Part shown: one piece after another, positions 1 to 64,000 of the stretch | How the letters are laid out: every line of letters starts with the position of its first letter | Position numbering within the stretch: position 1 is the first letter of the stretch | IMG/VR virus record: IMGVR_UViG_3300037395_000062 | Coordinates: 1 to 64,000 of that record | DNA: 64,000 nucleotides | Source of the DNA: a virus | Strand: one strand, 5' to 3' | The notes under the pieces: model-generated | Databases searched by the model: none | The model's input: only the letters and a program-made list of their open reading frames with translations | Told to the model about the DNA's origin: nothing | Made by a program: the position numbers and the translations under genes

Positions 1-510
1 GATCGATCCGTGATTGAACAGCACGGCATCGCAATCGATGCCGGTCATCTCAGTCTCCGAGGAATGCGCCAGCGACGCGGCGATCTCCGGCGACAGCAGC
101 AGTGATTCCGCGACCGGATCGCGGTTACGTTCGATCCGGATCAGCGTACCGCCGAGCGACTTCACCAGTGCGGCCTCATTGGCGAACCGCACGTCATCGA
201 CAACCACCAGCGCGTGCCCTACGGTCGCATGCAGCCATAGGTTCAACCATACCTCGGAATGGATGCAACTCCTGCCCCACTCGGTGCCCAGGGTCTGCAT
301 GGCGTGCCTGGGCGTGCGTCCAAGCAGTAAGCTGCTGGGTAATTCCTTCTCGTCGCCGTCCACCTGCGCCTCGGTCAACCCGATCGCACGCAGCATGTCC
401 TTCAGTGGCTTGGCGAACGGAACCCGCGCGTAGCCGTGCCGCTCGCATAGGTGCCTCGCCGTCGTGCTCTTGCCGGATCCCTTGGCCCCTACCAGTCCAA
501 TCAGTCGCAT
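1..510 (-). CDS. Deoxynucleoside monophosphate kinase, C-terminus cut off
   Basis: The protein starts MRLIGLVGAKGSGKSTTARH and stays open to the left edge (170 codons). The P-loop GAKGSGKST at residues 7-15 and the later VVVDDVRFANEA segment (Walker-B-like, about residues 98-110) match phage dNMP kinases (T4 gp1 type), which phosphorylate deoxynucleoside monophosphates for phage DNA synthesis. Start choice: the ATG at 510 follows a GGAG eight bases upstream. The upstream in-frame-looking ATG at 523 is in another frame. It is divergent from the winged-helix gene at 697, with a shared operator-like palindrome between them. The family call rests on motif and layout only. Confidence 0.85.
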   Translation of the reverse strand, partial: MRLIGLVGAKGSGKSTTARHLCERHGYARVPFAKPLKDMLRAIGLTEAQVDGDEKELPSSLLLGRTPRHAMQTLGTEWGRSCIHSEVWLNLWLHATVGHALVVVDDVRFANEAALVKSLGGTLIRIERNRDPVAESLLLSPEIAASLAHSSETEMTGIDCDAVLFNHGSI

Positions 511-539
511 GCTTCAACTCCATCGTTTTGTGTAATATG

Positions 540-560
540 CGACATACTGCAAATATGTCG
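540..560. promoter_or_regulatory. Operator-like inverted repeat between divergent genes
   Basis: Perfect 7-bp arms CGACATA and TATGTCG flank a 7-base centre. The site lies 30 bases from the dNMP kinase start and directly abuts the -35-like hexamer of the rightward promoter. It is a plausible binding site for the winged-helix regulator encoded at 697-978 (inference). Confidence 0.5.
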
Positions 561-589
561 TTGACGCCAGCATTATGGCGGGGTAGCGT
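561..589 (+). promoter_or_regulatory. Candidate promoter for the winged-helix gene
   Basis: TTGACG and TAGCGT are separated by 17 bases. The -35 touches the palindrome at 540-560, so a protein bound there would occlude RNA polymerase. The -10 is a weak match. Confidence 0.4.
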
Positions 590-635
590 TCACGTCGTCG
601 AGGTGCGAACCCGACGACGTTTCCTCCCTTACCTA

Positions 636-670
636 GCCGGCCGTTTCGGGGCCCACGGACGGCCGGCGCT
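636..670 (+). terminator. Hairpin with short T run in the leader of the winged-helix gene
   Basis: GCCGGCCGT and ACGGCCGGC form a perfect 9-bp stem with a 14-base loop, followed by GCTTTT. It lies between the candidate promoter and the gene it would serve, so it could attenuate that gene or be a leftover terminator. Confidence 0.4.
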
Positions 671-696
671 TTTCAGCGAAAGGCGTGCCTAGACGC

Positions 697-978
697 ATGG
701 AAGCTCAGGTCGAACGGTTGGTAAAGCAGGGATGCGACCTGTCGTTCCGTCACGTATATATCCTGCTGCGGTGCAACAGCGACGGCGACATGACGATCAA
801 GGCGTTGTCGGACGGCACCAATGGCAGGTACGACAAGCCGTCCGTCTCCCGCGACGTGCAGCGTCTGCTGGATCAGGGATATGTGGACAGGCGAACCCAT
901 CCGGAAGACAGGCGCAGCGTATTGGTGTCGCTCACGAAGGCAGGCAGGAAGTTCATCCGGGCGGCAATCAAGCCGTAG
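697..978 (+). CDS. MarR-like winged-helix transcriptional regulator
   Basis: A small protein (93 residues) with a helix-turn-helix region around TIKALSDGTNG...KPSVSRDVQRL and a wing of the form EDRRSVLVSLTKAGRKFI, as in the MarR/PadR class of DNA-binding proteins. The ATG at 697 is taken as start. A GTG at 685 would add four residues, but its AAAGG sits too close for normal spacing. It faces the dNMP kinase gene across a perfect palindrome (540-560), so autoregulation and control of the left operon is the simplest reading. No ligand pocket can be inferred. Confidence 0.7.
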   Translation: MEAQVERLVKQGCDLSFRHVYILLRCNSDGDMTIKALSDGTNGRYDKPSVSRDVQRLLDQGYVDRRTHPEDRRSVLVSLTKAGRKFIRAAIKP

Positions 979-980
979 TA

Positions 981-1072
981 GCCACCGGCAGGAGCCACGT
1001 CAGGCGATAGGCCTCATCGATCCGCGGCGCCAGCCACCCTTGCCAATTCGATATCCATTCGCCCCATGTCCA
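981..1072. repeat. Diverged direct repeat, copy 1 (tail of papain-like gene)
   Basis: About 70% identical by eye to 1892-1983, in the same orientation. Copy 2 is the 3' end of the papain-like gene. Copy 1 lies under the 3' end of the lipase-like gene, where the ancestral reading frame (ending ...PRIDEAYRLTWLLPVA) is still open but is not the frame used by the lipase gene. Confidence 0.75.
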
Positions 1073-1661
1073 GCACGATCCCATCCATGAAATGACAGTC
1101 GATCGGATCGATCCGCCACTCCCCGAAATGCTTGATGCCCCAGACGTTCGGCACCAGCCACGGAACAGCCGGAACGCACGGCACGATGTCGTCGCCGTGC
1201 CAGTATTCGATACCGTCCAGCCCGGCATCAAGGATCATGGTTTTCAATTGCAACCCGCACGACCAAGGCTTTTCCCAGAGCACCGAACGAGCGAATCTGA
1301 TCCCCTCAAGCAGCGCCAGGCCAGCGATAATCGGCCCCACCCCCGCTGCCCGCGAGTGCGTGGCCATGATGATCGGCAGGTTGCCCAACTTGTCCCCGAT
1401 GACAGCCCATAGCGCCTGTGCACCCGCCAGGAAGCCGTCCTCGCAGATGCCGAGCTGCGGATGCGTGGCGGAGTGCACCCCAATGGCTTTGAAATTGGAC
1501 ACCCACTGGCGCATGTCTTGCGTGCCAGGGATCGCGAGCACGGTGTAGGTCGGATATCGATAGATCACAGCCCGGTCGATGCCTGCCGTATAGACTTCTC
1601 CGTTCGGGGAGGCCGTGTAGGCGTCTTGCACGAGCAGGGAGAGCACTGGATCGGAGATCAC
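1014..1661 (-). CDS. Lipase-like alpha/beta hydrolase with frameshifted tail
   Basis: Residues VLAIPGTQDMRQWVSNFKAI resemble the oxyanion region of class-3 lipases, and IIMATHSRAAGVG matches the nucleophile elbow (His-Ser-x-Ala-Ala/Gly form of GHSxG). A downstream Asp and His (DAGLDG..., GDDIVP) could complete the triad, which is inferred. The GTG at 1661 overlaps the stop of the lipoprotein upstream (GTGA) and is preferred. An open frame extends back to 1718. The last ~30 codons lie over a repeat of the papain-like gene's tail but are read in a different frame, suggesting a frameshift after recombination. Substrate is unknown; a host-envelope ester or lipid is possible. Confidence 0.6.
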   Translation of the reverse strand: MISDPVLSLLVQDAYTASPNGEVYTAGIDRAVIYRYPTYTVLAIPGTQDMRQWVSNFKAIGVHSATHPQLGICEDGFLAGAQALWAVIGDKLGNLPIIMATHSRAAGVGPIIAGLALLEGIRFARSVLWEKPWSCGLQLKTMILDAGLDGIEYWHGDDIVPCVPAVPWLVPNVWGIKHFGEWRIDPIDCHFMDGIVLDMGRMDIELARVAGAADR

Positions 1662-1891
1662 GGCGTGACGATCCCCGTGACCGGCACTGTCGATGCTGGA
1701 GCCGTGGGTGGCGCGCACTCCGTCTGGTGTCCCTTGTAGCAGAGATACGAGGACGCGAGCGCCGGCAGCACGCCAACTTCAGCGGTGGCGAACCCCAGGC
1801 CAGCACTTATGGCCGGGATCCATGGAGCGAGGGCCGCGCCGCACCCTGATAGGCACAGGGAGGTGACTGTCAGGGTGACGATGCGAGTCAC
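1658..1891 (-). CDS. Small lipoprotein
   Basis: The predicted product starts with a signal peptide and lipobox LCLSGC, so Cys17 is the likely lipidated residue if translation begins at the GTG at 1891. That GTG overlaps the upstream stop (GTGA). The open frame extends to 1909 but the shorter start gives a normal n-region with Arg. The mature part (about 60 residues) is hydrophobic then Pro/Thr-rich, ending PVTGIVTP. It overlaps both neighbours and so belongs to the papain-like/lipase operon. An outer-membrane o-spanin-like role is possible but there is no specific evidence. Confidence 0.6.
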   Translation of the reverse strand: MTRIVTLTVTSLCLSGCGAALAPWIPAISAGLGFATAEVGVLPALASSYLCYKGHQTECAPPTAPASTVPVTGIVTP

Positions 1892-2574
1892 GCCACCGGC
1901 AACAACCACGTAAGCCGATAAGCTTCATCGATCCGGGGCGCGAACCATCCCCGTGTGCTCGGCATCCACTCACCCCATGTTGCTGTCGTGTAGCTGTCCG
2001 CGTCGGGATAGTTGCACGGCGCGATGCAGTGGCCGCCGACGACATCGCCCGCCGGGGCATCGTTCCACGGCGCATCGGGATTCACGTCGTTTTGGTAGAG
2101 CGTGACACCGAGGTAGGCCGCGCCGACTGCATTGATCGCCTCCCTGATCGCCTGATCGTCGGTCGGATCGATCCGCGCGAAGTCCAGCATCAGCCGGGCT
2201 TGTTGGCCCACGTCCAACCCGTGCACCGAAACGTATTCGAGCACATCCAGCATCTCCAGGCCGTCCGTCGCCGCGATGGCTGGCTGCGTGGCCGCGCACC
2301 CGTTGATGGCGGAATACACGCCCAACAGCGCGTCCTCGTTGATCACGAGGTCAAAGCCGTGGAAGGCCATCGCCCAGGCGCGGGCCGCGTTGACCAGCCC
2401 AGCCATAGTACAAGTCGGCAAAGAGAGATTGTAGACCGCTGATGGCGTCCATAGCAGCGGGCGCGGCAGCGTGAGCGGCACTGGAACCGCACCCATGAGA
2501 TGCGGCTTGACCGCAGCGACCCTTTGGGGCCGGTGCGGGAGGCGCCCCATGGGGAGGTTGGAGAAGTCGGGCAT
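1888..2574 (-). CDS. Papain-like fold protein
   Basis: The 228-residue protein follows the layout of a phage/actinobacterial family with a papain-like fold: N-terminal LGRLP-type segment, Cys in SLPTCTMAGLVNAA, VYSAINGC motif, GLEMLDVLEYV, then a late GGHCIAPCNY (His region) and ATWGEWMPSTRGWFAPRIDEAY (aromatic/W-G motif). Cys and His are present, but the third catalytic residue is not obvious, so peptidase activity is uncertain. The start overlaps the upstream stop as TAATG with AGGAG upstream. Its 3' end is duplicated at 981-1072. Confidence 0.6.
   Translation of the reverse strand: MPDFSNLPMGRLPHRPQRVAAVKPHLMGAVPVPLTLPRPLLWTPSAVYNLSLPTCTMAGLVNAARAWAMAFHGFDLVINEDALLGVYSAINGCAATQPAIAATDGLEMLDVLEYVSVHGLDVGQQARLMLDFARIDPTDDQAIREAINAVGAAYLGVTLYQNDVNPDAPWNDAPAGDVVGGHCIAPCNYPDADSYTTATWGEWMPSTRGWFAPRIDEAYRLTWLLPVA
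1892..1983. repeat. Diverged direct repeat, copy 2 (in papain-like gene)
   Basis: This copy is read in frame as ...GEWMPSTRGWFAPRIDEAY and onward. Together with copy 1 it brackets the lipoprotein and lipase genes, as expected if these two entered with a duplication of the gene end. Confidence 0.75.
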
Positions 2575-2987
2575 TATTTGGCTCCTGGAGATTGTTGGAT
2601 CACCAGAGGATACCTCTGTCGAACGATCACGTGCGGATAAGTCTCACCCGCGTAATTGAAGGCTGAATCGAGATCTGTGTGAGCGAATCCGGTCACATAG
2701 AAACCAGAGCAAGAATTCCCTCGCGTATCTCCGGATCGATCCCACCAGAAGAAGGCGAGCCACAGCGGAGTGCCCCCGCAGGTCCAGAACACTTTGCCGT
2801 CATATACGTCGGGGTGTTTGCCGTTTCGGAGCAGGCCGCCATCCAGCAAATTGAACCACACATCCGGAAACCCCGGAATGTCACTCTTGCCGGGTTCTCG
2901 CCATTTGCCAGCCTCTTGCAGGTAGTGACCGCCCCTCTCACGATAACCGAAATATAGCGCGCGTTTTGTGGTAGCGATCTGTATCAT
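2574..2987 (-). CDS. Hypothetical protein, 137 aa
   Basis: Not recognised. The product is aromatic-rich (WFNLL, WLAFFWWD) with no signal peptide or membrane segment. The start is the ATG at 2987, and the stop overlaps the papain-like gene's ATG (TAATG), so it is the first gene of that coupled trio. The mid-region repeatedly mentions Gly/Trp turns, suggesting a small beta-rich fold (inference). Confidence 0.6.
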   Translation of the reverse strand: MIQIATTKRALYFGYRERGGHYLQEAGKWREPGKSDIPGFPDVWFNLLDGGLLRNGKHPDVYDGKVFWTCGGTPLWLAFFWWDRSGDTRGNSCSGFYVTGFAHTDLDSAFNYAGETYPHVIVRQRYPLVIQQSPGAK

Positions 2988-3007
2988 CGGCGTAGTCGCC
3001 CCAAACG

Positions 3008-3487
3008 CTAGCTAACTCCGGCTGCCAGCAACGCTCGCGCCTGTTTGGCCGTGTAGACCGGAGCGACGGCACCGGGCGCCGCAGCCGACAGCCCAACAGC
3101 CGCCAGCAGCGTCGGTAGCAACGACACCGCAGCATTGATGATCGGCCCGATGGCCGCTGCACCGGGAATGAACGACAGCGCAATCGGCGCCAGCGCCTGA
3201 ACTGTCTGTACGATCTCCTGGACCGTGCTGGTAGGGGTCGTGACGGTCGCTGCGGCGACGGTCTTCGCGTCGGCCTGAATGGTGGTCAGGTAGCCCTGAA
3301 GCTGCGCCACGGTGGCCGCCGGGATGCCTGGAATGGCAGCGATGGCAGCGATTGCCGAGGACAGGCCGGATGCGATCAGGTTGGCATCGGTGGCGATCTG
3401 GGAGACGGTTGGGGCGGTAGCGCTGCATGCCGCAACAGAGACGACAGCGAGTGCCGTGGTGGCGCGCAGGAGGGTTCGGCGGTTCAT
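3008..3487 (-). CDS. Lipoprotein, 159 aa
   Basis: Begins MNRRTLLRATTALAVVSVAA then Cys21, a textbook lipobox, so the product should be lipidated and exported. The mature part is Ala/Ile/Pro-rich with a hydrophobic helix at about residues 100-140. The SD AAGGA lies upstream of the ATG. Its first ~45 codons and 5' leader are duplicated almost perfectly at 3739-3889. Similar short lipoproteins occur near phage lysis genes, but the function is not known. Confidence 0.7.
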   Translation of the reverse strand: MNRRTLLRATTALAVVSVAACSATAPTVSQIATDANLIASGLSSAIAAIAAIPGIPAATVAQLQGYLTTIQADAKTVAAATVTTPTSTVQEIVQTVQALAPIALSFIPGAAAIGPIINAAVSLLPTLLAAVGLSAAAPGAVAPVYTAKQARALLAAGVS

Positions 3488-3501
3488 GGTTGGGTTTCCT
3501 T
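3351..3501. repeat. 151-bp direct repeat, copy 1
   Basis: Differs from 3739-3889 at one position only (3382-ish T versus A, giving Asn or Tyr in the lipoprotein). Covers the SD, start codon and N-terminal coding part of the 159-aa lipoprotein. Confidence 0.95.
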
Positions 3502-3608
3502 CACGGAAAAAGCAGAGTGGCCACGATCGGAACGACTACCAGAAAGATGATAGGTAAAACAACAATCAGGAATGCCGTTTTGAGTTTCGATAGAAACAGA
3601 CTTTGCAC
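3501..3608 (-). CDS. Small membrane protein, 35 aa
   Basis: GTG start with AAGGA six bases upstream. The sequence is VQSLFLSKLKTAFLIVV... followed by a continuous hydrophobic stretch to LLFP, i.e. one transmembrane helix with a short positively charged N-terminus. Size and topology fit a small holin, antiholin or lysis regulator, but there is no motif to decide. It lies between the mini-lipoprotein and the full-length lipoprotein. Confidence 0.5.
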   Translation of the reverse strand: MQSLFLSKLKTAFLIVVLPIIFLVVVPIVATLLFP

Positions 3609-3618
3609 GGAGATTCCT

Positions 3619-3696
3619 TCAACGGATGATATGCGCGAGATACGCCATCGCCACGATCAGCGCCAAAGCACCGAACAGGACGAAGGCCCGAATCAA
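3619..3696 (-). CDS. Tiny membrane protein, 25 aa
   Basis: TTG start overlaps the stop of the gene upstream (TTGA). The product is a single hydrophobic helix (IRAFVLFGALALIVAMAYLA) with a short basic end. Coupling and composition support translation; the function is unknown. Confidence 0.4.
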   Translation of the reverse strand: MIRAFVLFGALALIVAMAYLAHIIR

Positions 3697-3875
3697 CGAA
3701 AAAGGAAAAACAGCACGACGAGCAGCAGGATGAACCCGATTGCCGAGGACAGGCCGGATGCGATCAGGTAGGCATCGGTGGCGATCTGGGAGACGGTTGG
3801 GGCGGTAGCGCTGCATGCCGCAACAGAGACGACAGCGAGTGCCGTGGTGGCGCGCAGGAGGGTTCGGCGGTTCAT
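3693..3875 (-). CDS. Chimeric mini-lipoprotein, 60 aa
   Basis: The first 46 residues repeat the 159-aa lipoprotein (lipobox VSVAAC included) with a single substitution. The tail is instead a hydrophobic segment GFILLLVVLFFLFR. The result would be a lipidated protein with a C-terminal transmembrane helix. It arose by a very recent 151-bp duplication. It may be a functional variant or a recombination by-product. Confidence 0.5.
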   Translation of the reverse strand: MNRRTLLRATTALAVVSVAACSATAPTVSQIATDAYLIASGLSSAIGFILLLVVLFFLFR

Positions 3876-3889
3876 GGTTGGGTTTCCTT
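3739..3889. repeat. 151-bp direct repeat, copy 2
   Basis: Near-identical to 3351-3501. Between the copies lie the two tiny membrane-protein genes. Confidence 0.95.
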
Positions 3890-3915
3890 ACGGGTCAGTG
3901 AAAAACGCCAGCGAG

Positions 3916-3944
3916 TTGCGTTAAGCGGAAGGCGCAGGCGGGGT
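3916..3944. repeat. 29-bp direct repeat, copy 1 (3' end of methyltransferase)
   Basis: Identical to 5054-5082. It encodes the shared C-terminal residues TPPAPSA and the stop codon of the methyltransferase gene. The two copies bracket the methyltransferase gene. Confidence 0.9.
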
Positions 3945-5000
3945 GCTCATCGGCCCGGTTTGCGCCTGGGTCTCGTTCTTCGCCCGCCGGCATACCTCAT
4001 TGAGAATGCGGCGCTCGGAGAGTTCACAGTCGCTTGCGTTCAACTCTACGCCGATCGCGTGTCGCCCGAGCTTGAGGGCAGATATCGCCGCCGTCCCGGA
4101 GCCAAGGAACGGGTCCAGCACTGTTCCGCCCTCCGGGCACCCGCATACAATGCAGCGCTCCGCCAATTCCGCCGGGAAGGGAGCGCTGTGGTTGTGAGGG
4201 TTGTCCGGTCGCGCTTTGATCGTCCAGATATCTTCTTCGCCGCCCAGGGCATCGCGGTTGAAATAATACCTCGGCTGCTTTGCGAAAATGAACAGGTGCT
4301 CGTACATCCGATGCGGCCGATCGTGGGCAGCCGGCTCGCTCAAACAACCGGGGCGGTACCAGATCACGTCGCTGCGCAGCGTCCAGCCCCTATCCTGCAT
4401 TGCCAACGCTACGCGCCAGGGCAGGCCGATAAGGGACTTCCTTGGCAGCCCCAGCCCAGGGCCATCCACAGCCCGTAGCTGTTGGCGGGCGAACTGTCGC
4501 CCGGAGTGCTTCTTATCCGTGCCGTGCGGCTTCCCCTTCGCATTGTAATAGGCATCGCCGATATTGAGGAAAAACACGCCGTCGTCGGTGAGGACGCGCT
4601 TTACCTCATCGAATGCCGCGACCAACGCCTCAACATATTCTCCAATCGTCGGCTCATGGCCGATCTGGCCTTCCACGCCGTAGTCCCTCTGCCAAAAATA
4701 GGGTGGGGACGTGACCGCGCAGTTGGCGGAGCCGACGGCAAGGGTGCGAAATCCCACGCATACGTCGGCATTGAGGATACGATAGGATAGATTCTCGCCG
4801 ACGTGACCATTACGAGTGGGAATCCCAGATTCGGTGCCCGGACTTCCCGCAGGCGGGGGGCGGGCAGACGACTGCCTGATCACCCTTGTACCCGTGGCAG
4901 ACTTCGCCAAGAACGCCTGGACGGCACTCTCGGAAACCCTGATTAGCCCGCGTTTTCCAGCCTTTGCACATTCCAGATTGCCGTCCTGCATTTTCTTCAC
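3921..5000 (-). CDS. Beta-class DNA methyltransferase (N4-C or N6-A)
   Basis: The order is catalytic TSPPYFWQRDYG at about residue 96, target-recognition region, then SAM-binding DPFLGSGTAAISA at about residue 296, the beta-class permutation. SPPY rather than DPPY favours N4-cytosine, though N6-adenine cannot be excluded. It probably protects phage DNA from host restriction or tunes gene expression. The N-terminus (AKAGKRGLIRVSESAVQAFL) looks like the second half of an AlpA/excisionase-type winged helix. The GTG at 5000 is the first usable start. A much better SD-ATG at 5042 reads in the same frame but meets TAG at codon 13. The last seven codons are shared with the holin-like gene. Confidence 0.85.
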   Translation of the reverse strand: MKKMQDGNLECAKAGKRGLIRVSESAVQAFLAKSATGTRVIRQSSARPPPAGSPGTESGIPTRNGHVGENLSYRILNADVCVGFRTLAVGSANCAVTSPPYFWQRDYGVEGQIGHEPTIGEYVEALVAAFDEVKRVLTDDGVFFLNIGDAYYNAKGKPHGTDKKHSGRQFARQQLRAVDGPGLGLPRKSLIGLPWRVALAMQDRGWTLRSDVIWYRPGCLSEPAAHDRPHRMYEHLFIFAKQPRYYFNRDALGGEEDIWTIKARPDNPHNHSAPFPAELAERCIVCGCPEGGTVLDPFLGSGTAAISALKLGRHAIGVELNASDCELSERRILNEVCRRAKNETQAQTGPMSTPPAPSA

Positions 5001-5003
5001 GGC

Positions 5004-5042
5004 CTAGCCGATCCCTTTCAAGGCGTCGCGTTTCTCGAACAT
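5004..5042 (-). pseudogene. 12-codon leader ORF ending in amber, in frame with methyltransferase
   Basis: AAGGAGA precedes the ATG at 5042 with ideal spacing. The frame reads MFEKRDALKGIG then TAG (5004-5006) and continues without further stop into the methyltransferase. The amber therefore either breaks an older, longer start or creates a leader peptide. No amber-suppressor tRNA exists in the local tRNA array. Confidence 0.65.
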
Positions 5043-5053
5043 GATTGGTCTCC

Positions 5054-5082
5054 TTGCGTTAAGCGGAAGGCGCAGGCGGGGT
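5054..5082. repeat. 29-bp direct repeat, copy 2 (3' end of holin-like gene)
   Basis: Identical to 3916-3944. Here it forms the end of the holin-like gene and runs up to the SD of the methyltransferase leader. Confidence 0.9.
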
Positions 5083-5472
5083 CGGTGCCGAGACGATGCC
5101 GGAGATCGGCCTGCTGGTCACGTAGCGCATGATATAGCTGCCCACGAGCGTTCCGAGTAGCGCCGCAGCCCCAGCCACCTCGTTGACGGTATCGGTTGAC
5201 CAGCACGTTGCTGTGACGACGGCGCCGCAAGACAGGCCGTATTTGGTCGCGAGCATGGATACCAGCGCGACAGCCACTGTGCCCCACGGGGACTTGGATG
5301 CGATCAGCGCCTTGGGTGCCAGGTCTGGGTCGAGCACGGAAAGCGCCTTGATAGCCGCTGGCACGTCACTTGCTCCGTTCGCCATAGCGGTTTGCAGGTT
5401 GGCCCTCAGTGTGGTTACCGAGGTGGATGCCTCGATTGCCGTTGCGGCCGTGGTCGGGATGGTTGTGCTCAT
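5059..5472 (-). CDS. Holin-like membrane protein
   Basis: 137 residues with an Ala/Thr-rich N-terminal half, then two hydrophobic helices around SPWGTVAVALVSMLATK and AGAAALLGTLVGSYIM, and a short Pro-rich tail. The SPWG / two-helix / short tail layout is common in class II-type phage holins. The start ATG overlaps the upstream stop (ATGA). Its last codons are copied at the end of the neighbouring methyltransferase gene. No endolysin is adjacent (the muramidase is at 10 kb), so this could be a second membrane-perforating gene. Confidence 0.5.
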   Translation of the reverse strand: MSTTIPTTAATAIEASTSVTTLRANLQTAMANGASDVPAAIKALSVLDPDLAPKALIASKSPWGTVAVALVSMLATKYGLSCGAVVTATCWSTDTVNEVAGAAALLGTLVGSYIMRYVTSRPISGIVSAPTPPAPSA

Positions 5473-5834
5473 GGTTGCTCTTTCAAGTTTTTTGCGTAAT
5501 CAGCCAGAAACGCCCGATCATCATCTTCGACCCTCTGCTCGGCCCGCTGATCATTTGCAGCCTTCGTCACGCTCCAAGCGGCGTCTACTTTGCGACACAT
5601 CTCATATCCCGGCTTCCATTGATATGTTTCAGGATAGGTAAAATTTGGTTTTTGTTCGCGGTGCATATCGCAGATTGTGATAGCTCGATCGAGTTTCGAG
5701 TCGCCTGATGGAATCCTGGTGTCTATTGTCGGCGGACAGAATCTAATCCAAGGCACACGGGTGCAGTCAACCGTGATTTGTGCGCTGGCCACAGATGGCA
5801 GCATCGCGATTGCAACAATAATCGAGGGTCTCAC
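5469..5834 (-). CDS. Exported hypothetical protein, 121 aa
   Basis: Signal peptide MRPSIIVAIAMLPSVASA with cleavage before Gln. The mature part has four Cys (CTRVPW, FCPP, ICDM, MCRK), so disulfides in the periplasm are plausible, then a charged helical C-terminus. The GTG start overlaps the upstream stop. The function is not recognised. Position in a run with holin-like and lipoprotein genes suggests a cell-envelope or lysis role. Confidence 0.6.
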   Translation of the reverse strand: MRPSIIVAIAMLPSVASAQITVDCTRVPWIRFCPPTIDTRIPSGDSKLDRAITICDMHREQKPNFTYPETYQWKPGYEMCRKVDAAWSVTKAANDQRAEQRVEDDDRAFLADYAKNLKEQP

Positions 5835-6013
5835 GTCGGTTGCTCCGGTATTGCTGACGCGGCGGCGGCAAGCCGCTTCTCCACCAGCGTCGCGATAGCC
5901 TCACGACAAAACGCAACCCTATCCTCGCCAGGACGAAGGGCGGCGGCAACACTGTCCACCATCTGCTGGTCAACACGGATGTGGAGCACGTGCGGATAAC
6001 GTAGCGGCCTCAT
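5831..6013 (-). CDS. Ribbon-helix-helix DNA-binding protein
   Basis: The short protein has the pattern HVLHIRVDQQMVDSVAAALRP followed by a second helix with AIATLVEKRLA, typical of CopG/Arc dimers that bind DNA with a beta ribbon. The ATG at 6013 places the ribbon at the N-terminus. A TTG at 6049 with a better GGGGTG SD would add 12 residues. It is first in the leftward accessory operon and is a candidate regulator of it. Confidence 0.6.
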   Translation of the reverse strand: MRPLRYPHVLHIRVDQQMVDSVAAALRPGEDRVAFCREAIATLVEKRLAAAASAIPEQPT

Positions 6014-6069
6014 GACGGTCTGTATACCGTGATCCGGACGGGATTGCAATGGTTGGCACCCCGGAACGC

Positions 6070-6098
6070 AAAAGAGGCCCGACCCTGCGGCCGGACCT
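6070..6098 (-). terminator. Leftward terminator-like hairpin
   Basis: On the minus strand a 9-bp stem (two G-U pairs) with a 6-base loop is followed by CTTTT. It sits just before the ribbon-helix-helix gene and would stop leftward transcripts coming antisense through the tRNA array. Confidence 0.45.
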
Positions 6099-6274
6099 AG
6101 AAATTATCGCTTGACGCTCAGCCTTAACCTCACTACCGATAGCGTCATGTTGAAAGAGTCCATACAGAAGCTGTGCGTTTCGAAGCATCTCCGGGAAAAT
6201 TCCGAGACGCAATGCTACGCGCGCGGAGAGGCTCAGTCGGGATAACGAATCCTGACATCGGCAAGACAGCCGGG

Positions 6275-6306
6275 AGCCTCTCAGAGAAATCTGAGGGGCT
6301 TTTTAG
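6275..6306 (+). terminator. Rho-independent terminator
   Basis: AGCCTCTCAGA / TCTGAGGGGCT form an 11-bp stem with one G-U and a GAAA tetraloop, followed by TTTT. Strong form. No protein gene ends just upstream on this strand, so it may end a short RNA transcribed from about 6111 (TTGACG there) or insulate the tRNA array. Confidence 0.7.
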
Positions 6307-6351
6307 TTTTCGTGCCTATCGATCTTTGACAGTAGCATCAGGTCATGACGG

Positions 6352-6372
6352 CCAACCCCAGCCAAGGGTTGG
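6352..6372 (+). promoter_or_regulatory. Hairpin in the leader of the tRNA array
   Basis: CCAACCC and GGGTTGG form a perfect 7-bp stem nine bases before tRNA-Ala. A TTGACA at 6326-6331 could be a -35 element but has no clear -10 at 17 bases. The hairpin may be a processing or stability element. Confidence 0.35.
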
Positions 6373-6380
6373 TGACTAAT

Positions 6381-6452
6381 GGGGTGCCCGCAGGGCCGGT
6401 GCTGTTCCTTGCAAGAACGGTTAGCAGAGTTCGATTCTCTGGCACTCCACCA
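6381..6452 (+). tRNA. tRNA-Ala(UGC)
   Basis: Acceptor GGGGTGC pairs with GCACTCC. It carries the G3-U70 pair that identifies tRNA-Ala. Anticodon loop CTTGCAA, T-loop TTCGATT, A73, CCA encoded. Confidence 0.9.
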
Positions 6453-6454
6453 AT

Positions 6455-6529
6455 GCGGGCAGTGCGCGACGGGTTGCGTGTCACGTTGCCAACGTGAATC
6501 ATCGAGTTCGACTCTCGATGCCCGCTCCA
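6455..6529 (+). tRNA. tRNA-Gly(GCC)
   Basis: Acceptor GCGGGCA/TGCCCGC, anticodon stem TCACG/CGTGA with loop TTGCCAA, T-loop TTCGACT, CCA encoded. Confidence 0.9.
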
Positions 6530-6536
6530 ATTGCCT

Positions 6537-6611
6537 GGACGAATAGCTCAGTGGTCAGAGCTGGCAGCTCATAACTGTCTGGTCTCGGTTCGATCCCGAG
6601 TTCGTCCACCA
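6537..6611 (+). tRNA. tRNA-Met or Ile2 (CAU)
   Basis: Acceptor GGACGAA/TTCGTCC, loop CTCATAA, T-loop TTCGATC, A73, CCA encoded. CAU could read AUG, or AUA if C34 is converted to lysidine. The fuller CUGUC/variable region resembles Ile2 more than initiator tRNA. Confidence 0.85.
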
Positions 6612-6614
6612 TGT

Positions 6615-6687
6615 TGCAGGGAGGCCAGGGTGCCCGGCTCGGCTCATAACCGAAGCCTCGGCGGTTCGATTCCGCCCTCTGCAACCA
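6615..6687 (+). tRNA. tRNA-Met(CAU), second copy, initiator-like
   Basis: Acceptor TGCAGGG/CTCTGCA, loop CTCATAA in stem TCGG/CCGA, T-loop TTCGATT, ACCA end. The anticodon-arm context resembles initiator tRNA but only two of its three G-C pairs are present and position 1 is T paired with A72. Confidence 0.8.
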
Positions 6688-6689
6688 AT

Positions 6690-6765
6690 GCCCGGTTAGC
6701 TGATGTGGTCATAGCGGCGGTTTGAAGAACCGTTGAACGTCGTTCGATTCGACGGCCGGGCACCA
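6690..6765 (+). tRNA. tRNA-Phe(GAA)
   Basis: Acceptor GCCCGGT/GCCGGGC, loop TTGAAGA, T-loop TTCGATT, A73, CCA encoded. Confidence 0.9.
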
Positions 6766-6769
6766 GTTT

Positions 6770-6844
6770 GCGGCATTCCGTCTCTGGGGAGACGACCAGC
6801 CTTCCAAGCTGAGAAGATGGGTTCGATTCCCATATGCCGCTCCA
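6770..6844 (+). tRNA. tRNA-Gly(UCC)
   Basis: Acceptor GCGGCAT/ATGCCGC, loop CTTCCAA, T-loop TTCGATT, T73, CCA encoded. Confidence 0.9.
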
Positions 6845-6849
6845 AGTTT

Positions 6850-6925
6850 TCCCATCGACCGAGCAAGCGAACGGACCTGCCTGTTAAGCAGAGGTCGCCA
6901 GGGGCGGTACCTGGGATGGGAGCCA
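6850..6925 (+). tRNA. tRNA-Asn(GUU), odd T-loop
   Basis: Acceptor TCCCATC/GATGGGA, loop CTGTTAA, G73, CCA encoded. The T-stem CCAGG/CCTGG is perfect but its loop is GGCGGTA instead of TTCRANN. Confidence 0.85.
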
Positions 6926-6927
6926 AT

Positions 6928-6995
6928 ACCGGGGCGACGTGGCGTCAACACGGTCTCCAAAACCGTGGATGAGGGTTCAATTCCTTCCTCCGGTG
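6928..6995 (+). tRNA. tRNA-Trp(CCA), minimal D-arm
   Basis: Acceptor ACCGGGG/CTCCGGT, loop CTCCAAA in stem ACGGT/ACCGT, G73. The body is only 68 nt: the D-arm is GACG/CGTC with a 3-base loop. The genome continues CCG, so the CCA end must be added or repaired by the host enzyme. Confidence 0.8.
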
Positions 6996-7002
6996 CCGGA
7001 AT

Positions 7003-7077
7003 GAAGCGTGAATCCGACGGGTTGGGTGGTGGTCTGCAAAACCACATCACGGGGTTCAACTCCCTGACGCTTCTCCA
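7003..7077 (+). tRNA. tRNA-Cys(GCA)
   Basis: Acceptor GAAGCGT/ACGCTTC, stem GTGGT/ACCAC with loop CTGCAAA, T-loop TTCAACT, T73, CCA encoded. Confidence 0.9.
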
Positions 7078-7110
7078 AGATTGCGACCGCGCTTGCGCGA
7101 CGCTCAGAGT

Positions 7111-7186
7111 GTGGTCGAGGCCAACGAAGTGAGGCGCCCGTCTGTGGAACGGGCCTTACCGGATGCAAGTTCCGGCGATCACCCCA
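7111..7186 (+). tRNA. tRNA-His(GUG), no encoded G-1
   Basis: Acceptor GTGGTCG/CGATCAC, stem CCCGT/ACGGG with loop CTGTGGA, C73, CCA encoded. The base before position 1 is T, so the usual G-1:C73 pair is not encoded. T-loop is TGCAAGT, non-canonical. Confidence 0.85.
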
Positions 7187-7191
7187 TTCAT

Positions 7192-7267
7192 GCTCCGGTA
7201 GCACAGAGGAAGTGCAGTCGCCTTGTAAGTGACAGGTCGCGGGTTCGAGTCCTCGCCCGGAGCACCA
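7192..7267 (+). tRNA. tRNA-Thr(UGU)
   Basis: Acceptor GCTCCGG/CCGGAGC, loop CTTGTAA, T-loop TTCGAGT, A73, CCA encoded. Confidence 0.9.
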
Positions 7268-7271
7268 GTTT

Positions 7272-7345
7272 GGCGGATACCTCCGGCCGAGGGCGGCGCG
7301 TTCTGAGCGCGTTCGAGCAGAGATCGACACTCTGGTCCGCTGCCA
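7272..7345 (+). tRNA. tRNA-Gln(CUG)
   Basis: Acceptor GGCGGAT/GTCCGCT (G1-U72 wobble), stem CGCG/CGCG with loop TTCTGAG, G73 as in Gln tRNAs, CCA encoded. T-stem CAGAG/CTCTG carries loop ATCGACA (T54 replaced by A). Confidence 0.8.
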
Positions 7346-7349
7346 CCAT

Positions 7350-7420
7350 GGCGGGAGTTCCGGGAACAGGCGATCTTTTGAGGTTCGCCGCGCGCGGTTC
7401 GACACCGTGGCCCGCTGCCA
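7350..7420 (+). tRNA. tRNA-Gln(UUG)
   Basis: Acceptor GGCGGGA/GCCCGCT with one mismatch and a G1-U72 wobble, anticodon loop TTTTGAG in a stem with one T-T mismatch, T-loop TTCGACA, G73, CCA encoded. Resembles the preceding Gln tRNA. Confidence 0.75.
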
Positions 7421-7425
7421 GGTAT

Positions 7426-7500
7426 GGCCCTTTCGACCACAGGTTAAGTCGGCGCTCTCTCAAGGCGCAGAACCGGGATTGTTACCCGGAAGGGCCACCA
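7426..7500 (+). tRNA. tRNA-Glu(CUC)
   Basis: Acceptor GGCCCTT/AAGGGCC, stem GCGCT/GGCGC with loop CTCTCAA, A73, CCA encoded. T-stem CCGGG/CCCGG with non-canonical loop ATTGTTA. Confidence 0.8.
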
Positions 7501-7505
7501 ACAAT

Positions 7506-7582
7506 GCGAGCGTCGGCGGATGGCGACGCGGACGCACTTAAAATGCGTCGAATATTGGGTTCGATTCCCAGCGCTCGCACCA
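7506..7582 (+). tRNA. tRNA-Leu(UAA), short variable loop
   Basis: Acceptor GCGAGCG/CGCTCGC, stem ACGCA/TGCGT with loop CTTAAAA, A73, CCA encoded. The D region is Leu-like. The whole gene is 77 nt because the long variable arm of bacterial tRNA-Leu is missing. Confidence 0.8.
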
Positions 7583-7583
7583 T

Positions 7584-7660
7584 GCGCGCTTAGCCCAGAG
7601 GTAGGAGGCACGACGTTGAGGTCGTCGGCAGGGCGGGTTCGAATCCCGCAGTGCGCACCA
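7584..7660 (+). tRNA. tRNA-Leu(GAG), short variable loop
   Basis: Acceptor GCGCGCT/AGTGCGC, stem CGACG/CGTCG with loop TTGAGGT, T-loop TTCGAAT, A73, CCA encoded. Variable loop only about five bases. Confidence 0.85.
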
Positions 7661-7664
7661 GTTT

Positions 7665-7741
7665 GCCCGGTTAGCCCAACGGTAGGAGGCACTTCCCTCA
7701 GGAGGAAGGCAGTGTCGGTTCGAATCCGACACCGGGTACCA
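7665..7741 (+). tRNA. tRNA-Leu(CAG), short variable loop
   Basis: Acceptor GCCCGGT/ACCGGGT, stem CTTCC/GGAAG with loop CTCAGGA, T-loop TTCGAAT, A73, CCA encoded. Variable loop about five bases. Confidence 0.85.
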
Positions 7742-7743
7742 AT

Positions 7744-7830
7744 GGATGGTCAATTCGGTAGGCGCCGAACACCGCCTGGAAAGCGGTTGGCACCGCAAGG
7801 TGTGGGATTCGAGTTCTCGGCCATCCGCCA
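7744..7830 (+). tRNA. tRNA-Ser(GGA)
   Basis: 87 nt with a long variable arm. Acceptor GGATGGT/GCCATCC, stem ACCGC/GCGGT with loop CTGGAAA, T-loop TTCGAGT, G73, CCA encoded. Confidence 0.9.
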
Positions 7831-7834
7831 GTTT

Positions 7835-7922
7835 GGAGAGTGAAGCAGGACGGCTCCTGCCACCGGTTTGAAGCCGGATGGTGCCGCAAGGCATGGGCAT
7901 CGACAGCACCCGCTCTCCGCCA
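7835..7922 (+). tRNA. tRNA-Ser(UGA)
   Basis: 88 nt with a long variable arm. Acceptor GGAGAGT/GCTCTCC, stem CCGG/CCGG with loop TTTGAAG, G73, CCA encoded. The T arm is irregular (ATCGACA in place of a TTC loop). Confidence 0.85.
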
Positions 7923-7925
7923 GAT

Positions 7926-8013
7926 GGAAGACGATCCGGGACGGCTCCCGGCATCCGTTCGAAGCGGATTGGAACCGAAAGGTTTGCAGGTCGGCACTAG
8001 CCGTCTTCCGCCA
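7926..8013 (+). tRNA. tRNA-Ser(CGA)
   Basis: 88 nt with a long variable arm. Acceptor GGAAGAC/GTCTTCC, stem ATCCG/CGGAT with loop TTCGAAG, G73, CCA encoded. The T arm lacks a TTC loop. Confidence 0.85.
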
Positions 8014-8018
8014 TTTAT

Positions 8019-8106
8019 GGAGCGCGCAATCGGGTAGGCGCCCGAGCGAGTCTGCTAAACTCTGCGCACCTCACGGTGTAGGTTTCGAATACCTGCCGCT
8101 CCGCCA
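8019..8106 (+). tRNA. tRNA-Ser(GCU)
   Basis: 88 nt with a long variable arm. Acceptor GGAGCGC/CCGCTCC (last pair mismatched), loop CTGCTAA, T-loop TTCGAAT, G73, CCA encoded. Confidence 0.85.
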
Positions 8107-8107
8107 C

Positions 8108-8178
8108 GCCTCGCACAGCGGCCTGTGCCCGTCCTTGGTATGGATGGTGGTCCGGATCGTCACCGGAGCGAGGCTCCA
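8108..8178 (+). tRNA. tRNA-Thr(GGU)
   Basis: Acceptor GCCTCGC/GCGAGGC, stem CGTCC/GGATG with loop TTGGTAT, T73, CCA encoded. T-stem TCCGG/CCGGA with loop ATCGTCA. 71 nt, short D-arm. Confidence 0.8.
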
Positions 8179-8183
8179 GTTAC

Positions 8184-8268
8184 GGGCGGGGAAAGCCGAT
8201 GGCTTCGGCAAGCAGACTGTAAATCTGTTTCCTTCGGAAGAGTGGATCGAAACCGCACCCGCCCACCA
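8184..8268 (+). tRNA. tRNA-Tyr(GUA)
   Basis: 85 nt with a long variable arm (CCTTCGG stem-loop). Acceptor GGGCGGG/CCCGCCC, stem CAGA/TCTG with loop CTGTAAA, T-loop ATCGAAA, A73, CCA encoded. Confidence 0.88.
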
Positions 8269-8269
8269 T

Positions 8270-8345
8270 GGTCCGTTAGCTCAATGGCCAGAGCCTTCGG
8301 TTGATAACCGAAAGACGAGAGGTTCAATTCCTCCACGGACTACCA
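8270..8345 (+). tRNA. tRNA-Ile(GAU)
   Basis: Acceptor GGTCCGT/ACGGACT, stem TTCGG/CCGAA with loop TTGATAA, T-loop TTCAATT, A73, CCA encoded. Confidence 0.9.
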
Positions 8346-8351
8346 GTTCAT

Positions 8352-8432
8352 GGACCAGATGCGATCACGGGTGTGCGCGGCGGTCTTTTAAACCGTGTCA
8401 ATGGTTGGGTTCGAGTCCCACCTGGTCCACCA
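8352..8432 (+). tRNA. tRNA-Lys(UUU)
   Basis: Acceptor GGACCAG/CTGGTCC, stem GCGGT/ACCGT with loop CTTTTAA, T-loop TTCGAGT, A73, CCA encoded. 81 nt because the D region is longer than usual. Confidence 0.88.
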
Positions 8433-8506
8433 ATTTCGTCCCGTTGATCAGGGGCGAACGTCGCGTTCTGGCATAGGTCCAAAGAGCAGTTGGGCGCGAC
8501 ACAATT
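8433..8506 (+). other. tRNA-sized gap in the array with no recognisable tRNA
   Basis: 74 bases between Lys and Asp tRNAs, far longer than the other spacers. GTCGCG at 8460 can pair with CGCGAC at 8495, giving an acceptor-like stem, but no anticodon arm or T-arm can be drawn and no CCA follows. Possibly a decayed tRNA. Confidence 0.4.
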
Positions 8507-8580
8507 GCCTGCATCTTTCAGTGGTAGGAAGCTGGATTGTCGATCCGGTAACAGGGGTTCGATCCCCCTTGTAGGCGCCA
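8507..8580 (+). tRNA. tRNA-Asp(GUC)
   Basis: Acceptor GCCTGCA/TGTAGGC, stem CTGGA/TCCGG with loop TTGTCGA, T-loop TTCGATC, G73, CCA encoded. Confidence 0.9.
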
Positions 8581-8588
8581 AAAAGTTT

Positions 8589-8663
8589 CGGGGTGTGGGT
8601 CAATGGAAGGCCGCCAGTTTTGGGTACTGGAAAATGCAGGTTCGAGTCCTGTCACCCCGACCA
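8589..8663 (+). tRNA. tRNA-Pro(UGG)
   Basis: Acceptor CGGGGTG/CACCCCG with the C1-G72 pair typical of Pro, stem CCAGT/ACTGG with loop TTTGGGT, T-loop TTCGAGT, CCA encoded. The only Pro tRNA in the array. Confidence 0.9.
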
Positions 8664-8665
8664 CT

Positions 8666-8736
8666 ACCCTCGCCGATGGACGGAACCGGATTTCCTAAAT
8701 CTGGGCATGGCGGTTCGAATCCGTCCGAGGGTGCCA
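8666..8736 (+). tRNA. tRNA-Arg(CCU)
   Basis: Acceptor ACCCTCG/CGAGGGT, stem CGGAT/ATCTG with loop TTCCTAA, T-loop TTCGAAT, G73, CCA encoded. 71 nt. Confidence 0.85.
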
Positions 8737-8740
8737 TTTT

Positions 8741-8814
8741 GGACCATGAACATGTTGGCAGTGTGCCGCTCCTACAAAGCGGAAGGCGCGGTTCGATTCC
8801 GTGATGGTCTACCA
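8741..8814 (+). tRNA. tRNA-Val(UAC), C33
   Basis: Acceptor GGACCAT/ATGGTCT, stem CCGCT/AGCGG with loop CCTACAA: position 33 is C instead of the near-universal U. T-loop TTCGATT, A73, CCA encoded. Confidence 0.82.
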
Positions 8815-8818
8815 GTTT

Positions 8819-8893
8819 CTCCCGTTCGACCACCCGCTAAGTCGCCAGTCCTTCAAACTGGAGAAGCCGGGGCAGCACCGGCACGGGAGACCA
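8819..8893 (+). tRNA. tRNA-Glu(UUC), C33
   Basis: Acceptor CTCCCGT/ACGGGAG, stem CCAGT/ACTGG with loop CCTTCAA (C33). T-stem GCCGG/CCGGC with loop GGCAGCA, non-canonical. A73, CCA encoded. Confidence 0.8.
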
Positions 8894-8898
8894 TTTAT

Positions 8899-8974
8899 GG
8901 GCTAGCAGCACGATTGGACGTGCGCCAGATTACGAATCTGGAGGATGGAGGTTCGAATCCTCTCTGGCTCACCA
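8899..8974 (+). tRNA. tRNA-Arg(ACG)
   Basis: Acceptor GGGCTAG/CTGGCTC, stem CCAGA/TCTGG with loop TTACGAA (A34, inosine candidate), T-loop TTCGAAT, A73, CCA encoded. Confidence 0.88.
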
Positions 8975-8980
8975 TTTCAA

Positions 8981-9051
8981 GGTCCGCGCCGCGACGGCAG
9001 GCTGAACTTCTAATTCGGCCGATCTGGGGTAAGCACCTAGGCGGATCACCA
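8981..9051 (+). tRNA. tRNA-Arg(UCU)
   Basis: Acceptor GGTCCGC/GCGGATC, stem CTGAA/TTCGG with loop CTTCTAA, A73, CCA encoded. T-stem CTGGG/CCTAG with loop GTAAGCA, non-canonical. 71 nt. Confidence 0.8.
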
Positions 9052-9053
9052 AT

Positions 9054-9129
9054 GCTCCCGAGGTGTAAGGGAATGCACGCGTGGTTCCGAACCACGTAGC
9101 TGTAGGTTCGAGTCCTACCGGGAGCGCCA
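9054..9129 (+). tRNA. tRNA-Arg(CCG)
   Basis: Acceptor GCTCCCG/CGGGAGC, stem CGTGG/CCACG with loop TTCCGAA, T-loop TTCGAGT, G73, CCA encoded. Confidence 0.9.
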
Positions 9130-9132
9130 AAT

Positions 9133-9208
9133 GCGCGCGTGGCGAAATGGCAAACGCGTCCGGCTCAAACCCGGATTTCTGTAGGTTCGATCCCTACCGT
9201 GCGCACCA
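9133..9208 (+). tRNA. tRNA-Leu(CAA), short variable loop
   Basis: Acceptor GCGCGCG/CGTGCGC, stem TCCGG/CCGGA with loop CTCAAAC, T-loop TTCGATC, A73, CCA encoded. Again no long variable arm. Confidence 0.85.
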
Positions 9209-9212
9209 CCAT

Positions 9213-9288
9213 GGACCGGTAACTCAGTGGTCAGAGTGCCATCCTCTTAAGTTGGAAGTCGTGGGTTCAACTCCCACCCGGTCCCCCA
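9213..9288 (+). tRNA. tRNA-Lys(CUU)
   Basis: Acceptor GGACCGG/CCGGTCC, loop CTCTTAA in a stem with one T-T mismatch, T-loop TTCAACT, CCA encoded. Discriminator is C73 rather than the A73 usual for Lys. Confidence 0.85.
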
Positions 9289-9290
9289 AC

Positions 9291-9365
9291 GCTGGCATCT
9301 TCTAGTGGTAGGAAACCGCACTCGTAACGCGGCAACCGGGGTTCGATTCCGCCGTGCCAGCACCA
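9291..9365 (+). tRNA. tRNA-Thr(CGU)
   Basis: Acceptor GCTGGCA/TGCCAGC, loop CTCGTAA, T-loop TTCGATT, A73, CCA encoded. Last tRNA of the array, 23 bases before the HNH gene. Confidence 0.88.
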
Positions 9366-9388
9366 TTATCATCTGCTACAAGGCCATC

Positions 9389-9961
9389 ATGACCAGCGCT
9401 ACTGCTCTCCGCACTCTTGTGCTGAACGCGAACTACCTTCCCATGACGACATGGCCCTTGAGCCTTGTGTCAGGACAGGAAGCAGTGCGCGCAGTGTTTC
9501 GCGGCCGGGCATCCGTAGTCGAAGAGTGGGACGCGGTATTTCGTTCGCCTTCTCGGGAAATTCGGGTTCCAAAAATAATTGCGCTGAACGAGTACGCCCC
9601 GATCAGCGCCTCACCGAAGTTCTGCCGTCGCTCGATCTTGCTGCGCGATCGCTACCGCTGCCAGTATTGCGGCGAGCAGTTTGCCTCAAACGAACTGACC
9701 TTTGACCACGTGATCCCAAAGGCCAAGGGCGGCAAAACCGAGTGGACCAACATCCTTTCGGCCTGCGTCAAGTGCAACACGCTGAAACGCGACAATTCGG
9801 CGAATTGGAGCGGGCGTAAGGGATCCGGCTTGCGTCCGTTAAAGCCGCCGCGTCAGCCCGCCACGATGGAATTGCTTCGGGCTGGGCTGCAATTCCTGGA
9901 TGCCGAAACGCGCGAAAATTATGGTTCGTGGCTGTACTGGTCTTCTGAATTGCAGGCTTAG
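9389..9961 (+). CDS. HNH endonuclease
   Basis: The 190-residue protein begins MTSATALRTLVLNANYLPM and carries CQYC at about residue 90, the H-N core FDHVIPKAKGGKTEW...N from residue 104, and CVKC at about residue 126, i.e. the ββα-metal motif with a structural zinc. This full-length type (N-terminal NANYLP and SGQEAVRAVFRGRA segments) is common in proteobacterial chromosomes and phages. The ATG at 9389 follows AAGG. An open frame back to 9305 lies over tRNA-Thr and is rejected. Being cotranscribed with the tRNA array, it may be a free-standing homing or host-DNA-cutting nuclease. Confidence 0.85.
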   Translation: MTSATALRTLVLNANYLPMTTWPLSLVSGQEAVRAVFRGRASVVEEWDAVFRSPSREIRVPKIIALNEYAPISASPKFCRRSILLRDRYRCQYCGEQFASNELTFDHVIPKAKGGKTEWTNILSACVKCNTLKRDNSANWSGRKGSGLRPLKPPRQPATMELLRAGLQFLDAETRENYGSWLYWSSELQA

Positions 9962-10494
9962 GGTGCAACAAAAGACAACGACAACGCCTCGCAATCCGCC
10001 GCCCGCCGATCCCACCCACGCCCATAAATCCGGAACGTCGGCAGGTCGGCGTAGAACTTATCCCGCAGCAGCCACATCGATCTGATCAAGTCATCCGGCG
10101 CATGCCCCTTGACTACCGCCATGGTCATAGGCCCGAACACCCCATCCGCGACCGCCCCAGCAGCCGTCTGGAGAAACTTGATCGCGTGGGCAGGCGCTGA
10201 CCCCACTGCGGCATCGAACACGCTCACGGCCACGCCTGGAGGCAATTCGTCGCACCGGCAGGCTTGCCAGAACAGCGCGCGATAGAACGGAGTGAAGGCG
10301 GACTGTGGGAGCACTTTGAACGCAGCCAGCGACATGGAGAGTTTGTGCATCGCCAGCCACGCCGTGTAGGTCGCGTACGTCGCGCCCCATGATGTCGCAC
10401 CGCCCGGATCGCGCGGGTCGTCGTGAAATCCCTGTCCGTCATTTTCTGGGCGCCATATGAACGCCAGCGCAGTGGTGAATGGATCAGCGGACAT
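9958..10494 (-). CDS. Endolysin, GH108-type N-acetylmuramidase
   Basis: The N-terminus has RPENDGQGFHDDPRDPGGAT followed by SWGAT, the catalytic-Glu and DPGGxT signature of GH108 lysozymes. The C-terminal half (LQTAAGAVADGVFGPMTMAVV) fits the associated peptidoglycan-binding domain. It should cleave the glycan backbone of peptidoglycan at lysis. The ATG overlaps the stop of the membrane-protein gene upstream (TAATG), making it the last gene of a four-gene lysis cassette. No signal peptide, so export depends on a holin. It converges with the HNH gene, their ends overlapping by four bases. Confidence 0.85.
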   Translation of the reverse strand: MSADPFTTALAFIWRPENDGQGFHDDPRDPGGATSWGATYATYTAWLAMHKLSMSLAAFKVLPQSAFTPFYRALFWQACRCDELPPGVAVSVFDAAVGSAPAHAIKFLQTAAGAVADGVFGPMTMAVVKGHAPDDLIRSMWLLRDKFYADLPTFRIYGRGWDRRAADCEALSLSFVAP

Positions 10495-10799
10495 TACGAC
10501 CCCCTGGATTTTGCATCGTCGATCACGATCTTCGCCGCAGCGGCCAGTTCAAGCGTGGAGTTTGCCCTACCCGCCGCATCTCCCTGTGCCGTGGCAAGAA
10601 GTGTATTCGTCTCGATCAACTTCTCCGTCTGGCCGTTCACCAGGTCATGCACATTCCGGATGCTTGCCTCGTTCTTGAAGCTCTGTGCGGCGGCTCGCTG
10701 ACTTTGAATCGCCGCACGCTGGCTCTGGATGTAGGTTAGAACCCCAATGGTCTGACCTACGCCGACAAAGAAAAGCGTGCCGATTTCGAAACCGGTCAT
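10494..10799 (-). CDS. Membrane-anchored coiled-coil protein, spanin/holin-like
   Basis: One N-terminal transmembrane helix (IGTLFFVGVGQTIGVLTYI) followed by a periplasm-sized Gln/Ala-rich helix, the topology of inner-membrane spanins. The ATG at 10799 overlaps the previous stop (ATGA). The longer reading (10814) is unnecessary. It lies between a small membrane protein and the muramidase. No o-spanin with lipobox is nested here; the nearest lipoproteins are at 1.7-3.9 kb. Confidence 0.55.
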   Translation of the reverse strand: MTGFEIGTLFFVGVGQTIGVLTYIQSQRAAIQSQRAAAQSFKNEASIRNVHDLVNGQTEKLIETNTLLATAQGDAAGRANSTLELAAAAKIVIDDAKSRGS

Positions 10800-10957
10800 C
10801 CGGGAAACAACCATCGAACCAGCGGTTCAAGGGCCACCACCCCGACTACCACACCAAACAGGAGAGCAGCGCCGACACAGCGCTTCAAATGCCTCTCGTG
10901 GCACCGTGCGCAATGGGTAAGCACGAGACCAACCCATCGGATGACTGAGCGCGTCAT
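10796..10957 (-). CDS. Small membrane protein of lysis cassette, 53 aa
   Basis: The start at 10957 overlaps the upstream stop (ATGA), giving MTRSVIRWVGLVLTHCARCH then one strong hydrophobic helix (ALLFGVVVGVVALEPLV). A CARCHERH motif precedes the helix. A holin or antiholin role is likely from position, but unproven. Confidence 0.5.
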   Translation of the reverse strand: MTRSVIRWVGLVLTHCARCHERHLKRCVGAALLFGVVVGVVALEPLVRWLFPG

Positions 10958-11202
10958 CGCGTGCTCAGCCATTTCAATATAGGGTCTATCCATCGGCTGA
11001 TAACCGCAACGAGGATGGCCGTGATGATCGTCGAGATCGTGCTCCCGAGAAAGCGCAACCAACCCCTGCGCCGCTCTCGTCGCCCCTCCTCTTCCTCTCT
11101 GCGGTGCCGCCAATAGAGCGCATCATCAGCCCCCCAGCCTGGAATTTCCAATGGATTAACGATGTGGTCACGGTGATGTCCCTCATTTTTATCTTCGGCC
11201 AT
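10954..11202 (-). CDS. Small membrane protein of lysis cassette, 82 aa
   Basis: A highly charged N-terminal half (RREEEEGRRERRR) precedes one transmembrane segment (STIITAILVAVISRWIDPIL). ATG at 11202. First gene of the coupled chain leading to the endolysin. Charge-then-helix topology fits a pinholin/antiholin-type regulator; family not identified. Confidence 0.55.
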   Translation of the reverse strand: MAEDKNEGHHRDHIVNPLEIPGWGADDALYWRHRREEEEGRRERRRGWLRFLGSTISTIITAILVAVISRWIDPILKWLSTR

Positions 11203-11338
11203 GTCTCCCCCTGGGGTAAATCACCGTGGTGTAATGGTGACTGTGCCCAGGTTCGGCTGGTCAGTCATGGCGGCTTGCTCCGTCGTGGGTGGGTTCGAGG
11301 TCCGGCCTCGTTGGTAGCGGGGTCGGACTTTGTCGTCA

Positions 11339-13645
11339 TCATTTTGGCGTCCACCACGTAATGGTCACTTCCGCAGCGCCGCCTACACCGCCAGGACCGC
11401 CAGTGCCGCCGCACCCAGCGCCACCACCACCGGCGCCGCCACCTCCTACGCCGCCATTGCCGCCAGTGCCGCCTTGCGTGGTTCCAGCGCCCGCGCCAGA
11501 GCCGCCACCGCCGCCCCAGCCTGCCGCCGCCCAGCCGGTAGCACCGTTACCGCCCGTGGCTCCGCCAGCGCTTCCAGCAGTGGTCGTAATGCCGTTCACC
11601 GACGATACGGCCGAGCCACCAGCTTGGGGCGTTCCGGTCGTGCATCCACCACCAGCGCCGCCGCCGGTAGACGCGCTTACAGATGATGCGCCACCGCCAG
11701 CCGCTCCGACTGCTGACGACCCGCCGCCGCCGCTCGCTCCCATTGGTCCGGTCGCGTTTGACCCTCCGACACCTGTTCCGCCGGCGCCGCCATTGAAGTT
11801 TGCACCACCGCCGCCCGCAGCTCCGGTGGAACTCCCTCCACTGCCGATGTTTCCAGCGCCACCGCCGCCGCCGGAGGCTAGCGCCGCCGCGCCACCCGCG
11901 CCACCACCGCCAGCGTAGGCGATCATGTTGTTATCAAGGCCGGTGATCCCAAAAAATGCAGTCCCGCCAACCGACCCATTTGCGCCAGCCGCCGCCGTGC
12001 ACGGGGCATTGATCGTTATTGATGCCACACCAGATGTCATCGACGCTGGGATCGGAGCAGGCGTCAGCTTTACGCCGCCGCCGCCGCCGCCGCCGCCGCC
12101 GGAACCCGACACGCCGCCCGTCAAAGATGGACCACCGCCGCCGCAGCCGCCCTGGCCCCGTGCCGCGACCGTGAATACCGACCCAATCGGGGGCGGCCAG
12201 TAATAAGTCCCGGCCCCTGTAAAGGTGATCTGCCCGCTGGATGGCACGCCGTCGCTGATTGCAAGCGAACCGACATTCGAGCCTCCAGCCGATGCGAAAA
12301 ACTGCGCCAGCGTCATATCCATAACGGCCAGCTTCGTCACAAAGCCGCCCGTTGAAACCGACGTAGCATTGCTCGCCGCGCTGTAGGAAAAATAGATCTT
12401 GCCGCCGACTTCGACCCACCATGGGTCAGCGATCTGACCGACTCCCGTGTTGACCCCCTCATCAGAAGTCAGTCGGGCAAAAAACGGGGTCGTTTTAACA
12501 GGCGTCCACGCCGTGGCATTGAGTGTCGGCGCGCTGAACAAGTAAATGTCTTCTGGCACTGCACCGGACGTGCCAAGCGTGCCATTTGTGGTGGTGGCGT
12601 GCGCGCCGATATACCATAGGCCATTGGTAAAATAGGGAGATGTCGGCCCACCGATCGCTGCGTTTCCAACAGTGCCGCCGCCCCCGGCCGAGCTTATGAC
12701 TGGGTTGCTGACAGGTTGCGAGACGGTGGACATATCGGTCGACGTGAAGAGACCGATCCCTCCGATCCCGCCAACGCTGTTCTGGTAGCCTTCCATGAAG
12801 ATATAGGCAGTGCCGCCGACGAAAATCATCGACGTGTTAGTGACGTTTGTTGCGTCCCAAGTCGCACCGCCGCCCGGCGTGATGAACGCACTCTTCAAGA
12901 CGGAATAGTTACCATAGGCGTTCGCTGATGACAGGAGATCGATCTGCGTCCACCCGGTATTTGCCGCGAGCAGGTAGTAGGCGGTTCCCGTCACGGCCAG
13001 CGGGCCAGAGACTCCGGGGGAACCGCTTAAGGTATAGGTCCCCCCCGCACCGGTTCCACTTACTCTCGCCGTGATATAGTAGGTATTCGAAGTGATCCCG
13101 GTTCCGTTGATATATTGGCCGTTTGTCCATTGCCCCGTGACGGTCCCAGCCACCGTCAGCGTAGAACCGCTGATCGTGCACGCGGAGCACGTCGCGGTAT
13201 TGAGGGTGACAGAAGATGACCGATAGCCCGTGGCGATCGTCGCCGCTGCCTTGTAGGGCCAATGGATACCGTCAGTGCTTTCGAGATATTCCAGGCTTGG
13301 CGTTCCCGGTCCGGCCGTGCCGATCAAGTGCCAGCATGATGTGAATTGCGCGGGGACAAGATTGCAGCTTGTGTCCGGCGCCAGGATCGTTGCCTCTGCG
13401 ACCAACCCTCCCGCCGATCCCATCTCGTATGGCAGCGTCGGGGAATTGATGACGCCCTGGCGCTGGATCACTCCCTTGACCGGAGGCGGTCCCGCATCCC
13501 CCAACTGCCCAGCCGAGTTGAACCAGGCTGCGTCGCCGGGGGTGCCGGTGGGCAGGGGCGGCGGCGTATACCCACTTCCCTGCTGCGCCTGGGCGACGCC
13601 GCAGACGAGAAGAAAGAACGCTGCGAAGATCCTGATGGTGTTCAT
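11339..13645 (-). CDS. Exported adhesin: beta-propeller-like domain plus polyglycine C-terminus
   Basis: 768 residues. Residues 1-20 (MNTIRIFAAFFLLVCGVAQA) are a clear Sec signal peptide. Residues ~60-470 contain repeated strand-turn motifs (ESTDGIHWPYKAAATI, STDMSTVSQPVSNP, DPWWVEVGGKIYFSYS) like the five-bladed propeller of GH43-type proteins. From ~500 to the end it is extremely Gly-rich (GGGGAGG, GGNGGVGGGG), ending EVTITWWTPK. Similar polyglycine sandwiches form the receptor-binding head of T-even-type gp38 adhesins. The ATG at 13645 has GAGG upstream. Last gene of the fibre cluster. Enzymatic activity cannot be judged. Confidence 0.65.
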   Translation of the reverse strand: MNTIRIFAAFFLLVCGVAQAQQGSGYTPPPLPTGTPGDAAWFNSAGQLGDAGPPPVKGVIQRQGVINSPTLPYEMGSAGGLVAEATILAPDTSCNLVPAQFTSCWHLIGTAGPGTPSLEYLESTDGIHWPYKAAATIATGYRSSSVTLNTATCSACTISGSTLTVAGTVTGQWTNGQYINGTGITSNTYYITARVSGTGAGGTYTLSGSPGVSGPLAVTGTAYYLLAANTGWTQIDLLSSANAYGNYSVLKSAFITPGGGATWDATNVTNTSMIFVGGTAYIFMEGYQNSVGGIGGIGLFTSTDMSTVSQPVSNPVISSAGGGGTVGNAAIGGPTSPYFTNGLWYIGAHATTTNGTLGTSGAVPEDIYLFSAPTLNATAWTPVKTTPFFARLTSDEGVNTGVGQIADPWWVEVGGKIYFSYSAASNATSVSTGGFVTKLAVMDMTLAQFFASAGGSNVGSLAISDGVPSSGQITFTGAGTYYWPPPIGSVFTVAARGQGGCGGGGPSLTGGVSGSGGGGGGGGGVKLTPAPIPASMTSGVASITINAPCTAAAGANGSVGGTAFFGITGLDNNMIAYAGGGGAGGAAALASGGGGGAGNIGSGGSSTGAAGGGGANFNGGAGGTGVGGSNATGPMGASGGGGSSAVGAAGGGASSVSASTGGGAGGGCTTGTPQAGGSAVSSVNGITTTAGSAGGATGGNGATGWAAAGWGGGGGSGAGAGTTQGGTGGNGGVGGGGAGGGGAGCGGTGGPGGVGGAAEVTITWWTPK

Positions 13646-13653
13646 ACCGGACC

Positions 13654-14163
13654 TCAATTCGAGATCGAGAGAGTAGTGCCGAGCGGCGAATAGAATGACG
13701 GCACCGCCGCACTTCCAGTGATGTTCTTGGTGTCAGATGCTCCGGCCGCCAGCAGCTCACCGCCCGATGTCGCCGAACACGTGTTGGCCAACCAGCAGAC
13801 GTAGGTCGGGTTCATGCCGGTATTCAGCGCGAACAGCCGCGCGAAGGCGCCCGCCGCCGGGATCGAGCCCGCACTGATGGTGACGTTGGCGGTGATGAGC
13901 GTCGTGCTCGTCGCCGCTGCCAGTGTCATGGTGCCTTGGTAGGTCGTGGCTGGTGTAGTGACCGGAAATTGCGTTCCGCTCGGTACGGTCACGGGAACCG
14001 GCAACGGTACCTTCGGGTTGGCACCCTTCGGGATCGGCCCTGACGGTTCCGTGATCTGAATGCCGTTGTTCGGGTCGTACACGCCGGAATTCTGGGCATG
14101 CGCAGCATGCGATGTCACGGTTCCGGCCAGAAGCAGGAAGATTATGGCTAAGGTGCGCATCAT
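13654..14163 (-). CDS. Exported fibre-cluster protein, 169 aa
   Basis: Signal peptide MMRTLAIIFLLLAGTVTSHA before AHAQNSG. The rest is Pro/Thr/Ala-rich beta-type sequence (VPVTVPSGTQFPVTTPATT) with two Cys (VCWLANTC). The ATG at 14163 overlaps the preceding stop. Likely a small fibre, tip or chaperone; no family recognised. Confidence 0.6.
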   Translation of the reverse strand: MMRTLAIIFLLLAGTVTSHAAHAQNSGVYDPNNGIQITEPSGPIPKGANPKVPLPVPVTVPSGTQFPVTTPATTYQGTMTLAAATSTTLITANVTISAGSIPAAGAFARLFALNTGMNPTYVCWLANTCSATSGGELLAAGASDTKNITGSAAVPSFYSPLGTTLSISN

Positions 14164-15410
14164 TGGATCACTCGAATGTTGTAGACCGAGATTGTCGGTG
14201 TTGCTGCGACGGCAGCGCACACCTTGACGGTCACGTTTCCAGCCGACGAAACATAAGCCGTCCAATAGATGCCATCGCCCGGATAGGTAACGGGACTTGC
14301 GGCCGCAACCATGGCTGTGGTGGCGTTTGGCACAGATTGTGTTGCCGATGCACACGCACCAGCAGCGAGCGCACTTCCGCCGATGTTGTTAGTCGTGCTT
14401 GTCAAAGCAAGCGCGATTGTCCCCGTCTGCGCGGGCAATATCCAGTTGTAGTTTGACGCCACTGCTGGTGGCTGGAGTTCCCCTGCCCCAGAGGTGGCGC
14501 CCGCCATTTGGATGTTCCCGGCATTCTGCCCCGCCTGGCCAAGCGTGATCAAGCCGTTGCTACTAGCCCGGATTATGTTGTTATTGCTGGAATTGATCAG
14601 TTGCAGCATCACGCTGCCGCTGCTGTTCGGCGATACGATGTGCACCTGATCGGTAGACACGCCAACACCGCCCACGAACAGATTCCCGGCCGTCGAAATG
14701 GAACCGTTTGGATCGCTATTCTGTAGACAATAATCGTTCGCGGGAGGCGACCCTGTGCCGCCGATCGCGGAACAATGATACGCTGTCCAGTCAGTCACGG
14801 AACCAGCCGCGCTGTTGTTGTTCACAAGCAGTGCGTTGAACCCGAGCACATTCCCCATAATGCCGGTCGGGTAATTGGTGCTGGCTGCTAGATATTGGGT
14901 GAAATTAGCGACCGTGCCAACATTTCCGAAGCTGGCTTCAAAGTCCTCATTGCCTCCGGCCTGGCTGTTGCATCCGGATTGGCACGTGTAGAACGCGTGG
15001 ATCACATTGACTTCGCTGTTGTCGATCCCCGGCCCATTCATGAACACCTGAGAGTTCATGTTTTCCCAGTAATTGGACGTATTCGTCGATGGGTTGAGCG
15101 TCACATAGAACTGATTCTGGCGATTGTCGGATGCAGCTGTGGCCAAATCAACCGCGCCCGTGAATTGTATGGCCGGCATCCCGTTCACCGGCAGCGCAAA
15201 CGTCGATCCGCCGATCTGATACCCTGTCGAGGCCGTGGTATTGATCCCGCCGCTATCGACAATACCGACCGTTGTCAGTTGTCCGGTCAGCGTGCCGCCG
15301 GCCAGCGGCAGATACGCGACGCTGCCGCTGGATCCGCCGGTCACCTGATCGGCGTTGGACGCGGATGCCGCGACGATGAGCAGCAGTGCCAGGAGAAGAC
15401 GACGCATCAT
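14160..15410 (-). CDS. Tail-fibre-like protein with signal peptide
   Basis: 416 residues. Sec signal MMRRLLLALLLIVAASASNA, then YLPLAGGTLTGQLTTVG, a motif frequent at the start of phage tail-fibre repeats. The middle has Asn/Gly/Ser-rich beta sequence (LQNSDPNGSISTAGNLFVGG) as in trimeric fibres. Four-Cys content (CQSGCNS, HCSAI) is unusual for a cytoplasmic virion protein and fits an oxidising compartment. Coupled by ATGA to the next gene. Confidence 0.7.
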   Translation of the reverse strand: MMRRLLLALLLIVAASASNADQVTGGSSGSVAYLPLAGGTLTGQLTTVGIVDSGGINTTASTGYQIGGSTFALPVNGMPAIQFTGAVDLATAASDNRQNQFYVTLNPSTNTSNYWENMNSQVFMNGPGIDNSEVNVIHAFYTCQSGCNSQAGGNEDFEASFGNVGTVANFTQYLAASTNYPTGIMGNVLGFNALLVNNNSAAGSVTDWTAYHCSAIGGTGSPPANDYCLQNSDPNGSISTAGNLFVGGVGVSTDQVHIVSPNSSGSVMLQLINSSNNNIIRASSNGLITLGQAGQNAGNIQMAGATSGAGELQPPAVASNYNWILPAQTGTIALALTSTTNNIGGSALAAGACASATQSVPNATTAMVAAASPVTYPGDGIYWTAYVSSAGNVTVKVCAAVAATPTISVYNIRVIQ

Positions 15411-15411
15411 G

Positions 15412-15912
15412 CTACTGCACCTGGCCGCTGAAGAATGCCGTGGCGGACGCGGTTTTTGTGAAGCATCCTGTCGAGCTGAACACTGTGGTTATGCCTGCCG
15501 AGAATAGCCAAGCAGCGGCACCCGGATCAGGAGACAGTCCGATCGTCTGGTTGGCGGGGACGTACAGGCATTTGACTGGCAAAACACTGCCATCGGACGG
15601 CGGCGTGGTTGCGTTGAACACCATCAGGTAGCCAGGCGTGGCACCGCTGGTCACGGCAAAGCCCAGGGCGAGACCTGCGGACGCTTTGAATACGTGGCTG
15701 GATTCGACGGACGTTGACACGATCGGTGTCGTCGAACTGTAGGCGAGCGAGGCTGGAAACGGGTTTACCGTCGAGAACTGATTGCCTTGATAGTCGGCAA
15801 CTCCAGCCATAAGGCCCGGCCATATGGGATAGCTCGTGGCCTTCGCTCCGGCGATGAACAGCAGGATCGCCGCCACCGTCCTCAACGCAACGCTTTTCGT
15901 TCGATCCGTCAC
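15412..15912 (-). CDS. Exported fibre-cluster protein, 166 aa
   Basis: GTG start. The N-terminus TDRTKSVALRTVAAILLFIAG then AKA fits a signal peptide. The rest is beta-rich with two Cys (KCLYVP, GCFTK). Sits between fibre-like genes; role unknown. Confidence 0.55.
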   Translation of the reverse strand: MTDRTKSVALRTVAAILLFIAGAKATSYPIWPGLMAGVADYQGNQFSTVNPFPASLAYSSTTPIVSTSVESSHVFKASAGLALGFAVTSGATPGYLMVFNATTPPSDGSVLPVKCLYVPANQTIGLSPDPGAAAWLFSAGITTVFSSTGCFTKTASATAFFSGQVQ

Positions 15913-15922
15913 CTGCCGCCTC

Positions 15923-16564
15923 CTATCCGATGATCCAACTGAGAACCGTACCGCTGACCATGCCGCAGGTCGCCCACACGGCGTCCGTGGTGGTGAAGTT
16001 CGAGCCCGCTGGAGGCCACGACCCGAACGGCGGAATGATAGCGCTCGGCACCGATCCGCTGGCCGGCGCGGACGCGCCTCCGATTATCAACCGCACGGAA
16101 TCGATCTGCGACGTGTTGAACAACTGCAGCGCGTTGCGCGCACCGCTGGCAACGACGGCGGAGTAGGCACCCGAACCGAGCGACACGAAGCCGCTCGTCG
16201 TGGGACCTGCGTTGTTCGCCACGAACCCTGGGCCTGCCGCGAACTGCGACCCGACGACGATAGATACGCTGCCCGGCGGCACCACCACGATCTGCCCATT
16301 CAACGGCGTGAACGGCGCCTGCAATGTTCCCGGAGCCACGACGGCCGTCGTGCCGGCCTGGTCCTCCGTTATCCCGAAGCAGGTCAGCGTACCCCACGAG
16401 CCGGATACCGGCCCGAACGCGCAGTTCACGTTCGTCAACTGTACGCCACCGACGAAGGTGTCGAACGTCACCGGCTGACCGGCGTAGTTCGTCCCTCCGG
16501 GCGGCGTAACCACGACGCTGCCTGATATCGCCGTGCCGAGCTGCAGGTAGCCGTTGCTCGCCAT
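15923..16564 (-). CDS. Fibre-cluster protein, 213 aa
   Basis: Beta-rich sequence with TPPGG, VVVPPGSVSIVVGSQFAAGPG and SGTVLSWIIG. No signal peptide. The ATG at 16564 lies five bases after the preceding stop. The open frame continues upstream to 16657, inside the previous gene. Possibly a virion decoration, base or fibre-attachment protein. Confidence 0.55.
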   Translation of the reverse strand: MASNGYLQLGTAISGSVVVTPPGGTNYAGQPVTFDTFVGGVQLTNVNCAFGPVSGSWGTLTCFGITEDQAGTTAVVAPGTLQAPFTPLNGQIVVVPPGSVSIVVGSQFAAGPGFVANNAGPTTSGFVSLGSGAYSAVVASGARNALQLFNTSQIDSVRLIIGGASAPASGSVPSAIIPPFGSWPPAGSNFTTTDAVWATCGMVSGTVLSWIIG

Positions 16565-16568
16565 GCGA

Positions 16569-17024
16569 TCAGCCGTGATATATCTGATTGCCGCCGGCGA
16601 AATAGTAAGGCACGACGGTGCCGGTCGCCTGCGTGTAGGCCACACCGCTCGATCCACTGCCGATGATGCCGCTCACGGTCGGCGGATAGACCGACAGCCC
16701 GCTGACGCCGAAATTGCCAACGAAGACTGGATACGGAACCGCATTTGGCGGAGGCAGTTGACCTCCAGTACCCGATGCCACGGTAGAGAAAAACGCCCCT
16801 TGGGTCGTAATCGGCGTGGCGTTGCCTATGCCGCTTCCCGCCGCGGTCAAGCCGGACGCCACGGTGCCATAGCCAGCCGCACCCATCGCTCCCGACATCA
16901 CGGAAGCCATCGCTCCCTGGAAATTGTAACTTCGGCCGGGACCTGACTGCTGATCGAGGTTGGCAAAGAACTCGCCGGGATTCAGCAGCCCGAGCGGGAT
17001 GGACGGAGTCGAGGCTGAACCCAT
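16569..17024 (-). CDS. Fibre-cluster protein, 151 aa
   Basis: The ATG at 17024 has AGGAGA at ideal distance. The product is Gly/Ser/Ala-rich (GAMASVMSGAMGAAGYGTVASG). First gene of the leftward fibre-lysis unit and divergent from the beta-propeller gene at 17116, so both promoters should lie in 17025-17115. No convincing -35/-10 pair is visible there. Confidence 0.55.
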   Translation of the reverse strand: MGSASTPSIPLGLLNPGEFFANLDQQSGPGRSYNFQGAMASVMSGAMGAAGYGTVASGLTAAGSGIGNATPITTQGAFFSTVASGTGGQLPPPNAVPYPVFVGNFGVSGLSVYPPTVSGIIGSGSSGVAYTQATGTVVPYYFAGGNQIYHG

Positions 17025-17115
17025 CGGTGCGTCTCCTGACGGAAAGCCGCAGGCTACCCCGCGACGGATACGCTCCCCATGCCGGGACGTTTCGGTACGT
17101 GATAGCGTCGCGGAC

Positions 17116-18876
17116 ATGAGCGCTCCCGAATGGTTCTGGCCTCCGTCCGGCGCGACGGCGCGCGGCATCGCGCTGGCGCCGTTCGCATCCGGAATGGCGG
17201 TCGCGGACTGGACCGAGCCGGTACTGTGGCCCTATGAATCGGGAGCGCTCGGTGCCGCACTTCCGGTATCCGCCGGGCCGTACGGGTTCGCCGGCGCGGC
17301 CTCCGATACGTCCGGAGGATTGTGGTGCGTCACCTGGGACGGCGTCCTGTCGCACGTCAGCGGCGGTGCATCATCCGGCGCGGTATCGGCTACGATGCCT
17401 TCCGGCCAGATATACATCGGCTGCGCGTACGCGGCCGGCAGCGGCTTCGCGGTAGCCGCTTCGGGCAACGTCTACGCGTCAACCGGTACGTTGTTGGCTG
17501 CGTTTCCGCTTCCCGGGCGACCGATCGCCGCTTCCGGCGGCACTATCCTGTCGTGCATGTCCGTCTCCGGAATCGGCACGATGAACGCGGGCAACGGCGC
17601 CACCGGGTTCGTCGCCCTGCCGTCCGGCATGACGGTGATGTCGTGCATCGCGGCCGCATCCGGTTTCCCGCTCGCGGCCGCCGGCTGGGCGAACGCAGCG
17701 CCGCTGTCCGGCTGCGCCGCCGGAGCGCTCGATCCGCAGGATGCTTTATTCATGCTCGGTATCGGATCGGGGAGTGCCGTCCTGTGGTCGTCGCCCGGCA
17801 TATTCGCGGACGCGTGGGCGCAAATCCAGACCGTCACCGGCTTGGCATCGTTGTCCTCCGTATGCTGGAGGCCGGACGGCACGCAGGCCTTGGCAGTCAG
17901 TCCGGTATCCGGGCAGGTGCAGGTACTGCCGTTCACCGCAGGCGTATTGTCGGCGGGGCAGATCTTGTCCGTATCCGGCGCATGCTCCACAGCCATAGCG
18001 GGCGATTCCGTGCACGCATTGGTCGCCCAGTCGGGACAGGCGCAGGCGACGGCCTTGACCTACACTGGCAGCACATGGTCGACGACGACGGCGGTAACCG
18101 GGCTGACGGGCATCGTCGCGGTCGCACCGTACGGCGCAAGCGGTGCTGTCGCCGCCGTATCCGGTGGCATACGCTACCTCAACCTGTCCGTCGGGGCGTG
18201 GTCGCTCGGAGCGCTGGTGGCGGTTCCGTTCGTGCCGACCGCGCTTACCGTCGATACGTTCGGCCAGGTCTATGTCGCGGGCTCCGGGGCGGTCGCCATG
18301 GCGTCCGGTGCGTTCCTTCTAGCGAGCGGAACGTGGGCGGGTGCGGCACCTACCGCGATCGCGGTGCAGCAGGGTCGCATCGTCATGGCGGTACCGGGCG
18401 ACAGCCTGCTGCGCGTATTCGGCCTCTCGGCACCCGGCACGCTTTCCCAGCAGGCGCATACCGCGTTGTCGCTCGGCGCAAGCGTAGGGTTGGCGCTGTC
18501 GACGACCACGCTGTTCGTCGGCGGTTCGGGAGCCACCGAGACGTTCGGGTTTTCCGGCAGCGCCTACGCGCTGACGCCGGTGCGGTCCGGTTCCGTGGGA
18601 TTCTGGAGCGGATCATCCTGGTCGACGCTGGGACTCGGCGTCGGCCATCTGCCGTCCGCGATCGGTCTCGATGCCTCCGGGAGTGCATGGGTGACGACGA
18701 AACAGAACACGCTATGGCAGGTAAGTTCCGGCGCCGTCGCACTGTCGTCCGGGATCGTGTCGCAATATCCCGGGCAACCACAGACTGTGCCGATCTCGCC
18801 GTCTTCCGTGCTTGCCGGCGCCAGCGGGGTGTTCGTCGCCACTTCGATTCCCGGTGTTTTGGTCCAGGTGGCCTAA
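17116..18876 (+). CDS. Beta-propeller-like structural protein
   Basis: 587 residues made of roughly repeating blades with Ser/Gly-rich turns (SGVAVAASGNVYASTGTLLA-like, GVAVAASG, LDASGSAWVTTKQNTLWQV), comparable to NHL/WD-type propellers. It opens the rightward baseplate operon and ends three bases before the next start. Position before the gp53/gp25/J-like genes suggests a baseplate or tail-periphery protein. ATG at 17116; the longer open frame from 16960 overlaps the divergent gene and is rejected. Confidence 0.6.
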   Translation: MSAPEWFWPPSGATARGIALAPFASGMAVADWTEPVLWPYESGALGAALPVSAGPYGFAGAASDTSGGLWCVTWDGVLSHVSGGASSGAVSATMPSGQIYIGCAYAAGSGFAVAASGNVYASTGTLLAAFPLPGRPIAASGGTILSCMSVSGIGTMNAGNGATGFVALPSGMTVMSCIAAASGFPLAAAGWANAAPLSGCAAGALDPQDALFMLGIGSGSAVLWSSPGIFADAWAQIQTVTGLASLSSVCWRPDGTQALAVSPVSGQVQVLPFTAGVLSAGQILSVSGACSTAIAGDSVHALVAQSGQAQATALTYTGSTWSTTTAVTGLTGIVAVAPYGASGAVAAVSGGIRYLNLSVGAWSLGALVAVPFVPTALTVDTFGQVYVAGSGAVAMASGAFLLASGTWAGAAPTAIAVQQGRIVMAVPGDSLLRVFGLSAPGTLSQQAHTALSLGASVGLALSTTTLFVGGSGATETFGFSGSAYALTPVRSGSVGFWSGSSWSTLGLGVGHLPSAIGLDASGSAWVTTKQNTLWQVSSGAVALSSGIVSQYPGQPQTVPISPSSVLAGASGVFVATSIPGVLVQVA

Positions 18877-18879
18877 GCA

Positions 18880-19557
18880 GTGACCCAGACGTTCCGCACT
18901 ATCCCTGTCGGACTCGGCACGCAGCCCGCCGTCTATCAGCTATCGATCCGCGCGCCCGGACAGACCTTCGCCGAACTCAGCACGTATACCTTTCCGTTGT
19001 CGCCGTCGCGGTTGCGCATGGCCCGTTCGTCGTTGTCGAGTTTCGTCGATACGCAGGGGTCGGCCTCATCGCAGGGCGTCACCCGGGTGATGGACGTCTA
19101 CGGCCTGGCGCCGCCGATCTATACCATCGAAGGGACGACCGGCTGGGACCGGCACATGTCTGACGGCTATGTGCTGACCGGGCTGCAGTCGATGCAACTG
19201 CTCGCGGCTTTCCTCGCCCAGTACGCCACGTTGAACCAGCAGCAGCGCGCGAGCGGCAACCCGAACTACTATACCCTGGAGTTCTACGACTATTTCGGCG
19301 ATAATTTTTGGCAGGTAGAACCGATCGGACCCCAGATATTCAACCAGAGCAACGACCGGCCGACGTTGATCTACTACCGGTTCAGTTGGGCAGCCGTGAA
19401 GCCGGCCGGCGTTCCGGTGCTCGGCGTCGTCGACGCGCTGGCCGGCCTGGTCTCGTCGTCCGCGGCCCAGGCTGCGATCAACGCGGCGCAGACGCTAGGC
19501 GCCTTCACCACCGCCTATGCGCCGTTCGGACTCTCCGGCACGTCGGTATTGCCGTAG
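18880..19557 (+). CDS. Baseplate/tail protein, 225 aa
   Basis: GTG start. Contains YTFPLSPSRLRMARSSLSSF, VYGLAPPIYTIEGTTGWDRH and LEFYDYFGDNFWQVEPIGPQ, resembling a conserved phage protein found ahead of gp25-like genes in myoviruses of this type. Probably a baseplate or hub-cap component. Couples to the next gene by TAGTG. Confidence 0.6.
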   Translation: MTQTFRTIPVGLGTQPAVYQLSIRAPGQTFAELSTYTFPLSPSRLRMARSSLSSFVDTQGSASSQGVTRVMDVYGLAPPIYTIEGTTGWDRHMSDGYVLTGLQSMQLLAAFLAQYATLNQQQRASGNPNYYTLEFYDYFGDNFWQVEPIGPQIFNQSNDRPTLIYYRFSWAAVKPAGVPVLGVVDALAGLVSSSAAQAAINAAQTLGAFTTAYAPFGLSGTSVLP

Positions 19558-20993
19558 TGTCGTACGAACCACCATTCGCGGGCTATCCCGGCACGGTATT
19601 CGCCACCTGCTGGCAATCGGCGGCGTGGCTCTCGACGCTGCTCGCGGGCGGCTCCGCGCCGATCGCGAGCATCGCCAACGGCGCGACGGCGGCGTTCCGG
19701 ACGTTCATGAATGGCGCCGACGCGGTAGCAGCATGGCAGGCGGCCAACGCGTTCGCTCAGGAGCAGATAAACCTGGCTGCGGTCGACGCGCTGCCGCTCG
19801 GCTTGGATCCAGCCACCCAGGCATATTTCACCGCTCGGTTGGGTTCCGTCGCGGCGGCCGCGAGCGGGCTTGCAGTGCTGCCGCCGCAGGTCAGCCCGTT
19901 CGATGCGGTGGCGCTGCTGAGCGCGGGACAGCCGGCCGTTCCGGACTCGGGCTACCTCGAGTGGTGCGCCGGATTCGCGGCCGAGACCCCGCCGTCCGGA
20001 CTGGTGTCGCCGGGATCGCTCGTGACGTATGCGACCGGTGCGGCGACGGCATGGTTGACGGTGACCAACGCGGTGCGCATGCTGCAGGGCGCGTCCTTGA
20101 CCCAGGCGTTCGATACCGCCGCGCGCCAGTTCCGGGTATCGTCCGTGGTGGCGACCGGACTGGCTTCTATGACCGCTGGCGGCTTTACTGAAACGGACAT
20201 CCCGGCACTGTGGAACGGCGCCGTGGCGATGCCGTCGCTTCTGCTGGACGCCGGATCGCTGACGTCATCGCCGGCCTTCCTCGGCAACCAGCAGGGCGGA
20301 GCCATCCGCGTCGCCCTGCGCACGCTGGCACTGCAGACCGCCTACCTCGTGCTGTCGCTGCGGTCGACGATAGCGTCCGGCAGCGTAGCCACCGCTTCGC
20401 TGCGACGCAACGAATCGCTGATGGATCTTGCCGCCCGTGCGGCTGGCGGGTTCGAGGCTTGGTCCTCCATCGCGGCGGTCAACAACATCCAGCCGCCATA
20501 CCCCGGACCGACGAACCAGGCCGTGGCGGCGTCCGGTACGGTGCTGCTGATGCCCGGCAGCGTCGTCGCTCCGTCCGGCAGCGCGGCACCGACATACGCA
20601 GCCAACGTGCTCGGCACCGACTACGACTTCGGACCTATAAACGGTCCGCAACCGCCATGGCTGGGTGACATATCCCTGATCACGGGGTACGCCAACTTCG
20701 CACGCGCGCTGGGGCGACGCCTCCAAACTACGCTCGGTACGCTGGTCTATCATCCGGGCTACGGCAGCCGCATTCCGCTGGAGGTCGGGGCCATCCAAGG
20801 CAGCGACGAGGCGCGGCGGCTCGCGGCGTTCGGCAGGGCGGCGTTGGCTGCCGATCCCAGGACGGCGAGCGTAGTGAGCGCCACGGCGTCGGTGCGGCCG
20901 GGATTCCTGGCAACCTTCTACGGCACCGTGGTACCTGTAGGACCCGGCGCTGTTCCCGTATCCGTCAACGAGGTCATCAACCCCTTGCCGTAG
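19557..20993 (+). CDS. Baseplate wedge protein with LysM-like and gp25-like domains
   Basis: 478 residues from a GTG overlapping the upstream stop. At ~280-330, RRNESLMDLAARAAGG...WSSIAAVNNIQPPY has LysM-like spacing. The C-terminal ~90 residues (TTLGTLVYHPGYGSRIPLEVG, then RAALAADPRTASVVSA) match the T4 gp25 / P2 W / XkdS lysozyme-like baseplate wedge fold. It should join the baseplate inner ring next to the J-like protein. The fusion of both domains in one chain is compact. Confidence 0.7.
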   Translation: MSYEPPFAGYPGTVFATCWQSAAWLSTLLAGGSAPIASIANGATAAFRTFMNGADAVAAWQAANAFAQEQINLAAVDALPLGLDPATQAYFTARLGSVAAAASGLAVLPPQVSPFDAVALLSAGQPAVPDSGYLEWCAGFAAETPPSGLVSPGSLVTYATGAATAWLTVTNAVRMLQGASLTQAFDTAARQFRVSSVVATGLASMTAGGFTETDIPALWNGAVAMPSLLLDAGSLTSSPAFLGNQQGGAIRVALRTLALQTAYLVLSLRSTIASGSVATASLRRNESLMDLAARAAGGFEAWSSIAAVNNIQPPYPGPTNQAVAASGTVLLMPGSVVAPSGSAAPTYAANVLGTDYDFGPINGPQPPWLGDISLITGYANFARALGRRLQTTLGTLVYHPGYGSRIPLEVGAIQGSDEARRLAAFGRAALAADPRTASVVSATASVRPGFLATFYGTVVPVGPGAVPVSVNEVINPLP

Positions 20994-21002
20994 GAGAGAC
21001 GC

Positions 21003-22217
21003 TTGTCCAGCAGCCTGACGCCGACAGTAGCGGCCGCACCGACGACGGTACAGACGACGGCCAACATGGTCGCGCTGATGGCTGCCCAGACGAACGTCCC
21101 CACCGACTACAACCCGGGCTCGAACGTACGCACGCTCGACGAGGCACTGGGCTCCGTGATCGAGATCCAGGCGGTATCCGATCAGGCGTTGAGCTTCCAG
21201 GCTTTGGCCTACGGGGCGATGTCGCTGTTCGGAGTGCTGTCTGCGCAGGCAACGTTCGCCACGGGCACCGTGACCATGGCCACTTCGTTCCCGGTGGTTT
21301 CGGCGCAGCCGACCACCCAAGCCGTGTTGATCCCGTCAGGCACGCTGGTGCAGACCGCTGGCAGTATCCAGTTCGCGACCATCGGCCAAGCGACTCTGGC
21401 GTCCGGCACGTCGAGCGTCTCTGTCGGCGTCATAGCCTCCTTGGCCGGCAGCGCCGGAAACGTCGCCGCGTCGGCGATCACCGGCCTTCCAATCACGTCC
21501 ATCGGCTATCCGCTCTACGTCGCCAACGGCGCACCTACCGGCGGTGGAAACGATGCCGGCACGCAATCGTCCGCGCTCGCGCAGTTCACCGCCCGGCAGG
21601 CCTCGCTTGGGTTGTCGTCGCCTGTGGCCGTCGCCAACTCACCGATCGGCGTCACCGTCAGCGGTACCGGCGAGATGGTGATGTTCGCCGCTGCCTTCGA
21701 GCCCTGGCTCGCGGCAGGCAGCGGCATGGGATCCGGCACCGCCGGATGGATACTCTACATCGACAACGGTACAGGAGGCGCCAGCAGCAGCCTGATCGCA
21801 GCCGTAGACGCATGGATAACCGGCAACGCGTCCGCCGGGCAGAGTGGGTTTCGTCCGGTCGGGGTGCCGTATCAGGTGCTCGGCGTTACGCCGGTATACG
21901 CCTCGGTCGCGGCATCCGGATCCCTAATCCCTGGCTTGTTCTCCTCCGGTACGGTTCCCGCCGCCGCCGCCAGCGGGATTCAAGCATACTTCAACGCGCT
22001 CGGCATATCCGCACCGTCCCCCGGAGGCTCTACGGGGCTCAACGCGGCAAGCCAGCCACAGATCGCGGCGCGGGTAGCGGATGCCGGTGCCGGTTCGTAC
22101 GCGTCCCTGGCTGTGACGCTGACCTATTCCGCGGCATCCGGCACACCGGTGCCGATCGTCAGCGGCGGTGTCGGCACGCGTGTCATACTAAACAGCCTGA
22201 CCGTCAACATACAGTAG
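21003..22217 (+). CDS. Baseplate protein J-like (T4 gp6 family)
   Basis: 404 residues from a TTG with GGAGAGA upstream. N-terminal TDYNPGSNVRTLDEALGSVIE and the central VLIPSGTLVQTAGSIQFATIG segment are characteristic of baseplate J proteins, which form the wedge ring controlling sheath contraction. C-terminal RVADAGAGSYASLAVTLTY follows the family layout. Sits directly after the gp25-like gene, the usual order. Confidence 0.8.
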   Translation: MSSSLTPTVAAAPTTVQTTANMVALMAAQTNVPTDYNPGSNVRTLDEALGSVIEIQAVSDQALSFQALAYGAMSLFGVLSAQATFATGTVTMATSFPVVSAQPTTQAVLIPSGTLVQTAGSIQFATIGQATLASGTSSVSVGVIASLAGSAGNVAASAITGLPITSIGYPLYVANGAPTGGGNDAGTQSSALAQFTARQASLGLSSPVAVANSPIGVTVSGTGEMVMFAAAFEPWLAAGSGMGSGTAGWILYIDNGTGGASSSLIAAVDAWITGNASAGQSGFRPVGVPYQVLGVTPVYASVAASGSLIPGLFSSGTVPAAAASGIQAYFNALGISAPSPGGSTGLNAASQPQIAARVADAGAGSYASLAVTLTYSAASGTPVPIVSGGVGTRVILNSLTVNIQ

Positions 22218-22221
22218 CAAT

Positions 22222-23235
22222 ATGAATTTCGCCGCCGTCCTCGCGCAGCTAAGCGACCTGCCTGCCACGTTCATGCCGTCGGGAAACCCGTACGGACAGT
22301 TCGTCAACGCGCTCGCGGCGGCCGAGACTTTGTACACCGCAGGCGCCGATGCGACGGTGCAGCAGGTGATCGCCTTCCAGAATGCGATCGACGGGTGGAT
22401 CGACCTGTGGGGCTTGATGTTCGAAGTACCTCGCAACCAAAGCGAGGGGAACATACCGTACTCCCTGCGCATTGCCGAAACCGTATTGGCATGGGTCGGC
22501 ACGCTGCCCGCCATCCAGATATGGCTCAACCTGTTCGCGCCCGGCGGCAGCGTCACGGAGAATGCCTCAGGCAGCGGCTATGTCATAACCCTGCCGTCGT
22601 TTCTCACGCAGGCGCAGATCACCGCGTTCGTGGCATCTCTGGGGCGGATACGGCCGGTCGGCGTGCCTTTTACGGTCCTGTCTTCCCGCTCCGGCGTGTA
22701 CCTCGGTAGCGAGGCGTTTCTTGGCGATGGGGTGGACTACGGTTCGTACCTGACCGGTGGTATATCTCCGCTGTCGCTCGGTCTCGGTGCGACGACCTGC
22801 AGTGCACAACCACTGGTGCCTGATCTCTATCTTGTCGATCCCAATCTCGCCCAGCCCGGTCTACTGTCGCGCGGGCTGCAGGGTATTTGGCCGCCTTTAA
22901 ATCAACCGGTACAGCTACGTAACAATCAGTCCGTGCCGGTGCAGATAACCGGGCTGGCGAATAACGGCGGCGTGCTGCAGGTGCTGAACCTGACTGGTTG
23001 GCTGCCGTCCGGAACCGGACTGCCGGCTGGCGGTTTGTGGAGTCCAGACTTGGGAGGTCTAGCCTACGTCGTGCCTGGTGCCACACCCAATCCGTCCGCG
23101 CCGCCTGTCATATTCGGGCTCATAACGGCCGCGGCGCTGCTGGCACTCGGAGGTGCCAACCTGCCTACCACCGATCCAGGCAACGCGCTACAGATATGGA
23201 ACAACGAGGGATTCCTATGCGTATCATTGGGTTGA
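22222..23235 (+). CDS. Baseplate/tail protein I-like (fibre attachment)
   Basis: 337 residues. The N-terminal ~160 residues (WIDLWGLMFEVPRNQSEGN, then YSLRIAETVLAWVGTLPAIQ) resemble tail protein I/DUF2313-type baseplate proteins. The C-terminal part is beta-rich. Follows J as in P2-like modules. Its 3' end overlaps the tailspike start by 19 bases. Confidence 0.65.
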   Translation: MNFAAVLAQLSDLPATFMPSGNPYGQFVNALAAAETLYTAGADATVQQVIAFQNAIDGWIDLWGLMFEVPRNQSEGNIPYSLRIAETVLAWVGTLPAIQIWLNLFAPGGSVTENASGSGYVITLPSFLTQAQITAFVASLGRIRPVGVPFTVLSSRSGVYLGSEAFLGDGVDYGSYLTGGISPLSLGLGATTCSAQPLVPDLYLVDPNLAQPGLLSRGLQGIWPPLNQPVQLRNNQSVPVQITGLANNGGVLQVLNLTGWLPSGTGLPAGGLWSPDLGGLAYVVPGATPNPSAPPVIFGLITAAALLALGGANLPTTDPGNALQIWNNEGFLCVSLG

Positions 23236-25715
23236 TCTTTTGCTTTTTGATCTGCTCGTCGAGCGGCGCGTGGGCAGAAGGCCTGTGCTCCAGCACAAAC
23301 CTGTCGGCGTGTCCGAACGGTCCCTTCAACACCGTGGTGGCGAATACGGTGACCGCCGGTGTTTCACCATCGACTGTTACCGTTCCCTCGATCCAAACGA
23401 AAACGCTTCAAGTCATGCTGCAGCGGCTAGTCGGGCATGTTTCGGTTCTGGAGTACGGAGCGGATCCGCTCGGCAATATCGACTCCACGGCGGCGATTCA
23501 AGGTGCCATCAACGCTGCCGCCGGCACGTATCCGAGTTTGGGTGGATCAGTCGACCTATACCCCGGAAACTACAAGATCAGTTCGCCCGGGCTTATCATA
23601 GGCAACGGCGGCGGCAGCGTGGGATCACCCTCGACCGTCAGCGGCATCAAGCTGGTCTGCGTAGCGGCATGGGCCGGCGGCGGAAACAACGATAACGCGT
23701 GCAATCTCAATTCGAGCTACGCCGGCCCAGCGATAACGGTCAATGGCCCCATTCAGGGATGGGGTCTTGAGAATATCGGGATTGTCGCGAACACCACCAG
23801 CACATCGGCGGGGGGACTTCTCGTCAACTCAGGACAGTGGGGTAAGGTTGACGGTTTGTTGGTCTCTGATTTCTACGATTACGGCATAAAGTTGACGACA
23901 TCGGGCGCCACGCCGAGCGACCAGAACGTCTTTCGCCAGATCAACATCGTCACGCCGACTGGCGGAACTACGGCAGTCGGCCTCTACATCGGATGCCCGC
24001 AAGGCGGGGGATGTGAGGGCAGCTTCAGCGATAGCTTCGACGACACGTTCATCGCCGTCAACAACCCTGGGGCGACCGGGCTTTATGCTGGATCGTCGGA
24101 CAGCGAGAGGTTCCGCAATCTAACGTTCGCCAACAGTGCAGCGGGCAACAAGGACATCGTCTTCGATTACTCGCAGGCGAACAATAACGCGTGGCCGTCC
24201 AACTACTTACTCTATGGGCTGGAGACCGGCAACGGCAACGTGGGGGCAATAACTAACATCGGGACGCCTCCCTACACCTTAAACGAGCACAATATCGTCT
24301 ATGCATTCTCGCGGACTAACGGTGCGCCATATCCGGTGCTGCCGAACCTGATCCTCGCAGACCTCATCGGCAAGCAGGGCGTCGATCTGCGTGAGTTCGG
24401 CGACGTTCCGGACGACACTACCGATAACTCGACAGCGATGCAGAACGCGCTGACGTGGGCGGCGACCAGCGGCGGGACCCTGCTAATCCCACCGGGGACG
24501 ACCTACTACGCCGTCGGGCCGACCGCCACGTTGCCTGCTAACGCTACCGTTACGTTCCAGGGGCAGGGTCCAAACCTGTCGCTCCTGCGCCCCGCGTCCG
24601 GTCAGAACGGCCTGACTCTGCTCTCCGGAACGGCGCAGTCGTCGATCCACGTTGACGGCATCGGGTTTCTGGCGAGCGGCGCCGGGGCCGGAGACGCGAT
24701 CCACTTCACGGCCAACGGCGCCACGGTGTTTTCCCAGACCACGGTGATTAGCAACGCGACATTCCGGGGCGCGGACGGCTACGGCGCCTCCGATTACTGG
24801 GCCAATGGCTTTTACACCGACCTCGTCAGCAACATTAATTTCCTGAACGATACATTTTACGGCACCAATGGAACATACCATGGTACCGGGATAAATCTCG
24901 CGGGCGGGACTGGCCTCGGGGTGATATACAACGTATCGGCTTCCAACTTTCAGGCGCTGAATAAAGGCATAAATCTGGGAAACAACATTCAGGGCTTAAC
25001 TATTTCCCAGGGCAATTTCACGCCAGATAACTACGGTGTCTATGTCGGACCCGGCCTGAGTGGTCTCGATCAGATTTCGGTCGTCGCGTCACAGTTTAAC
25101 CAAAACACCGTCGGCATTGATCTACTGTCCCCCGTGGTGAACGTCGTTCTTTCCGGTGGAAACCTCTTTTCGGTCAATGCCACCAACGAGACCGCAATCT
25201 ACATTGCCGAAGCCGATCAGTGCTCGATCACCGGCAACGCGATTAACGGAATCAATTTCACGATCCCGTCCAGCGCAATCGGTATCGACATCGAAGGTGT
25301 CGAAGGCACGAGAGGTTGCGCGATCTCGGGCAACAGCATGAGTCTCTTGGATACGGCGGTTAAACTCGGCTCAGGTACGGCATGGAATAAGGTCTCCGGT
25401 AATCAGTGGGGACAGAACAATACAAAAATAACCTCGGCTAGCATAAACAACGAAATTTCCGGCCTAGGCCTTCTCTCGACCACCGTCACCAACGCGGTTA
25501 ACGATGAATCGGGGGGCACCTTGCTAACCGTTGGCTCCACCTCAGGCTTTGTCACTGGGGAGTGGGTCATGGTAGCCGGCGTCGGAGGTATTCCGATCTT
25601 AAGCGCGGCGGGTTTAGCCCAGATCGTGGTGTCGGACTCGTCGCATCTTGACCTCGTAAACACCGGATTTGGGGGGACCTATACGTCCGGCGGCGTGGTC
25701 TGGGCGGTGCCGTGA
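23217..25715 (+). CDS. Right-handed beta-helix tailspike with signal peptide
   Basis: 832 residues. ATG with GAGGG six bases upstream. Residues 1-20 (MRIIGLIFCFLICSSSGAWA) form a Sec signal peptide. Two pectate-lyase-type heads occur in tandem: LEYGADPLGNIDSTAAIQ at ~80 and LREFGDVPDDTTDNSTAMQ at ~391, each followed by GG(S/T)(V/L) strands, then beta-helix rungs (GVYVGPGLSGLDQISVVASQ). Such spikes bind and often depolymerise surface polysaccharide. The C-terminus VTNAVNDESGGTLLTVG to SGGVVWAVP is a short beta domain. Confidence 0.75.
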   Translation: MRIIGLIFCFLICSSSGAWAEGLCSSTNLSACPNGPFNTVVANTVTAGVSPSTVTVPSIQTKTLQVMLQRLVGHVSVLEYGADPLGNIDSTAAIQGAINAAAGTYPSLGGSVDLYPGNYKISSPGLIIGNGGGSVGSPSTVSGIKLVCVAAWAGGGNNDNACNLNSSYAGPAITVNGPIQGWGLENIGIVANTTSTSAGGLLVNSGQWGKVDGLLVSDFYDYGIKLTTSGATPSDQNVFRQINIVTPTGGTTAVGLYIGCPQGGGCEGSFSDSFDDTFIAVNNPGATGLYAGSSDSERFRNLTFANSAAGNKDIVFDYSQANNNAWPSNYLLYGLETGNGNVGAITNIGTPPYTLNEHNIVYAFSRTNGAPYPVLPNLILADLIGKQGVDLREFGDVPDDTTDNSTAMQNALTWAATSGGTLLIPPGTTYYAVGPTATLPANATVTFQGQGPNLSLLRPASGQNGLTLLSGTAQSSIHVDGIGFLASGAGAGDAIHFTANGATVFSQTTVISNATFRGADGYGASDYWANGFYTDLVSNINFLNDTFYGTNGTYHGTGINLAGGTGLGVIYNVSASNFQALNKGINLGNNIQGLTISQGNFTPDNYGVYVGPGLSGLDQISVVASQFNQNTVGIDLLSPVVNVVLSGGNLFSVNATNETAIYIAEADQCSITGNAINGINFTIPSSAIGIDIEGVEGTRGCAISGNSMSLLDTAVKLGSGTAWNKVSGNQWGQNNTKITSASINNEISGLGLLSTTVTNAVNDESGGTLLTVGSTSGFVTGEWVMVAGVGGIPILSAAGLAQIVVSDSSHLDLVNTGFGGTYTSGGVVWAVP

Positions 25716-25743
25716 TCCAAACAGACGCAAGGAACGTAAGCAT

Positions 25744-27054
25744 ATGAACTACCCCAACTTCACCGATCCGCAGTTCCTTGACGCCAACGCGCCAGGCGGC
25801 TTGAATCAGGCCTTCGGCACGGTATCAGGTGCTTTCGCTTTGATGGGTAGCGGAGTGTGGGCCGCACCCGGCCTGCTTGCTCCCGATTCAATGACTTTAT
25901 CGTTCGCGGGCATGACCGCTACGGTAGGCCTCCCGCTTCCGTGGAGCCTGGTATGGTCCGGCGGTGCCGTCGTCAACGCACACGGATCCCAGACCGGCAT
26001 AGACACGCAAAGCTATTCGGTGTCGTTCGCCTCTCTGGTACCCGCCAGCGGATCGCTGACCGCCTATCTCGCGGCGTTCGTCAATTCGATACAGCAAAAC
26101 CCGTTTCCGATCCCAGGACCTCCACCCGGTCATCCGGCCTATGATCCCGCCTTCGTGCCGGTGGTCGGCTACGCCACCAACGTGTACAGCGTGTCGTTGA
26201 CCGCGGTCACCGGCGGAATCGACAACGTGAACACGTTCGAACTGTTCCGCACCACGTTGACCGCTGGACAGACGAACATTTCCGCCGTCAACACCGTCGG
26301 TCAGGTGCGTGCAACACAGCAGTTGGCGAAGGCCCAGATCCGCGTATCGACAGGTGGCCTGCTTACCGCTTCGCAGGCGTACTACGTGATATCGCCGACC
26401 GTATCCGGACTCACCCACACGCTGCCGCCAGCGAGCGGCGCGGGTGGACTGATCTACACGCTGGTCAATCCGACCGCGGTGTGGACGATAGCCGCTACAG
26501 GAACGGACAGGATCGCGGGCTCCGGCGTCGCCAATGGTCTGGCCAGTTTGACCGTACCTGTATCCGGTGCGATGCAGCTATGGGCCAACGCAGCGTCCGG
26601 CACCTGGAATATCATCGGTGCATCGCCAGTCCCGGCGGTAAATCTACTGCCGCTTAACAATACATGGACAGGTAACAATACTTTCAATAATTCGGTTGCT
26701 GTTTCAGGTGCGACATCCGCGAATCATGCAGTCAACCTAGGGCAGTTTGTGTCGGAGTGGACCGGAACCAATGACGGCTATGAGACGCTTCCCGATAATA
26801 CGATTGATCTCACTTACTTCGCTGTTGCACCGTATAACGGTACAGGTTTTTTAACGACGAACATAACACTACCAGATGGCTTGTTTCCGAATCAAATACT
26901 CGATGCTTCTGTGTGCTTCAATGGAAATACACCTCCCCTGAACGTAGCGATCAGCGTGCAACCTTCCACGCGAGTATCGGTGAACGTTACCACAAACTCA
27001 TCCGGCGGTGTCGGTGGCAATGCCGGAATCACTCTACGTATGCGCGGTAACTAG
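25744..27054 (+). CDS. Tail fibre protein
   Basis: 436 residues. ATG with AAGGAA upstream. MNYPNFTDPQFLDANAPGG opens it. The C-terminal region has TWTGNNTFNNSVAVSGATSA, a typical fibre repeat, and ends in a small beta domain. No signal peptide, unlike the tailspike before it. Ends nine bases from the convergent hub gene with no terminator between. Confidence 0.65.
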   Translation: MNYPNFTDPQFLDANAPGGLNQAFGTVSGAFALMGSGVWAAPGLLAPDSMTLSFAGMTATVGLPLPWSLVWSGGAVVNAHGSQTGIDTQSYSVSFASLVPASGSLTAYLAAFVNSIQQNPFPIPGPPPGHPAYDPAFVPVVGYATNVYSVSLTAVTGGIDNVNTFELFRTTLTAGQTNISAVNTVGQVRATQQLAKAQIRVSTGGLLTASQAYYVISPTVSGLTHTLPPASGAGGLIYTLVNPTAVWTIAATGTDRIAGSGVANGLASLTVPVSGAMQLWANAASGTWNIIGASPVPAVNLLPLNNTWTGNNTFNNSVAVSGATSANHAVNLGQFVSEWTGTNDGYETLPDNTIDLTYFAVAPYNGTGFLTTNITLPDGLFPNQILDASVCFNGNTPPLNVAISVQPSTRVSVNVTTNSSGGVGGNAGITLRMRGN

Positions 27055-27063
27055 GTATTGCAC

Positions 27064-28773
27064 CTATTGCGTCGCTTGCGGTGTGACGAAACTGGACCAC
27101 ATCTGCTGGGCAACGGTACCGGCGGTTTCCAAACTGTCAAACAACTGAAGCGCCTGACCAGTCCCTGAAGGCAACCCTATCTGGTAGACATTGGATGAAC
27201 CTGCGACGTATTGCCGTCGCGCATTGCCTGTCCATATCGACTGAAGCAGACCGTTCGAACTGGAATCAGCGTAGATCGAAGTTGGCAGACCGCGTACCAG
27301 AGACAGTATCGTGCGTGAATTGCCTCCGAATACGAACCGATGCGTCACGGCCTTGACATAGAAGTCCCATAGGATCCCGTCCTTGAACGGTGCGTAACGG
27401 AATCGGGTTCCGATATAGACACTAGGCGACAGGGGAATCGTCGCTTCGCCGCGCGCCATCAACGGCAGCGGATGCCACCAACTCACGAGTGCGGCAGTCA
27501 ACGTCGCCACCGTCTGGGGAATATCCAAGTTCTGCCTTTGAGACGCCACTCCGTTCCAGTCGTACATCCAACGTGTCACGCCATTGACGGGTTTGTAGCC
27601 ATACCTGTGCACAGATGCCGGATCGGCGGCACCGCCGAATATGAACTGAAACGGAGCGGTGTTGCTTCCATTGTTGCCGTACAGCGTCTGGTAGGCTGAT
27701 GGGTTCAGCATATAGAAGTTGCGTGCCTCGTCGGACGAGAACTCAATATTCGACTGAACGAAACCGTAGTCCTTCAACTGAGTCAACGGCAGCGCGTTCC
27801 AACGTGCCATATCGAGCGTGCCGATCGAAAAACCCGCACCGGTCGACCTAGGAAAATCCAGGCGCGGCACTGGATTTACCCGTGCCACCATCTGCGGTCC
27901 GGCCGGAAGCGCCGCAGGAAACTGCTGCATGGTAAAAACACGTCCCGAAGTTGACACGTTCGGCACGGAGGCGAAGGCCGTACCGTTGGATGCGGTCAAC
28001 GCATAGGTGCCGGAAGGAGCGGTCGTGACGAAGAACTCATACCAGGGCCATGGAAAAATATCCATGAACTTAGCCATCCACGATTCCATGCCAAGGAACT
28101 GCTCGGTGATTGGAATGTAGACGTTGGGGTATTGCTCCAGCGTCTGGGAGACGAGAGTATTAAACGGCAGGCGCGTGCCGCCGCCCTGGTACGGCACGAA
28201 CGTGGTTCCCAGCATGCCGCCGTTACCTGCCATGATCTTGTTAAACCACACCTGTCCAACCGTAACGGGTGATCCGTTTCCGTTCAGACCCTGCGACATC
28301 AAGGATGTTAGGCTGGACGGCAGATAGCCAAGTTGACCGCCGATCCCAGCGGGGGCCACCAATCCGTACATCGCCAGCGAGTACCAGTTTTGAGTGTTGA
28401 AGAACCAAGCGAAGTCAGAACCGACGACTTGTTGCCTTCGGCTCGCGGTCGAACCTTCCTCGCCGGACGTCCACTGATGTGTCTCTCCGGTTGTAGTCGA
28501 AACCCCGTCCATGACGATCGCCGAATCCGCACCTCGCTGCATGCCGATCAGTACGTGCGAACCTGGCGTGATTATCTCAGTCCAGTTCGGTGACGATTCG
28601 GTGCCCTGCGGACCTCCTGGCGCAAGCTCGATCACGAACGTACCGTTGACCCCTCCGGCAACCGATTTCGATACGGTAACCGATTTTATCTGGCCGCCGA
28701 TGATCTGGTAGGGACCGCCTTCGAACGGATAAACTTCGATTCCGCAAGAGACGACGGCGAAGGGTGACGTCAC
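27064..28773 (-). CDS. Baseplate hub protein (gp27/D-like)
   Basis: 569 residues. N-terminal IKSVTVSKSVAGGVNGTFVI matches the first barrel of hub proteins. The C-terminal ARGEATIPLSPSVYIGTRFR and FYVKAVTHRFVFGGNSRTIL matches the second. It should cap the tail tube and hold the spike. Last gene of the late leftward operon, directly after the tape measure gene. Convergent with the tail fibre. Confidence 0.7.
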   Translation of the reverse strand: MTSPFAVVSCGIEVYPFEGGPYQIIGGQIKSVTVSKSVAGGVNGTFVIELAPGGPQGTESSPNWTEIITPGSHVLIGMQRGADSAIVMDGVSTTTGETHQWTSGEEGSTASRRQQVVGSDFAWFFNTQNWYSLAMYGLVAPAGIGGQLGYLPSSLTSLMSQGLNGNGSPVTVGQVWFNKIMAGNGGMLGTTFVPYQGGGTRLPFNTLVSQTLEQYPNVYIPITEQFLGMESWMAKFMDIFPWPWYEFFVTTAPSGTYALTASNGTAFASVPNVSTSGRVFTMQQFPAALPAGPQMVARVNPVPRLDFPRSTGAGFSIGTLDMARWNALPLTQLKDYGFVQSNIEFSSDEARNFYMLNPSAYQTLYGNNGSNTAPFQFIFGGAADPASVHRYGYKPVNGVTRWMYDWNGVASQRQNLDIPQTVATLTAALVSWWHPLPLMARGEATIPLSPSVYIGTRFRYAPFKDGILWDFYVKAVTHRFVFGGNSRTILSLVRGLPTSIYADSSSNGLLQSIWTGNARRQYVAGSSNVYQIGLPSGTGQALQLFDSLETAGTVAQQMWSSFVTPQATQ

Positions 28774-28789
28774 CTGTTGCTTTCTCCTG

Positions 28790-31210
28790 TCAGTTGGCTG
28801 GAATGTTCCATGGATTGCCGAACGTCGGATTTAATACGCCCATGTCTTTCATCACCTTCGTTGCTCCCGCTGCTGCCACCGCAAGATCGTGCAGTTGCTG
28901 GTTGACCCACGGTATGATTACGTTCATCTCTCCGAACGACACCTCGCTGCCCTTCATCGTACCGGCAAGCGCGTCGGCTTGTGCCTTCAGCGCGTCCGTC
29001 GGCATGTTCGACGGCCCCGAGCCTGCTGCTGCTCCTCCAGCTGACGCAGCGTCGTTCAGCGAAGGTATTCCAACGTCGCGACCTGCATACTGCTGTGAGT
29101 ACGCACGTGCATAGGCGTGCTGCTCGTCAACGTACCGTTGGGGCACGTTGCCTGGTCTAGAGTACTCGTTCCGCATATAGTCAACGCTATCCTCGGCGGA
29201 ACGCGACTGTGCGATATCCTGGCCGGACTGGTAGGCTCCCGAGTCCGCTCCCGGCTGGGTCTGCTCCATTCGCATGAACTCGACGGCTTCGCGGGTCAAC
29301 TGCTCCGGCGACACGCTCGTATCGTCAGGCATATGCCCATATCTCCGCCTGTAGTTCGTCAGTCGCTCACCGCGCAACTGAAGCAATCCGTGCGCGCCTT
29401 GACCGCCGCCCTTCGTGTTCGAGGCGTACGGATTGAACCCTCCGGTCTCGGTGTTCATGTTCGCCAACACGGCCGAGGCGGCGTTGTTATCCAGTCCGGA
29501 TTGACGAAGCTGGTCGTACGCCTTCGTCACTATGTCGCCGCCTGGACCGTTCTGTCCCTGGCTGTACAGTCCTGGTGTCTGACCGTGAATTCCGATCGCC
29601 AACCCTTTCATGTAGCCGGGCAGTTGATTGATAAACGGGTTGTTGGTTAGCAGTTCCTGTTCGGCCTGCGGGTTGCCTCCGATGACGCCTCCCCCTCCAC
29701 CGACTATCTCACGCAGGTACGACGCAGCAGCCCATCTGTTACCTGCCTTCTGCGCGTCGAAATAGCTTTGCAGCAGTCCGTGACCAACCGGATTGGCGTC
29801 AAATTTCTCAAAGTATCCCGGCTGCGCCTTGTTCAGGAACCCGCGAAGCGAATCGCGCGTTGTAAGTTTTCCCGTAGCGTCACCGTATATCATAGTTCGC
29901 AGAGGGTCCTGGCCAACCGTAGCGTTAGCTGCCTGATATCTTTGCGCGGCGTCCAGCCCAGCCTCTCCCGTCCGTCCTCCTGGCAGATCGGTGTAGCGCG
30001 TGATAAACGCGCCAAGGCCCTCGAGGCTTGCACCGATACCGCCACCGTTCCGGACGGAAGAACCGATCGCGATGTCGATCGACTTCAAAATAGATGCGCG
30101 ATCGAGACCTTGCTCGACCGCCATCGTCATTATCGGCGCCATCTGCTGGAAGTACGTCTGCACACCGTCCGCGTTGCCGCCAACGAAACCGTAGCGTGCG
30201 GACTGGCCTATGGAATCCTCGACGTTCAATCCACTGAACGCGGGAAGAAACTTCGCGCCACCGATCGCTTTTATAAGGTCAGTGCTGTCGCCCACACTGC
30301 GCTGGGATATCCCGAAGTTGGATTGTATGCGTAACGCTTCCGTCGGACCCAATCCAAGCCGCTCCATCCATTCCGGAGGCTTGTAGCCATCGTACAGCGA
30401 ATTCATCAGCCCCTTGCCGCTGAATCCACCAGCACGGCCCATGGCATACGAATCGTATGTCAGGTTACGGTAGGGGGCGGCGTTTCCGAGCGCACTACCC
30501 TCCAGGCCTCCGAGTCTCTGCGGTGCGAAGAACAGCTCCTCCGCCGCAGCTGCGGCCGTAGCCGCGCCGACGGCACCCGTCAGAAGCCTAGACGTGGATC
30601 CCAGACCGACGAATCCCGCACCAGGGATATGAAATCCACCGCCGCCACCCCCACCGCCGCCTGGACTACCGCCACCACCACCACCACCACCCCCACCAGG
30701 CGGCGGTGGTGGTGGTTGGTTGCGCTGACGCTGCAGAAAGGCAGGCGGTGTCGGCCAGCCCTGCGGCGGCATGGGTATGCCTGCGACCGGCGCACCTCCG
30801 CCACCGCCTGGACCACCACCACCTCCGAATCCTGGCCAGCCCTGCGAGAACGACGCGCCCGAAAGGCGAGCGCTGATCCGGTGATCGACGGAATCGATAT
30901 CGCGCAGGAACCCGAGCACGGAACCGATCGGCGCGCCGGCGTTCGGTGTGCTCAACGCCCGGATGAAATCGCTCGCCACGCCGCTGCCGCTGCCGCTGCC
31001 GCCGAATCCCGTTCCGGTGCCTCGCATCGATGCGGCGGCGACGCTGCTTGCGTTGGCGGCGTGCTGCATCTGCCAGGACGACATGAGCGAAGACGCGCCG
31101 CCCGCCGTCACGCCGCCGACCGCGCCGGATTCGACGCCCTGAAGCTGGGCCAGGTTGAGCCCCGTCAGGTTCGCCGGCTGGGCCTGCCCTGACAGCCTGA
31201 TCTCAACCAA
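28790..31210 (-). CDS. Tape measure protein with tail-lysozyme domain
   Basis: 806 residues from a TTG that overlaps the tail-chaperone stop. The first ~250 residues are Gly/Pro-rich with homopolymer runs, then an Ala-rich hydrophobic segment (LLTGAVGAATAAAAAEE). At ~560-690, LRQSGLDNNAASAVLANMNT, GAHGLLQLRGERLTNYRRRY and EAVEFMRMEQ form a phage-tail lysozyme domain that would open peptidoglycan during injection. Position after the frame-shifted chaperone and before the hub supports tape measure. 806 residues would predict a tail of roughly 120 nm at 1.5 angstrom per residue. Confidence 0.75.
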   Translation of the reverse strand: MVEIRLSGQAQPANLTGLNLAQLQGVESGAVGGVTAGGASSLMSSWQMQHAANASSVAAASMRGTGTGFGGSGSGSGVASDFIRALSTPNAGAPIGSVLGFLRDIDSVDHRISARLSGASFSQGWPGFGGGGGPGGGGGAPVAGIPMPPQGWPTPPAFLQRQRNQPPPPPPGGGGGGGGGGSPGGGGGGGGGFHIPGAGFVGLGSTSRLLTGAVGAATAAAAAEELFFAPQRLGGLEGSALGNAAPYRNLTYDSYAMGRAGGFSGKGLMNSLYDGYKPPEWMERLGLGPTEALRIQSNFGISQRSVGDSTDLIKAIGGAKFLPAFSGLNVEDSIGQSARYGFVGGNADGVQTYFQQMAPIMTMAVEQGLDRASILKSIDIAIGSSVRNGGGIGASLEGLGAFITRYTDLPGGRTGEAGLDAAQRYQAANATVGQDPLRTMIYGDATGKLTTRDSLRGFLNKAQPGYFEKFDANPVGHGLLQSYFDAQKAGNRWAAASYLREIVGGGGGVIGGNPQAEQELLTNNPFINQLPGYMKGLAIGIHGQTPGLYSQGQNGPGGDIVTKAYDQLRQSGLDNNAASAVLANMNTETGGFNPYASNTKGGGQGAHGLLQLRGERLTNYRRRYGHMPDDTSVSPEQLTREAVEFMRMEQTQPGADSGAYQSGQDIAQSRSAEDSVDYMRNEYSRPGNVPQRYVDEQHAYARAYSQQYAGRDVGIPSLNDAASAGGAAAGSGPSNMPTDALKAQADALAGTMKGSEVSFGEMNVIIPWVNQQLHDLAVAAAGATKVMKDMGVLNPTFGNPWNIPAN

Positions 31211-31953
31211 CCGGAACCGCCTTTCCGCCTTTGCTCAGCCCCATCACCATACCACCGGATTTGGCGTTCTTGCGTTTTTTGTACTCGTCCAGGCGCCGCT
31301 GCGCTGCCGTCGATCCGCGCTTCGCCAGCCATTCGCGCCGCGCATCACCGGTCAGCGAGTTGAACCACGCGGCCGACGATTCCGGGGACACCGCGTCCGT
31401 ACCGAAACGCCTGAAGGTGAACCGTTCCGGTTCATCCTTCGCACCCATCTCCAAGATGAAGTCGATCTCGGCCGGCGTGTGCTCGGTCAGCGGCTTGCCG
31501 AACGGACCGCCCGCCGCGTGTGAGCCAAGGATCCTACTGGCTACCCACAGCTTGCTCGCCAATACGTGGCTTAGGGGGATCCCCTCTCTTTCGAAATCGG
31601 TCCACCTGCTTGTCGAACTCGGTGCGGATCCGCCAGACCGTGTCCTCGTACTCGAACGGGAACTGGGTGAAGTCCACGATCGGTTTTCCGTCCGGACCGG
31701 GAGAGAAACACCACGTCTGGTCGGACCGCACGAGGTACAGTTCGAGGATCGCGAAGCTCGTCGCCATCTCGACCGTCGTCCGGTCGACACCGAAATCGAT
31801 CGGCAGTACGCCGCCGCTCTGCGGGAACGCGCGCCGCCGCACGTCGGCCGCCTTGAATCCCAGTTCGATCAGGTATCTGATGGTGGGTTTCCGGAACGTG
31901 TACGTGCCTTCGTCGACGACGATATCGAACTCGGGAGACAGCGGATCGGCCAC
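31203..31953 (-). CDS. Tail assembly chaperone, frameshifted long form (GT-like)
   Basis: The short form's frame ends at 31534. A second frame, open from 31790 to 31203, has good coding character downstream of about 31576 (LSHVLASKLWVASRILGSHA, then DEYKKRKNAKSGGMVMGLSK). Joining the two needs +1 (or -2) slippage, most simply at CCC-CCT (31573-31578). The long form would have ~250 residues. Lambda G/GT and many myophages use the same arrangement immediately before the tape measure gene. Confidence 0.7.
31534..31953 (-). CDS. Tail assembly chaperone, short form (G-like)
   Basis: 139 residues: ADPLSPEFDIVVDEGTYTFR to RIGEQAVGSQ. Helical and acidic, with the size and place of a tail-assembly chaperone that coats the tape measure. 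Follows the tube gene. Confidence 0.75.
   Translation of the reverse strand: MADPLSPEFDIVVDEGTYTFRKPTIRYLIELGFKAADVRRRAFPQSGGVLPIDFGVDRTTVEMATSFAILELYLVRSDQTWCFSPGPDGKPIVDFTQFPFEYEDTVWRIRTEFDKQVDRFRKRGDPPKPRIGEQAVGSQ
31573..31578 (-). promoter_or_regulatory. Probable +1 frameshift site CCC-CCT
   Basis: On the minus strand GAT CCC CCT AAG in the short frame can be re-read as CCC CTA AGC after a one-base forward slip on the five-C run. It precedes the short-form stop by about 13 codons. Confidence 0.5.
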
Positions 31954-32003
31954 GGGTGAAACCTCGCGATGCTAACGTAACCGCAACTATGCCGCGTTCC
32001 GTG

Positions 32004-32534
32004 CTACCCAGTCAAGCCCAGGGTTCCTGCCGCGGTGCCGGCCGATGCGACGGCGGTCGCGATGCTCAGCGCATTCTCGCCGGTGTTGACGATACTTTCG
32101 CCGGCGCTGTTCAGCACGTTCATCGCCATGAACGAGTACGTGTCGCGTATCGGCGCGTTCGTCGGGATCGATTCGGCGAAGTTCTGGCACTTGGCGCCGA
32201 CGTAGGTGAACTTCACGGTGTTCGTCAGGCCGTCGTAGATATGGATATCGAACTGGTTTCCCGCGAGCAGGTAGCGGATGTCGTTGCCTCCCTGCAGGGC
32301 GTTCACCCCCTGCGTCGTCAGGGCGAAGGAATCGAGCGATATCTGCGGCGACACCCGCAACTGCTGCACCTCCTGCGGCAGCGCGGAACCGATCCCGTAC
32401 AGCTGCTCCGCGCCGAACGGAAACTGGTGCCCGGACGTCTGGGCGAAGAACACGATCTGATCGCCAAGCCATATCTCGACCTGGTTGCCGTTCGCGACGT
32501 TGTTCGCGACCTGCTGCGGATTGAAGCCTGGCAT
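32004..32534 (-). CDS. Tail tube protein
   Basis: 176 residues. MPGFNPQQVANNVANGNQVE and FTYVGAKCQNFAESIPTNAP fit the beta-barrel tail tube proteins of contractile tails. Directly downstream of the sheath gene and upstream of the chaperone, the standard order. ATG at 32534, ten bases after the sheath stop. Confidence 0.75.
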   Translation of the reverse strand: MPGFNPQQVANNVANGNQVEIWLGDQIVFFAQTSGHQFPFGAEQLYGIGSALPQEVQQLRVSPQISLDSFALTTQGVNALQGGNDIRYLLAGNQFDIHIYDGLTNTVKFTYVGAKCQNFAESIPTNAPIRDTYSFMAMNVLNSAGESIVNTGENALSIATAVASAGTAAGTLGLTG

Positions 32535-32544
32535 GTCCGGAATC

Positions 32545-34341
32545 CTACGAGCTTACGATCGAAAACGACAAAGGCTGCACGGACGAGTAGCAGGTGATGT
32601 AGCGGTTCTGGCCGACCAACTGCACGCTGACCGTGATCGACGCCAACTGCTGCGTGCCGCTGTAGTTCAACACCAGCGACGCCGTATTCCAGGCCGACAG
32701 CACGCCGTTGCTGGAGCCGCCCGTGTATATCAGCGAGTTCAACAGCGACTTCAGCGCGTTGAGTATGGCGGTCTCGGTGGCTGGGGTCGCTATCGTGCCG
32801 ACGTACTGCCGCAGCACGCTGGTGACCGAATAGGCTAGCCAGTACCGGCACGCCACCTGCTGCGACGACGTGTTCTCGACGTTGTCGTCGACCTGCCAGC
32901 AGGTCATATCCGACAGGATCGTCGGTGGCCCGTTCTGCTGCGTTGTCTGCCAGATCGCCATCACGCCGGCGTTCTGCAGCGTCTCCAACTGAGACGCGGT
33001 CAATTGCGCCCCGGCGTTCGCACCCTCTACCCCGTCTCCGTTCAATACCTTGTTGGTCAGCGGTTCGGCGACGATGTTGCCAGCCGCGATCGCCGCCGCG
33101 GCCGCGGCCACGTACAGGCCACCGTAGAGTTGGCTCTGCCCCGTCTGCGTGTTCGTCGCGTAGATGCCGGGATAGGCGTAGGCCATCTGCAGCGAATCGA
33201 GGTTCGTCGCGTTGGTCACCGTCGTGGCGACGGTATCGCCGATCGACGATCCGGTGAATCCCCTGCGCCACATTCCGTAGGGCGGCCCCGAAGCGGTCTC
33301 GCAGTGCTGCGCCAGCAGCGCCTGCACCGCGATGGCGTTACTGTCGCAGAACACCGTCCAGGCCGGGACGGACAACGCCGCGATCAGCCCCGACGCATAT
33401 CCACTGTTCACCGGCGGCACGCCGGTGGCTCCGGTAAAGAACGTCGGCGATCCCGTCGCCGGCAACCCTGCGAACCCTACCGCCGCACCGGCACCCGATA
33501 CGGCCGTCACCAACGAAGACGCGAACTGATTGACCCAGAACACCAGGTCGTTCTGGAACGCCGTGGGATAGGTGTAAACAGTAGGAGTACCCGACGCGAC
33601 GGCACCACCGCTATCGTCCATCAGGAGCGAGGGCAGTTGACCGCCCGTCGACGAAACCCCAACCGCGACCCAGTGGCCTGTCCCATTGATCGCTTCGATG
33701 AGCGATCCGACTGTGGCGAAGCCACCGGAACCGATGAACAGATTAACGGTTTCGCCCGCAATCGGACTGTTCAGGTTCATCACGCCGCTGGCGGGATGAA
33801 TGGCGTATGCAGCGCCTGAACTGGTGCCCGTGTAGCCGATACCGAACGGTATGCCTAGCCCGCTGCCGACCAACTGCACGCCCGCATAGTTGTCGGTTAT
33901 CGTCAGGTCGCGACCGTTCGTGGATTGTCCTGCCGCGTAGCTGGTCTGGTACGTCAATTGGTTCGACGGTGGCCCGTAGAGCACCGACGTAAGCGTCGCG
34001 TAGACCGAATTTCCGCCGGACGTGAGCAGTGCCGCGAACGACTGCGTGTTGCTGCTCACGTCGATGAAGGTGATCTGCTGCGCGCCGTTCAACTGCGGCG
34101 ACGGGTTGGCGATGAACGGGATGTAGTTCGCCACCGGCGCCCCGCGCACGGCGGCGGCGAAATCGGTCGGACTCGCGTACGTGACCGGCACCTGCGGCTT
34201 GGGTCCCCAGCCATAACCGAGAACCAGCATGGGTGGCGTGACAGGAGGCGTGTTCGGCAGCGACGGCTGCACGTTGTCGGCATAGTATGCGCCCGGCAGT
34301 CCAATGAAGGTGCCAGCGAAAGTGATTCCCTGCTGCGGCAT
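32545..34341 (-). CDS. Tail sheath protein
   Basis: 598 residues. N-terminal ITFAGTFIGLPGAYYADNV, a central insertion domain, and C-terminal TAILNALKSLLNSLIYTGGS and ITVSVQLVGQNRYITCYSSV correspond to the handshake arms of contractile sheaths. The product forms the outer tail cylinder that contracts on infection. Starts one base after the upstream stop. Confidence 0.85.
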   Translation of the reverse strand: MPQQGITFAGTFIGLPGAYYADNVQPSLPNTPPVTPPMLVLGYGWGPKPQVPVTYASPTDFAAAVRGAPVANYIPFIANPSPQLNGAQQITFIDVSSNTQSFAALLTSGGNSVYATLTSVLYGPPSNQLTYQTSYAAGQSTNGRDLTITDNYAGVQLVGSGLGIPFGIGYTGTSSGAAYAIHPASGVMNLNSPIAGETVNLFIGSGGFATVGSLIEAINGTGHWVAVGVSSTGGQLPSLLMDDSGGAVASGTPTVYTYPTAFQNDLVFWVNQFASSLVTAVSGAGAAVGFAGLPATGSPTFFTGATGVPPVNSGYASGLIAALSVPAWTVFCDSNAIAVQALLAQHCETASGPPYGMWRRGFTGSSIGDTVATTVTNATNLDSLQMAYAYPGIYATNTQTGQSQLYGGLYVAAAAAAIAAGNIVAEPLTNKVLNGDGVEGANAGAQLTASQLETLQNAGVMAIWQTTQQNGPPTILSDMTCWQVDDNVENTSSQQVACRYWLAYSVTSVLRQYVGTIATPATETAILNALKSLLNSLIYTGGSSNGVLSAWNTASLVLNYSGTQQLASITVSVQLVGQNRYITCYSSVQPLSFSIVSS

Positions 34342-34342
34342 C

Positions 34343-34663
34343 TTAGGTCACTCCAGGCATGCCGGGATACGCCGGTTGCGATCCGTACGCCGCGATCAGC
34401 GCGCTCCACTCGGTCGGCGTGTGCTTCTCGCCTCCGTGGTTGATCTTCAGCAGCTTCAGCCATATCTCGTCGCCATGGCCGTACGTCACGGTCATCACGA
34501 CGCGTCCCTTGAACGTGACGGGTGCGCCGTTGCGTAGCATCGGCACGCGACGCGGCCGCAAGGTGGCCGCGAACACGCCGAACGCGATCGGCAGTTCGGC
34601 CGGTGCCGAATCCGGTACTGGCGCGGATCGCATCCCGTCGGGAGCGAGTGCATCCTCATCCAT
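34343..34663 (-). CDS. Hypothetical tail-region protein, 106 aa
   Basis: ATG preceded by GGAGG. Contains VTFKGRVVMTVTYGHGDEIW and a C-terminal PTEWSALIAAYG. No family recognised. Sits between the tail-completion-type gene and the sheath. Confidence 0.6.
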   Translation of the reverse strand: MDEDALAPDGMRSAPVPDSAPAELPIAFGVFAATLRPRRVPMLRNGAPVTFKGRVVMTVTYGHGDEIWLKLLKINHGGEKHTPTEWSALIAAYGSQPAYPGMPGVT

Positions 34664-34718
34664 GCAGCGAAAAACCTCCGGCTCGACGCATAAAAATAGC
34701 CCCTAATCCAGGGACCAC

Positions 34719-35567
34719 CTATGCCGTCGTCGGTATCTGGATTTCGTCCACCACGTTGCCCCCGGACGACGAGACCGCCACGTTGATGTGCTCGATCAGG
34801 CCGAATCCGGTCAGCATCGTGACGCTGAAATCACCTTCCAAGGTCAGCATGGCGTCCGCCCAGTAAAAGCCAGGCGCCTGCCCGGTCCACTCGTCTCCGG
34901 TAGTTCCCGAGGTCGCCTGGAAGTCGTGCCTGATGTTCTGCGCGATGCGGCTGAACAGCACCGCCTTCAAGGCCCGAAACGCGATCAGGACCGTATCGCG
35001 GTAGAAGTCGCGCTCGTCCGCACTCGGACTGATCACGCTGATCCGCCATACCCGCCGGCTCCAGCCGGGCAAGGTCCACAGGTTCTGCGCATCGGGGTTC
35101 ATCACGTCCTGCCCGATCGCCGTATCGCGATCCTGGAACAGCTCGAGATTGACGACGATGAACGGCATCGCGGCGAATCCGGCCGCTGGCATCTTCGTCG
35201 TCACCTGCACGGGGCTTACCGTCACGCCGGATGGGCGCGGCGCGTTGTTCGTCGCGGCCTGCAGCAGGCGGATGATCAGCGTCGTCAACGCGTCCGGCAC
35301 CGTGACGATGAACCCGGCCGGCGTAACCGGCCCGATCTCCGTCGTACCCGTGGAATCGATCGCCTGCCATTCGTAGGGCAGCGTGGCATCCAGCGGTTCC
35401 GACGAGAAGGATGGTCCGTCGCCCACGTCGCACCAGTAAGGCAATGGCGGCCCCTGGTATATCTGGACGAAAGCGCCCCCCGATACCGAGCGCGACAGGG
35501 TCATGTCGACCACGCCGGACGGCGGCGCGAAGTTCCCGTCGTCGGCGCCGTAGAAACCGAGCAGCAC
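34719..35567 (-). CDS. Probable tail terminator/completion protein
   Basis: 282 residues from GTG at 35567. A CTG at 35615 with GGAGG five bases upstream is in frame, would start one base after the preceding stop, and gives a more complete N-terminal beta domain (SGPPVTLTPLPTGGGVLLGF). The N-terminal part looks FN3-like. The middle (IVVNLELFQDRDTAIGQDVM, VLIAFRALKAVLFSRIAQN) resembles tail-completion proteins placed just before the sheath gene. Non-ATG start either way. Confidence 0.55.
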   Translation of the reverse strand: MLLGFYGADDGNFAPPSGVVDMTLSRSVSGGAFVQIYQGPPLPYWCDVGDGPSFSSEPLDATLPYEWQAIDSTGTTEIGPVTPAGFIVTVPDALTTLIIRLLQAATNNAPRPSGVTVSPVQVTTKMPAAGFAAMPFIVVNLELFQDRDTAIGQDVMNPDAQNLWTLPGWSRRVWRISVISPSADERDFYRDTVLIAFRALKAVLFSRIAQNIRHDFQATSGTTGDEWTGQAPGFYWADAMLTLEGDFSVTMLTGFGLIEHINVAVSSSGGNVVDEIQIPTTA

Positions 35568-35616
35568 GCCGCCGCCCGTGGGAAGTGGCGTAAGGGTTAC
35601 GGGCGGGCCGCTCAGG

Positions 35617-36150
35617 TCAACCTCCCGTCGCCATGCGCCTGGCCATCGCGGCCAGGGTCAGCGCCGGCGAGTAGGCCGGCATCGGCGGAATGATCCAGGA
35701 ATCCGGCGACGAGTTGGGACCGAATGAGGCGAACTCACTGCCCGATCGTTGGCGCACTTCCGCCCACATAGACGGCCGCAGTCCGGGCGGTCCGGCACCG
35801 ACCCGGCGCAGCGACGTACCTGGCGTGGTGCCGATCGGCCGGTGCATCGGGATGGCACGACCGGACAGCGCGCCGACGGTCTTCATGTCGAAGCTGCGAT
35901 GTCCGGTCTCCAGAATCGCCGCCTCGGGTGCGACGCCCTCGTCGGCGACGATCGCCACCGTCGATTCGTCCACCTGCCGCAGACTCAGGCTACCCGCATA
36001 TTTCCCGCTCGGGTAGTGGATTTTCTTGCCGTTCAGTGAGGTCTCGCCCAGCGCGAACGACAGCCACATCAGGAAGATCTCGACGCCGATCGCGCTCACG
36101 GCCTCCGGCGGGAGATTCGTCCGCACGACATAGGTGTAGCCTAGCGCCAT
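35617..36150 (-). CDS. Neck/virion protein, 177 aa
   Basis: The ATG at 36150 overlaps the end of the small basic gene and has GGAG upstream. Contains NGKKIHYPSGKYAGSLSLRQ and a DESTVAIVADEGVAPEAAIL segment with a Pro-rich C-terminus. Resembles head-tail neck proteins by position only. Confidence 0.55.
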   Translation of the reverse strand: MALGYTYVVRTNLPPEAVSAIGVEIFLMWLSFALGETSLNGKKIHYPSGKYAGSLSLRQVDESTVAIVADEGVAPEAAILETGHRSFDMKTVGALSGRAIPMHRPIGTTPGTSLRRVGAGPPGLRPSMWAEVRQRSGSEFASFGPNSSPDSWIIPPMPAYSPALTLAAMARRMATGG

Positions 36151-36263
36151 TTCGCTTGACTCCGACGCGCCAGCGCGGCATGTTTGCGGCACGGCTTCGG
36201 CCGCTCGCGTCCTCGGGCGCCTTGGAGGTGGCTTCGGCCACCCCCGGTTGATTTCATGTTCAT
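36141..36263 (-). CDS. Small basic protein, 40 aa
   Basis: The ATG at 36263 overlaps the upstream stop (ATGA) and the stop overlaps the next ATG. Very Arg/Lys-rich: GARGRERPKPCRKHAALARR. Coupling to both neighbours supports it. May bind DNA or RNA in the neck region. Confidence 0.45.
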   Translation of the reverse strand: MNMKSTGGGRSHLQGARGRERPKPCRKHAALARRSQAKWR

Positions 36264-37138
36264 GACCCAGCCACCGCGCGACCGACCATCGGCGTGAACG
36301 GCGATACCGTGCCCGCCAACTGCACGCTGCCGGGCGCCTGCGGCTGGATCCCGCGCTGCCTCGTCCAGAAGTCCAATGCCTGCAGCCGGAACCGCCTGGG
36401 CTCGGTCACCGTGCCGCCGCCCAGCGGGCGAACGTGCGGCAAGCCGCCTGCGCCGCGGAACGCGACGTAGAACGGTGCGGCCTGAAACTCGACCATGTAG
36501 TTCGTGCCGGGCGGATAGCCGCCGATCGTCACCGTAGCACCCGACACGGCGTACTGCGCCACCTGATCGACGTCGCCTGTCGTCGGATCCCATACCGTCA
36601 CCGCATCCTGCGGCGCCACGCGAAGGTTCTGCTGGAACGGCAGGTTCTCCTTCGTGCCTGATTGCAGCACCGCCGTGTACCGCGACTGCATGTCCACCGC
36701 GACGAAGCCGTCGTCGGTGCTTGCGTTCGTCCACGCATCCGTCGGCTGTCCCGGATCGTCCACCGCGAGGGTCGGGTTCATGAACGGAATCGTCATCGAC
36801 GGCTCCGAGGTCTGGAACACGCCGTAAGATTCGTTCATCTTCACGCCGGGTTCGTCCGGCGTCGGGCTCATGTGCATGTATTCGATATACGCCCGGAACG
36901 GCATGGACGGCGCATCCCAGTAGACGCCCAATCCGAGGCACCTCGTGCAGCTACGCTGCGGGGCGCCGATCTGCGGCAGCCGTCCGTTCGCGCCGCCACC
37001 AGCGTAGACGCACGGGCACCCGTGCGAGCGCATCCAGGAAACCCGCTGGCCGTGCGTCGCGATCAAGGCGTCGAAGTTCTGCGACGCCAGGCCCCTGGCG
37101 GTGCTGGTCAGCGCGGGAAACGGGATCACGGGGAGCAT
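36260..37138 (-). CDS. Neck/head-completion protein with CxC...CxxC motif
   Basis: 292 residues from an ATG overlapping the upstream stop (TGATG). HGCPCVYAGG and PQRSCTRCLGLGVYW could bind zinc. The rest is beta-rich (TVTIGGYPPGTNYMVEFQAA). Long upstream open frame to 37861 is antisense noise over the adaptor gene. Located between adaptor and small neck genes. Confidence 0.6.
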   Translation of the reverse strand: MLPVIPFPALTSTARGLASQNFDALIATHGQRVSWMRSHGCPCVYAGGGANGRLPQIGAPQRSCTRCLGLGVYWDAPSMPFRAYIEYMHMSPTPDEPGVKMNESYGVFQTSEPSMTIPFMNPTLAVDDPGQPTDAWTNASTDDGFVAVDMQSRYTAVLQSGTKENLPFQQNLRVAPQDAVTVWDPTTGDVDQVAQYAVSGATVTIGGYPPGTNYMVEFQAAPFYVAFRGAGGLPHVRPLGGGTVTEPRRFRLQALDFWTRQRGIQPQAPGSVQLAGTVSPFTPMVGRAVAGS

Positions 37139-38133
37139 CAGAGGATTCCCAGATGGACGCCACCCACCGCCGACTTGGCCCGCGTCGTCAGTTCCTTCGC
37201 CTGCTTCTCGAACTGCATGATCGCACCGGCGAACGCGCCGCGCGGGTCGAACTTCATCCGCTGCATCAGGCCGTCCGCCTGGATCGCGGTCTCCAGCGCG
37301 CCGTAGTTCACCGACAGTTGCATCGACGACAGCGCGATCACCGCGGTGCGCGCCAGCACGAGCTGTAGCATGAAGTTCCAGTTCGCCTGGTAGTCGGCCG
37401 GCGTCAACCCTGCGGTGTACTGGAACCACATGCCGCCCGGCACGTTCTCGGCGAACCCCATGAACGCAAGCTGCATCGCGAACAGCGGCAGCATCTGCAC
37501 CGACGTGGCAGGCACGAATCGCACCAGGCCGCGATCCTGGTCCTCCACCACCCAACTCTGGGGCATCCGGAAGTACTCGTTCAGCAGCGGGTAGATGAAG
37601 GCGACGTTCTTGGTGCCGTTGAGGTTGGCTGCGTTCACCACCCCGGCAGGATCGACGGTGTCGACGCCCTTGACCGGACGCCAGCGCAGCCGCTGGTAGA
37701 GCCACCCCTCGTCCCGTGCGCGGCTGAAGAAGAAGTCGTACGCCGCCTCGGAGAAATCGTAGTCGACGCCGAGTTGCTGGTAGTTGTACTTGGTCACCAA
37801 TCCAAGCTGCAGCGTCTCGGCCAGGGTCTTGGTGGGCGGCGCCGCGATCCAGGTTTGGCACAGTTTGATGTTGGTGTCGTTCTCGATGTTGTCCTCGGCC
37901 ATCCGGATCCAGCCGAGTACCGTCTGGTCAGGAATCGGCACCGGCGGGTTGCCGAACTGCTGCAGCGGGATCTGCACGTACTGGCGCACATCGTTCGGTT
38001 GCAGTCCGGTCTTGGTCTTGGCGCCAGACGAGTAGGTGTTCACCGTCGGCGCGACGCCGGATACGGACGTGTTCCAGTTCCACAGCGCCTTCGTCGGCAC
38101 CGGAACGTAGGTCTGCGGCCCGGGGGACGACAT
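37138..38133 (-). CDS. Head-tail adaptor-like protein, 331 aa
   Basis: Contains NDVRQYVQIPLQQFGNPPVP, VLGWIRMAEDNIENDTNIKL, a mid region rich in aromatic residues and a C-terminal helical pair. The content and position after the capsid genes fit a connector or neck protein. Couples to the next gene by TGATG. No precise family can be named. Confidence 0.6.
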   Translation of the reverse strand: MSSPGPQTYVPVPTKALWNWNTSVSGVAPTVNTYSSGAKTKTGLQPNDVRQYVQIPLQQFGNPPVPIPDQTVLGWIRMAEDNIENDTNIKLCQTWIAAPPTKTLAETLQLGLVTKYNYQQLGVDYDFSEAAYDFFFSRARDEGWLYQRLRWRPVKGVDTVDPAGVVNAANLNGTKNVAFIYPLLNEYFRMPQSWVVEDQDRGLVRFVPATSVQMLPLFAMQLAFMGFAENVPGGMWFQYTAGLTPADYQANWNFMLQLVLARTAVIALSSMQLSVNYGALETAIQADGLMQRMKFDPRGAFAGAIMQFEKQAKELTTRAKSAVGGVHLGIL

Positions 38134-38142
38134 TGCCTGCCC

Positions 38143-38526
38143 CTACCGTCGCTTGCCGTGCTGGTGCGGCTGATTCCGGGTCACCGTGTCCGCGACGCGA
38201 CCCAGCGTCAGCCTGCCCTCGCTCAACACGGCCGGCTGCCGCGTCATGCCGTCCGTCCGTCCGGTCGCGTCCGTCGTGTGCACCGGCGGCAGCGGTGCCT
38301 CCGTCAAGGCCGTATTCGCGACCGGCGTCTCCCCGAACATGACCAGTCGCACCGAAGGAATCTCGCGCAGCCTGGATGCCTGGTCGGCGGTCAACGTATC
38401 GGTTTCGTACCGCCCGACCGCGACGCTCTTGAACAGCACGCCGCTTATCTCGCCGCCAGCGCGGTGGCCTTGCCGCCACATCTTCCAGATCGCCGAGTGC
38501 TCGATCAGTCGCGCGATGAACGTCAT
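38143..38526 (-). CDS. Hypothetical protein, 127 aa
   Basis: MTFIARLIEHSAIWKMWRQG start and a basic C-terminus (RNQPHQHGKRR). Contains a compact beta region around VLFKSVAVGRYETDTLTADQ. Neck-region neighbour; no family recognised. Confidence 0.55.
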   Translation of the reverse strand: MTFIARLIEHSAIWKMWRQGHRAGGEISGVLFKSVAVGRYETDTLTADQASRLREIPSVRLVMFGETPVANTALTEAPLPPVHTTDATGRTDGMTRQPAVLSEGRLTLGRVADTVTRNQPHQHGKRR

Positions 38527-38587
38527 GCTCCGGCCTTCCCGCCACTCCGCGCAGTCTACGCTGCTTTTTCTAGCGTAGCTAGGGAGT

Positions 38588-38863
38588 TTACGGGACGATC
38601 CCCGCCGCCTTCAACACGCCGGTCAGGTTCGCGTGCACCACCGCGATCTGCGCGGCCTGGGCAGCGGTGATGACGACCACGTCGGGTCCTGGCTGCATCG
38701 CGTCGATCGCCTGGCGCTGCGACTCGTTGAGCAGCGGCTCCCCGCTGCGAAAGGTTGGACCTGAAGGAGTGCCGCTCTGCGGCGCTGGTCCCGGCTCCAG
38801 GGTTGATCCCTGGTTGATCGGTCCGGTCCAGGGTTGCGGTGCCAATGAATTCATCTCCGACAT
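38588..38863 (-). CDS. Hypothetical protein, 91 aa
   Basis: The ATG at 38863 has GGGAG at good distance. The longer frame to 38995 has no SD. The protein is Pro-rich at the N-terminus, then one helix (AAQAAQIAVVHANLTGVLKA). The 60 bases downstream hold the inverted repeat CTACGCT/AGCGTAG (near 38558-38580), possibly a weak terminator or operator. Confidence 0.5.
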   Translation of the reverse strand: MSEMNSLAPQPWTGPINQGSTLEPGPAPQSGTPSGPTFRSGEPLLNESQRQAIDAMQPGPDVVVITAAQAAQIAVVHANLTGVLKAAGIVP

Positions 38864-38970
38864 GGCACTCCCTGATTGCTGCTGTTCGATGCTCACGACG
38901 CGAATCTCCCTGGTTAACCTGGGTGCAACGTCACACATGGCTCCGGGTTGCGTCGAGCGTCGGAAACTAC

Positions 38971-39216
38971 CTAGATGTGCTTGACTCTCGTCCAAGCAGC
39001 ATTACGCCGGCGCCCGATCGGCAGATGAGCATCGAGGTACATCTCGAACCACAGCCGACGCCGGAACGGCACCCGTGCCCAGCGCCGGCGGTACATGTCG
39101 ACTCGCCTGCACTCGTGCGGCGCGAGACGGGCATGTCTCCAGCCGAACGGTCTAAAGAGCAATCGGTCTATCTTGGCGTCCGCCAAGCCTCGCCTGCGTT
39201 TCCTGGGGATCAGCAT
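38971..39216 (-). CDS. Small basic protein, 81 aa (doubtful)
   Basis: Arg-rich throughout (RKRRRGLADAKIDRLLFRPF). No SD is visible before the ATG. It fills the gap between the homing endonuclease and the 91-aa gene, so it may be real, but codon pattern alone cannot decide. Confidence 0.35.
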   Translation of the reverse strand: MLIPRKRRRGLADAKIDRLLFRPFGWRHARLAPHECRRVDMYRRRWARVPFRRRLWFEMYLDAHLPIGRRRNAAWTRVKHI

Positions 39217-39253
39217 TCGCGCAGATTACGTCGGTTCAACGGGTGTGGCAAGT

Positions 39254-40372
39254 TCAGGGAGCAAACTTCGTCCACTTACCCGGGTTGGTGTCGATCTCGT
39301 ACGGACCGAACACGCGGTAATCGCCGCGTATTTCGGCTACAGTCGGTTCGTTGAAGGTCACACGGTACATGTGCTCCGGTTCGATCGTAGCGCATTCCAC
39401 AGGAACCAGCCCTATCGAAGCGCTGTCGACGAATATGTCTCCAAGCGGGCTCGAAAACACTCCATCGCCGAAGGCTGTGTGGAACACCACGATCGGTCTC
39501 TTGCCATCCAGATTGATGACGACAGCGTCGTTTTCAAACTGACTTGCAGGTACGATTACGTCGTCCCACGTCTTCGAATCGAACGCATAGCCAGGATCAC
39601 CCATCCAGTATTCACCGGAAGGTACGTTTATCTTTACTATTTTGGTCTCCTGTTTGTTTCGTTTTTTACCCATCTTAGCTGCGGATAGTTTAGCTCTGTG
39701 CTCCGCCGATTTAGGTTTTCCGGTCAGCGCCGCTCGTATGGCAGCACGATGTTCTGGCGTCCGGACAGCACCAACTGCCAACGTACGAAGCCGCTCCGCT
39801 TCTTCTGGCGTGCACACTTTGGGATTTGCGGCCCAGCGACGAAGCGCTGCTTCTCGCATTTTTAGCTTTACATTTTCTGGATGCTTGCGACCGGTCTGGC
39901 CTCGAGCCATCGCATCGCGCGATTCTTGCGAGGCTTTTCTGCCTGTCTGTCTGATTCGCATGGACTCTACCATATCTGGAGATAGTTTCCGCCCTGAATG
40001 GATTCGGCTTAACTCTGCCTTCCACTCTTCGGTGTGCCGGTAACCAAGCGCTCCGTCACCGCCATCGGTGAGATTATAACCTGCTGGTGAGCGAGTAACC
40101 AACTTTGCAATAAGTTGGGTCTCCATGTCTGCCGCCTCTTTACGTGTCGTAAAAACAGCCACCAGTTCGACAGTGAACGCGTCAAATCCATATTTACGCA
40201 TCGCTGCGTGCAACACCCACCCGCTACCTTTTCGAGCATCGCTAAGATGTTTTCCAAATCGTCTAGCGACAGTCATTGATGTGAACCCGACGTAGTTCTT
40301 GCCGCTCGCAGTGCACCGTATCAGGTACACGTTGAACACGTCGGAACCAGACTGTATGCTTTTCGCAGCCAT
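39254..40372 (-). CDS. GIY-YIG homing endonuclease fused to a GDPxY-type domain
   Basis: 372 residues. The N-terminal domain has NVYLIRCTASGKNYVGFTSM (GIY-YIG core as VYLI...YVG), R at RRFGKHL, E in MET and N in AGYNLTDGG. NUMOD3-like DNA-binding repeats follow (TGRKHPENVKLKM, RTPEHRAAIRAALTGKPKSA). From ~235, GEYWMGDPGYAFDSKTWDDV to the end resembles a separate phage protein family with a GDPCY motif. It lies right behind the capsid terminator with its own promoter (40439-40467). Probably a free-standing homing endonuclease joined to a resident gene. Confidence 0.8.
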   Translation of the reverse strand: MAAKSIQSGSDVFNVYLIRCTASGKNYVGFTSMTVARRFGKHLSDARKGSGWVLHAAMRKYGFDAFTVELVAVFTTRKEAADMETQLIAKLVTRSPAGYNLTDGGDGALGYRHTEEWKAELSRIHSGRKLSPDMVESMRIRQTGRKASQESRDAMARGQTGRKHPENVKLKMREAALRRWAANPKVCTPEEAERLRTLAVGAVRTPEHRAAIRAALTGKPKSAEHRAKLSAAKMGKKRNKQETKIVKINVPSGEYWMGDPGYAFDSKTWDDVIVPASQFENDAVVINLDGKRPIVVFHTAFGDGVFSSPLGDIFVDSASIGLVPVECATIEPEHMYRVTFNEPTVAEIRGDYRVFGPYEIDTNPGKWTKFAP

Positions 40373-40438
40373 ATCGGCAGCCCCTTACTGCTGTTGGTCA
40401 GAAACGGCGCTGCTCTTGCCGGAGCGGCGCCGCTTTCG

Positions 40439-40467
40439 TATCTAGCTTAATAGCTAGCTATAGTCAA
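40439..40467 (-). promoter_or_regulatory. Promoter before the homing endonuclease
   Basis: On the minus strand TTGACT, 17 bases, TAGATA. The spacer contains the palindrome ATAGCTAGCTAT. It overlaps the right arm of the capsid terminator, so transcription is ended and restarted here. Confidence 0.6.
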
Positions 40468-40508
40468 CAAAAAAGCCCTGATACACTCAGGGCTTTTTTG
40501 TTGACTAT
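40460..40508. terminator. Strong bidirectional terminator after the major capsid gene
   Basis: A 22-bp perfect inverted repeat with a 5-base loop (TACAC): GC core GCCCTGA/TCAGGGC flanked by A6/T6 and then AACTAT-type arms. Works on both strands. Confidence 0.9.
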
Positions 40509-40520
40509 TCTCTCAAAGCG

Positions 40521-42446
40521 TTAGTTGTTCGCGCCGAGCGGATTCCATGCAGGGTTATCGGGAACGAAGTTTCGAATCACCGCGTGCATTTTTGGGATTC
40601 TATTCCTTATAGCCCCGATCGAAGCGACACACCACGGCATGTATAGGTTCGCGGCGAAGAGATTAATCCTAGTCAATGGGAGAAGATACCTATAATCTAA
40701 GGCCTCGTCCTCCGTACGCATGTCCAGCAAGTAGATCTCCTCGCTGCCCGGAAGTTGGTAATTGTAGTCGATGAAGTTGACCGTCCCCGTGCCGCTGGCC
40801 AGGATCGAGCCGACGTAGCGCACCGCAGTCGGCGAGTTGGACCCCGACGCGAAACCGCCTGCTCCGGTGCGGAACACGCGATATGCGTAGGCGTCGGCCG
40901 CAGCCGGGCCGCCGATCGCCACCACCGCGGCGCCGGACGTGGTGATCGCGGAACCGGCCAGCGCGTTCGACCATGCGAGGTTCGACTCGTTCATGTTGAC
41001 GTCCGTCGAGGCCACCCCCCAGTGGTACGATGCCGTAGACCCGGTGTAGGGGGATCCCGCGCCGACGCCCCAGTTACTGCCCGCGTAGGCGGCGCCTGAT
41101 GCGCTGGCGATGACGCCGGACGGCGGCGTCGGATTGACGGTCGTGGTCGGCGTGGTGCCGTTCGAGCGCGGCTGCCCCTGGGCTGGCGTGTCGCGCGCGG
41201 TGATGATGATATCGAGCGGGAACTGGATCGGACCCAGGCGGGTCCGCATACCCTGCAGATCGCCGTCCACCACGATACCGGCACGGTCCGAGAACTGGCT
41301 GTTCACCAGGTTGTTCAGCAGCGTGGTGACGAGCGACTGCAGCGAACCGTTGGTCGTCGGCGTCATGAAGGCGTGCGTGCTGCGGCCGAACTTGGTCCAC
41401 GAGGCGATGTTGGCCGCCACCTCGTAGAGCATATTGTACAGCGCCTGGGCGGTGGACCAGCCCTGGCCCAGGTTCGCCGCGACGAACTGCTGGAAGTCGA
41501 ACAGGTTGCCGCTCGGCGTGGTCGGGCCGACGCCGGCGAACTGGTTCGGGAAGATGTTCGGGTTGCCGTGGAAGCACATCCAGTCGGCGGTCTGCAGCAC
41601 GGTGAGCGCCGAGTTGGCGTTCTCCTGCTCGTTGACGCTGACGAAGTTGTTCTGCGCCATCAACGCCAAGGTGACCGCGCGGCCGTCGAGCATCAGCTTC
41701 AGGTTGATCGACTGCAGGGTGTAGATACCCGCGTTCGTCGCCAGCGTGCCGGAGGATACGTTCGAGAACCCGCTGGTCGCCGAGCCCGGCAACGCACCGC
41801 CCGGATCGTCGATATAGGCGAAATAGTCGACCACCTGGTACGCCGGCGACTTCGGCAGCGACTGGTAGAAGGTGAAGCTGTCCGGCCGCACGGTGCCGCG
41901 CGCGAGCCGCGTGTCGAGCGACACATAGCCGAGCGACTGACCGCCGGTGATCTGGGTGAAGTTGGTCTGCGTGCCGACATCCAGCACGGCCTTGGCCATC
42001 GGATTGGCCTTGGCGAGTTCGACGGCGTCGATCTCCAGCAGGCGTCCGCGGCTGGAGTTCGGCTGGGCGCCCGGTGCGTTGGTCTGGTAGTAGCGCGGCG
42101 TGTCGCGCCAGACCCGGGCATACGCCTGCTCCGGTGCTGCCGCCTTGTGCAACGCCTCGCGTGCCTGCGCGCCGTCGAACATGATCGGCGTGCCGCCGCC
42201 GAGGCTGATCGCCGCCGTGTTGCCCATCGCGAGTGCCGCGAACATCGGACGCAGCGGCTCCAGCGGGTTGCCGTGGCCCGGCAGCGAATTCTCGAATTGC
42301 TGCAAGGCCTGAAGCGAGGTGTGCTGAAGCACTTCGGTCGGCATGTCGGCCGACGCCATGTTCGGCCGAACGTAGTCGTAGTCGGGTCGGCGTCCCGTCG
42401 GCATCGGCGGCACGACGGCGGGTACGGACTGGATATGCTCAGACAT
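40521..42446 (-). CDS. Major capsid protein
   Basis: 641 residues. N-terminal SLQALQQFENSLPGHGNPLE, then FTFYQSLPKSPAYQVVDYFA, a long helical region (AQALYNMLYEVAANIASWTK) and C-terminal LLDMRTEDEALDYRYLLPLT fit an HK97-type shell protein of a large myophage. Residues ~440-565 are a Ser/Gly/Ala-rich Ig/FN3-like insert (TPPSGVIASASGAAYAGSNW), probably surface-exposed. Followed by a strong terminator, as expected for the most expressed gene. Identification rests on position and fold-like features rather than a short motif. Confidence 0.75.
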   Translation of the reverse strand: MSEHIQSVPAVVPPMPTGRRPDYDYVRPNMASADMPTEVLQHTSLQALQQFENSLPGHGNPLEPLRPMFAALAMGNTAAISLGGGTPIMFDGAQAREALHKAAAPEQAYARVWRDTPRYYQTNAPGAQPNSSRGRLLEIDAVELAKANPMAKAVLDVGTQTNFTQITGGQSLGYVSLDTRLARGTVRPDSFTFYQSLPKSPAYQVVDYFAYIDDPGGALPGSATSGFSNVSSGTLATNAGIYTLQSINLKLMLDGRAVTLALMAQNNFVSVNEQENANSALTVLQTADWMCFHGNPNIFPNQFAGVGPTTPSGNLFDFQQFVAANLGQGWSTAQALYNMLYEVAANIASWTKFGRSTHAFMTPTTNGSLQSLVTTLLNNLVNSQFSDRAGIVVDGDLQGMRTRLGPIQFPLDIIITARDTPAQGQPRSNGTTPTTTVNPTPPSGVIASASGAAYAGSNWGVGAGSPYTGSTASYHWGVASTDVNMNESNLAWSNALAGSAITTSGAAVVAIGGPAAADAYAYRVFRTGAGGFASGSNSPTAVRYVGSILASGTGTVNFIDYNYQLPGSEEIYLLDMRTEDEALDYRYLLPLTRINLFAANLYMPWCVASIGAIRNRIPKMHAVIRNFVPDNPAWNPLGANN

Positions 42447-42476
42447 GTCGGTTTCGGTCCTTCTCTATCCGTTCCG

Positions 42477-44003
42477 TTACGCCGCCCGGCGCAGGATTTC
42501 CTGCACAGGAGGCGCGCAGTTGGCGATCGCCGATTTCACGGCCGTATCCGGTAGTGCCATACGGATCGACGCGAGCGCGTCGATCCCCTTGTCGCGCTCG
42601 GCCATGCTGATCTGGCCGGACGAGGCCAGCGCGTTCATCTGCGCCTCGGGTGCCGCCGCCAAATCCACACTGGACTTGAACAGCTCGGTCACAGGTGGGC
42701 GACCGCCGTCCTGCGGGTTGCGCGACTGGCCGCCGACCATCCGCATGACCTGCTGCACGTCGGCCTGCATCAACGCGTAGCCACTGAGCGACTTCTCGAG
42801 CGCGGATGCGATCTTCGCCAGGTCGGCCTGGCTTGCCGGCGAGGGCTGCACGACGACGGTACCGCCGTCGGGAGCCGCGTTGCCGACGGACTCGCCGTGC
42901 GACGGCCACTTGTCCTGGTTCTTCGCCTTGGTCTCCTTCAGCGCCTTGGCGACGGTACCGAGCGACTTCTCGATCTTCGTCATGCTGGGCCCGACGCGGC
43001 CGCCGCGCAGGGACTTCGCGATCGCGGCGTGCGACCGTGCCTTCGCCATGCGGCGGCTTGCCTTCTTGTGGTGCCGGCGTCCCGCCGCGTGGCGGCCGTC
43101 CTCCATGGCATCCTCGGACTCCATGGCCGCGACCTTGGCCAGCTTGACCAATCCCTTGGCAAGCAGCCGCTCCAGTGCGGCGGCCTTCTTCATCGCCTTC
43201 TTCTGGTCGTCGTCGGATTCGGACTCGGCGTCGTCCTCCTCGTCGAGTTCGTTAACGATCTCGATGTCGGTGCCGGAACCGCCTTCGGTCTGCTCGGCCT
43301 CATCGTCCTCGTCGGCATCCTCGCCTTCGTCGTCCTCGCCGGATTCGGATTCCTTGTCCGCAGTGCTTTCGGATTCGCCGGCCTTCTTCGCCTTGGACAC
43401 CGCACGCACGACCTCCGGAATCGCCTTGGCGAGTGCCGAGGCCACGGCGGCCGGAAGCGCCTTGGCGATCTCGGCCTTCAGCACGGCGGGATCGAACGTA
43501 AGCGCCGTCGGCGAGGGCTGCGTCTCCAACGCCTGCACCCGGCTCTGCATCGCCTGACCGAACGCCACCAGCGACTTCATGGCGCGCGCCTGCGTCATCA
43601 GCTTGCGGCCGAGATCCTCGGTGACTGCCTGCACGCCGCTCTGCCGCGTCGGACGCGAATACTCGCGCTCCATCGGTTCGGCGCCATGGCCGGATGCGTC
43701 CTGCGGCTTGCCGACGCCGACCTTGCCAGCCGGAACGGAGGATTCGGGACCGCCTGCACGGGTCGTCTCCAGACGGTCGTCCGGCGGTCCGTCGAACAGG
43801 TCCTCGACCTGACGGATGCGATCGTGGTCGTCGCCTTCCTCCAGCAGTGTGGTCGCCTTGCCGAGTTCCATGGACGCTTCCAGGGAGGCTTCCTTGATCA
43901 TGTCGACGCGTTCCGCCGGGGTCATGCGCCCGAGCAGGGTCCCGAACGCCTTGATAAGGTAGCCGGCGCCGCGCGGCGTGACGGCGGTCTGTGCGATGGT
44001 CAT
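42477..44003 (-). CDS. Possible internal product: scaffold protein
   Basis: Same frame as the 741-residue protein. Starts MTIAQTAVTPRGAGYLIKAF behind its own SD (GGGAG). Nested scaffold starts are known from lambda (C/Nu3) and relatives. Here the longer form carries the InPase domain in front. Confidence 0.45.
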   Translation of the reverse strand: MTIAQTAVTPRGAGYLIKAFGTLLGRMTPAERVDMIKEASLEASMELGKATTLLEEGDDHDRIRQVEDLFDGPPDDRLETTRAGGPESSVPAGKVGVGKPQDASGHGAEPMEREYSRPTRQSGVQAVTEDLGRKLMTQARAMKSLVAFGQAMQSRVQALETQPSPTALTFDPAVLKAEIAKALPAAVASALAKAIPEVVRAVSKAKKAGESESTADKESESGEDDEGEDADEDDEAEQTEGGSGTDIEIVNELDEEDDAESESDDDQKKAMKKAAALERLLAKGLVKLAKVAAMESEDAMEDGRHAAGRRHHKKASRRMAKARSHAAIAKSLRGGRVGPSMTKIEKSLGTVAKALKETKAKNQDKWPSHGESVGNAAPDGGTVVVQPSPASQADLAKIASALEKSLSGYALMQADVQQVMRMVGGQSRNPQDGGRPPVTELFKSSVDLAAAPEAQMNALASSGQISMAERDKGIDALASIRMALPDTAVKSAIANCAPPVQEILRRAA

Positions 44004-44702
44004 GAACTCTCCCGAGCCTCCGGTCTTGCAGGTGCCGCAACTATGCGTCGGCGTACAGGCGCAGCCCAATGCCGAAACGACGGACGATTTCCCGACCGGC
44101 GACTTCGTATCGCCGGTACGCAGCCAATCGACGAAACCGTCGAAATCCATGCGCCTTACCGAACCGATACGCTCCACGCCGCGCCCGTCAGAGAACGCCG
44201 CGATATAGGTGCGTCCGGCCTGCGCGCCGTCGCTGAAGCCCAGCATGCACTTGTGCTCGTCGAAACCGCCGTCGTCGGCATCGACCTGGTCGATCACGTA
44301 CACCGGACACGTGTGGATACGATGAGCCTCGGGGCCGACATAGACATCGACATGGTCGCCGTCGGCACCCTCGGTGCGCTTCACGTACCCGTAATGCGCG
44401 GGCATGCGTACCGACCACGGCGTGCCGTCCGGCGCCGTGCCGCTGCGCATGCGGTCCAGCGGCGTCTCGATGGTGACCTCCAGGCCGGGATATCGCGTAT
44501 CCATCCCGCGGTCCCACGACCCCAGGATCGCGTGCGTCATCTGATAGTTACCGGCCGCCGCCTGTCCCGGCGACGGGTCCCAGTTGCGCCGGACGGCGCG
44601 GTCTAGGTCGCCCGGCGCGATTACCTCGATCGGATTGTCGCGGTGACCTACGTGCAGTGATCGGGCAGCAGACCGAACTTCCGCTTCGGTAATCAGCGTC
44701 AT
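42477..44702 (-). CDS. InPase-domain protein fused to scaffold-like region
   Basis: 741 residues; the ATG at 44702 overlaps the protease stop (ATGA). Residues ~60-205 (PAHYGYVKRTEGADGDHVDV, DDGGFDEHKCMLGFSDGAQA) match the inorganic-pyrophosphatase-type domain seen in phage polyvalent proteins. Residues ~230 on are helical with a strongly acidic run (449-499, D/E-rich) and a basic run after it, the composition of a capsid scaffold. An internal ATG at 44003 has GGGAG at the right distance and would give a 508-residue scaffold alone. Confidence 0.65.
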   Translation of the reverse strand: MTLITEAEVRSAARSLHVGHRDNPIEVIAPGDLDRAVRRNWDPSPGQAAAGNYQMTHAILGSWDRGMDTRYPGLEVTIETPLDRMRSGTAPDGTPWSVRMPAHYGYVKRTEGADGDHVDVYVGPEAHRIHTCPVYVIDQVDADDGGFDEHKCMLGFSDGAQAGRTYIAAFSDGRGVERIGSVRRMDFDGFVDWLRTGDTKSPVGKSSVVSALGCACTPTHSCGTCKTGGSGEFMTIAQTAVTPRGAGYLIKAFGTLLGRMTPAERVDMIKEASLEASMELGKATTLLEEGDDHDRIRQVEDLFDGPPDDRLETTRAGGPESSVPAGKVGVGKPQDASGHGAEPMEREYSRPTRQSGVQAVTEDLGRKLMTQARAMKSLVAFGQAMQSRVQALETQPSPTALTFDPAVLKAEIAKALPAAVASALAKAIPEVVRAVSKAKKAGESESTADKESESGEDDEGEDADEDDEAEQTEGGSGTDIEIVNELDEEDDAESESDDDQKKAMKKAAALERLLAKGLVKLAKVAAMESEDAMEDGRHAAGRRHHKKASRRMAKARSHAAIAKSLRGGRVGPSMTKIEKSLGTVAKALKETKAKNQDKWPSHGESVGNAAPDGGTVVVQPSPASQADLAKIASALEKSLSGYALMQADVQQVMRMVGGQSRNPQDGGRPPVTELFKSSVDLAAAPEAQMNALASSGQISMAERDKGIDALASIRMALPDTAVKSAIANCAPPVQEILRRAA

Positions 44703-45574
44703 TTCAGCACGCCATCCTTGTTCCGGCCGAACGCCCGGTCGAACGCCTTCTGCATGTTCCGCCGGTGCATCACGGCGTGCGCCGCTATATCGGCCAGCCC
44801 CGCCGGGTATTTCGCGCATTTCTCGAAGTGGCCTCGGTATCCGGTCAGCGACGGGAAGTCCTGCACCCGGCAGCCGAGGCAGTCCGACGCCGCGTACACG
44901 TCGTCCATCGTCTGCGGGACCGCCAGCAGCGCCGACATCGGCGGCCCTTCGATCGACTTCGCCAGTTCGGCGATGTAGGCCTTGGCCGACACTATCCGCG
45001 CCTCGCCCTTCAGCGCCGTGTTCTTCGGCGTGCGGGTGAATGCAAGCGATCTCCAGTCGATCGCCTTGATCACGAACCGCTTCGCCGCGACGCCTGCGGC
45101 GCACTCGCCACGCGTGCAGTCGTCGAGGTCGATCGGGAAACCGTATATCGAGGCGTACCACAGCACGGGCGGATCCCGCCGCAGGCTGGCCCAGAACGCA
45201 TCAGCGTGGCTTCGCGCGGGATCGTCCGTGCCATCGGCCGATCGGCTGATCTCCCCCTCCACGTAGGTTCGCCCGCCGGATGCGGCACGCACATCGAGCG
45301 GCCGGCCGACGATATAGGACTCCGGATCGCGGATCGGCGGGACCATCCTGTGTCCGAGTTCGGATTTGTGATCCATGTCCAGGTGACCCGTGGCGACGAA
45401 CGAAGCCGCACTTCCCAGGAGTGCCGCCTGAAGCACCACGTCCCCATCCAGATCCTGCTCCTCGGTGCTAGCCTCGCATTCAACAATTCTACGTCCGGAC
45501 GCCTCCGGCGCACGCGCCTTCACGAGCACGGGAATGCGCGCGACGATCGCGCGATCAAGCAGGTCGAGGTCCAT
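44699..45574 (-). CDS. Prohead serine protease (XkdF-like)
   Basis: 291 residues. STEEQDLDGDVVLQAALLGS, HLDMDHKSELGHRMVPPIRD at ~65 (catalytic-type His) and YIVGRPLDVRAASGGRTYVE match phage prohead proteases. The Ser in WYASIYGFPID may be catalytic. C-terminal DCLGCRVQDF...HFEKCAKYP...HAVMHRR looks like a zinc-binding tail. It precedes the scaffold-like and capsid genes, the classical order. Confidence 0.75.
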   Translation of the reverse strand: MDLDLLDRAIVARIPVLVKARAPEASGRRIVECEASTEEQDLDGDVVLQAALLGSAASFVATGHLDMDHKSELGHRMVPPIRDPESYIVGRPLDVRAASGGRTYVEGEISRSADGTDDPARSHADAFWASLRRDPPVLWYASIYGFPIDLDDCTRGECAAGVAAKRFVIKAIDWRSLAFTRTPKNTALKGEARIVSAKAYIAELAKSIEGPPMSALLAVPQTMDDVYAASDCLGCRVQDFPSLTGYRGHFEKCAKYPAGLADIAAHAVMHRRNMQKAFDRAFGRNKDGVLK

Positions 45575-45762
45575 ACGGAAAACGGTTGCAGGAAACGCTC
45601 GAAACCCCTATGCAGTGCGAGTGCCCGCCGCGCTCACCCCGACGGCGAAGGATGTGAAAATATCGGGGAAGTGAACAACGCCGCTTGGCAAAGTGCCCTG
45701 TCGCTATGAAAGTGGACGCACCAGATTAGCGGCAGGGGGCGAGTCCCTCAAAGGATGCGGCC

Positions 45763-45948
45763 GTGCAAGAGAAAGCGATCGTCTACTACGTCGTGGCGAT
45801 GTTGGGTTGCCTGCTGATCGACCTGATCGTCGTCGTGGCCCGTGGACCGATCATGATCGACCCGATCCTGAAGCTGCTGCTGGTCGCGGTCTGCCTTATC
45901 GCCGTCGTGATCGGCCTGGCCCGCCACGGCTGGCTGCTGTCGGGCTAG
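45763..45948 (+). CDS. Small membrane protein inside the late operon, opposite strand
   Basis: GTG with AAGGA nine bases upstream. 61 residues with two hydrophobic helices (IVYYVVAMLGCLLIDLIVVV and LLLVAVCLIAVVIGLARHGW). Its end overlaps the convergent gene by four bases. An isolated rightward gene among leftward late genes suggests a moron-type insertion. No promoter is obvious. Confidence 0.5.
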   Translation: MQEKAIVYYVVAMLGCLLIDLIVVVARGPIMIDPILKLLLVAVCLIAVVIGLARHGWLLSG

Positions 45949-46586
45949 GCTACCTCCATCGACAGGCTGGCGCAGACCCCGCCGATCTGCGACGACATGC
46001 CGCCGTACGGCGCGTCGCTCTCCCCGTCGCAGGGCGCGAACACGATCCCGGACACGACCGGCGACAGCGCCTTCTCCGCGAGACCCAGGAACTCGTCCAC
46101 AGGCCGGCGCCCCAATTCGTAGGCGCACCAGTCCACCGTATATTTCGGCTTGCGCATCTCGGATTCCAGCCACGCCATCACCAGGCCGCCGTGGCGCGAA
46201 TGGAAATTCGCGTGGAACGACATCTCGATCAGGAGGTCGCGCACGTTGGACGCCGCCACGAAGTTCAACTGGATCCGCCCGACGAACCGGCAGCGCGCGC
46301 AGGCGCACACGCTCCACTTGTGTCCAGCCGGGACGAACCGCATGGCGTCCGTCAACTCCTCGCGGCGGCTGCGCCATTCGGAGCAGGTACCGCAGCCGCA
46401 GATCGCGCGGTCGGACATCGGATAGTGCCGCAGTGCATCCACCACCGGCGCAGCTTCGCGGTCCGGCAGCGCCACCGAGGCGTAGACGCCGAGCATCGAA
46501 TCGAGCGCCTCGATCAGTCCGTGCAGCCTCGCGCGTCTGTGTGCGAGAGCGCGTACGCGAGGATCAAGCGACTGGATGCTGTGCAT
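45945..46586 (-). CDS. Cys-rich hypothetical protein, 213 aa
   Basis: Two clusters, CGCGTC and CACARC, could bind zinc. Later part: FHSRHGGLVMAWLESEMRKP. Overlaps the upstream gene by 23 bases. Not recognised. Confidence 0.55.
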   Translation of the reverse strand: MHSIQSLDPRVRALAHRRARLHGLIEALDSMLGVYASVALPDREAAPVVDALRHYPMSDRAICGCGTCSEWRSRREELTDAMRFVPAGHKWSVCACARCRFVGRIQLNFVAASNVRDLLIEMSFHANFHSRHGGLVMAWLESEMRKPKYTVDWCAYELGRRPVDEFLGLAEKALSPVVSGIVFAPCDGESDAPYGGMSSQIGGVCASLSMEVA

Positions 46587-47040
46587 TCACGGCCTTCGCC
46601 CCGTTCATCGCGATCAGTTGGTAGCGGCGATCGACCGCCGACACGCGGCCCACGATGTCGCTGCGTCTCCCCAGCGCCATGCGCATATCCTCCTTGCTCT
46701 TGGGTGGCAGGTCAGGTGCGCGGCCGTTGAACTCCGTAGCGATGTCTCCGGAACTGAGCGGTCCCTTCTCGATCAGTATGGCGACGATGATGTCCGTCAT
46801 GCGATCGGACTTCGCCTTCGGCGCCCTGGAAGGTTGGGCCGCGAACCGCACGCGTTGCTCCGCCTTGACGGGAGCCGGCGTATCGTCGACCGGAAGCGTG
46901 AAGTAGTGGTCGAAGAAAGCGTCCAGCTTCTCCACCTCCTTCGCATGGTGCATGCGGTCCAGCGCGGCCCGCCGGATCCGCACGTCCGGAGATCCGGCTG
47001 CGATCTCGATGGGGTCCCGTATCCTGTTCGCGTCAGCCAT
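46564..47040 (-). CDS. Hypothetical protein with winged-helix-like C-terminus
   Basis: 158 residues. TDIIVAILIEKGPLSSGDIA followed by a short wing (RSDIVGRVSAVDRRYQLI) has the pattern of a HARE/wHTH domain. The N-terminal part is helical. Starts one base after the glycosyltransferase stop. Confidence 0.55.
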   Translation of the reverse strand: MADANRIRDPIEIAAGSPDVRIRRAALDRMHHAKEVEKLDAFFDHYFTLPVDDTPAPVKAEQRVRFAAQPSRAPKAKSDRMTDIIVAILIEKGPLSSGDIATEFNGRAPDLPPKSKEDMRMALGRRSDIVGRVSAVDRRYQLIAMNGAKAVNAQHPVA

Positions 47041-47041
47041 G

Positions 47042-50000
47042 TCAATCAGCCGCCTCCTTCACGGGTAGCAAAGCCTCGTAAGCCTCGCGCCAGGACCGCA
47101 GGTCGACGACCCCGAACCGTTCCGTGACGCGGTTGCGTTCGGAGACGCCGTCGATGTCCCACGGCGTCATCGTGGTCCCGTCGATCGGATCCATCTCGAC
47201 GTCGAGCCCGGTACGGTAAAGGCACCGCAGCGCCTCCGCCGGTGCCGCGGCCCCCTGCGACCCGACGAGCGAACGCAGCACGACCCGGTCGATGCCGAGA
47301 CGTCCGAGGTCCAACGCCAACCGATCCGGATCCCGGATGTCCCACTCCTTGGCGTTCGCCGGAATCGGCGCGGTCAGCCGCAGCGCGAATCCACTCATGT
47401 CGGCCGCGAACACGGTCTCGCCGCCGTGCGCCAACGCGACGGCGCGCCCGGCCGGTCCAGGCAAGTCGTTGATCGTCAGCACCCGGCGCGCATCGGCGGC
47501 GGGGCGGCGTTCGTTCCAGGACAGCAGTTCGCGATGCAGGCCCGATATCGCCATCCCGCCCTGGGCAAGGCCGATCGCCAGGTCGGGATGCCAGTATGGA
47601 TCGGGATCCTTCCACCGTTCGGCGAACCGCGCGTTGTCCTTCCGCAGCCTGGCGAAGTCGGCCTGCGCGTTGGCCGGATCGGTGCGGCTGGTGCCCTCCG
47701 GGTGCAGCAGTTCCGCGGTCATCTCGACGACGTTGCGCAATCCGCGCCGGCGCAGGCGCAGGCAGAAATCGGTGTCGCCGTAGTTCATCGGGAAGGCCTC
47801 GGCATCAAACCCGCCGACCGCGTCGAATTTCACCCTGGATACCAACATGCAGGCGCCGGTCACGGCCTGCGCCTCGTGCGTCAGCGCGGCGAGCCATCCG
47901 TTGCCGGGATTGCCGTGCGCCATGCCCTTGAACAGGTGTCCGGCGATTCCCTGGTGGGCGACGACGCCGACGTGCTGGACGACGCCCGCCGGATGCACCA
48001 GCTTGGCGCCGACCGCACCCACATCGGGACGCACCGCATGGCCCATCATCGCATCCAGCCAATTCGCGGCACCGACGCACACGTCGTCGTTCAGGAACAG
48101 CAGGTAGCTTCCCAACGCATGGTTACGGACGACGTCGTTGCAGAGCCGCGACCAGTCGAATACGCCGTCCTGCGCCTCCCACCGTACAACCCTGACACGT
48201 GGATCGGCGAGTGCGTTTGAGCCAAGCTCCGGCTCGGACAGCGGACCGTTCTGCACCACGATGATCTCGTAGTTCGGATAGGCGGTATGCTGGCGCACGG
48301 TGTTGACGCAAGGCTGGATCAGCCTGCCTTTACCGAGCGTCGGCACGATGATCGAGACGAGAGGGTGATCTTCCGGAAACGCTCGATTCCGCACCACCGA
48401 CAGCGTGCCAGGCAGCGTCGGATTCGCGGTCACCGCGACGCCTGCCGCATAGAAGGATTCGATCGCCATCTGCCGTGCCAAGGTATACATCGCCACGTCC
48501 TCGGGCTCCGGTTCCCGCACCGTGGCGACGGTCTTCGGCAGGTGCCTGATAACCTGTTGCGGATGGCCGAAATGTTCAGCGGCATGCAGAAGGAAACCAT
48601 ACAAGTCTACCCTGCTGCTAACCTGAGTCAGGTATCGCGTACGCACGGCGCATACCGGCGTGACGTAGTCGCGTGCCAGGAACAATTCGAGGTCGAAGTC
48701 CGGCTTCAGATCCGGATATACGCCGCCTTTGCCATCGCCGATATCGTTGTCGGCATAGATGGCGCAAACAACATCGTCGGCGTCCGCGCACGCGGCGATA
48801 AGCGTCGCAAACCCGTTTTGTTTCCACGTCACTGAACCGTCCGTGAAGACTACCCAGTTCGAATCGACCGATTCGATGCCGACTCCGAACTCGCGCATCG
48901 AAACGAATTCCCATTCCGTGGATCGCGTCTTCGGTTCCGGCAGGTCTCCCTTCAGCATCGCCCACGAAGCGTAGTCGTGCCCGAATCCGGCAGTGCCAGG
49001 CTGCGGTCCGGCCCACTGCAACCGCAGGAACGCCAGTTCGATATCGGAGCGCTCGCGTTCGGTCAGCATCTCGCCGGCGATGCCGTTCTGTCCTAGGTAG
49101 CCGCGAAGGTGCATCCGCTGCACGCCACCCTGGGTCGGCGGCATCGACGGCACCACCGAGGCCGCGTACGCATCGGCCGCCTGCATGTTGCGGAATCCGC
49201 GTGCCGCGGCCCGCAGGCCCCACTCCATGATGGACTGTTCCTCGTTGCCGCCGCAGCCGTCAACGTCCGGCCAGCCGATCGCGGCTAGCGCGCGCGCCGA
49301 CAGCAAGCTACACGGACCCAACGGGGTGCCGACGATGAGCCTGCGGCCCGGCATATCCGCGCGCACGGCTGCCGCCATCGCCGCCGCGGTATCGGCCGAT
49401 ATCTGCGTCCAGGTATCGAGTCGCGGGAAGGCGTTCGGTCCGTCGCTGGCGAGCGGGATCGCCGACGCCACGTCGTCGGTTTGCGAAATCGCCGATCGCA
49501 TCGACCGCCAACTGTCGTCGTCGAGCGCGGTGCCTGGACGCAGCCATAACACGTCGGCACCCGTTGGCGCCGCGCGACGGCAGGCCTCGATCAGCGACGA
49601 CTTGCGGGGCGCATTGCGTACGCAGCGTGGCATGTCGCCCGCATCCAGCGGAAGCGATACGACCACGTCCTCTTCGCGCTTTCCGGCCCTGCCCACCTTC
49701 CACCGGATATCCGTCGCGCGGTTTCCCGGCAGCCAAGCATCGAGCCGCGCGTCGATTCGCTTCTCGAGCGTGTGGTTCTTGCGCACCCAGGCGAGCAGCG
49801 CATCCGCGTTGACCTGCCGTTCGATCGACGGTGCGGCCATGAACGCCCGTATGGCCGCGATCCAATCCTGCGCGGTCTCGGCGTAGGCGAACACCGGCGG
49901 ATCGCCGTCGGTATAGGACGTCGCGCGCTGGGCGATAACGCAAGCGCCGACCATGCCCCCCTCGATCAGCCGCAGGTTCGACTTGCATTCGTTGAACCGG

Positions 50001-50725
50001 TTGGACTCCAGCGGCGCCAGCACCAGGTCGAGATCGAGTTGCAGCATCTTCAACTGGTACTCGTGCGCCGGCACGCCGGGATGGAATTCGGTGCGAACCG
50101 GTGGGTTCTTTGGTTGGGTCCCGAAGAACACCCACTCGACATCCTCGCCAATCGCCTCCATCGCAGGGCGGATCAACTCGAGATCGCCGTCGTGGGATAT
50201 GCCGCCCACGAAGCCAATGCGTAGCCGTCCTTCGGAGCGCATGACGCGCGGCCGCAGCGCCATCGCGGGAATCGCGTTCGCCACCGTCCGCACGTCGACG
50301 CAACCCAACTCGTCGCGGAACCACGCAGCCAACGGTTCGGTGGACGTCGTCACCCGGTCGCACAGTTTCGCCGCCCTGGCGATTCTGGCGGGTATTCCCG
50401 GTGGCATGAAACCGCGATGAAAACTCGCTTCGGGGATCTCGCCCAGGAAGTCGTCGAGTTCGTAGACCAGCAGCGCGTCCGGCAGCGCCTCGCGGATCGC
50501 GGTCATAGCGGCGACGTGGTTGTCCTCCATGTAGCGCTGGAACACGACGACGTCGGGTGCCGCCGCCACGATCATCTCCAACGGCCACATCGCGATGTCG
50601 AGCCTGCCCTCCGCATGCCCGCCGACGACCATCGACATCAGCGGTACGGCCATGCGGTGATATCCGCAGCCCTGCCGATCGCCTGCGAATCCAAGCACGA
50701 AAGGCGGTCTTACTCTCTCCGTCAC
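47042..50725 (-). CDS. Giant multidomain glycosyltransferase
   Basis: 1227 residues, GTG start overlapping the upstream stop. Residues ~1-330 are GT4-like (VLGFAGDRQGCGYHRMAVPL, RIGFVGGISHDGDLELIRPA, NLRLIEGGMVGACVIAQRAT). A middle GT-like remnant covers ~350-760. Residues ~770-1010 are a GT2 domain: VSIIVPTLGKGRLIQPCVNT, LLFLNDDVCVGAANWLDAMM, VTGACMLVSR, NYGDTDFCLRLRRRG. The C-terminal ~200 residues are unrelated. It resembles O-antigen assembly enzymes and could glycosylate virion proteins or host surface glycan. Large for a phage gene and placed between portal and protease. Confidence 0.8.
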   Translation of the reverse strand: MTERVRPPFVLGFAGDRQGCGYHRMAVPLMSMVVGGHAEGRLDIAMWPLEMIVAAAPDVVVFQRYMEDNHVAAMTAIREALPDALLVYELDDFLGEIPEASFHRGFMPPGIPARIARAAKLCDRVTTSTEPLAAWFRDELGCVDVRTVANAIPAMALRPRVMRSEGRLRIGFVGGISHDGDLELIRPAMEAIGEDVEWVFFGTQPKNPPVRTEFHPGVPAHEYQLKMLQLDLDLVLAPLESNRFNECKSNLRLIEGGMVGACVIAQRATSYTDGDPPVFAYAETAQDWIAAIRAFMAAPSIERQVNADALLAWVRKNHTLEKRIDARLDAWLPGNRATDIRWKVGRAGKREEDVVVSLPLDAGDMPRCVRNAPRKSSLIEACRRAAPTGADVLWLRPGTALDDDSWRSMRSAISQTDDVASAIPLASDGPNAFPRLDTWTQISADTAAAMAAAVRADMPGRRLIVGTPLGPCSLLSARALAAIGWPDVDGCGGNEEQSIMEWGLRAAARGFRNMQAADAYAASVVPSMPPTQGGVQRMHLRGYLGQNGIAGEMLTERERSDIELAFLRLQWAGPQPGTAGFGHDYASWAMLKGDLPEPKTRSTEWEFVSMREFGVGIESVDSNWVVFTDGSVTWKQNGFATLIAACADADDVVCAIYADNDIGDGKGGVYPDLKPDFDLELFLARDYVTPVCAVRTRYLTQVSSRVDLYGFLLHAAEHFGHPQQVIRHLPKTVATVREPEPEDVAMYTLARQMAIESFYAAGVAVTANPTLPGTLSVVRNRAFPEDHPLVSIIVPTLGKGRLIQPCVNTVRQHTAYPNYEIIVVQNGPLSEPELGSNALADPRVRVVRWEAQDGVFDWSRLCNDVVRNHALGSYLLFLNDDVCVGAANWLDAMMGHAVRPDVGAVGAKLVHPAGVVQHVGVVAHQGIAGHLFKGMAHGNPGNGWLAALTHEAQAVTGACMLVSRVKFDAVGGFDAEAFPMNYGDTDFCLRLRRRGLRNVVEMTAELLHPEGTSRTDPANAQADFARLRKDNARFAERWKDPDPYWHPDLAIGLAQGGMAISGLHRELLSWNERRPAADARRVLTINDLPGPAGRAVALAHGGETVFAADMSGFALRLTAPIPANAKEWDIRDPDRLALDLGRLGIDRVVLRSLVGSQGAAAPAEALRCLYRTGLDVEMDPIDGTTMTPWDIDGVSERNRVTERFGVVDLRSWREAYEALLPVKEAAD

Positions 50726-51066
50726 GCGAATTTCTCCCTGTACTTGACACCGAACTCCGCGACCGTATCGCGCACGACATCACCGAACATATCGCGCGGG
50801 ATGCCGGAATCCTTCTGGTAGCGCCACGTATCGTCGGTGACCTTGGCGGACGCCGACACCTGCGACAATGCGAATCCACCTTCAACCGCCACCCATGCGA
50901 AGTTCGGCCGTTGCGCCTTCGTCGCCGGGTCGTAGGCCCGGTCACACCGCGCGCAGAACAGTTGCGGCGAGCGCCTGTATTCGATCGGCTTTCGGCCGCA
51001 GCAGCGGCCATCCGCGTCAAGCGTATGCGGCGGGTGCACCGCGAGAAGGGTCGCCTGGTCGATCAA
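50722..51066 (-). CDS. Zinc-ribbon-like small protein, 114 aa
   Basis: TTG start overlaps the upstream stop (TTGA). Contains GRCCGRKP and FCARCDRAYDP (Cys pairs), then VAVEGGFALSQVSASAKVTD. Not recognised. Confidence 0.55.
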   Translation of the reverse strand: MIDQATLLAVHPPHTLDADGRCCGRKPIEYRRSPQLFCARCDRAYDPATKAQRPNFAWVAVEGGFALSQVSASAKVTDDTWRYQKDSGIPRDMFGDVVRDTVAEFGVKYREKFA

Positions 51067-51551
51067 CCGGACGGTTCCATCCGCTTCAACCCGATCCTCG
51101 CCAGTTCATCGTCGGAGACGAAGGCGAGCATGTTCGCCGCGAACTGCCGCGCCATCTCCGGCTGCATGGTGCGGAACGACCAGTCGATCGGCAGCAGCAG
51201 CAGATAGGCGTCCGGGTTCGCGGCGGATATCCTGTCCCGCAACGTCTTCACCGCCCGCATGTAATCCAGCGCCTCCGCCATGTCAGGCGGCTTCACCACC
51301 ACAAAGGCGAGCCCACCGGCCGGGATCGAGGACACCTCCGTTATCGCTCCGGCCAGCGGATCGCCGATCGACAGCCGGCCCGCGCCTGCGATCACGGTGC
51401 CGCCCGTCACGCCATGCCCGATCAGGACTTCCGACATGCGTTCGACCGTTTCCGCGACGGATATGAACCAGGGTTCGCCCTGCAGTTTCCGCATCTCCGG
51501 ATCGAACTGCTCGATCGCGTCCTTGTCTCCGTCACCGTCGAAACAGGTCAT
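51063..51551 (-). CDS. Hypothetical protein, 162 aa
   Basis: ATGA overlap with the portal gene. Contains GAGRLSIGDPLAGAITEVSS and DAYLLLLPIDWSFRTMQPEM. Immediately downstream of the portal gene, where a small head protein is common; no family recognised. Confidence 0.55.
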   Translation of the reverse strand: MTCFDGDGDKDAIEQFDPEMRKLQGEPWFISVAETVERMSEVLIGHGVTGGTVIAGAGRLSIGDPLAGAITEVSSIPAGGLAFVVVKPPDMAEALDYMRAVKTLRDRISAANPDAYLLLLPIDWSFRTMQPEMARQFAANMLAFVSDDELARIGLKRMEPSG

Positions 51552-53290
51552 ACCGAAGCCTCCGCGCTCGCGGCCTCGGACGCCGAATCACGGCGAACGC
51601 CAGAACGATGCCCGTGCGCCTGGGATTCCGCGGGGTCGGTCTTGCTCGGAAACGGCGCGCCAACCTTATCCGTATCCTTCGCCGAACCGCCTTCCGTCCC
51701 GCCGGTCTCGGCCGCGTGCATGAGTTCGAGCTGTTTCGTCGCCAGGGTTTGATACACGCCAGCCTTCGCTGGATCCTCCGGACACAACTCCATCAACTCC
51801 ATAAGAGTCTTGTACTTCTTCGAAACGCCCTTGGTCAGCGCCGGTTGGTCCACCGCCGTGCGGCTTTCGCGCCACGTGCGCGCAAGCTTGCGCGCCTCGT
51901 ACTCGCGCGCGTCCTGCTTCGGCGAAGCGCCGTTGAACCACAGCCGCAGTCGAGGCCAGTTCGGTGCGATCAAATAGTCGTTCATCCGGCTGGCGACGAA
52001 GCCGAGCAGCGGCGGCAGTCCAGGATCGTCGACCCCTGCGGTCTCTGTCGATTCGTTCGGAAGCGGGGCGTTGTCCTTGTGGTTGCCCGAGACGAACAGC
52101 CCGAGCCGGCGGGCGGGGAACTGGCTGATCGCCATGTACAGCCCGCCCATCAGATTCATGTGGTCCTTGTAGCGGAGGTCCTGCCCCTTCATATCCATGA
52201 AGTCGAGCACGTCGACGTCCCCTTTTTCAGGAACGGACATCACGGGCAGACCCCATACCTTCGACTGCCCGCGCTTCATGTTGGTCCACTCGCGCATCAG
52301 CGCATCGATCTGGGTCTGGTTCCAGAAGTCGCCCTTCAGCAGCAGCATGCCGTTCGGAATCGAGTTCCTGGTAAACGAATCTGCATTGAGATCGATCCCG
52401 CTCTGGAACGCCTGGATCATCCGCACGCCGATCTCCAGTTCGGTGAACCCGTAACCCCATGCGGACGGATCAGTGCGTGGATTGCGGATGGCGAAGAACA
52501 GCTCGTCGCGGGTGAACGGCCGCACGGGGTTTCCCGTGTCGTCCACCATGGCGCAGAAGTACCGCGGGTCGTTGGCATAGCCCTTGCCTGGGATCGCGAG
52601 CCGAATGTTGCCCGCCGGCAGGTTGGCGAACGCCTTCACGTTGCCCAACCTAGTCATATCGGTCCAGACGGCCCAGCCGTCGTACGTGAAGGTATCGTCG
52701 ACGAAGGTGCGCAGGAAGATGTCGAGGGGGTGCAGGTTGTGTGCGTCGCGTTCGCGGGCGTCGGAATAGCTGGATTCGCGGTTGCAGTTCCAGACGAAGC
52801 GCTGCGCGTCGCGGATGTCCTTCCTGTCCTGCTCGGTCGGTGTCTCGTCGCGGTCGCGCAGGCCGATCTCCCAGCCGGGCTCCCAGATCTGGTTCGACAG
52901 GCCAGAGTAGCGCGCGAGGTCGGCGACCCGGGAGCGGATGACGAGTTGGGGGACGATGTTCTCGCGCCGGATCTTCTGCAGGCTCTCGGGTGCGATCCCC
53001 GGCCACGGCAGCAGCCCCGCGTTGGCGGGATCCGGCATGAAACTCATGGTGGCGTACGAATAGGCCTGCGGCGGCACGCCGAGCGACTTCACCACCTCGG
53101 TGAGCGCGCCTTCCATATGCCGTGCCACGTCGCCGATGCTCGCGTGCAGGGCGTCGAGATAGGTCCTGGTGTTCAGCACGTGCACCGCGTATTCGGGGTT
53201 CGGCGTCGGCAACCTGGCGCCTTCGATATGGTCCGGCAGCAATGCGTTGATGTCGAACGGCCCGGACGGTGGTGCGGTGAGGGTCAGCAT
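51548..53290 (-). CDS. Portal protein
   Basis: 580 residues from the ATG at 53290 (a TTG at 53332 is an alternative). YSGLSNQIWEPGWEIGLRDR, FIRNPR-like FFAIRNPRTDPSAWGYGFTE, LEIGVRMIQAFQSGIDLNAD, and FISGNHKD-like segments follow the portal stem-wing-crown organisation. Long Ser/Ala-rich charged tail after ~540. Position just after terminase-side genes supports it. Confidence 0.75.
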   Translation of the reverse strand: MLTLTAPPSGPFDINALLPDHIEGARLPTPNPEYAVHVLNTRTYLDALHASIGDVARHMEGALTEVVKSLGVPPQAYSYATMSFMPDPANAGLLPWPGIAPESLQKIRRENIVPQLVIRSRVADLARYSGLSNQIWEPGWEIGLRDRDETPTEQDRKDIRDAQRFVWNCNRESSYSDARERDAHNLHPLDIFLRTFVDDTFTYDGWAVWTDMTRLGNVKAFANLPAGNIRLAIPGKGYANDPRYFCAMVDDTGNPVRPFTRDELFFAIRNPRTDPSAWGYGFTELEIGVRMIQAFQSGIDLNADSFTRNSIPNGMLLLKGDFWNQTQIDALMREWTNMKRGQSKVWGLPVMSVPEKGDVDVLDFMDMKGQDLRYKDHMNLMGGLYMAISQFPARRLGLFVSGNHKDNAPLPNESTETAGVDDPGLPPLLGFVASRMNDYLIAPNWPRLRLWFNGASPKQDAREYEARKLARTWRESRTAVDQPALTKGVSKKYKTLMELMELCPEDPAKAGVYQTLATKQLELMHAAETGGTEGGSAKDTDKVGAPFPSKTDPAESQAHGHRSGVRRDSASEAASAEASV

Positions 53291-53303
53291 GGCGCTACCA
53301 TCG

Positions 53304-53435
53304 CTAGAGCGACCATTGTAGATACAATCCAACGGCTAGAAAAATGGCGAATATAACTACGCCAACCGTAAGACCACCTAAGATTCCCCGAAGGAAGTTT
53401 CCATTGCCCGCATGGTGTTTGCGCCGTGGAACCAT
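53304..53435 (-). CDS. Small membrane protein, 43 aa
   Basis: ATG overlaps the upstream stop (TGATG). Basic N-terminus (VPRRKHHAGNGNFLRG) then one hydrophobic helix (LTVGVVIFAIFLAVGLYLQ). Too short for normal detection but well coupled. Function unknown. Confidence 0.5.
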   Translation of the reverse strand: MVPRRKHHAGNGNFLRGILGGLTVGVVIFAIFLAVGLYLQWSL

Positions 53436-53608
53436 CAGCATCCGATCATGTCCTCCAGCCTGCCGTAGCGTTTCTCGACCTCTGCGACGAAGCGTTCGGC
53501 ATCGGAGAAGGCGGCCTTTACCTGATCGTCGCTCCGCGATTCCGCGTTAGCGAACAGCAGCGCGGCCATGGCAACAACCGCGATATCCCGCGGTTTAGGT
53601 TCAGGCAT
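53435..53608 (-). CDS. Hypothetical protein, 57 aa
   Basis: Starts MPEPKPRDIAVVAMAALLFA. One helical, weakly hydrophobic segment, then acidic C-terminus (DDQVKAAFSDAERFVAEVEK). The same frame is open all the way up to 54124, but the middle part reads as antisense-like noise. Confidence 0.5.
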   Translation of the reverse strand: MPEPKPRDIAVVAMAALLFANAESRSDDQVKAAFSDAERFVAEVEKRYGRLEDMIGC

Positions 53609-53631
53609 CAGAGTTGCCTCTGTTTGCGGTA

Positions 53632-53886
53632 TCAGCGCTGGTTGTTCCAGCTTTTGACGTCCGCCTCCATGGCAACCCGCAGACCCTGCTTGGTCAACGA
53701 TTGCCATCCGTTCGTACGGAAGGCCAATCCCTTGTCGACCAATTCGTCGCGTCCAGACTTCGCTATCAGGTTGCCGTCCCAGACTGGCCCCGTGACGAAG
53801 AACTGCATCATCACTTCCTTGGCCGCACCCGACAACCCATCGAACACAGCCTGGATCGAATGCAACAGTATCGCGGTTGGAATCAC
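53632..53886 (-). CDS. Small winged-helix-like protein, 84 aa
   Basis: GTG start: IPTAILLHSIQAVFDGLSGA, then VTGPVWDGNLIAKSGRDELV and LAFRTNGWQSLTKQGLRVAM. The pattern helix-helix-strand with terminal LTxxG resembles a small wHTH phage family. Lies in a different frame inside the longer open frame 53435-54124. Confidence 0.55.
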   Translation of the reverse strand: MIPTAILLHSIQAVFDGLSGAAKEVMMQFFVTGPVWDGNLIAKSGRDELVDKGLAFRTNGWQSLTKQGLRVAMEADVKSWNNQR

Positions 53887-54124
53887 GGCACGTACCGTTT
53901 CGTGCCTCCATTAAGTTTGAGAGCCAGTCACCCTCGAACCATGTTGTTGCGCCATCCTTACGTCGCTTTATGTCAATCTGGCTGCGAGGATGAAGCTCAC
54001 CCAGCAAGTCCCTGCCGTCAACATGCGAAAATGTCTGCGTAACCATCTCGTCAAATCGACGCGCTTTTTCTTCCTGGGATAGCTCCAGGAACGATTCGGC
54101 GCTCAGTTTCTGGATGTCATACAC
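53887..54124 (-). CDS. N-terminal coding part of a 229-codon open frame
   Basis: GTG start at 54124 overlapping the methyltransferase stop: YDIQKLSAESFLELSQEEKA, then GELHPRSQIDIKRRKDGATT. Convincing coding character ends near residue 79, where the wHTH gene begins in another frame. No stop exists in this frame until 53435. Either the original stop was lost or the whole 229 residues are one protein. Confidence 0.4.
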
Positions 54125-55250
54125 AAACCGTCTCCTTGACGAAATACGCCTTGCCCTGCGCGGTCAGTTCGATCCGGCCGCCCAGCGCGTCGTCGACCGC
54201 CTTGCGCACCCCCGCGGTAGCGTCGTAGTCGTCGAACAGCATGGTTCCGCCCTCGACGAGAAGCGGCATGAAGCGCTCGATCACCGCCGCCGCGCAGCGA
54301 TACTGGTCGCAGTCGACATGCACGAAGGCGACCGGCCCGAAGGATTCCGGCATCGTCGCAGGGAACACCCCGGCATGGTATTCCGCATCCGGCACTGCCG
54401 TGCGGACGGCGTCGAGCGAGACATCGGCGAAATCGCCGATACCGTGAACGTCATCCTCGACATCACGCTCCGGAATACCCTCGAACGTATCGAACAGGTG
54501 CAGCCTGCAGCCGCGCGTCTTCGCCAACCTGGACAAATGCCAGGCCGTGCCGCCCTTGTAGACACCCACCTCGACGAAGTCACCTTTCGGCGCGGACTTC
54601 GCAAGCCGCAGCAGCGTAGCGAGGGTGTCCGCGCCGAGCAGCGTCGGCGGCGCCACATCCAATGGCGTCATCACCGCATACCCCTCGTGCCGGTAGTCGA
54701 AACTCACGGCATGCGTGGCGCCCAGGATATCGGCGAAGAACCCGGCGTCGCGCCGGCGCGGCAGCAGATGCCGGATCCCGGCCGGGGCGTTGCCGTGCCC
54801 GAAGGCGCCGTCGAGCCAAATGCGCAGGTCGTCGGCGATCACTACATCGCGACAGCCGCGCAGCCCGGAGAGGATCGAAAGTTCGCGGCTCAACGGCAGG
54901 CGCCGCGCCGGATCGGTCTCCGCGCCGTAGCCCTTCAACCCGTAGTCGGCACCGGGGAAGTGCGCGTCGAGCCAGAACAGGATCGGCTCCTCCCGCGGGA
55001 TCAGGTCGCAGACCACCGAGAGGAACGTCTCGCTGTCCACGCGATGCACGGTTATCCTGGAATCCGATTCGAACGCCTTCGACGCGGCATCGGCCAGCGA
55101 CGGCTCCACCTCGCAGGAGCACAGCGTGCGGAACATGAACCGCGCGGCATGGGCAAGCGACTCGCCGCGACCGGTGCCGGTCTCGACAAAGTGCAGCAGA
55201 CCGTACTTCGCGATCAGCGCGCCGAGGTCGAATTGGGTCAGGCTACCCAC
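54117..55250 (-). CDS. TylF-like SAM methyltransferase with N-terminal second domain
   Basis: 377 residues. The C-terminal half has KGDFVEVGVYKGGTAWHLSR (SAM-binding motif I), HLFDTFEGIPERD, VFPATMP and FVHVDCDQYRCAAAVIERF then LLVEGGTMLFDDYDA, the TylF/macrocin O-methyltransferase pattern. The N-terminal half (FVETGTGRGESLAHAARFMF, LFWLDAHFPGADYG) looks like a second, related Rossmann domain. It probably methylates sugars, in line with the giant glycosyltransferase 4 kb away. Confidence 0.75.
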   Translation of the reverse strand: MGSLTQFDLGALIAKYGLLHFVETGTGRGESLAHAARFMFRTLCSCEVEPSLADAASKAFESDSRITVHRVDSETFLSVVCDLIPREEPILFWLDAHFPGADYGLKGYGAETDPARRLPLSRELSILSGLRGCRDVVIADDLRIWLDGAFGHGNAPAGIRHLLPRRRDAGFFADILGATHAVSFDYRHEGYAVMTPLDVAPPTLLGADTLATLLRLAKSAPKGDFVEVGVYKGGTAWHLSRLAKTRGCRLHLFDTFEGIPERDVEDDVHGIGDFADVSLDAVRTAVPDAEYHAGVFPATMPESFGPVAFVHVDCDQYRCAAAVIERFMPLLVEGGTMLFDDYDATAGVRKAVDDALGGRIELTAQGKAYFVKETVCV

Positions 55251-55896
55251 CTATACGGCCCCAAAACGCGTCCAGATGCACCGCAAGCAGTTCCCGGATC
55301 GTTTCCTCGGGAAGTGCTGCAATCACGTCCATCCAGGACTTGCAGTCCTTCCAGTTCTCATTGACGCCAAGGTCGACGATTTTCGCTTTTCGCATCGCAA
55401 CATACGCCGCCGAAAAATCGCCGTCCGGATCAGACGACCTGTCGATAGCCTTGAAAAGCTTGGCTTGACTAGCCGGAAGATACGCCATAGTACGCCCAAA
55501 CAGCGGCGTCGCCGCACGTGTCTCCGGGCAATCCCCCCATTGCGCGGAGACGACGTACTCGACAACCGACAAGCATGGCGACGCCAAGTCACGCGGCATC
55601 GAATGCAAGTTGATGTCAAGGTCGAGCAGCGGTAACGTACCGTCCTCTGCGGGCGGCGGGATATCCGGAGATTCGACGATAACCTCGAAATACGGTGCGT
55701 CATGCATGTCGCACGGAATCGACGAAGGTGCCTGAAAACCGATGATGCGAGTCATGCGAGGCAGCGCAGTCAACCCCTGCTCGAACAGCGTTCGCATCAC
55801 CCGAATGCGGCCGCGTCGACGGTCCGCGACGAGCCCATATCGCTCCTCGTCCTGGATACGTTGACGTTCGCTCCATCCAGTCATGTCGGTCGGCAT
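55243..55896 (-). CDS. Hypothetical protein, 217 aa
   Basis: No family recognised. Contains MTRIIGFQAPSSIPCDMHDA, LDLDINLHSMPRDL and a C-terminal acidic helix. Between two coupled genes of the terminase-proximal block. Confidence 0.55.
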   Translation of the reverse strand: MPTDMTGWSERQRIQDEERYGLVADRRRGRIRVMRTLFEQGLTALPRMTRIIGFQAPSSIPCDMHDAPYFEVIVESPDIPPPAEDGTLPLLDLDINLHSMPRDLASPCLSVVEYVVSAQWGDCPETRAATPLFGRTMAYLPASQAKLFKAIDRSSDPDGDFSAAYVAMRKAKIVDLGVNENWKDCKSWMDVIAALPEETIRELLAVHLDAFWGRIGG

Positions 55897-55914
55897 CGCG
55901 GCTACACCCCTTGT

Positions 55915-56067
55915 TCAGGTTATCGCTGAAGGACAGGCTTCGCGCAACTCTCGTCGCCGCTCGTCTTCGACAAGCATGTCCTCACGCATGAGCCGTTCGG
56001 CCTTCGCCGCGTCGGCCTCGGACGGCGTACCCGTCAGCCACCGCCGCATCGCTTCCAGCCACGCCAT
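55915..56067 (-). CDS. Small charged protein, 50 aa
   Basis: ATG with GGAGG eight to nine bases upstream: MAWLEAMRRWLTGTPSEADA then AKAERLMREDMLVEDERRRE. Amphipathic helices. Directly between terminase and the 217-aa gene; missed by longer shadow frames. Confidence 0.5.
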   Translation of the reverse strand: MAWLEAMRRWLTGTPSEADAAKAERLMREDMLVEDERRRELREACPSAIT

Positions 56068-56148
56068 CGCCGTACGCCTCCTCCGTGCTCACGCGGACGC
56101 TAGCAATGCCGTAAATTCCATGCAAGCCTAGAATATTCACGGTACGCG

Positions 56149-58077
56149 TCAGTTCGTCCCGACGGACGCTCCCCAGCGGGTCCAATCGGCGCAGCCGTCC
56201 ATCGCCGATACGATCCTGCCGTGTTTCTCGCAACGTTCGGCATTGTCCCTGACCGCGTAGCTGCCGCAAGGTGCCCCGCACATGCCCTCGAACGGCGAGA
56301 CGACCATCCCGGGGTTCGTCACCTGCTCGGCGATCCCGCGGAACGCATCCATCGTCGCCTGGTTCGGGTTCTCCTGTCCGAACGGCACGGCCGGCGCCAA
56401 GTGCTCCGTGCCGGACACGCCGGGGACGTAAGCCACCTGCCGCGAACGGACGATCGCACGGGTCACCAGATGCACCAGCGTGTCGAACTCGTCGGCCGCG
56501 CGCGAGCCGCCGGTGAACGCGGTCACCCGTTCCATGAACCCGACCTGGGTATCGCCGTGCGGACCGTGAAGCCACGGAGCGCCCTGCGGCACGAGTATCC
56601 GGCCCATGCGCGCCCAGCCCTGCACGCTGGCGGCCCCGCCGGGAATCGGAAGACCGCCGCCCTTCTGCACCATCACGGGATTGACCGCGCGCTCGAGCTT
56701 GCCCTGCTCCACCTTCTGCCCGACGATCGGGATCTGCGTGCCGCGGAAGGTCTGCAGCAGGCTGACACCCGATTGCTTCTCCTCGACGATGACCCGCCGC
56801 GGATGCCACACGCCATGCCGGGTCCGCAGCGCCATGGCCAGGCCGCGGAAGTCGAGGTCCCGGACCATCAGATCGAGCAGCCATACGTCGTAGTGGAAGT
56901 CGCACTCGCCCACCAGATCGGAATCCTCGCCGCGGTGCCACGACCGGCACGGCACCATCAGCCCGGTCAGCGCGGCGGTCAGGCTGGTGGACTGCGGCTG
57001 CCCGAGCGCCGTATCCCACGCCTCCTCGATCTCGGCGTTCGGAAACGACGCGACCCAGGAACGGATCGCCGGTGACTGGATGCCATCGGACATGTCGGCG
57101 GGCGGGGCGTAGACCCTGAAGTCGCCCTCGTTAAACACGCCTTCCCCGCCGCCGGTCATGTCGCCGTCGTAGTTGACCGCCGCGACGCGAGGCTGCCGGC
57201 GCTTGATCGTCAGGTACTCGCGGCGCTTGGACGGGCTGCCGGGCCAGTAGAACCCGGCGCCGGTCGTATCGATCGCCGCGTAGTAGGCGCGGTACCTGAC
57301 GTAAGGCGAGCGCGGATCCTGCACCGGATCCGGCTCCAGTGTCTCGGTGTAGACGCATTCAAGGCCGTGCGGCACCAGCACGTCGTACCAGAGCCGCCGC
57401 TGTCCAGGACGGGTCGCCGGCAGTTCCAGCACCACCCAGTCGCCGTTTTTCTTCCATTCCTGGTATAGATCGTCCTCCGCCCACCAGCGGCCGGCCGCGA
57501 TGGTGCGGCAGCCACGCGGGTCCGCGCGTCCCATGATGGTGTCGTAGTAGGTCTGCTTGACCTGTGCCCTGCTTTCCGGGGTCGAGGCGTTCTCGCGGTC
57601 GTGCAGATCGTCGAGGATGCGCAGGCGGCAGTGCAGCCCGGTCAACGCCTTGCTGGACACGCCCACGGCCTTGTACGACGCGTCGGGATCGGACGGCGCG
57701 TGCCCGGTGACGAACAGCCCGCGCTGGATGCTCCACCCCTGGTCGGGATCGGGACGCACTGCCGGAAACAGCTCGTGGAAACCCTTGTCGTGCTGCACGA
57801 TCTGCATGACGGTGGACATGAAGCCCTGCGGTAGCGCCTCGCCAGCGGAGATCGCCAACGTGGTCAGCGTCGGGTCGTGACCAAGTTCCCAACTTGCGTA
57901 GACCGTGCTCAGCAGGGTCGACTTGCCCGTGCCAGGCCCGGCAAGATACAGCAGGTTCTCGATCCTGCCGTCCTCCAGCCCAGCTACCAGAGGGTAGTGG
58001 TGCGGTGCCAAGCTAAAGCCGCGCGCCTTGAACAGCATCGAATAGTAGGCGGCCAGGCCGATCCTGCGTTCAGACAT
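56149..58077 (-). CDS. Terminase large subunit
   Basis: 642 residues. Walker A GPGTGKST at ~47-54, Walker B region LRILDDLHDRENA at ~152, and a C-terminal nuclease region beginning near RRVIVEEKQSGVSLLQTF, with acidic residues for metal. It packages DNA into the prohead through the portal. A C-terminal extension with CGAPCGSYAVRDNAERCEKHG may bind zinc. No small terminase subunit is obvious; the 50-73-residue neighbours are candidates. Confidence 0.85.
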   Translation of the reverse strand: MSERRIGLAAYYSMLFKARGFSLAPHHYPLVAGLEDGRIENLLYLAGPGTGKSTLLSTVYASWELGHDPTLTTLAISAGEALPQGFMSTVMQIVQHDKGFHELFPAVRPDPDQGWSIQRGLFVTGHAPSDPDASYKAVGVSSKALTGLHCRLRILDDLHDRENASTPESRAQVKQTYYDTIMGRADPRGCRTIAAGRWWAEDDLYQEWKKNGDWVVLELPATRPGQRRLWYDVLVPHGLECVYTETLEPDPVQDPRSPYVRYRAYYAAIDTTGAGFYWPGSPSKRREYLTIKRRQPRVAAVNYDGDMTGGGEGVFNEGDFRVYAPPADMSDGIQSPAIRSWVASFPNAEIEEAWDTALGQPQSTSLTAALTGLMVPCRSWHRGEDSDLVGECDFHYDVWLLDLMVRDLDFRGLAMALRTRHGVWHPRRVIVEEKQSGVSLLQTFRGTQIPIVGQKVEQGKLERAVNPVMVQKGGGLPIPGGAASVQGWARMGRILVPQGAPWLHGPHGDTQVGFMERVTAFTGGSRAADEFDTLVHLVTRAIVRSRQVAYVPGVSGTEHLAPAVPFGQENPNQATMDAFRGIAEQVTNPGMVVSPFEGMCGAPCGSYAVRDNAERCEKHGRIVSAMDGCADWTRWGASVGTN

Positions 58078-58267
58078 GCTTCTCCCGCCAATAATCCACC
58101 GGCGTGAAACTCCACCCCTTACCGGTCGCGTAAGTGTGCAACCGTTCCGGCGTCCAGCCTATTGAATAGCCCAGGATAGGTGCCGTACGGCAGATGATAC
58201 CGTCGGTTGCTACGACGCCTGCGTTAAAATGCGGCGCATCGACCTCGTAAAGCGCCTTAACCGTCAC
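58070..58267 (-). CDS. Hypothetical protein, 65 aa
   Basis: GTG start overlaps the previous gene by 11 bases and the terminase start by eight. TVKALYEVDAPHFNAGVVAT then GWTPERLHTYATGKGWSFTP. Not recognised. Could be a small terminase-associated protein by position only. Confidence 0.55.
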   Translation of the reverse strand: MTVKALYEVDAPHFNAGVVATDGIICRTAPILGYSIGWTPERLHTYATGKGWSFTPVDYWREKHV

Positions 58268-58478
58268 TTCGCGAACCGAACACAGGTGCGAGATCGATCA
58301 CGCCTTCCGGCAGATCGGCCTTGCCGACCGGCTTGCGCTCGCGACCTTCGCCTTTGAACTTGTTCGCCTCGTCGGCCAGCCGGCGCGCCTCCCTGCCGGA
58401 GGTGCCGTGCTCCCTGGCGATGCCGGGATCGTTCGCCTCTGCGTTGAACAGTTTCCGCTGCTTCTCGGTGTATGGCAT
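58257..58478 (-). CDS. Conserved small phage protein, 73 aa
   Basis: ATG at 58478 with AGGAGG at ideal distance. PYTEKQRKLFNAEANDPGIA then GREARRLADEANKFKGEGRE is a small protein family widespread in phages and prophages; the biochemical role is unknown. The Mom-like frame runs into it without a stop. Confidence 0.7.
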   Translation of the reverse strand: MPYTEKQRKLFNAEANDPGIAREHGTSGREARRLADEANKFKGEGRERKPVGKADLPEGVIDLAPVFGSRSDG

Positions 58479-59138
58479 CTCAACCTCCTCCGTCCCGCCG
58501 GTCGAACGTATACCATTGCGGACCCAGCGAAAAGCCGGGTTTCCGCTTCTGTACCTGCTGCCTGTCGGCACTCGATTCCAACCATGCAGCGCCATGTATC
58601 GTGCTGCATCATCCGGTCCACAAATCCAGTGCTCCCAGCGCTGTATCCATGCCGAACCATTACGTATGAGGTCGCGCGATTCAGTGGCTCCGTTAGCGTA
58701 ACGGCTAGTCCTGCGGCCTCCGCAATCAACCATTACCGGAACCTTGTGGCGTTCCGTCTTCGTCCATCCGGAACATTCGTAGACATAGCCTGTATGTCCC
58801 TGGCTTTCGTCGGAGAATGTCACCAGCACGGGCCAACGTGTCCTGTCGATCAGGTTGCGCATCTGAAAACGTAGGGGTTTCGATACGTGTTTCAGCCTAC
58901 GTCTGTGTTTCGGTACTGCAACCATTCGCAACAAGGCCAGAACGCCCGCCGGCTGTTGTTCGCACACGCTCTTTGCGGCCCCTGGAGGAGGCGGTTGCCA
59001 TGCGTAGGCGGCGACGGGAACCTCATCCTCGAAAACGGCGAACGCATAGACCTTAACACCTCCGGCCGAACCGTATGAGTGGAATTGCGCGCACATATCG
59101 CGAACCACATCGAGTGAGCAAGGTCGTATATCGAACAC
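58257..59138 (-). CDS. Mom-like DNA modification protein, fused in frame to the next gene
   Basis: GTG start with GGAGGAGG upstream. FDIRPCSLDVVRDMCAQFHS, FAVFEDEVPVAAYAWQPPPP, ALLRMVAVPKHRRRLKHVSK and DESQGHTGYVYECSGWTKT match the GNAT-like Mom family, which in phage Mu modifies adenines to resist restriction. About 220 residues are Mom-like. The frame has no stop and continues through the 73-residue gene to 58257 (293 residues). Its SD leader and that of the 73-residue gene are identical over 22 bases, marking an insertion. Confidence 0.65.
   Translation of the reverse strand: MFDIRPCSLDVVRDMCAQFHSYGSAGGVKVYAFAVFEDEVPVAAYAWQPPPPGAAKSVCEQQPAGVLALLRMVAVPKHRRRLKHVSKPLRFQMRNLIDRTRWPVLVTFSDESQGHTGYVYECSGWTKTERHKVPVMVDCGGRRTSRYANGATESRDLIRNGSAWIQRWEHWICGPDDAARYMALHGWNRVPTGSRYRSGNPAFRWVRNGIRSTGGTEEVEMPYTEKQRKLFNAEANDPGIAREHGTSGREARRLADEANKFKGEGRERKPVGKADLPEGVIDLAPVFGSRSDG
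58479..58500. repeat. 22-bp direct repeat, copy 1 (leader of 73-aa gene)
   Basis: Identical to 59138-59159, including the SD. Flanking bases are similar for about 12 more positions. Confidence 0.85.
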
Positions 59139-59159
59139 TCAACCTCCTCCGTCCCGCCG
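59138..59159. repeat. 22-bp direct repeat, copy 2 (leader of Mom-like gene)
   Basis: Here it also encodes the end DRRDGGG of the 37-aa membrane protein. The two copies bracket the Mom-like gene exactly. Confidence 0.85.
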
Positions 59160-59252
59160 ATCGAGCATACCGAAGGACGCGAGCAGAAGCCACACCGCGC
59201 ACACCTCGGTAGCGGATAGGCCCAGGATGACCAGCGCGAACGTCACGATCAC
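59139..59252 (-). CDS. Small membrane protein, 37 aa
   Basis: GTG overlaps the upstream stop. IVTFALVILGLSATEVCAVW is one hydrophobic helix, ending MLDRRDGGG. The stop overlaps the Mom-like start region. Function unknown. Confidence 0.5.
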   Translation of the reverse strand: MIVTFALVILGLSATEVCAVWLLLASFGMLDRRDGGG

Positions 59253-59383
59253 GGGCCTGGCACCGTCAGGCTCAACGCCCAGAACAGTCCCAGAAGCCCG
59301 GCGATCAGCACGACGACGGCGCCGATCGGGCGGCCGAACGCCCAGGCGACGAGGAAGAACAGGATGAAAACGGCGATTCCCAT
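59249..59383 (-). CDS. Small membrane protein, 44 aa
   Basis: MGIAVFILFFLVAWAFGRPI then GAVVVLIAGLLGLFWALSLT: two closely spaced hydrophobic helices. Couples to the next gene by GTGA. Holin-like in size only. Confidence 0.5.
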   Translation of the reverse strand: MGIAVFILFFLVAWAFGRPIGAVVVLIAGLLGLFWALSLTVPGP

Positions 59384-59384
59384 G

Positions 59385-59654
59385 TCAGGATCGCCGATGA
59401 AACGCTGCTGCGTTCATCAACGCCGTAATGCGTGCGGCTTCGATCTTCGCCTCATCGAGCGTGTCGAACTCGGTCACGCAGCGTGCATCCGTCGCGGCCA
59501 ACCTGACGTACGGCCTGGGCGTCACGGTATCGGATTGGCACGCCGCGACGGACACGATATGGCCGGTGTTCAGCCAGCATCCGCTCGTCACTTCGACGGA
59601 CACGGTATGGCCGGTGTTCAGCCAGCGCCCACTCGTCACTTCGATCATCGTCAT
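59385..59654 (-). CDS. Repeat-containing small protein, 89 aa
   Basis: Contains two copies of VTSG(R/C)WLNTGH(T/I)VSV encoded by a 48-bp tandem repeat, then DARCVTEFDTLDEAKIEAAR, a short helix typical of small phage proteins. First gene of the late leftward operon, with a promoter-like site upstream. Confidence 0.55.
   Translation of the reverse strand: MTMIEVTSGRWLNTGHTVSVEVTSGCWLNTGHIVSVAACQSDTVTPRPYVRLAATDARCVTEFDTLDEAKIEAARITALMNAAAFHRRS
59548..59643. repeat. Two-copy 48-bp tandem repeat
   Basis: Copies 59548-59595 and 59596-59643 differ at about four positions. In frame (16 codons), inside the 89-aa gene. Confidence 0.9.
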
Positions 59655-59684
59655 TCACATGTTTTCCTTGACGGCTAATCAGAC

Positions 59685-59711
59685 GTTATACGCAACAGTT
59701 GTAAATGTCAA
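59685..59711 (-). promoter_or_regulatory. Promoter-like site for the late leftward operon
   Basis: TTGACA and TATAAC on the minus strand, but only 15 bases apart. In an AT-rich gap 31 bases before the 89-aa gene. Short spacing lowers confidence. Confidence 0.4.
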
Positions 59712-59745
59712 CATAATACGCGACTTATACCGTAAATTTTGGTTC

Positions 59746-59798
59746 GGGGGTAGGCCGGTGCTCCAGGAGACAAAAACCACTCAGCCCCACCTACCCCC
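59746..59798. other. Inverted repeat in a 212-bp gap
   Basis: GGGGGTAGG and CCTACCCCC, 35 bases apart, between the late operon promoter and the end of the 96-aa gene. No gene is seen in 59655-59866. Could be a protein site or processing structure. Confidence 0.35.
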
Positions 59799-59866
59799 TC
59801 CATCGACCGCGGGTAAAACCGGCCAGGTGTGGCGACCGACGGGCCGCCTACCACCCTCCGGAAGGG

Positions 59867-60157
59867 TCAGGCCCTCGCCAGGCGCGGCCACACCGCTACC
59901 GCCTTGATCGGCTTGTAGCGCGCCGTGACGCATCCCGACACGTTCAACCGACCGAGGCGAGCGAACCATAGGCCACCCACCTTGCGGCACTGTGCAGGCT
60001 TGCCATGCTTGGCGAGCGACCAGCTGACGAACACGCGACCCACCTTGAGGAAACGCACACCTCCAACCTTGCGGTATGAGGTGACGAATGCGTCATCGAA
60101 CACGGTGTGCACCGCAGTCAGGACCAATAGGATATCGGAAATAGTGAAAGCGGACAT
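59867..60157 (-). CDS. Early hypothetical protein, 96 aa
   Basis: ATG at 60157 with GGAG upstream. One N-terminal hydrophobic segment (FTISDILLVLTAVHTVF), then three similar short units: YRKVGGVRFLKVGRVFVS, CRKVGGLWFARLGRLNVS. Basic overall. Controlled by the early-type promoter 60189-60217. Function unknown. Confidence 0.55.
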   Translation of the reverse strand: MSAFTISDILLVLTAVHTVFDDAFVTSYRKVGGVRFLKVGRVFVSWSLAKHGKPAQCRKVGGLWFARLGRLNVSGCVTARYKPIKAVAVWPRLARA

Positions 60158-60188
60158 TGGGGTTACTCCGTTCGGTTGCGATGACACC

Positions 60189-60217
60189 TATATAGCGTCG
60201 CTATGCAATGCTGTCAA
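60189..60217 (-). promoter_or_regulatory. Early promoter 1 with operator palindrome
   Basis: TTGACA, 17 bases, TATATA on the minus strand. The perfect palindrome ATAGCGTCGCTAT at 60192-60204 overlaps the -10. Leader GCAACCG...GGAGTAACC precedes the ATG. Confidence 0.8.
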
Positions 60218-60248
60218 CGATAAATCGTCGCCACGCACAACAAAAACC

Positions 60249-60370
60249 TAACCCGTTGATTCTAAAACATGCGAACAATCAATAGTTGTAATTTCAACCG
60301 TAAGTAGAACGCATAATGGCGATTATGTTAAGTAATCAACAATTGCAAATGCCGCAATATCAACGGGTTA
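60249..60370. other. AT-rich gap with nested inverted repeats
   Basis: TAACCCGTTGAT and ATCAACGGGTTA form 12-bp arms 98 bases apart. Inside are CATAAT/ATTATG and several CAA/TTG-rich motifs. No gene. Lies between divergent early promoters, a layout typical of a control region or replication origin (inference). Confidence 0.4.
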
Positions 60371-60411
60371 CGAAAAACGTGAATCCGACTAGGAAAACTT
60401 GCGATTGCCTG

Positions 60412-60440
60412 TTGACATGGCGCTAGTGCGACGCTACATA
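60412..60440 (+). promoter_or_regulatory. Early promoter 2
   Basis: TTGACA, 17 bases, TACATA; imperfect palindrome TAGTG-CGA-CGCTA overlaps its -10. Leader GCAACCGGAGTAACCGAC before the ATG. Confidence 0.8.
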
Positions 60441-60467
60441 GGTGTCATCGCAACCGGAGTAACCGAC

Positions 60468-60833
60468 ATGCCTATATACCGCGTAACCGACAGGGTTCGT
60501 AACGTCATTACGCAAGGCGAAGGCCTCCGGCCGGTGCTGCGTTTCGCACGCAAATACCCGGTCGAGATTATCCGCGTCGACGTATCGGTTGAACAACCCG
60601 AGATGTACGCGGTGACGTTCTACTTCGATCCGGAAGGCCGGCGAGGTTACGAATGCATGGTGCGATTCGCGGATTGGCGCGTGCTGCTCGATTGGCTGCT
60701 CGCTCGCCGCAGCTGGACCGCACTGCACCGTATCCGCTTCGCGCATCGCGGCACGTACGAACTGGCGCTGCAGGATAAGCGCACCGCTCGCCTAGTCGCA
60801 AAGGGTATCACGATCGCAGGACCTGCAATCTGA
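60468..60833 (+). CDS. Early hypothetical protein, 121 aa
   Basis: MPIYRVTDRVRNVITQGEGL, VSVEQPEMYAVTFYFDPEGR, VRFADWRVLLDWLLARRSWT. A basic alpha/beta protein, not recognised. Start chosen from the conserved early leader; the longer open frame (60399) would run through the promoter. Confidence 0.6.
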   Translation: MPIYRVTDRVRNVITQGEGLRPVLRFARKYPVEIIRVDVSVEQPEMYAVTFYFDPEGRRGYECMVRFADWRVLLDWLLARRSWTALHRIRFAHRGTYELALQDKRTARLVAKGITIAGPAI

Positions 60834-60836
60834 CTG

Positions 60837-60865
60837 TTGACAAACACATATAGCGATGCTGTTGT
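60837..60865 (+). promoter_or_regulatory. Early promoter 3
   Basis: TTGACA, 17 bases, weak TGTTGT; ATAGCGATGCT element and a downstream CCGCTATAG half-site. Same leader and SD as its relatives. Confidence 0.6.
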
Positions 60866-60892
60866 GCCGCTATAGCAACCGGAGTAGCCGAC

Positions 60893-61249
60893 ATGAACGC
60901 GTGGATATATCAATCTGCATTGCTGTGTGACGATTGCGCACGCGATAAGCGAATCAAACTCAACCGTGAGTTAGTCACACTCGCGGACCGTGACGGCAAT
61001 TCAGACATGGCGCCACAAGGCCCTTACGCAAACGGAGGTGGTGAGGCAGATTGCCCGCAATCGTGCGACCTGTGCGGCACGTTCCTGGAAAACCCACTTA
61101 CCGACGACGGAATCGAATACGTAAAAGAGTGCATTCGCAATGGGCATACGCTGCACGCGTCGGGCCGAAAACTACTGTGCATATGGTCGAATCCAGTCGT
61201 TAAGGAATGGTCAGATTTCTACGAAATACAAGCCGGCGAGACTGATTAG
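60893..61249 (+). CDS. Early zinc-binding hypothetical protein, 118 aa
   Basis: CDDCARDKRIKLNRELVTLA and CPQSCDLCGTFLENPLTDDG provide two Cys pairs for a zinc knuckle. The C-terminal part includes LLCIWSNPVVKEWSDFYEIQ. A recurrent phage early-protein layout; function unknown. Confidence 0.6.
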   Translation: MNAWIYQSALLCDDCARDKRIKLNRELVTLADRDGNSDMAPQGPYANGGGEADCPQSCDLCGTFLENPLTDDGIEYVKECIRNGHTLHASGRKLLCIWSNPVVKEWSDFYEIQAGETD

Positions 61250-61253
61250 ATAT

Positions 61254-61282
61254 TTGACAAACACATATAGCGACGCCACGTA
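61254..61282 (+). promoter_or_regulatory. Early promoter 4
   Basis: TTGACA, 17 bases, CACGTA (weak -10); ATAGCGACGC element and a CCGCTATCG half-site. Shares 22 of 24 upstream bases with promoter 3. Confidence 0.6.
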
Positions 61283-61309
61283 GCCGCTATCGCAACCGGA
61301 GTAACCGAC

Positions 61310-61576
61310 ATGACCGTAACCTTGATGGACAACATGATCGTCCAAGCCATCACCACCAAATATATCGGACCGAGCAACACGCGTTCCGGCCGGATCAAGG
61401 CCAGCGCTGCAGCGGGATCGGTCACCATCCCATATCCAAGTCAGCACGGCATGGAGCGTGCGCACGCCACGGCCGCTCTCGCCCTGTGCGAAAAACTGGG
61501 CTGGTCAGGCACGCTCGCCCAAGGTGGCATGCCTAGCGATTCCGGCTACGCCTTCGTATTCACTGGTAGGTGCTAA
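61310..61576 (+). CDS. Early hypothetical protein, 88 aa
   Basis: MTVTLMDNMIVQAITTKYIG, ASAAAGSVTIPYPSQHGMER, then GGMPSDSGYAFVFTGRC. Looks like a small beta protein conserved among phages as an unknown. Start follows the conserved leader. Confidence 0.6.
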   Translation: MTVTLMDNMIVQAITTKYIGPSNTRSGRIKASAAAGSVTIPYPSQHGMERAHATAALALCEKLGWSGTLAQGGMPSDSGYAFVFTGRC

Positions 61577-61581
61577 GCGCT

Positions 61582-61770
61582 ATGGCTCATGATTCACCAG
61601 ACAGCGACTTCCCGTCTCTGTTGCAGGACGTCAACGCCAACTTAAGCGACGCTATCGACGCATGGGAGAAAGGCGACATGTCGGATGCACTAAGGCTTGT
61701 TCGCAATGCGCTGCACGACGTGCGCAATGCGATTGACGATATCGAATTAAGTGAAGGCGAAACACCATGA
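61582..61770 (+). CDS. Early helical protein, 62 aa
   Basis: ATG at 61582 inside a frame starting 61570. Acidic helical protein: SLLQDVNANLSDAIDAWEKG, ALHDVRNAIDDIELSEGE. Stop overlaps the next ATG. Confidence 0.55.
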   Translation: MAHDSPDSDFPSLLQDVNANLSDAIDAWEKGDMSDALRLVRNALHDVRNAIDDIELSEGETP

Positions 61771-61970
61771 CACAAGATTCAACCGGCCGCGTCTATCGCA
61801 CGTTCACGCGTCGCGCCAAAAACTGGGAACAGTTCGCCACCGCCCGCAAGCACGCGATCGATCGCAATCTGACGTTGGACGAGGCACGTCGCGCGTGCAC
61901 CGCATTCAACGATCATCGCACCGAAGCACAGGTCCGCGACGGCACCAAAATGGAGTTCGAACACCAATGA
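61767..61970 (+). CDS. Early hypothetical protein, 67 aa
   Basis: ATGA overlap on both sides. GRVYRTFTRRAKNWEQFATA, NLTLDEARRACTAFNDHR. This layout (short beta hairpin, helix, DEAR motif) occurs in small phage early proteins; function unknown. Confidence 0.55.
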   Translation: MTQDSTGRVYRTFTRRAKNWEQFATARKHAIDRNLTLDEARRACTAFNDHRTEAQVRDGTKMEFEHQ

Positions 61971-62350
61971 CACCGCGACAGATCGCCACCGGGCAGGCCA
62001 TGCGCGCCCGCGGCACCTCGGATGCCGCCATCGGCCAGCGCTTCGGCGTGACGCGCCAGCACGTACACGCCAAGCTGGGGCCACGGCCGGCGCTACGCAA
62101 GGTGCCTGACCCACCACGCAACGGCGTGACACCGGAGGCGTTCGGTGCCGCCGTGAAGGCCTGGCGCGTCAACCGAAACCTGTCACAGAACGCAGCTGCG
62201 AAGCTGTTGCGGGTGGCCGGTCCGTCTGTATCGTTTTGGGAGCAAGGGCGGAACGGCTGCAGCCTGGCAGCCTCGATGCTGCTGCTGATGCGGTCGCTCG
62301 ATGCGGTCGAGGGAATCGAATCGCCGCGCGAAATCATGGTTGACACTTAG
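61967..62350 (+). CDS. XRE-type helix-turn-helix regulator
   Basis: 127 residues. An N-terminal HTH-like segment (DAAIGQRFGVTRQHVHAKLG) precedes an XRE domain: FGAAVKAWRVNRNLSQNAAA, KLLRVAGPSVSFWEQGRNGC. Start by ATGA overlap. It is the only clear sequence-specific regulator in the early region and the best candidate for binding the TAGCG-N-CGCTA palindromes in the early promoters (inference). Confidence 0.7.
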   Translation: MTPRQIATGQAMRARGTSDAAIGQRFGVTRQHVHAKLGPRPALRKVPDPPRNGVTPEAFGAAVKAWRVNRNLSQNAAAKLLRVAGPSVSFWEQGRNGCSLAASMLLLMRSLDAVEGIESPREIMVDT

Positions 62351-62368
62351 CTGTAGCGTCGCTATATA
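62340..62368 (+). promoter_or_regulatory. Early promoter 5
   Basis: TTGACA, 17 bases, TATATA, with perfect TAGCG-T-CGCTA next to the -10. Overlaps the end of the XRE gene. Confidence 0.8.
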
Positions 62369-62395
62369 ATAGTCAGTGCAACAGGAGTAGCACAT

Positions 62396-62692
62396 ATGCC
62401 TTACGTTCAAGTCTGGCGCGATGGTTCCGCGCAATGCCAGGTGAAAGACCTAAAACTTGGTCAGAGAATCGACCTCGAGAACGATGTGTTCGCGGACCCG
62501 AACGGTTATGTCGATCCTGGAAACGGCGAGATAGCGTTTCAGTGCGAGTTCCAGGAAGTGCTGCAGATCGAAATCGAATCACCGGACTGCACGTTGATCG
62601 GTTATTCGGGAGGCGCATGTGGTTTTCCGCCTGACCACTGGCTTTGCGTCGACGGCGAACAAACCGGCGAACCTGAAGATATCGGGGAGTAG
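62396..62692 (+). CDS. Early hypothetical protein, 98 aa
   Basis: ATG with AGGAG upstream. VWRDGSAQCQVKDLKLGQRI, then CTLIGYSGGACGFPPDHWLC. Acidic; four Cys. Unknown. Confidence 0.55.
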   Translation: MPYVQVWRDGSAQCQVKDLKLGQRIDLENDVFADPNGYVDPGNGEIAFQCEFQEVLQIEIESPDCTLIGYSGGACGFPPDHWLCVDGEQTGEPEDIGE

Positions 62693-62700
62693 ATAGTTAC

Positions 62701-63063
62701 ATGCGAAACAAAATCGTAATACCTGTTCCGATTAAGCCGGAACCGTTGATATCTCTGGAGATACACAAGCGTATGGACACGATGGGCCTTGAAGTCATGT
62801 CCTACTTTAATCGCACCACCGGCCTGGACGGTGAAGGCCGCACTTACTGGATCCCGGAACACATCGCGGGTGCCGATGGTGCGTTTATACTTTGGCGCTA
62901 CGCCACCGACCCAAAGAACAACTACAAACTTGACGGATGGTTCCCGCAAATCGGACCACACATCCATGGCGGCTTCCACAGTTCGATCACGTCAGCGCTA
63001 GCCTGGATACAGCGTGCCCGCGACGTACGCGACGGCAAGGTAAAGGATTTTCGCGGCGTTTGA
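62701..63063 (+). CDS. Early hypothetical protein, 120 aa
   Basis: RKRMDTMGLEVMSYFNRTTG-like segment, EHIAGADGAFILWRYATDPK, HIHGGFHSSITSALAWIQRA. Alpha/beta. Unknown function; cotranscribed with the 98-aa gene. Confidence 0.55.
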   Translation: MRNKIVIPVPIKPEPLISLEIHKRMDTMGLEVMSYFNRTTGLDGEGRTYWIPEHIAGADGAFILWRYATDPKNNYKLDGWFPQIGPHIHGGFHSSITSALAWIQRARDVRDGKVKDFRGV

Positions 63064-63075
63064 CAACTATTTCAC

Positions 63076-63104
63076 TTGACGTGCATATGCCATGACGCTA
63101 TACA
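63076..63104 (+). promoter_or_regulatory. Early promoter 6
   Basis: TTGACG, 17 bases, TATACA, with a GACGCTATA half-site. AGGAG before the ATG at 63138. Confidence 0.7.
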
Positions 63105-63137
63105 GACCAAGCCAACCCGGAAACAGGAGTCCCGACG

Positions 63138-64000
63138 ATGAAATATGAACTGACTGCCGAGACGAAGGTCGTCTTCGGAATCACCCTGAAGCGCATTCGC
63201 GCACTGATCGATATAGGCATATCGGTTAAAGCTGGCGACCTCGGCGGGTATATCGAGAAAGAAAGCAACCTCGACGCCAGTGTGTCCGGCAACACGTGGG
63301 TGTTCGGCAACGCCAGTGTGTCCGGCAACGCCAGTGTGTCCGGCGACGCCAGTGTGTCCGGCGACGCCCGTGTGTTCGGCGACGCCCGTGTGTTCGGCGA
63401 CGCCAGTGTGTCCAGCAACGCCAGTGTGTTCGGCAACGCCAGTGTGTCCGGCGACGCCCGTGTGTTCGGCAACGCCAGTGTGTCCGGCGACGCCCGTGTG
63501 TTCGGCGACGCCAGTGTGTCCGGCAACGCCAGTGTGTCCGGCAACGCCAGTGTGTTCGGCAACGCCAGTGTGTCCGGCGACGCCCGTGTGTTCGGCAACG
63601 CCAGTGTGTGCGGGAACGACCGTGTGTCCGGCAACGCCAGTGTGTCCGGCGACGCCCGTGTGTTCGGCAACGCCAGTGTGTTCGGCGACGCCAGTGTGTC
63701 CGGCGACGCCAGTGTGTCCGGCAACACGTGGGTGTTCGGCAACGCCCGTGTGTTCGGCAACGCCAGTGTGTTCGGCGACGCCAGTGTGTCCGGCGACGCC
63801 AGTGTTGACGCTTTTAATATCATCGCGACACGCTCAGACGGATACACATTTGGGATATGGAAACAGACGAATGGTGCGCCGCCGAGGATCACAGCCGGTT
63901 GCCGGAATTTCACCATCACTGAGGCGCGCGCTCATTGGTCTGCGACCCGCGGCGGAACTCGACTCGGCGACGAAAGCCTGACGCTGATCAACCACCTTGA
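63138..64000 (+). CDS. Hexapeptide-repeat protein, C-terminus cut off
   Basis: Begins MKYELTAETKVVFGITLKRI, GDLGGYIEKESNLDA, then ~30 units of (A/D)SVSGNA / RVFGDA type until ~63810, then a non-repeat domain (FNIIATRSDGYTFGIWKQTN) that runs off the window. The GGYIE...NL opening plus NA(S/R)V(S/F)G repeats is a common phage family predicted to fold as a left-handed or short beta-solenoid. Function unknown. Frame is open at the right edge. Confidence 0.8.
   Translation, partial: MKYELTAETKVVFGITLKRIRALIDIGISVKAGDLGGYIEKESNLDASVSGNTWVFGNASVSGNASVSGDASVSGDARVFGDARVFGDASVSSNASVFGNASVSGDARVFGNASVSGDARVFGDASVSGNASVSGNASVFGNASVSGDARVFGNASVCGNDRVSGNASVSGDARVFGNASVFGDASVSGDASVSGNTWVFGNARVFGNASVFGDASVSGDASVDAFNIIATRSDGYTFGIWKQTNGAPPRITAGCRNFTITEARAHWSATRGGTRLGDESLTLINHL
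63284..63810. repeat. 18-bp coding tandem repeats
   Basis: Units of the form GCCAGTGTGTCCGGCAAC with variants (CCCGTGTGTTCGGCGAC). Six codons per unit, kept in frame throughout, with two short interruptions (AACACGTGGGTG twice). Confidence 0.95.

Follow-up and report, generated by a model that had tools for sequence, protein, structure and literature searches.

The tRNA array and its altered members

The window, meaning the whole 64,000-nucleotide stretch of viral DNA analysed here, belongs to a 94 kb myophage contig and carries an array of 37 tRNA genes (6381–9365, plus strand), extending slightly beyond the range given in an earlier note on this DNA. The array covers 20 amino acids, and nearly all of its genes encode the CCA end. 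Immediately 3′ of it, on the same strand, lies an HNH endonuclease gene (9389–9961) whose relatives adjoin tRNA arrays in other phages. Pfam searches of twenty other ORFs in the window revealed no tRNA nuclease and no tRNA-modifying enzyme. A 74-nt hairpin region at 8433–8506 may be a tRNA remnant. Close relatives of the phage were recovered, two by TerL and two by capsid; they did not help to explain the array, and the largest, a 105 kb contig, has only one clear tRNA.

G18, G19, U54, U55, and C56 are the textbook invariants of the tRNA elbow. None of the altered tRNAs in the window combines G18G19 with T54 T55 C56 R57 A58. The earlier note had counted ten such genes. All ten lie on the plus strand; eight are clear, and in the two for serine the T arm is imperfect. 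Specifically, the T stem of Ser(UGA) (7835–7922) has 4 bp with a bulge and closes the loop ATCGACA, and its D loop contains GG; Ser(CGA) (7926–8013) has no convincing T stem and is the sole candidate in the window for real decay. The claim that most T stems pair perfectly holds: seven of the eight clear tRNAs have perfect 5-bp stems, and Tyr has one mismatch, at 49–65. U54 is absent from seven of the eight, and U55 from only three (Asn, His, and Glu-UUC).

In those three tRNAs, position 55 is G. Asn(GUU) (6850–6925) has the T loop GGCGGTA, the D loop AGCAAGCGAA, and G73, with predicted pairs A18·G55, G19–C56, and G54·G58. For His(GUG) (7111–7186), with T loop TGCAAGT, D loop AACGAAGTGA, and C73, the predicted pairs are A18·G55, G19–C56, and U54·A58; a His tRNA of the same type occurs in another phage locus, L017. 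Glu(UUC) (8819–8893) carries the T loop GGCAGCA and the D loop CACCCGCTAA, predicted to form C18–G55, G19–C56, and G54·G58. A general pairing of G55 with C18 (a “CG” motif) was considered and replaced by A18·G55 on the evidence from other phages, with C18 kept for Glu-UUC only. The anticodon loops of the altered tRNAs look ordinary, save that Glu-UUC has C33 in place of U33.

The remaining clear cases differ from the consensus at other positions. Gln(CUG) (7272–7345; T loop ATCGACA) and Tyr(GUA) (8184–8268; ATCGAAA) have A54·A58, the former with a short D loop containing GG and the latter with GG in its D loop. Thr(GGU) (8108–8178; ATCGTCA) has A54·U58 and a short D arm with GG. Glu(CUC) (7426–7500; T loop ATTGTTA, D loop CACAGGTTAA) likewise has A54·U58, and its G19 faces U56 as a wobble. 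Finally, Arg(UCU) (8981–9051; GTAAGCA) has G54·G58. Tertiary pairing between the D and T loops is consistent for Asn, His, Gln, both Glu, Thr, and Tyr, and not for Arg-UCU. For Asn, His, Tyr, and Glu, the array has only odd-elbow tRNAs; stripped of these, it would miss all four amino acids.

Stems, loops, and detection

A structure-only scan that is blind to T-loop sequence located the named genes where the earlier note had placed them and bore out the non-canonical T loops. Acceptor, anticodon, and T stems are intact in 8/10 tRNAs, the exceptions being Ser-UGA and Ser-CGA. Across these stems in the eight clear tRNAs, 2/136 pairs are mismatched, versus 17/40 consensus T-loop positions that deviate. 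The difference is significant (Fisher P about 6e-9) even with an inflated mismatch count of 5, which comes from forcing U33 on Glu-UUC; the proper register, with C33, gives 2. In pseudogenes, stems would be expected to break down as the loops change; this is possible only for Ser-CGA.

In the covariance-model scoring that the earlier note called for, an Rfam RF00005 search detected 0/10 altered tRNAs, even at E<=10. ARAGORN reports 2/10, Glu-CUC and Thr-GGU. Standard tRNA finders often overlook altered-elbow tRNAs, which leads to an under-count of phage tRNA sets. Refolding to canonical loops, which the note had named as a potential refutation, was ruled out: in those clear cases that were folded without constraints, the unusual T loops persisted. 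For Gln-CUG and Asn, other arms refold and the T arm is unchanged.

Covariation of elbow pairs across phages

As the note had proposed, the array was compared with other phage arrays, and altered elbows are present there too, with D and T loops changing jointly. Three elbow pairs are swapped, 18·55, 19–56, and 54·58. At 19–56, change of C56 to U, A, or G accompanies change of G19 to A, U, or C, respectively; at 18·55, U55→G accompanies G18→A; and at 54·58, G54 occurs with G58, and A54 with A58 or U58. The full sets found are G–C, A–U, U–A, and C–G at 19–56; G·U, A·G, and G–C at 18·55; and U·A, A·A, A·U, G·G, and C·C at 54·58. The earlier note had described one consistent shift, which proves inaccurate, since phages use a variety of solutions and a single genome often holds more than one.

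The 19–56 rule was fixed before the scan, and D-loop positions 15–21 were left free. About 85% of scan matches obey the rule strictly, and more do so with wobble pairs. C19 accompanies G56 in 5/6 tRNAs (the sixth has U19, a wobble), U19 accompanies A56 in 22/27, and A19 accompanies U56 in 81/94, with GG (wobble) in 8. The short D arm of the window's Arg-UCU, GCC-GCGAC-GGC, lacks the U19 that the rule predicts and is an exception. G58 accompanies G54 in 41/42. Among 1,406 distinct tRNAs, a joint 18–19/55–56 rule fits 245/255, compared with a mean of 118 and a maximum of 144 in shuffles, which treat tRNAs as independent though some have common ancestry. With non-Arg tRNAs only, 162/170 fit (shuffle maximum 105), and with pattern matches excluded, 134/140 fit (shuffle maximum 89). 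The scanner returned zero matches on 290 kb of shuffled sequence. In gammaproteobacterial genomes, used as a cellular control, the U56 pattern gave 0/369, the A54 pattern 0/114, and the canonical pattern 49/56.

Altered-elbow tRNAs recur in unrelated phage arrays, and nearly all isoacceptors are represented. Named isolates that carry them include Mesorhizobium phage Cp1R7A-A1, Xanthomonas phage X1, Bacillus phage vB_BcoS-136, TunaTartare, Big4, and Racecar. The altered fraction is strongly uneven among loci (chi-square 244, 66 df). At one end, 19/21 tRNAs are altered in phage L079, via about five different routes, and 22/24 in phage L062; at the other, CcrSC, L026, and T4 have sizeable arrays with no or almost no altered tRNAs. 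Most arrays contain both canonical and altered tRNAs, which means that an agent reading the elbow, if there is one, cannot be lethal to canonical tRNAs. Within genomes, swaps at 54/58 and at 56 avoid each other (5 observed versus 12.9 expected, P about 0.001), a negative association recomputed without pattern matches because the patterns bias it.

Function, origin, and relation to known tRNAs

Sequence comparison shows that pairs nearly invariant in cellular tRNAs are replaced in phage tRNAs by other pairable combinations, and we propose that the elbow has been rewritten via coupled D-loop and T-loop substitutions. The flat 19–56 face is a stacking platform for RNase P and the ribosomal L1 stalk. 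Since pairing is kept with other letters, the three-dimensional elbow and that flat face should persist while the sequence signature is lost. Judged from sequence, the altered tRNAs are very probably functional, with a compensated elbow, and they would be transcribed, processed, charged, and used. Encoded CCA is retained, discriminator bases are of the usual type, and the altered tRNAs fill codon gaps. The explanation that we lean slightly toward overall is that these are functional tRNAs with elbows rewritten by coupled substitutions, whose sequence signature selection has possibly shed.

The assertion that the loops do not reflect decay is strongly supported. Pseudogenes losing their T loops could account for Ser-CGA, with no proper T stem, and perhaps for the 74-nt hairpin region. 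As a general account, decay is extremely unlikely given 2/136 mismatches in stems against 17/40 changed consensus loop positions, coupled D/T-loop changes in hundreds of tRNAs, and altered genes that complete the amino-acid set with encoded CCA and usual-looking discriminators. A further notion is that the tRNAs do not decode and that their shape and anticodon arm instead absorb tRNases or sensors, or serve some other use. Staphylococci do possess non-proteinogenic tRNAs with altered elbows. Some phage tRNAs are already known to act against defences that cleave tRNA (PMC10264068, PMC11555353). Still, we consider decoys very improbable, as every kind of isoacceptor is affected, CCA and usual discriminators are retained, and codon gaps are filled.

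Neutral compensatory drift is a serious rival, to which we give a substantial chance, clearly short of even. Here, the elbow shape is required and the letters are free; pairs wander mostly via G19·U56 to A19–U56, phage tRNAs being independent of the host enzymes that fix the cellular consensus, and no agent is evaded. The frequency order A–U > U–A > C–G at 19–56 tracks mutational ease, wobble intermediates exist, altered and canonical tRNAs coexist, and the commonest class, A19–U56, which is the most easily reached through G·U, retains the TruB motif described below. Against drift are L079 and L082, in which nearly every tRNA is altered, by differing single solutions, and the mutual exclusion of 54/58 and 56 swaps. 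The unevenness between loci also speaks against it, although sampling or lineage age could explain that as well. Some phages have lost the consensus almost completely, and by mixed routes, which favours some selection. Whether the driver is drift or selection acting against the consensus strikes us as evenly balanced.

With selection, change would be favoured because the canonical elbow letters are read by some factor in the infected cell; candidates are modification enzymes, tRNases that recognise the elbow, and other factors that depend on the T arm, and a tRNA with the shape and not the letters would escape. That many phages have been selected in this way, for an elbow fold without canonical letters, is a conjecture that we rate just under even. 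Evasion of a T-loop-reading nuclease, as the note had suggested, is a possible cause. Escape of the eight window tRNAs from T54 and Ψ55 modification is plausible because the minimal TruB substrate is GUUYRANYC (PMC7912444), a motif lost, by sequence, in all eight. The commonest swap in other phages, A19–U56 (T loop UUU), still matches this motif. Several narrower causes were set aside. A phage-encoded Ψ55 synthase (PF01509) occurs in 0/11 phage records, and T4-type RNA ligase repair, as a common partner, in only 1/11. A single isoacceptor or single nuclease target does not accord with nearly all isoacceptors being affected. Avoidance of the restriction site TCGA in TTCGA was dropped, as TCGA survives in ATCGA loops.

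The bacterial tRNA elbow, unlike that of eukaryotes, contains no internal promoter. These phages provide a natural experiment in which each elbow pair is swapped along with its partner, and it speaks to the true requirements of ribosomes, RNase P, TruB, and TrmA/TrmFO. If our reading is correct, escape occurs at the level of the elbow, with all four Watson-Crick answers at 19–56 and several at 18·55 and 54·58. This suggests a possible undescribed layer of phage–host conflict over tRNA.

The canonical bacterial elbow consists of G18·Ψ55, G19–C56, and m5U54·A58 (PMC4810234, PMC7912444). The phage tRNAs share the cloverleaf, the 7-nt T loop, D/T-loop pairing, encoded CCA, and usual discriminators with canonical bacterial tRNAs; they differ in that elbow-pair letters are replaced in compensation and the U54/U55 modification sites are often gone. 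A54·A58, found in the window's Tyr, Gln-CUG, and Ser-UGA, is known in eukaryotes from initiator tRNA and from some tRNA-Ala (PMC7912444, PMC7566577) and has been stated to be unobserved in bacterial or archaeal tRNAs (PMC7566577). Here, by contrast, it occurs in elongator isoacceptors of a bacterial virus. tRNA-Pyl and mitochondrial type II tRNAs also lack the consensus D/T-loop letters, G18G19 and TΨC (PMC7609411), but they lose or rebuild the interaction differently, whereas the phage tRNAs keep the same pairs with other letters in many isoacceptors. Compensated elbow swaps in phage tRNAs are described by no paper in the literature searched. A known way for phage tRNAs to evade tRNA-targeting defences is mutation of the anticodon loop (van den Berg 2023, PMC10264068), described in a text that makes no mention of the T loop, D loop, or elbow. 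Both cases involve altered sites in a phage tRNA set, possibly for evasion; here, the change lies in the elbow rather than in the anticodon loop, and it is compensated.

The tRNA array and its T arms

The source virus record spans 94,109 bases and carries myophage genes for tail sheath, major head protein, portal, and large terminase. A GIY-YIG-type homing endonuclease gene (39254-40372) adjoins the major head gene. A Mom-like DNA modification gene (58257-59138) and a DNA methyltransferase gene (3921-5000) suggest that the phage DNA is modified.

An array of 37 tRNA genes occupies positions 6381-9365 (+ strand). The earlier note attributed odd T arms to ten of these tRNAs, and the majority of the genes it named were recovered by a structure scan that scores stems, a U33 anticodon loop, and CCA while ignoring T-loop sequence. 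Glu-UUC and two Ser tRNAs were located by hand, Glu-UUC because it carries C33 where almost all tRNAs have U33 (its anticodon loop, at 8850-8856, reads CCTTCAA). In eight tRNAs the T stem is indeed paired and carries a seven-base non-consensus loop: Asn (GGCGGTA), His (TGCAAGT), Gln-CUG (ATCGACA), Glu-CUC (ATTGTTA), Thr-GGU (ATCGTCA), Tyr (ATCGAAA), Glu-UUC (GGCAGCA), and Arg-UCU (GTAAGCA). The claim holds less well for Ser-UGA (ATCGACA), whose stem is bulged, and for Ser-CGA, whose T stem is not convincing. Unconstrained folds retain the same T loops, with no alternative folding to canonical loops. An RF00005 covariance-model search of the window (E<=10) detected 0/10 odd tRNAs; ARAGORN detected two. 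The whole array serves all 20 amino acids; the odd genes supply its only Asn, His, Tyr, and Glu tRNAs.

Decay of the eight clear tRNAs, which the earlier note had also discounted, is rejected: only 2/136 acceptor, anticodon, and T-stem pairs are mismatched, whereas 17/40 consensus T-loop positions are changed. 

Other peculiarities accompany the array. Short D arms (3-4 bp, 4-7 nt loops) occur in the Ala, Trp, Thr-GGU, Arg-CCU, and Arg-UCU tRNAs (6381-6452, 6928-6998, 8108-8178, 8666-8736, and 8981-9051), and several altered tRNAs also lack U8. tRNA-Trp ends in GCCG (6995-6998) with no encoded CCA, which nearly all other array tRNAs encode. tRNA-His (7110-7186) has C73 and T at position -1, and hence no genomically encoded G-1. 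The 74-base gap between tRNA-Lys and tRNA-Asp (8433-8506) has strong predicted hairpins and is possibly a decayed tRNA.

Coupled changes at the elbow

An HNH endonuclease gene (9389-9961) directly follows the array, and relatives of it (34-48% identity) adjoin tRNA arrays in phage loci L009, L010, L017, L026, and L029, which were scanned without T-loop bias. There, G55 tRNAs of unrelated isoacceptors have D loops without GG and with A18 G19 (ATCAGCA, ATCAGCTA, AACTAGTGA), and one A56 tRNA has U19. In the window, the D loops of Asn (AGCAAGCGAA) and His (AACGAAGTGA) are consistent with A18.G55 plus G19-C56, and that of Glu-UUC (CACCCGCTAA) with C18-G55 plus G19-C56. Gln, Thr, and Tyr retain GG, U55, and C56, their sole change being at 54.58 (A.A or A.U). 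Glu-CUC retains GG with U56 (wobble) and has A54.U58; Arg-UCU does not obey the elbow rule.

The 19-56 rule was registered after further arrays had been seen and before viral contigs were scanned with patterns fixing positions 8-14, the T loop, a GG/CC stem, and CCA, leaving D-loop positions 15-21 free. Among six distinct G56 tRNAs, five have C19 and one U19 (wobble). The 27 A56 tRNAs comprise 22 with U19, three with GG, one other, and one with poor stems. Among the U56 matches listed (94 distinct tRNAs), 81 have A19, eight have GG (G.U wobble), one falls in neither group, and four have poor stems.

Distinct tRNAs with encoded CCA were pooled from the window and the viral loci, 1,406 in all; the scanner that collected them found 0 matches in 290 kb of shuffled sequence. 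We scored agreement when the predicted 18-19 dinucleotide lay at loop positions 15-20, in no fixed column. In the classes tested, 245/255 tRNAs with changed 55 or 56 agreed, whereas 10,000 shuffles averaged 118 and never exceeded 144. The shuffles disregard shared ancestry, but a wide range of isoacceptors and phages is represented in the classes. The fit persists excluding Arg (162/170; shuffle maximum 105) and excluding pattern matches (134/140; shuffle maximum 89). Positions 54 and 58 are likewise coupled: G54 accompanies G58 (41/42), U54 accompanies A58 (1,223/1,229), and A54 accompanies A58 (51) or U58 (67). Altered tRNAs make up 402/1,406 (29%), which is no natural frequency, the loci having been chosen by pattern and linked gene. 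tRNA-Arg contributes half of the pooled 19-56 swaps (85/172), mostly A19-U56 (L123-L241).

Among gammaproteobacterial genomes (one class, one tRNA type), the U56 pattern occurs in 0/369 and the A54 pattern in 0/114; the canonical pattern occurs in 49/56 in the same sampling. Over genome contigs, GGCRGCA gave 14 matches, three of them tRNA-like: two Pro (Melainabacteria/Cyanobacteria assemblies) and one Thr (Oscillochloris assembly).

Selection or drift

The structural result is common to two readings: selection against the consensus letters, as the earlier note proposed, and drift, in which elbow letters wander neutrally without evading any agent. Drift is a serious rival. The order A-U > U-A > C-G tracks mutational ease, altered tRNAs are found alongside canonical ones, and the U56 class retains the TruB motif, GUUYRANYC (PMC7912444). 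In favor of selection, some phages have nearly all tRNAs changed: 22/24 in L062 and 19/21 in L079, the latter by different routes (A54.A58, A54.U58, C19-G56, U19-A56, and C55). Moreover, within genomes 54/58 swaps coincide with 56 swaps less often than expected (5 observed versus 12.9 expected, P ~0.001, pattern matches removed), as if a single break sufficed. Selection against the consensus is about as likely as not. The arrays of phage contigs L079 (199 kb) and L082 (108 kb) match, and almost all of their tRNAs are non-consensus, through about five solutions.

No special enzyme partner is evident: a search of eleven phage records with such tRNAs found no TruB and only one T4-type RNA ligase. 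T-arm-dependent tRNA nucleases do exist, as Cas12a3 touches the T-arm backbone of tRNAs (PMC12851939). As an elbow-reading agent, Cas12a3 is a poor candidate, reading backbone and CCA rather than elbow letters (PMC12851939).

Relation to known tRNAs

Literature searches confined to open-access papers turned up no description of phage tRNAs with compensated elbow swaps. In suppressor tRNAs, altered elbow pairs have been selected in the laboratory. Individual elbow features are already known. Specifically, phage tRNAs evade via the anticodon loop (PMC10264068), tRNA-Pyl and mitochondrial tRNAs have lost GG and TPsiC (PMC7609411), and eukaryotic initiators, like some window tRNAs, possess A54.A58 (PMC7912444).

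Follow-up and report, generated by a model that had tools for sequence, protein, structure and literature searches.

Tail fibres set the host range of tailed phages, and in the textbook account they are mounted on the virion in the cytoplasm. Some virion proteins do use the export machinery of the host: the filamentous-phage coat proteins pIII and pVIII pass through it and are assembled at the membrane by extrusion. In diderm bacteria, a signal with a basic n-region and an A-x-A site directs a protein to Sec export and to cleavage by signal peptidase; the periplasm there is an oxidising compartment. Tailspike-less P22 particles bind tailspikes in vitro by self-assembly.

Late phage proteins that pass through the host Sec system before lysis are known among endolysins (fOg44 Lys44; SAR endolysins) (PMC6116005); they are enzymes of lysis rather than fibres or tailspikes. 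Exported lysogenic-conversion proteins such as lambda Lom bear signal peptides and have their genes close to those of tail fibres (PMC12309495); Lom forms a barrel in the outer membrane and is no fibre with a virion-type N-terminus, Collar or tip domain. Phages of Porphyromonas gingivalis encode proteins whose Sec signals are host-adapted (Q-rule) and whose function is unknown; they were not linked to tail fibres in that report (PMC10367356). One study took a lack of signals in DGR targets to indicate phage origin (PMC6199706). No account of Sec-exported tail fibres was found in the open-access literature, most subscription papers lying outside its scope; the fibres themselves are known, and the export route is new as far as that literature shows.

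The window analysed here is a stretch of 64,000 nucleotides, bases 1-64000 of a 94,109-base metagenome virus contig. A contractile-tailed phage is encoded in it (sheath 32545-34341, tape measure 28790-31210, baseplate genes 18880-23235), whose host is probably a diderm bacterium. The fibres and tailspikes described below resemble those of known tailed phages (Collar phrog_1858; KP32/KpV92-type capsule-depolymerase) in gene position after the baseplate, N-terminal motifs, Collar domain, beta-helix body and beta-sandwich tip. They differ in a cleavable-type Sec signal and in being Cys-rich with even counts; the known relatives that were checked carry no signal. Unlike in filamentous phages, the rest of the virion, as known from its genes, is a normal contractile-tailed particle, and the window endolysin (9958-10494) gave no signal-peptide call.

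Tail module and signal peptides of the window phage

The genes concerned were as follows.

9958-11202, - strand, lysis cassette after the exported-fibre cassette: small membrane proteins (10494-11202) and GH108 endolysin (9958-10494; PF05838, E 3.5e-17; phrog_315 endolysin, E 1.5e-33)
11339-13645, - strand, predicted exported large fibre/adhesin, 768 aa, Gly-rich C-terminus; signal peptide ~13586-13645, score 4.96; mature form with 8 Cys; no family or phage homolog
13654-14163, - strand, predicted exported protein 3, 169 aa; signal peptide ~14095-14163, score 5.55; mature form with 2 Cys; no family or phage homolog
14160-15410, - strand, predicted exported fibre protein 2, 416 aa; signal peptide ~15351-15410, score 5.89; C-terminal tip domain 1
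15412-15912, - strand, predicted exported fibre protein 1, 166 aa, GTG start; signal peptide ~15838-15912, score 5.2; C-terminal tip domain 2
15923-16564, - strand, fibre protein without signal peptide, upstream of the exported cassette; PF23140 (podophage GP4 fibre I gp80), E 1.7e-5, slightly under the cut-off
16569-17063, - strand, small protein that opens the leftward cluster; no signal-peptide call, no family
21003-22217, + strand, baseplate-J-like gene; phrog_6, E 3e-17
22222-23235, + strand, baseplate/tail protein I-like gene without signal peptide, after the baseplate-J-like gene and directly upstream of the tailspike; phrog_7378 baseplate protein, E 7e-4
23217-25715, + strand, predicted exported tailspike, 832 aa; signal peptide 23217-23276, score 5.35; phrog_2234 tail spike, E 3.8e-9; GAGG ribosome site upstream
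25744-27054, + strand, second rightward fibre-like protein; no signal-peptide call, no family

The sequence-only reading had assigned Sec signals to five proteins in two clusters, several with Cys pairs. Strong Sec/signal-peptidase-I signals were confirmed on all five, the four consecutive proteins of the - strand (11339-15912) and the + strand tailspike at 23217, so that both orientations hold; the Cys pairs hold as well, with mature Cys counts of 8, 2, 6, 2 and 8, all even. The starts lie at 15912 (GTG, GGAGG upstream), 15410, 14163, 13645 (GAGG upstream) and 23217 (GAGG upstream), and the signals, in that order, are MTDRTKSVALRTVAAILLFIAGAKA^TS, MMRRLLLALLLIVAASASNA^DQ, MMRTLAIIFLLLAGTVTSHAAHA^QN, MNTIRIFAAFFLLVCGVAQA^QQ and MRIIGLIFCFLICSSSGAWA^EG. 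Every start follows or overlaps the preceding gene and is backed by a ribosome site or a tight overlap, which rules out a wrong-start-codon artefact.

By rule-based prediction, the signals have the basic n-region, hydrophobic h-region and A-x-A-type site of a Sec substrate, behind a start codon with a ribosome site. The caller detects 22 of 27 E. coli signals, which were used for calibration only. The five window proteins scored 4.96-5.89 and the E. coli positives 3.9-5.3; the same caller found no signal in 10 neighbouring fibre and baseplate genes. A score of 4.9 was reached by 0.07% of shuffled N-termini of contig ORFs and by 2 of 401 internal Met starts, and none of 2000 shuffles of each of the five reached its own score; a chance origin was thereby ruled out. 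A scan of the whole contig (94,109 bases, 106 ORFs) lists three of the five, the true starts of the other two lying deep inside their longest ORF. Its only other strong call was a lipoprotein-type signal at 3008-3487, so that signals occur solely on fibre-like proteins and lipoproteins.

Two signals of lipoprotein type (LSGC, VAAC), which may be spanin-like, were seen on the - strand at 1658-1909 and 3008-3487. A 22 tRNA gene array occupies 6381-9288 and is followed by an HNH-like endonuclease ORF (9305-9961).

The tailspike lies after the baseplate genes, and the - strand cluster lies after the GP4-gp80-like gene and before the lysis genes. Among the five proteins a tail-family match was found for the tailspike only, which also gave a pectate-lyase-like match (PF12708, E 1.8e-5, under the curated cut-off); the - strand proteins gave no whole-length family. 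Fibre or tailspike homology or fold was found for 23217 (phrog_2234) and for 14160 (tip fold like phage tail-type proteins), and no homolog was found for the 11339 and 13654 proteins, whose fibre identity is putative. No close relatives of the tailspike or of baseplate J were found in IMG/VR, and INPHARED held no relative of the tailspike or of the 11339, 13654, 14160, 15412 or 15923 proteins; the tailspike signal therefore cannot be compared across orthologs in these collections. The 15923-16564 protein is a possible cytoplasmic anchor or adaptor. Two other identities were rejected for the five: an autotransporter or two-partner adhesin, since none has a C-terminal beta-barrel or TPS Pfam family, and a secreted or SAR endolysin, since none has a peptidoglycan hydrolase family behind the signal.

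Two tip domains and their cysteines

Tip domain 1 is formed by the last 80 residues of the 14160-15410 protein (14163-14423) and contains Cys353 and Cys398. It was modelled by AlphaFold2 as a beta-sandwich (pLDDT 94). Among viral models it is matched best by phage proteins, with a putative tail fibre protein among them and, further down the ranking, a Salmonella phage tailspike; weak matches among solved structures include pyocin-fibre and tailspike domains. Otherwise the tip domains gave only chance antibody and GAPDH matches among solved structures. In the model, Cys24 lies on strand 24-30 and Cys69 on strand 63-70, and an antiparallel pairing of the two strands would bring them face to face.

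About 65 virus or prophage loci were reached from the two tip domains of the window. Domain 1 was sampled in 33 IMG/VR loci using search patterns that leave out its Cys positions, and the sampling was extended to other viral contigs, an acidobacterial prophage-like locus that adjoins a terminase-like gene (L004), a Geomonas Mu-like prophage (L005) and acidobacterial genomes. The sequence-only reading would have been refuted had relatives lacked the signals; they are present in relatives. Signal peptides were found in 36 of 37 domain 1 homologs with the Cys pair, and 6 of the 8 without the pair had no signal (Fisher p 2e-5; 7e-5 after 75% clustering). The exceptions were L026, with a Cys pair and no visible signal in a broken frame, and L123 and L151, with a signal and no pair. 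As read from these sequences the association is one-way: the Cys pair accompanies export, and export is possible without the pair. It corresponds to five to six changes on a poorly resolved domain 1 tree, a number with which a phylogeny-aware test cannot reach significance. L018 was scored positive by eye, and signal status was left out for L006, L021, L032, L035, L099 and L124 (truncated or broken). In L007, L019, L027/L097, L101, L172 and L178, which are frameshifted or late-start ORFs, a signal-bearing start was found upstream or further in.

Acidobacterial chromosomes (L117-L120, L122) encode non-prophage exported proteins with the domain 1 Cys pair and a signal, and the domain can therefore serve a non-virion role. 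These proteins point to swapping of surface-binding modules between hosts and phages.

Tip domain 2 lies at 15415-15774 in the 15412-15912 protein, with Cys115 and Cys150 (TGCFTKTA motif), and is also predicted to be a beta-sandwich (pLDDT 84), its best viral fold matches being uncharacterised phage proteins. It was found in 33 viral loci, with a signal peptide in every locus whose start could be determined. Both Cys are invariant in 27 aligned sequences; a search pattern covers the second but hardly ever the first. Two distant homologs, from cultured Caulobacter and Octadecabacter phages, have neither of the Cys nor the signal, the homology being tentative (E 1.6e-4 and 5e-3, nominal database 100,000). 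Domain 2 fibres are practically absent from cultured phages, which may explain why export went unnoticed. The best domain 2 fold match is a protein of Ralstonia phage RSK1, and the 15923-16564 protein resembles PF23140; Ralstonia phages may be cultured relatives of the 15923-16564/domain 2 fibre type.

An even Cys number was found in 41 of 47 mature exported fibres (p 2e-7) and in 26 of the 32 with more than two Cys (p 5e-4), both p values ignoring relatedness. Conserved paired Cys and an even Cys number, as in disulphide-bonded exported proteins, are thus present. Gln follows the predicted cleavage site in 22 of 47 signal-bearing fibres, resembling the Bacteroidetes Q-rule, although the known hosts of such fibres are Acidobacteriota and Geobacterales.

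Signals on fibres of known phage families

In Geobacterales Mu-like prophages the gene after gp48 encodes the tail fibre, which starts without a signal in L146 (M-GKTVFNAGDK) and L147 (M-AKTVFSDGNP). At the same locus, the fibre in the Geomonas sp. Red32 prophage (L152) carries one, MFKRALFTLLILLLPAAAMA^GKTVFVDGNP (...AAAMA^GKTVFVDGNP), and the predicted cut leaves exactly the N-terminus of the signal-less fibres after Met removal. The sister fibre P0002 (L005) is a phrog_1858 tail fibre (E 1.5e-39, residues 20-318, to the end) with a Collar domain. A second such pair is formed by the KISALP-type fibres of cultured phage DSL-LC05 (M-ADTKISALP) and contig L029 (...VAAFA^DTKISALP). Judged by these alignments, the signal is an extra element on an otherwise normal fibre. 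It is not a general property of tail fibres, since the 39 complete Collar-domain fibres examined from other viral contigs all lacked one.

Three Geobacterales prophages (L148, L149, L151) encode baseplate J, gp48, a small signal-less protein and then a signal-bearing tailspike as the only large fibre. The tailspike body of L149 resembles the Klebsiella KP32-type tailspike (E 2e-15), and the KP32-type member has no signal. The small proteins between gp48 and the tailspike (L148 2118-2612, L149 8260-8661, L151 9939-10337), one of which bears a weak resemblance to a phage depolymerase C-terminal domain, may be virion-side docking sites.

These comparisons bear on whether the hydrophobic N-termini are cleaved at all. 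Tail assembly is normally cytoplasmic, and a hydrophobic N-terminus does not by itself prove cleavage, the signals being predicted; the segments might stay uncleaved in the virion for packing or membrane piercing, with cytoplasmic assembly and no export. Such use is highly improbable, as basic n-region, hydrophobic core and A-x-A site are all there, even Cys counts and the Cys-signal association suggest an oxidising compartment, and the predicted cleavage coincides with the N-terminus of signal-less orthologs. Export and oxidative folding of window-type fibres are instead predicted with high confidence, because the signals, the association with Cys pairs, the even Cys counts and the restored fibre N-terminus all support them.

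The same families bear on where the genes came from. The acidobacterial chromosomal proteins with the same tip domain would fit recent capture of host surface adhesins, or lysogenic-conversion cargo, which would be fibre-like by accident and carry inherited rather than phage-selected signals. That origin is improbable: the signals are kept across very diverse phages and fibre bodies, the bodies and N-termini are those of phage families (phrog_1858, Collar, KISALP-type, KP32-type tailspike), and the genes sit within tail modules.

Proposed assembly at lysis and its consequences

The reading somewhat favoured here takes the proteins for true tail fibres, tailspikes and fibre tips that a contractile-tailed phage has diverted into the Sec translocon of its host. 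After cleavage by signal peptidase I, the mature chains would fold in the periplasm and, under its oxidising conditions, be stapled by disulphides; capsid, tail, baseplate and signal-less adaptor proteins would meanwhile assemble in the cytoplasm. Once the co-oriented lysis cassette had opened the inner membrane, virions would come into contact with the fibres waiting in the periplasm and take them up by self-assembly. The receptor-binding parts would thus be built in another compartment than the rest of the virion.

Attachment to the virion at lysis, as deduced from gene order and N-termini, has a slightly better than even chance of being correct. What makes it the best explanation is that the sole tailspike after the baseplate is often the signal-bearing gene, and virion use is favoured because that gene can be the only large fibre and keeps a virion-type N-terminus. 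The neighbourhood of the lysis genes recurs: viral contig L192 has the window order of signal-bearing cassette, small membrane proteins and GH108 endolysin, and its endolysin is 42% identical to that of the window (E 5e-29). Behind the L192 endolysin lies a twin-Arg lipoprotein (6412-6852), similar to the lipoprotein-type signals of the window.

Runs of four or five consecutive signal-bearing proteins were found in L101, L168 and L173, as in the window. The last gene of the L168 array (7833-8309) has a twin-arginine-like signal (RRKFLL), and going by that motif some phages with such arrays may also use Tat.

Runs of this length exceed expectation for virion fibres and suit a less probable, still substantial alternative, that the proteins are exported depolymerases, adhesins or decoys outside the virion, periplasmic or released at lysis. 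They might clear polysaccharide around the burst cell, keep progeny off debris or block superinfection. The homologous domains in chromosomal acidobacterial exported proteins and the position of the window cassette beside lysis genes also fit such roles. So do the signal-less fibre candidates of the window phage (25744-27054, 15923-16564), given which the phage may have receptor-binding parts besides those that it exports. Against this, the signal-bearing genes occupy the canonical fibre position after tail protein I/gp48, as the sole large fibre in L148, L149 and L151, and the Collar fibre retains its usual N-terminal domain, restored by the predicted cleavage, which a free enzyme would not need. 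A mixture of virion fibres and free envelope proteins is possible.

The sequence-only reading had seen a coherent system of exported fibres and tailspikes in this phage and had offered secreted decoys, late attachment outside the inner membrane and surface enzymes released at lysis as explanations. The coherence stands, and the system is far wider than this phage, recurring in unrelated phages; of the mechanisms, late attachment is favoured by the sole signal-bearing tailspikes and the restored N-terminus, and lysis-released enzymes or decoys are the less probable alternative.

The chances are evenly balanced that a large, undescribed class of environmental tailed phages makes a cytoplasmic particle and periplasmic, disulphide-stapled receptor-binding fibres that are joined at lysis. 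If so, fibres could use disulphides and periplasmic chaperones, virions would complete themselves during or after lysis, and fibres could pass between particles or phages in the lysate. The heuristic that a signal peptide argues against a virion role (e.g. for DGR targets, PMC6199706) would then be unsafe, and the sequence rule of signal peptide, even Cys number and fibre position would find receptor-binding proteins that annotation has missed.
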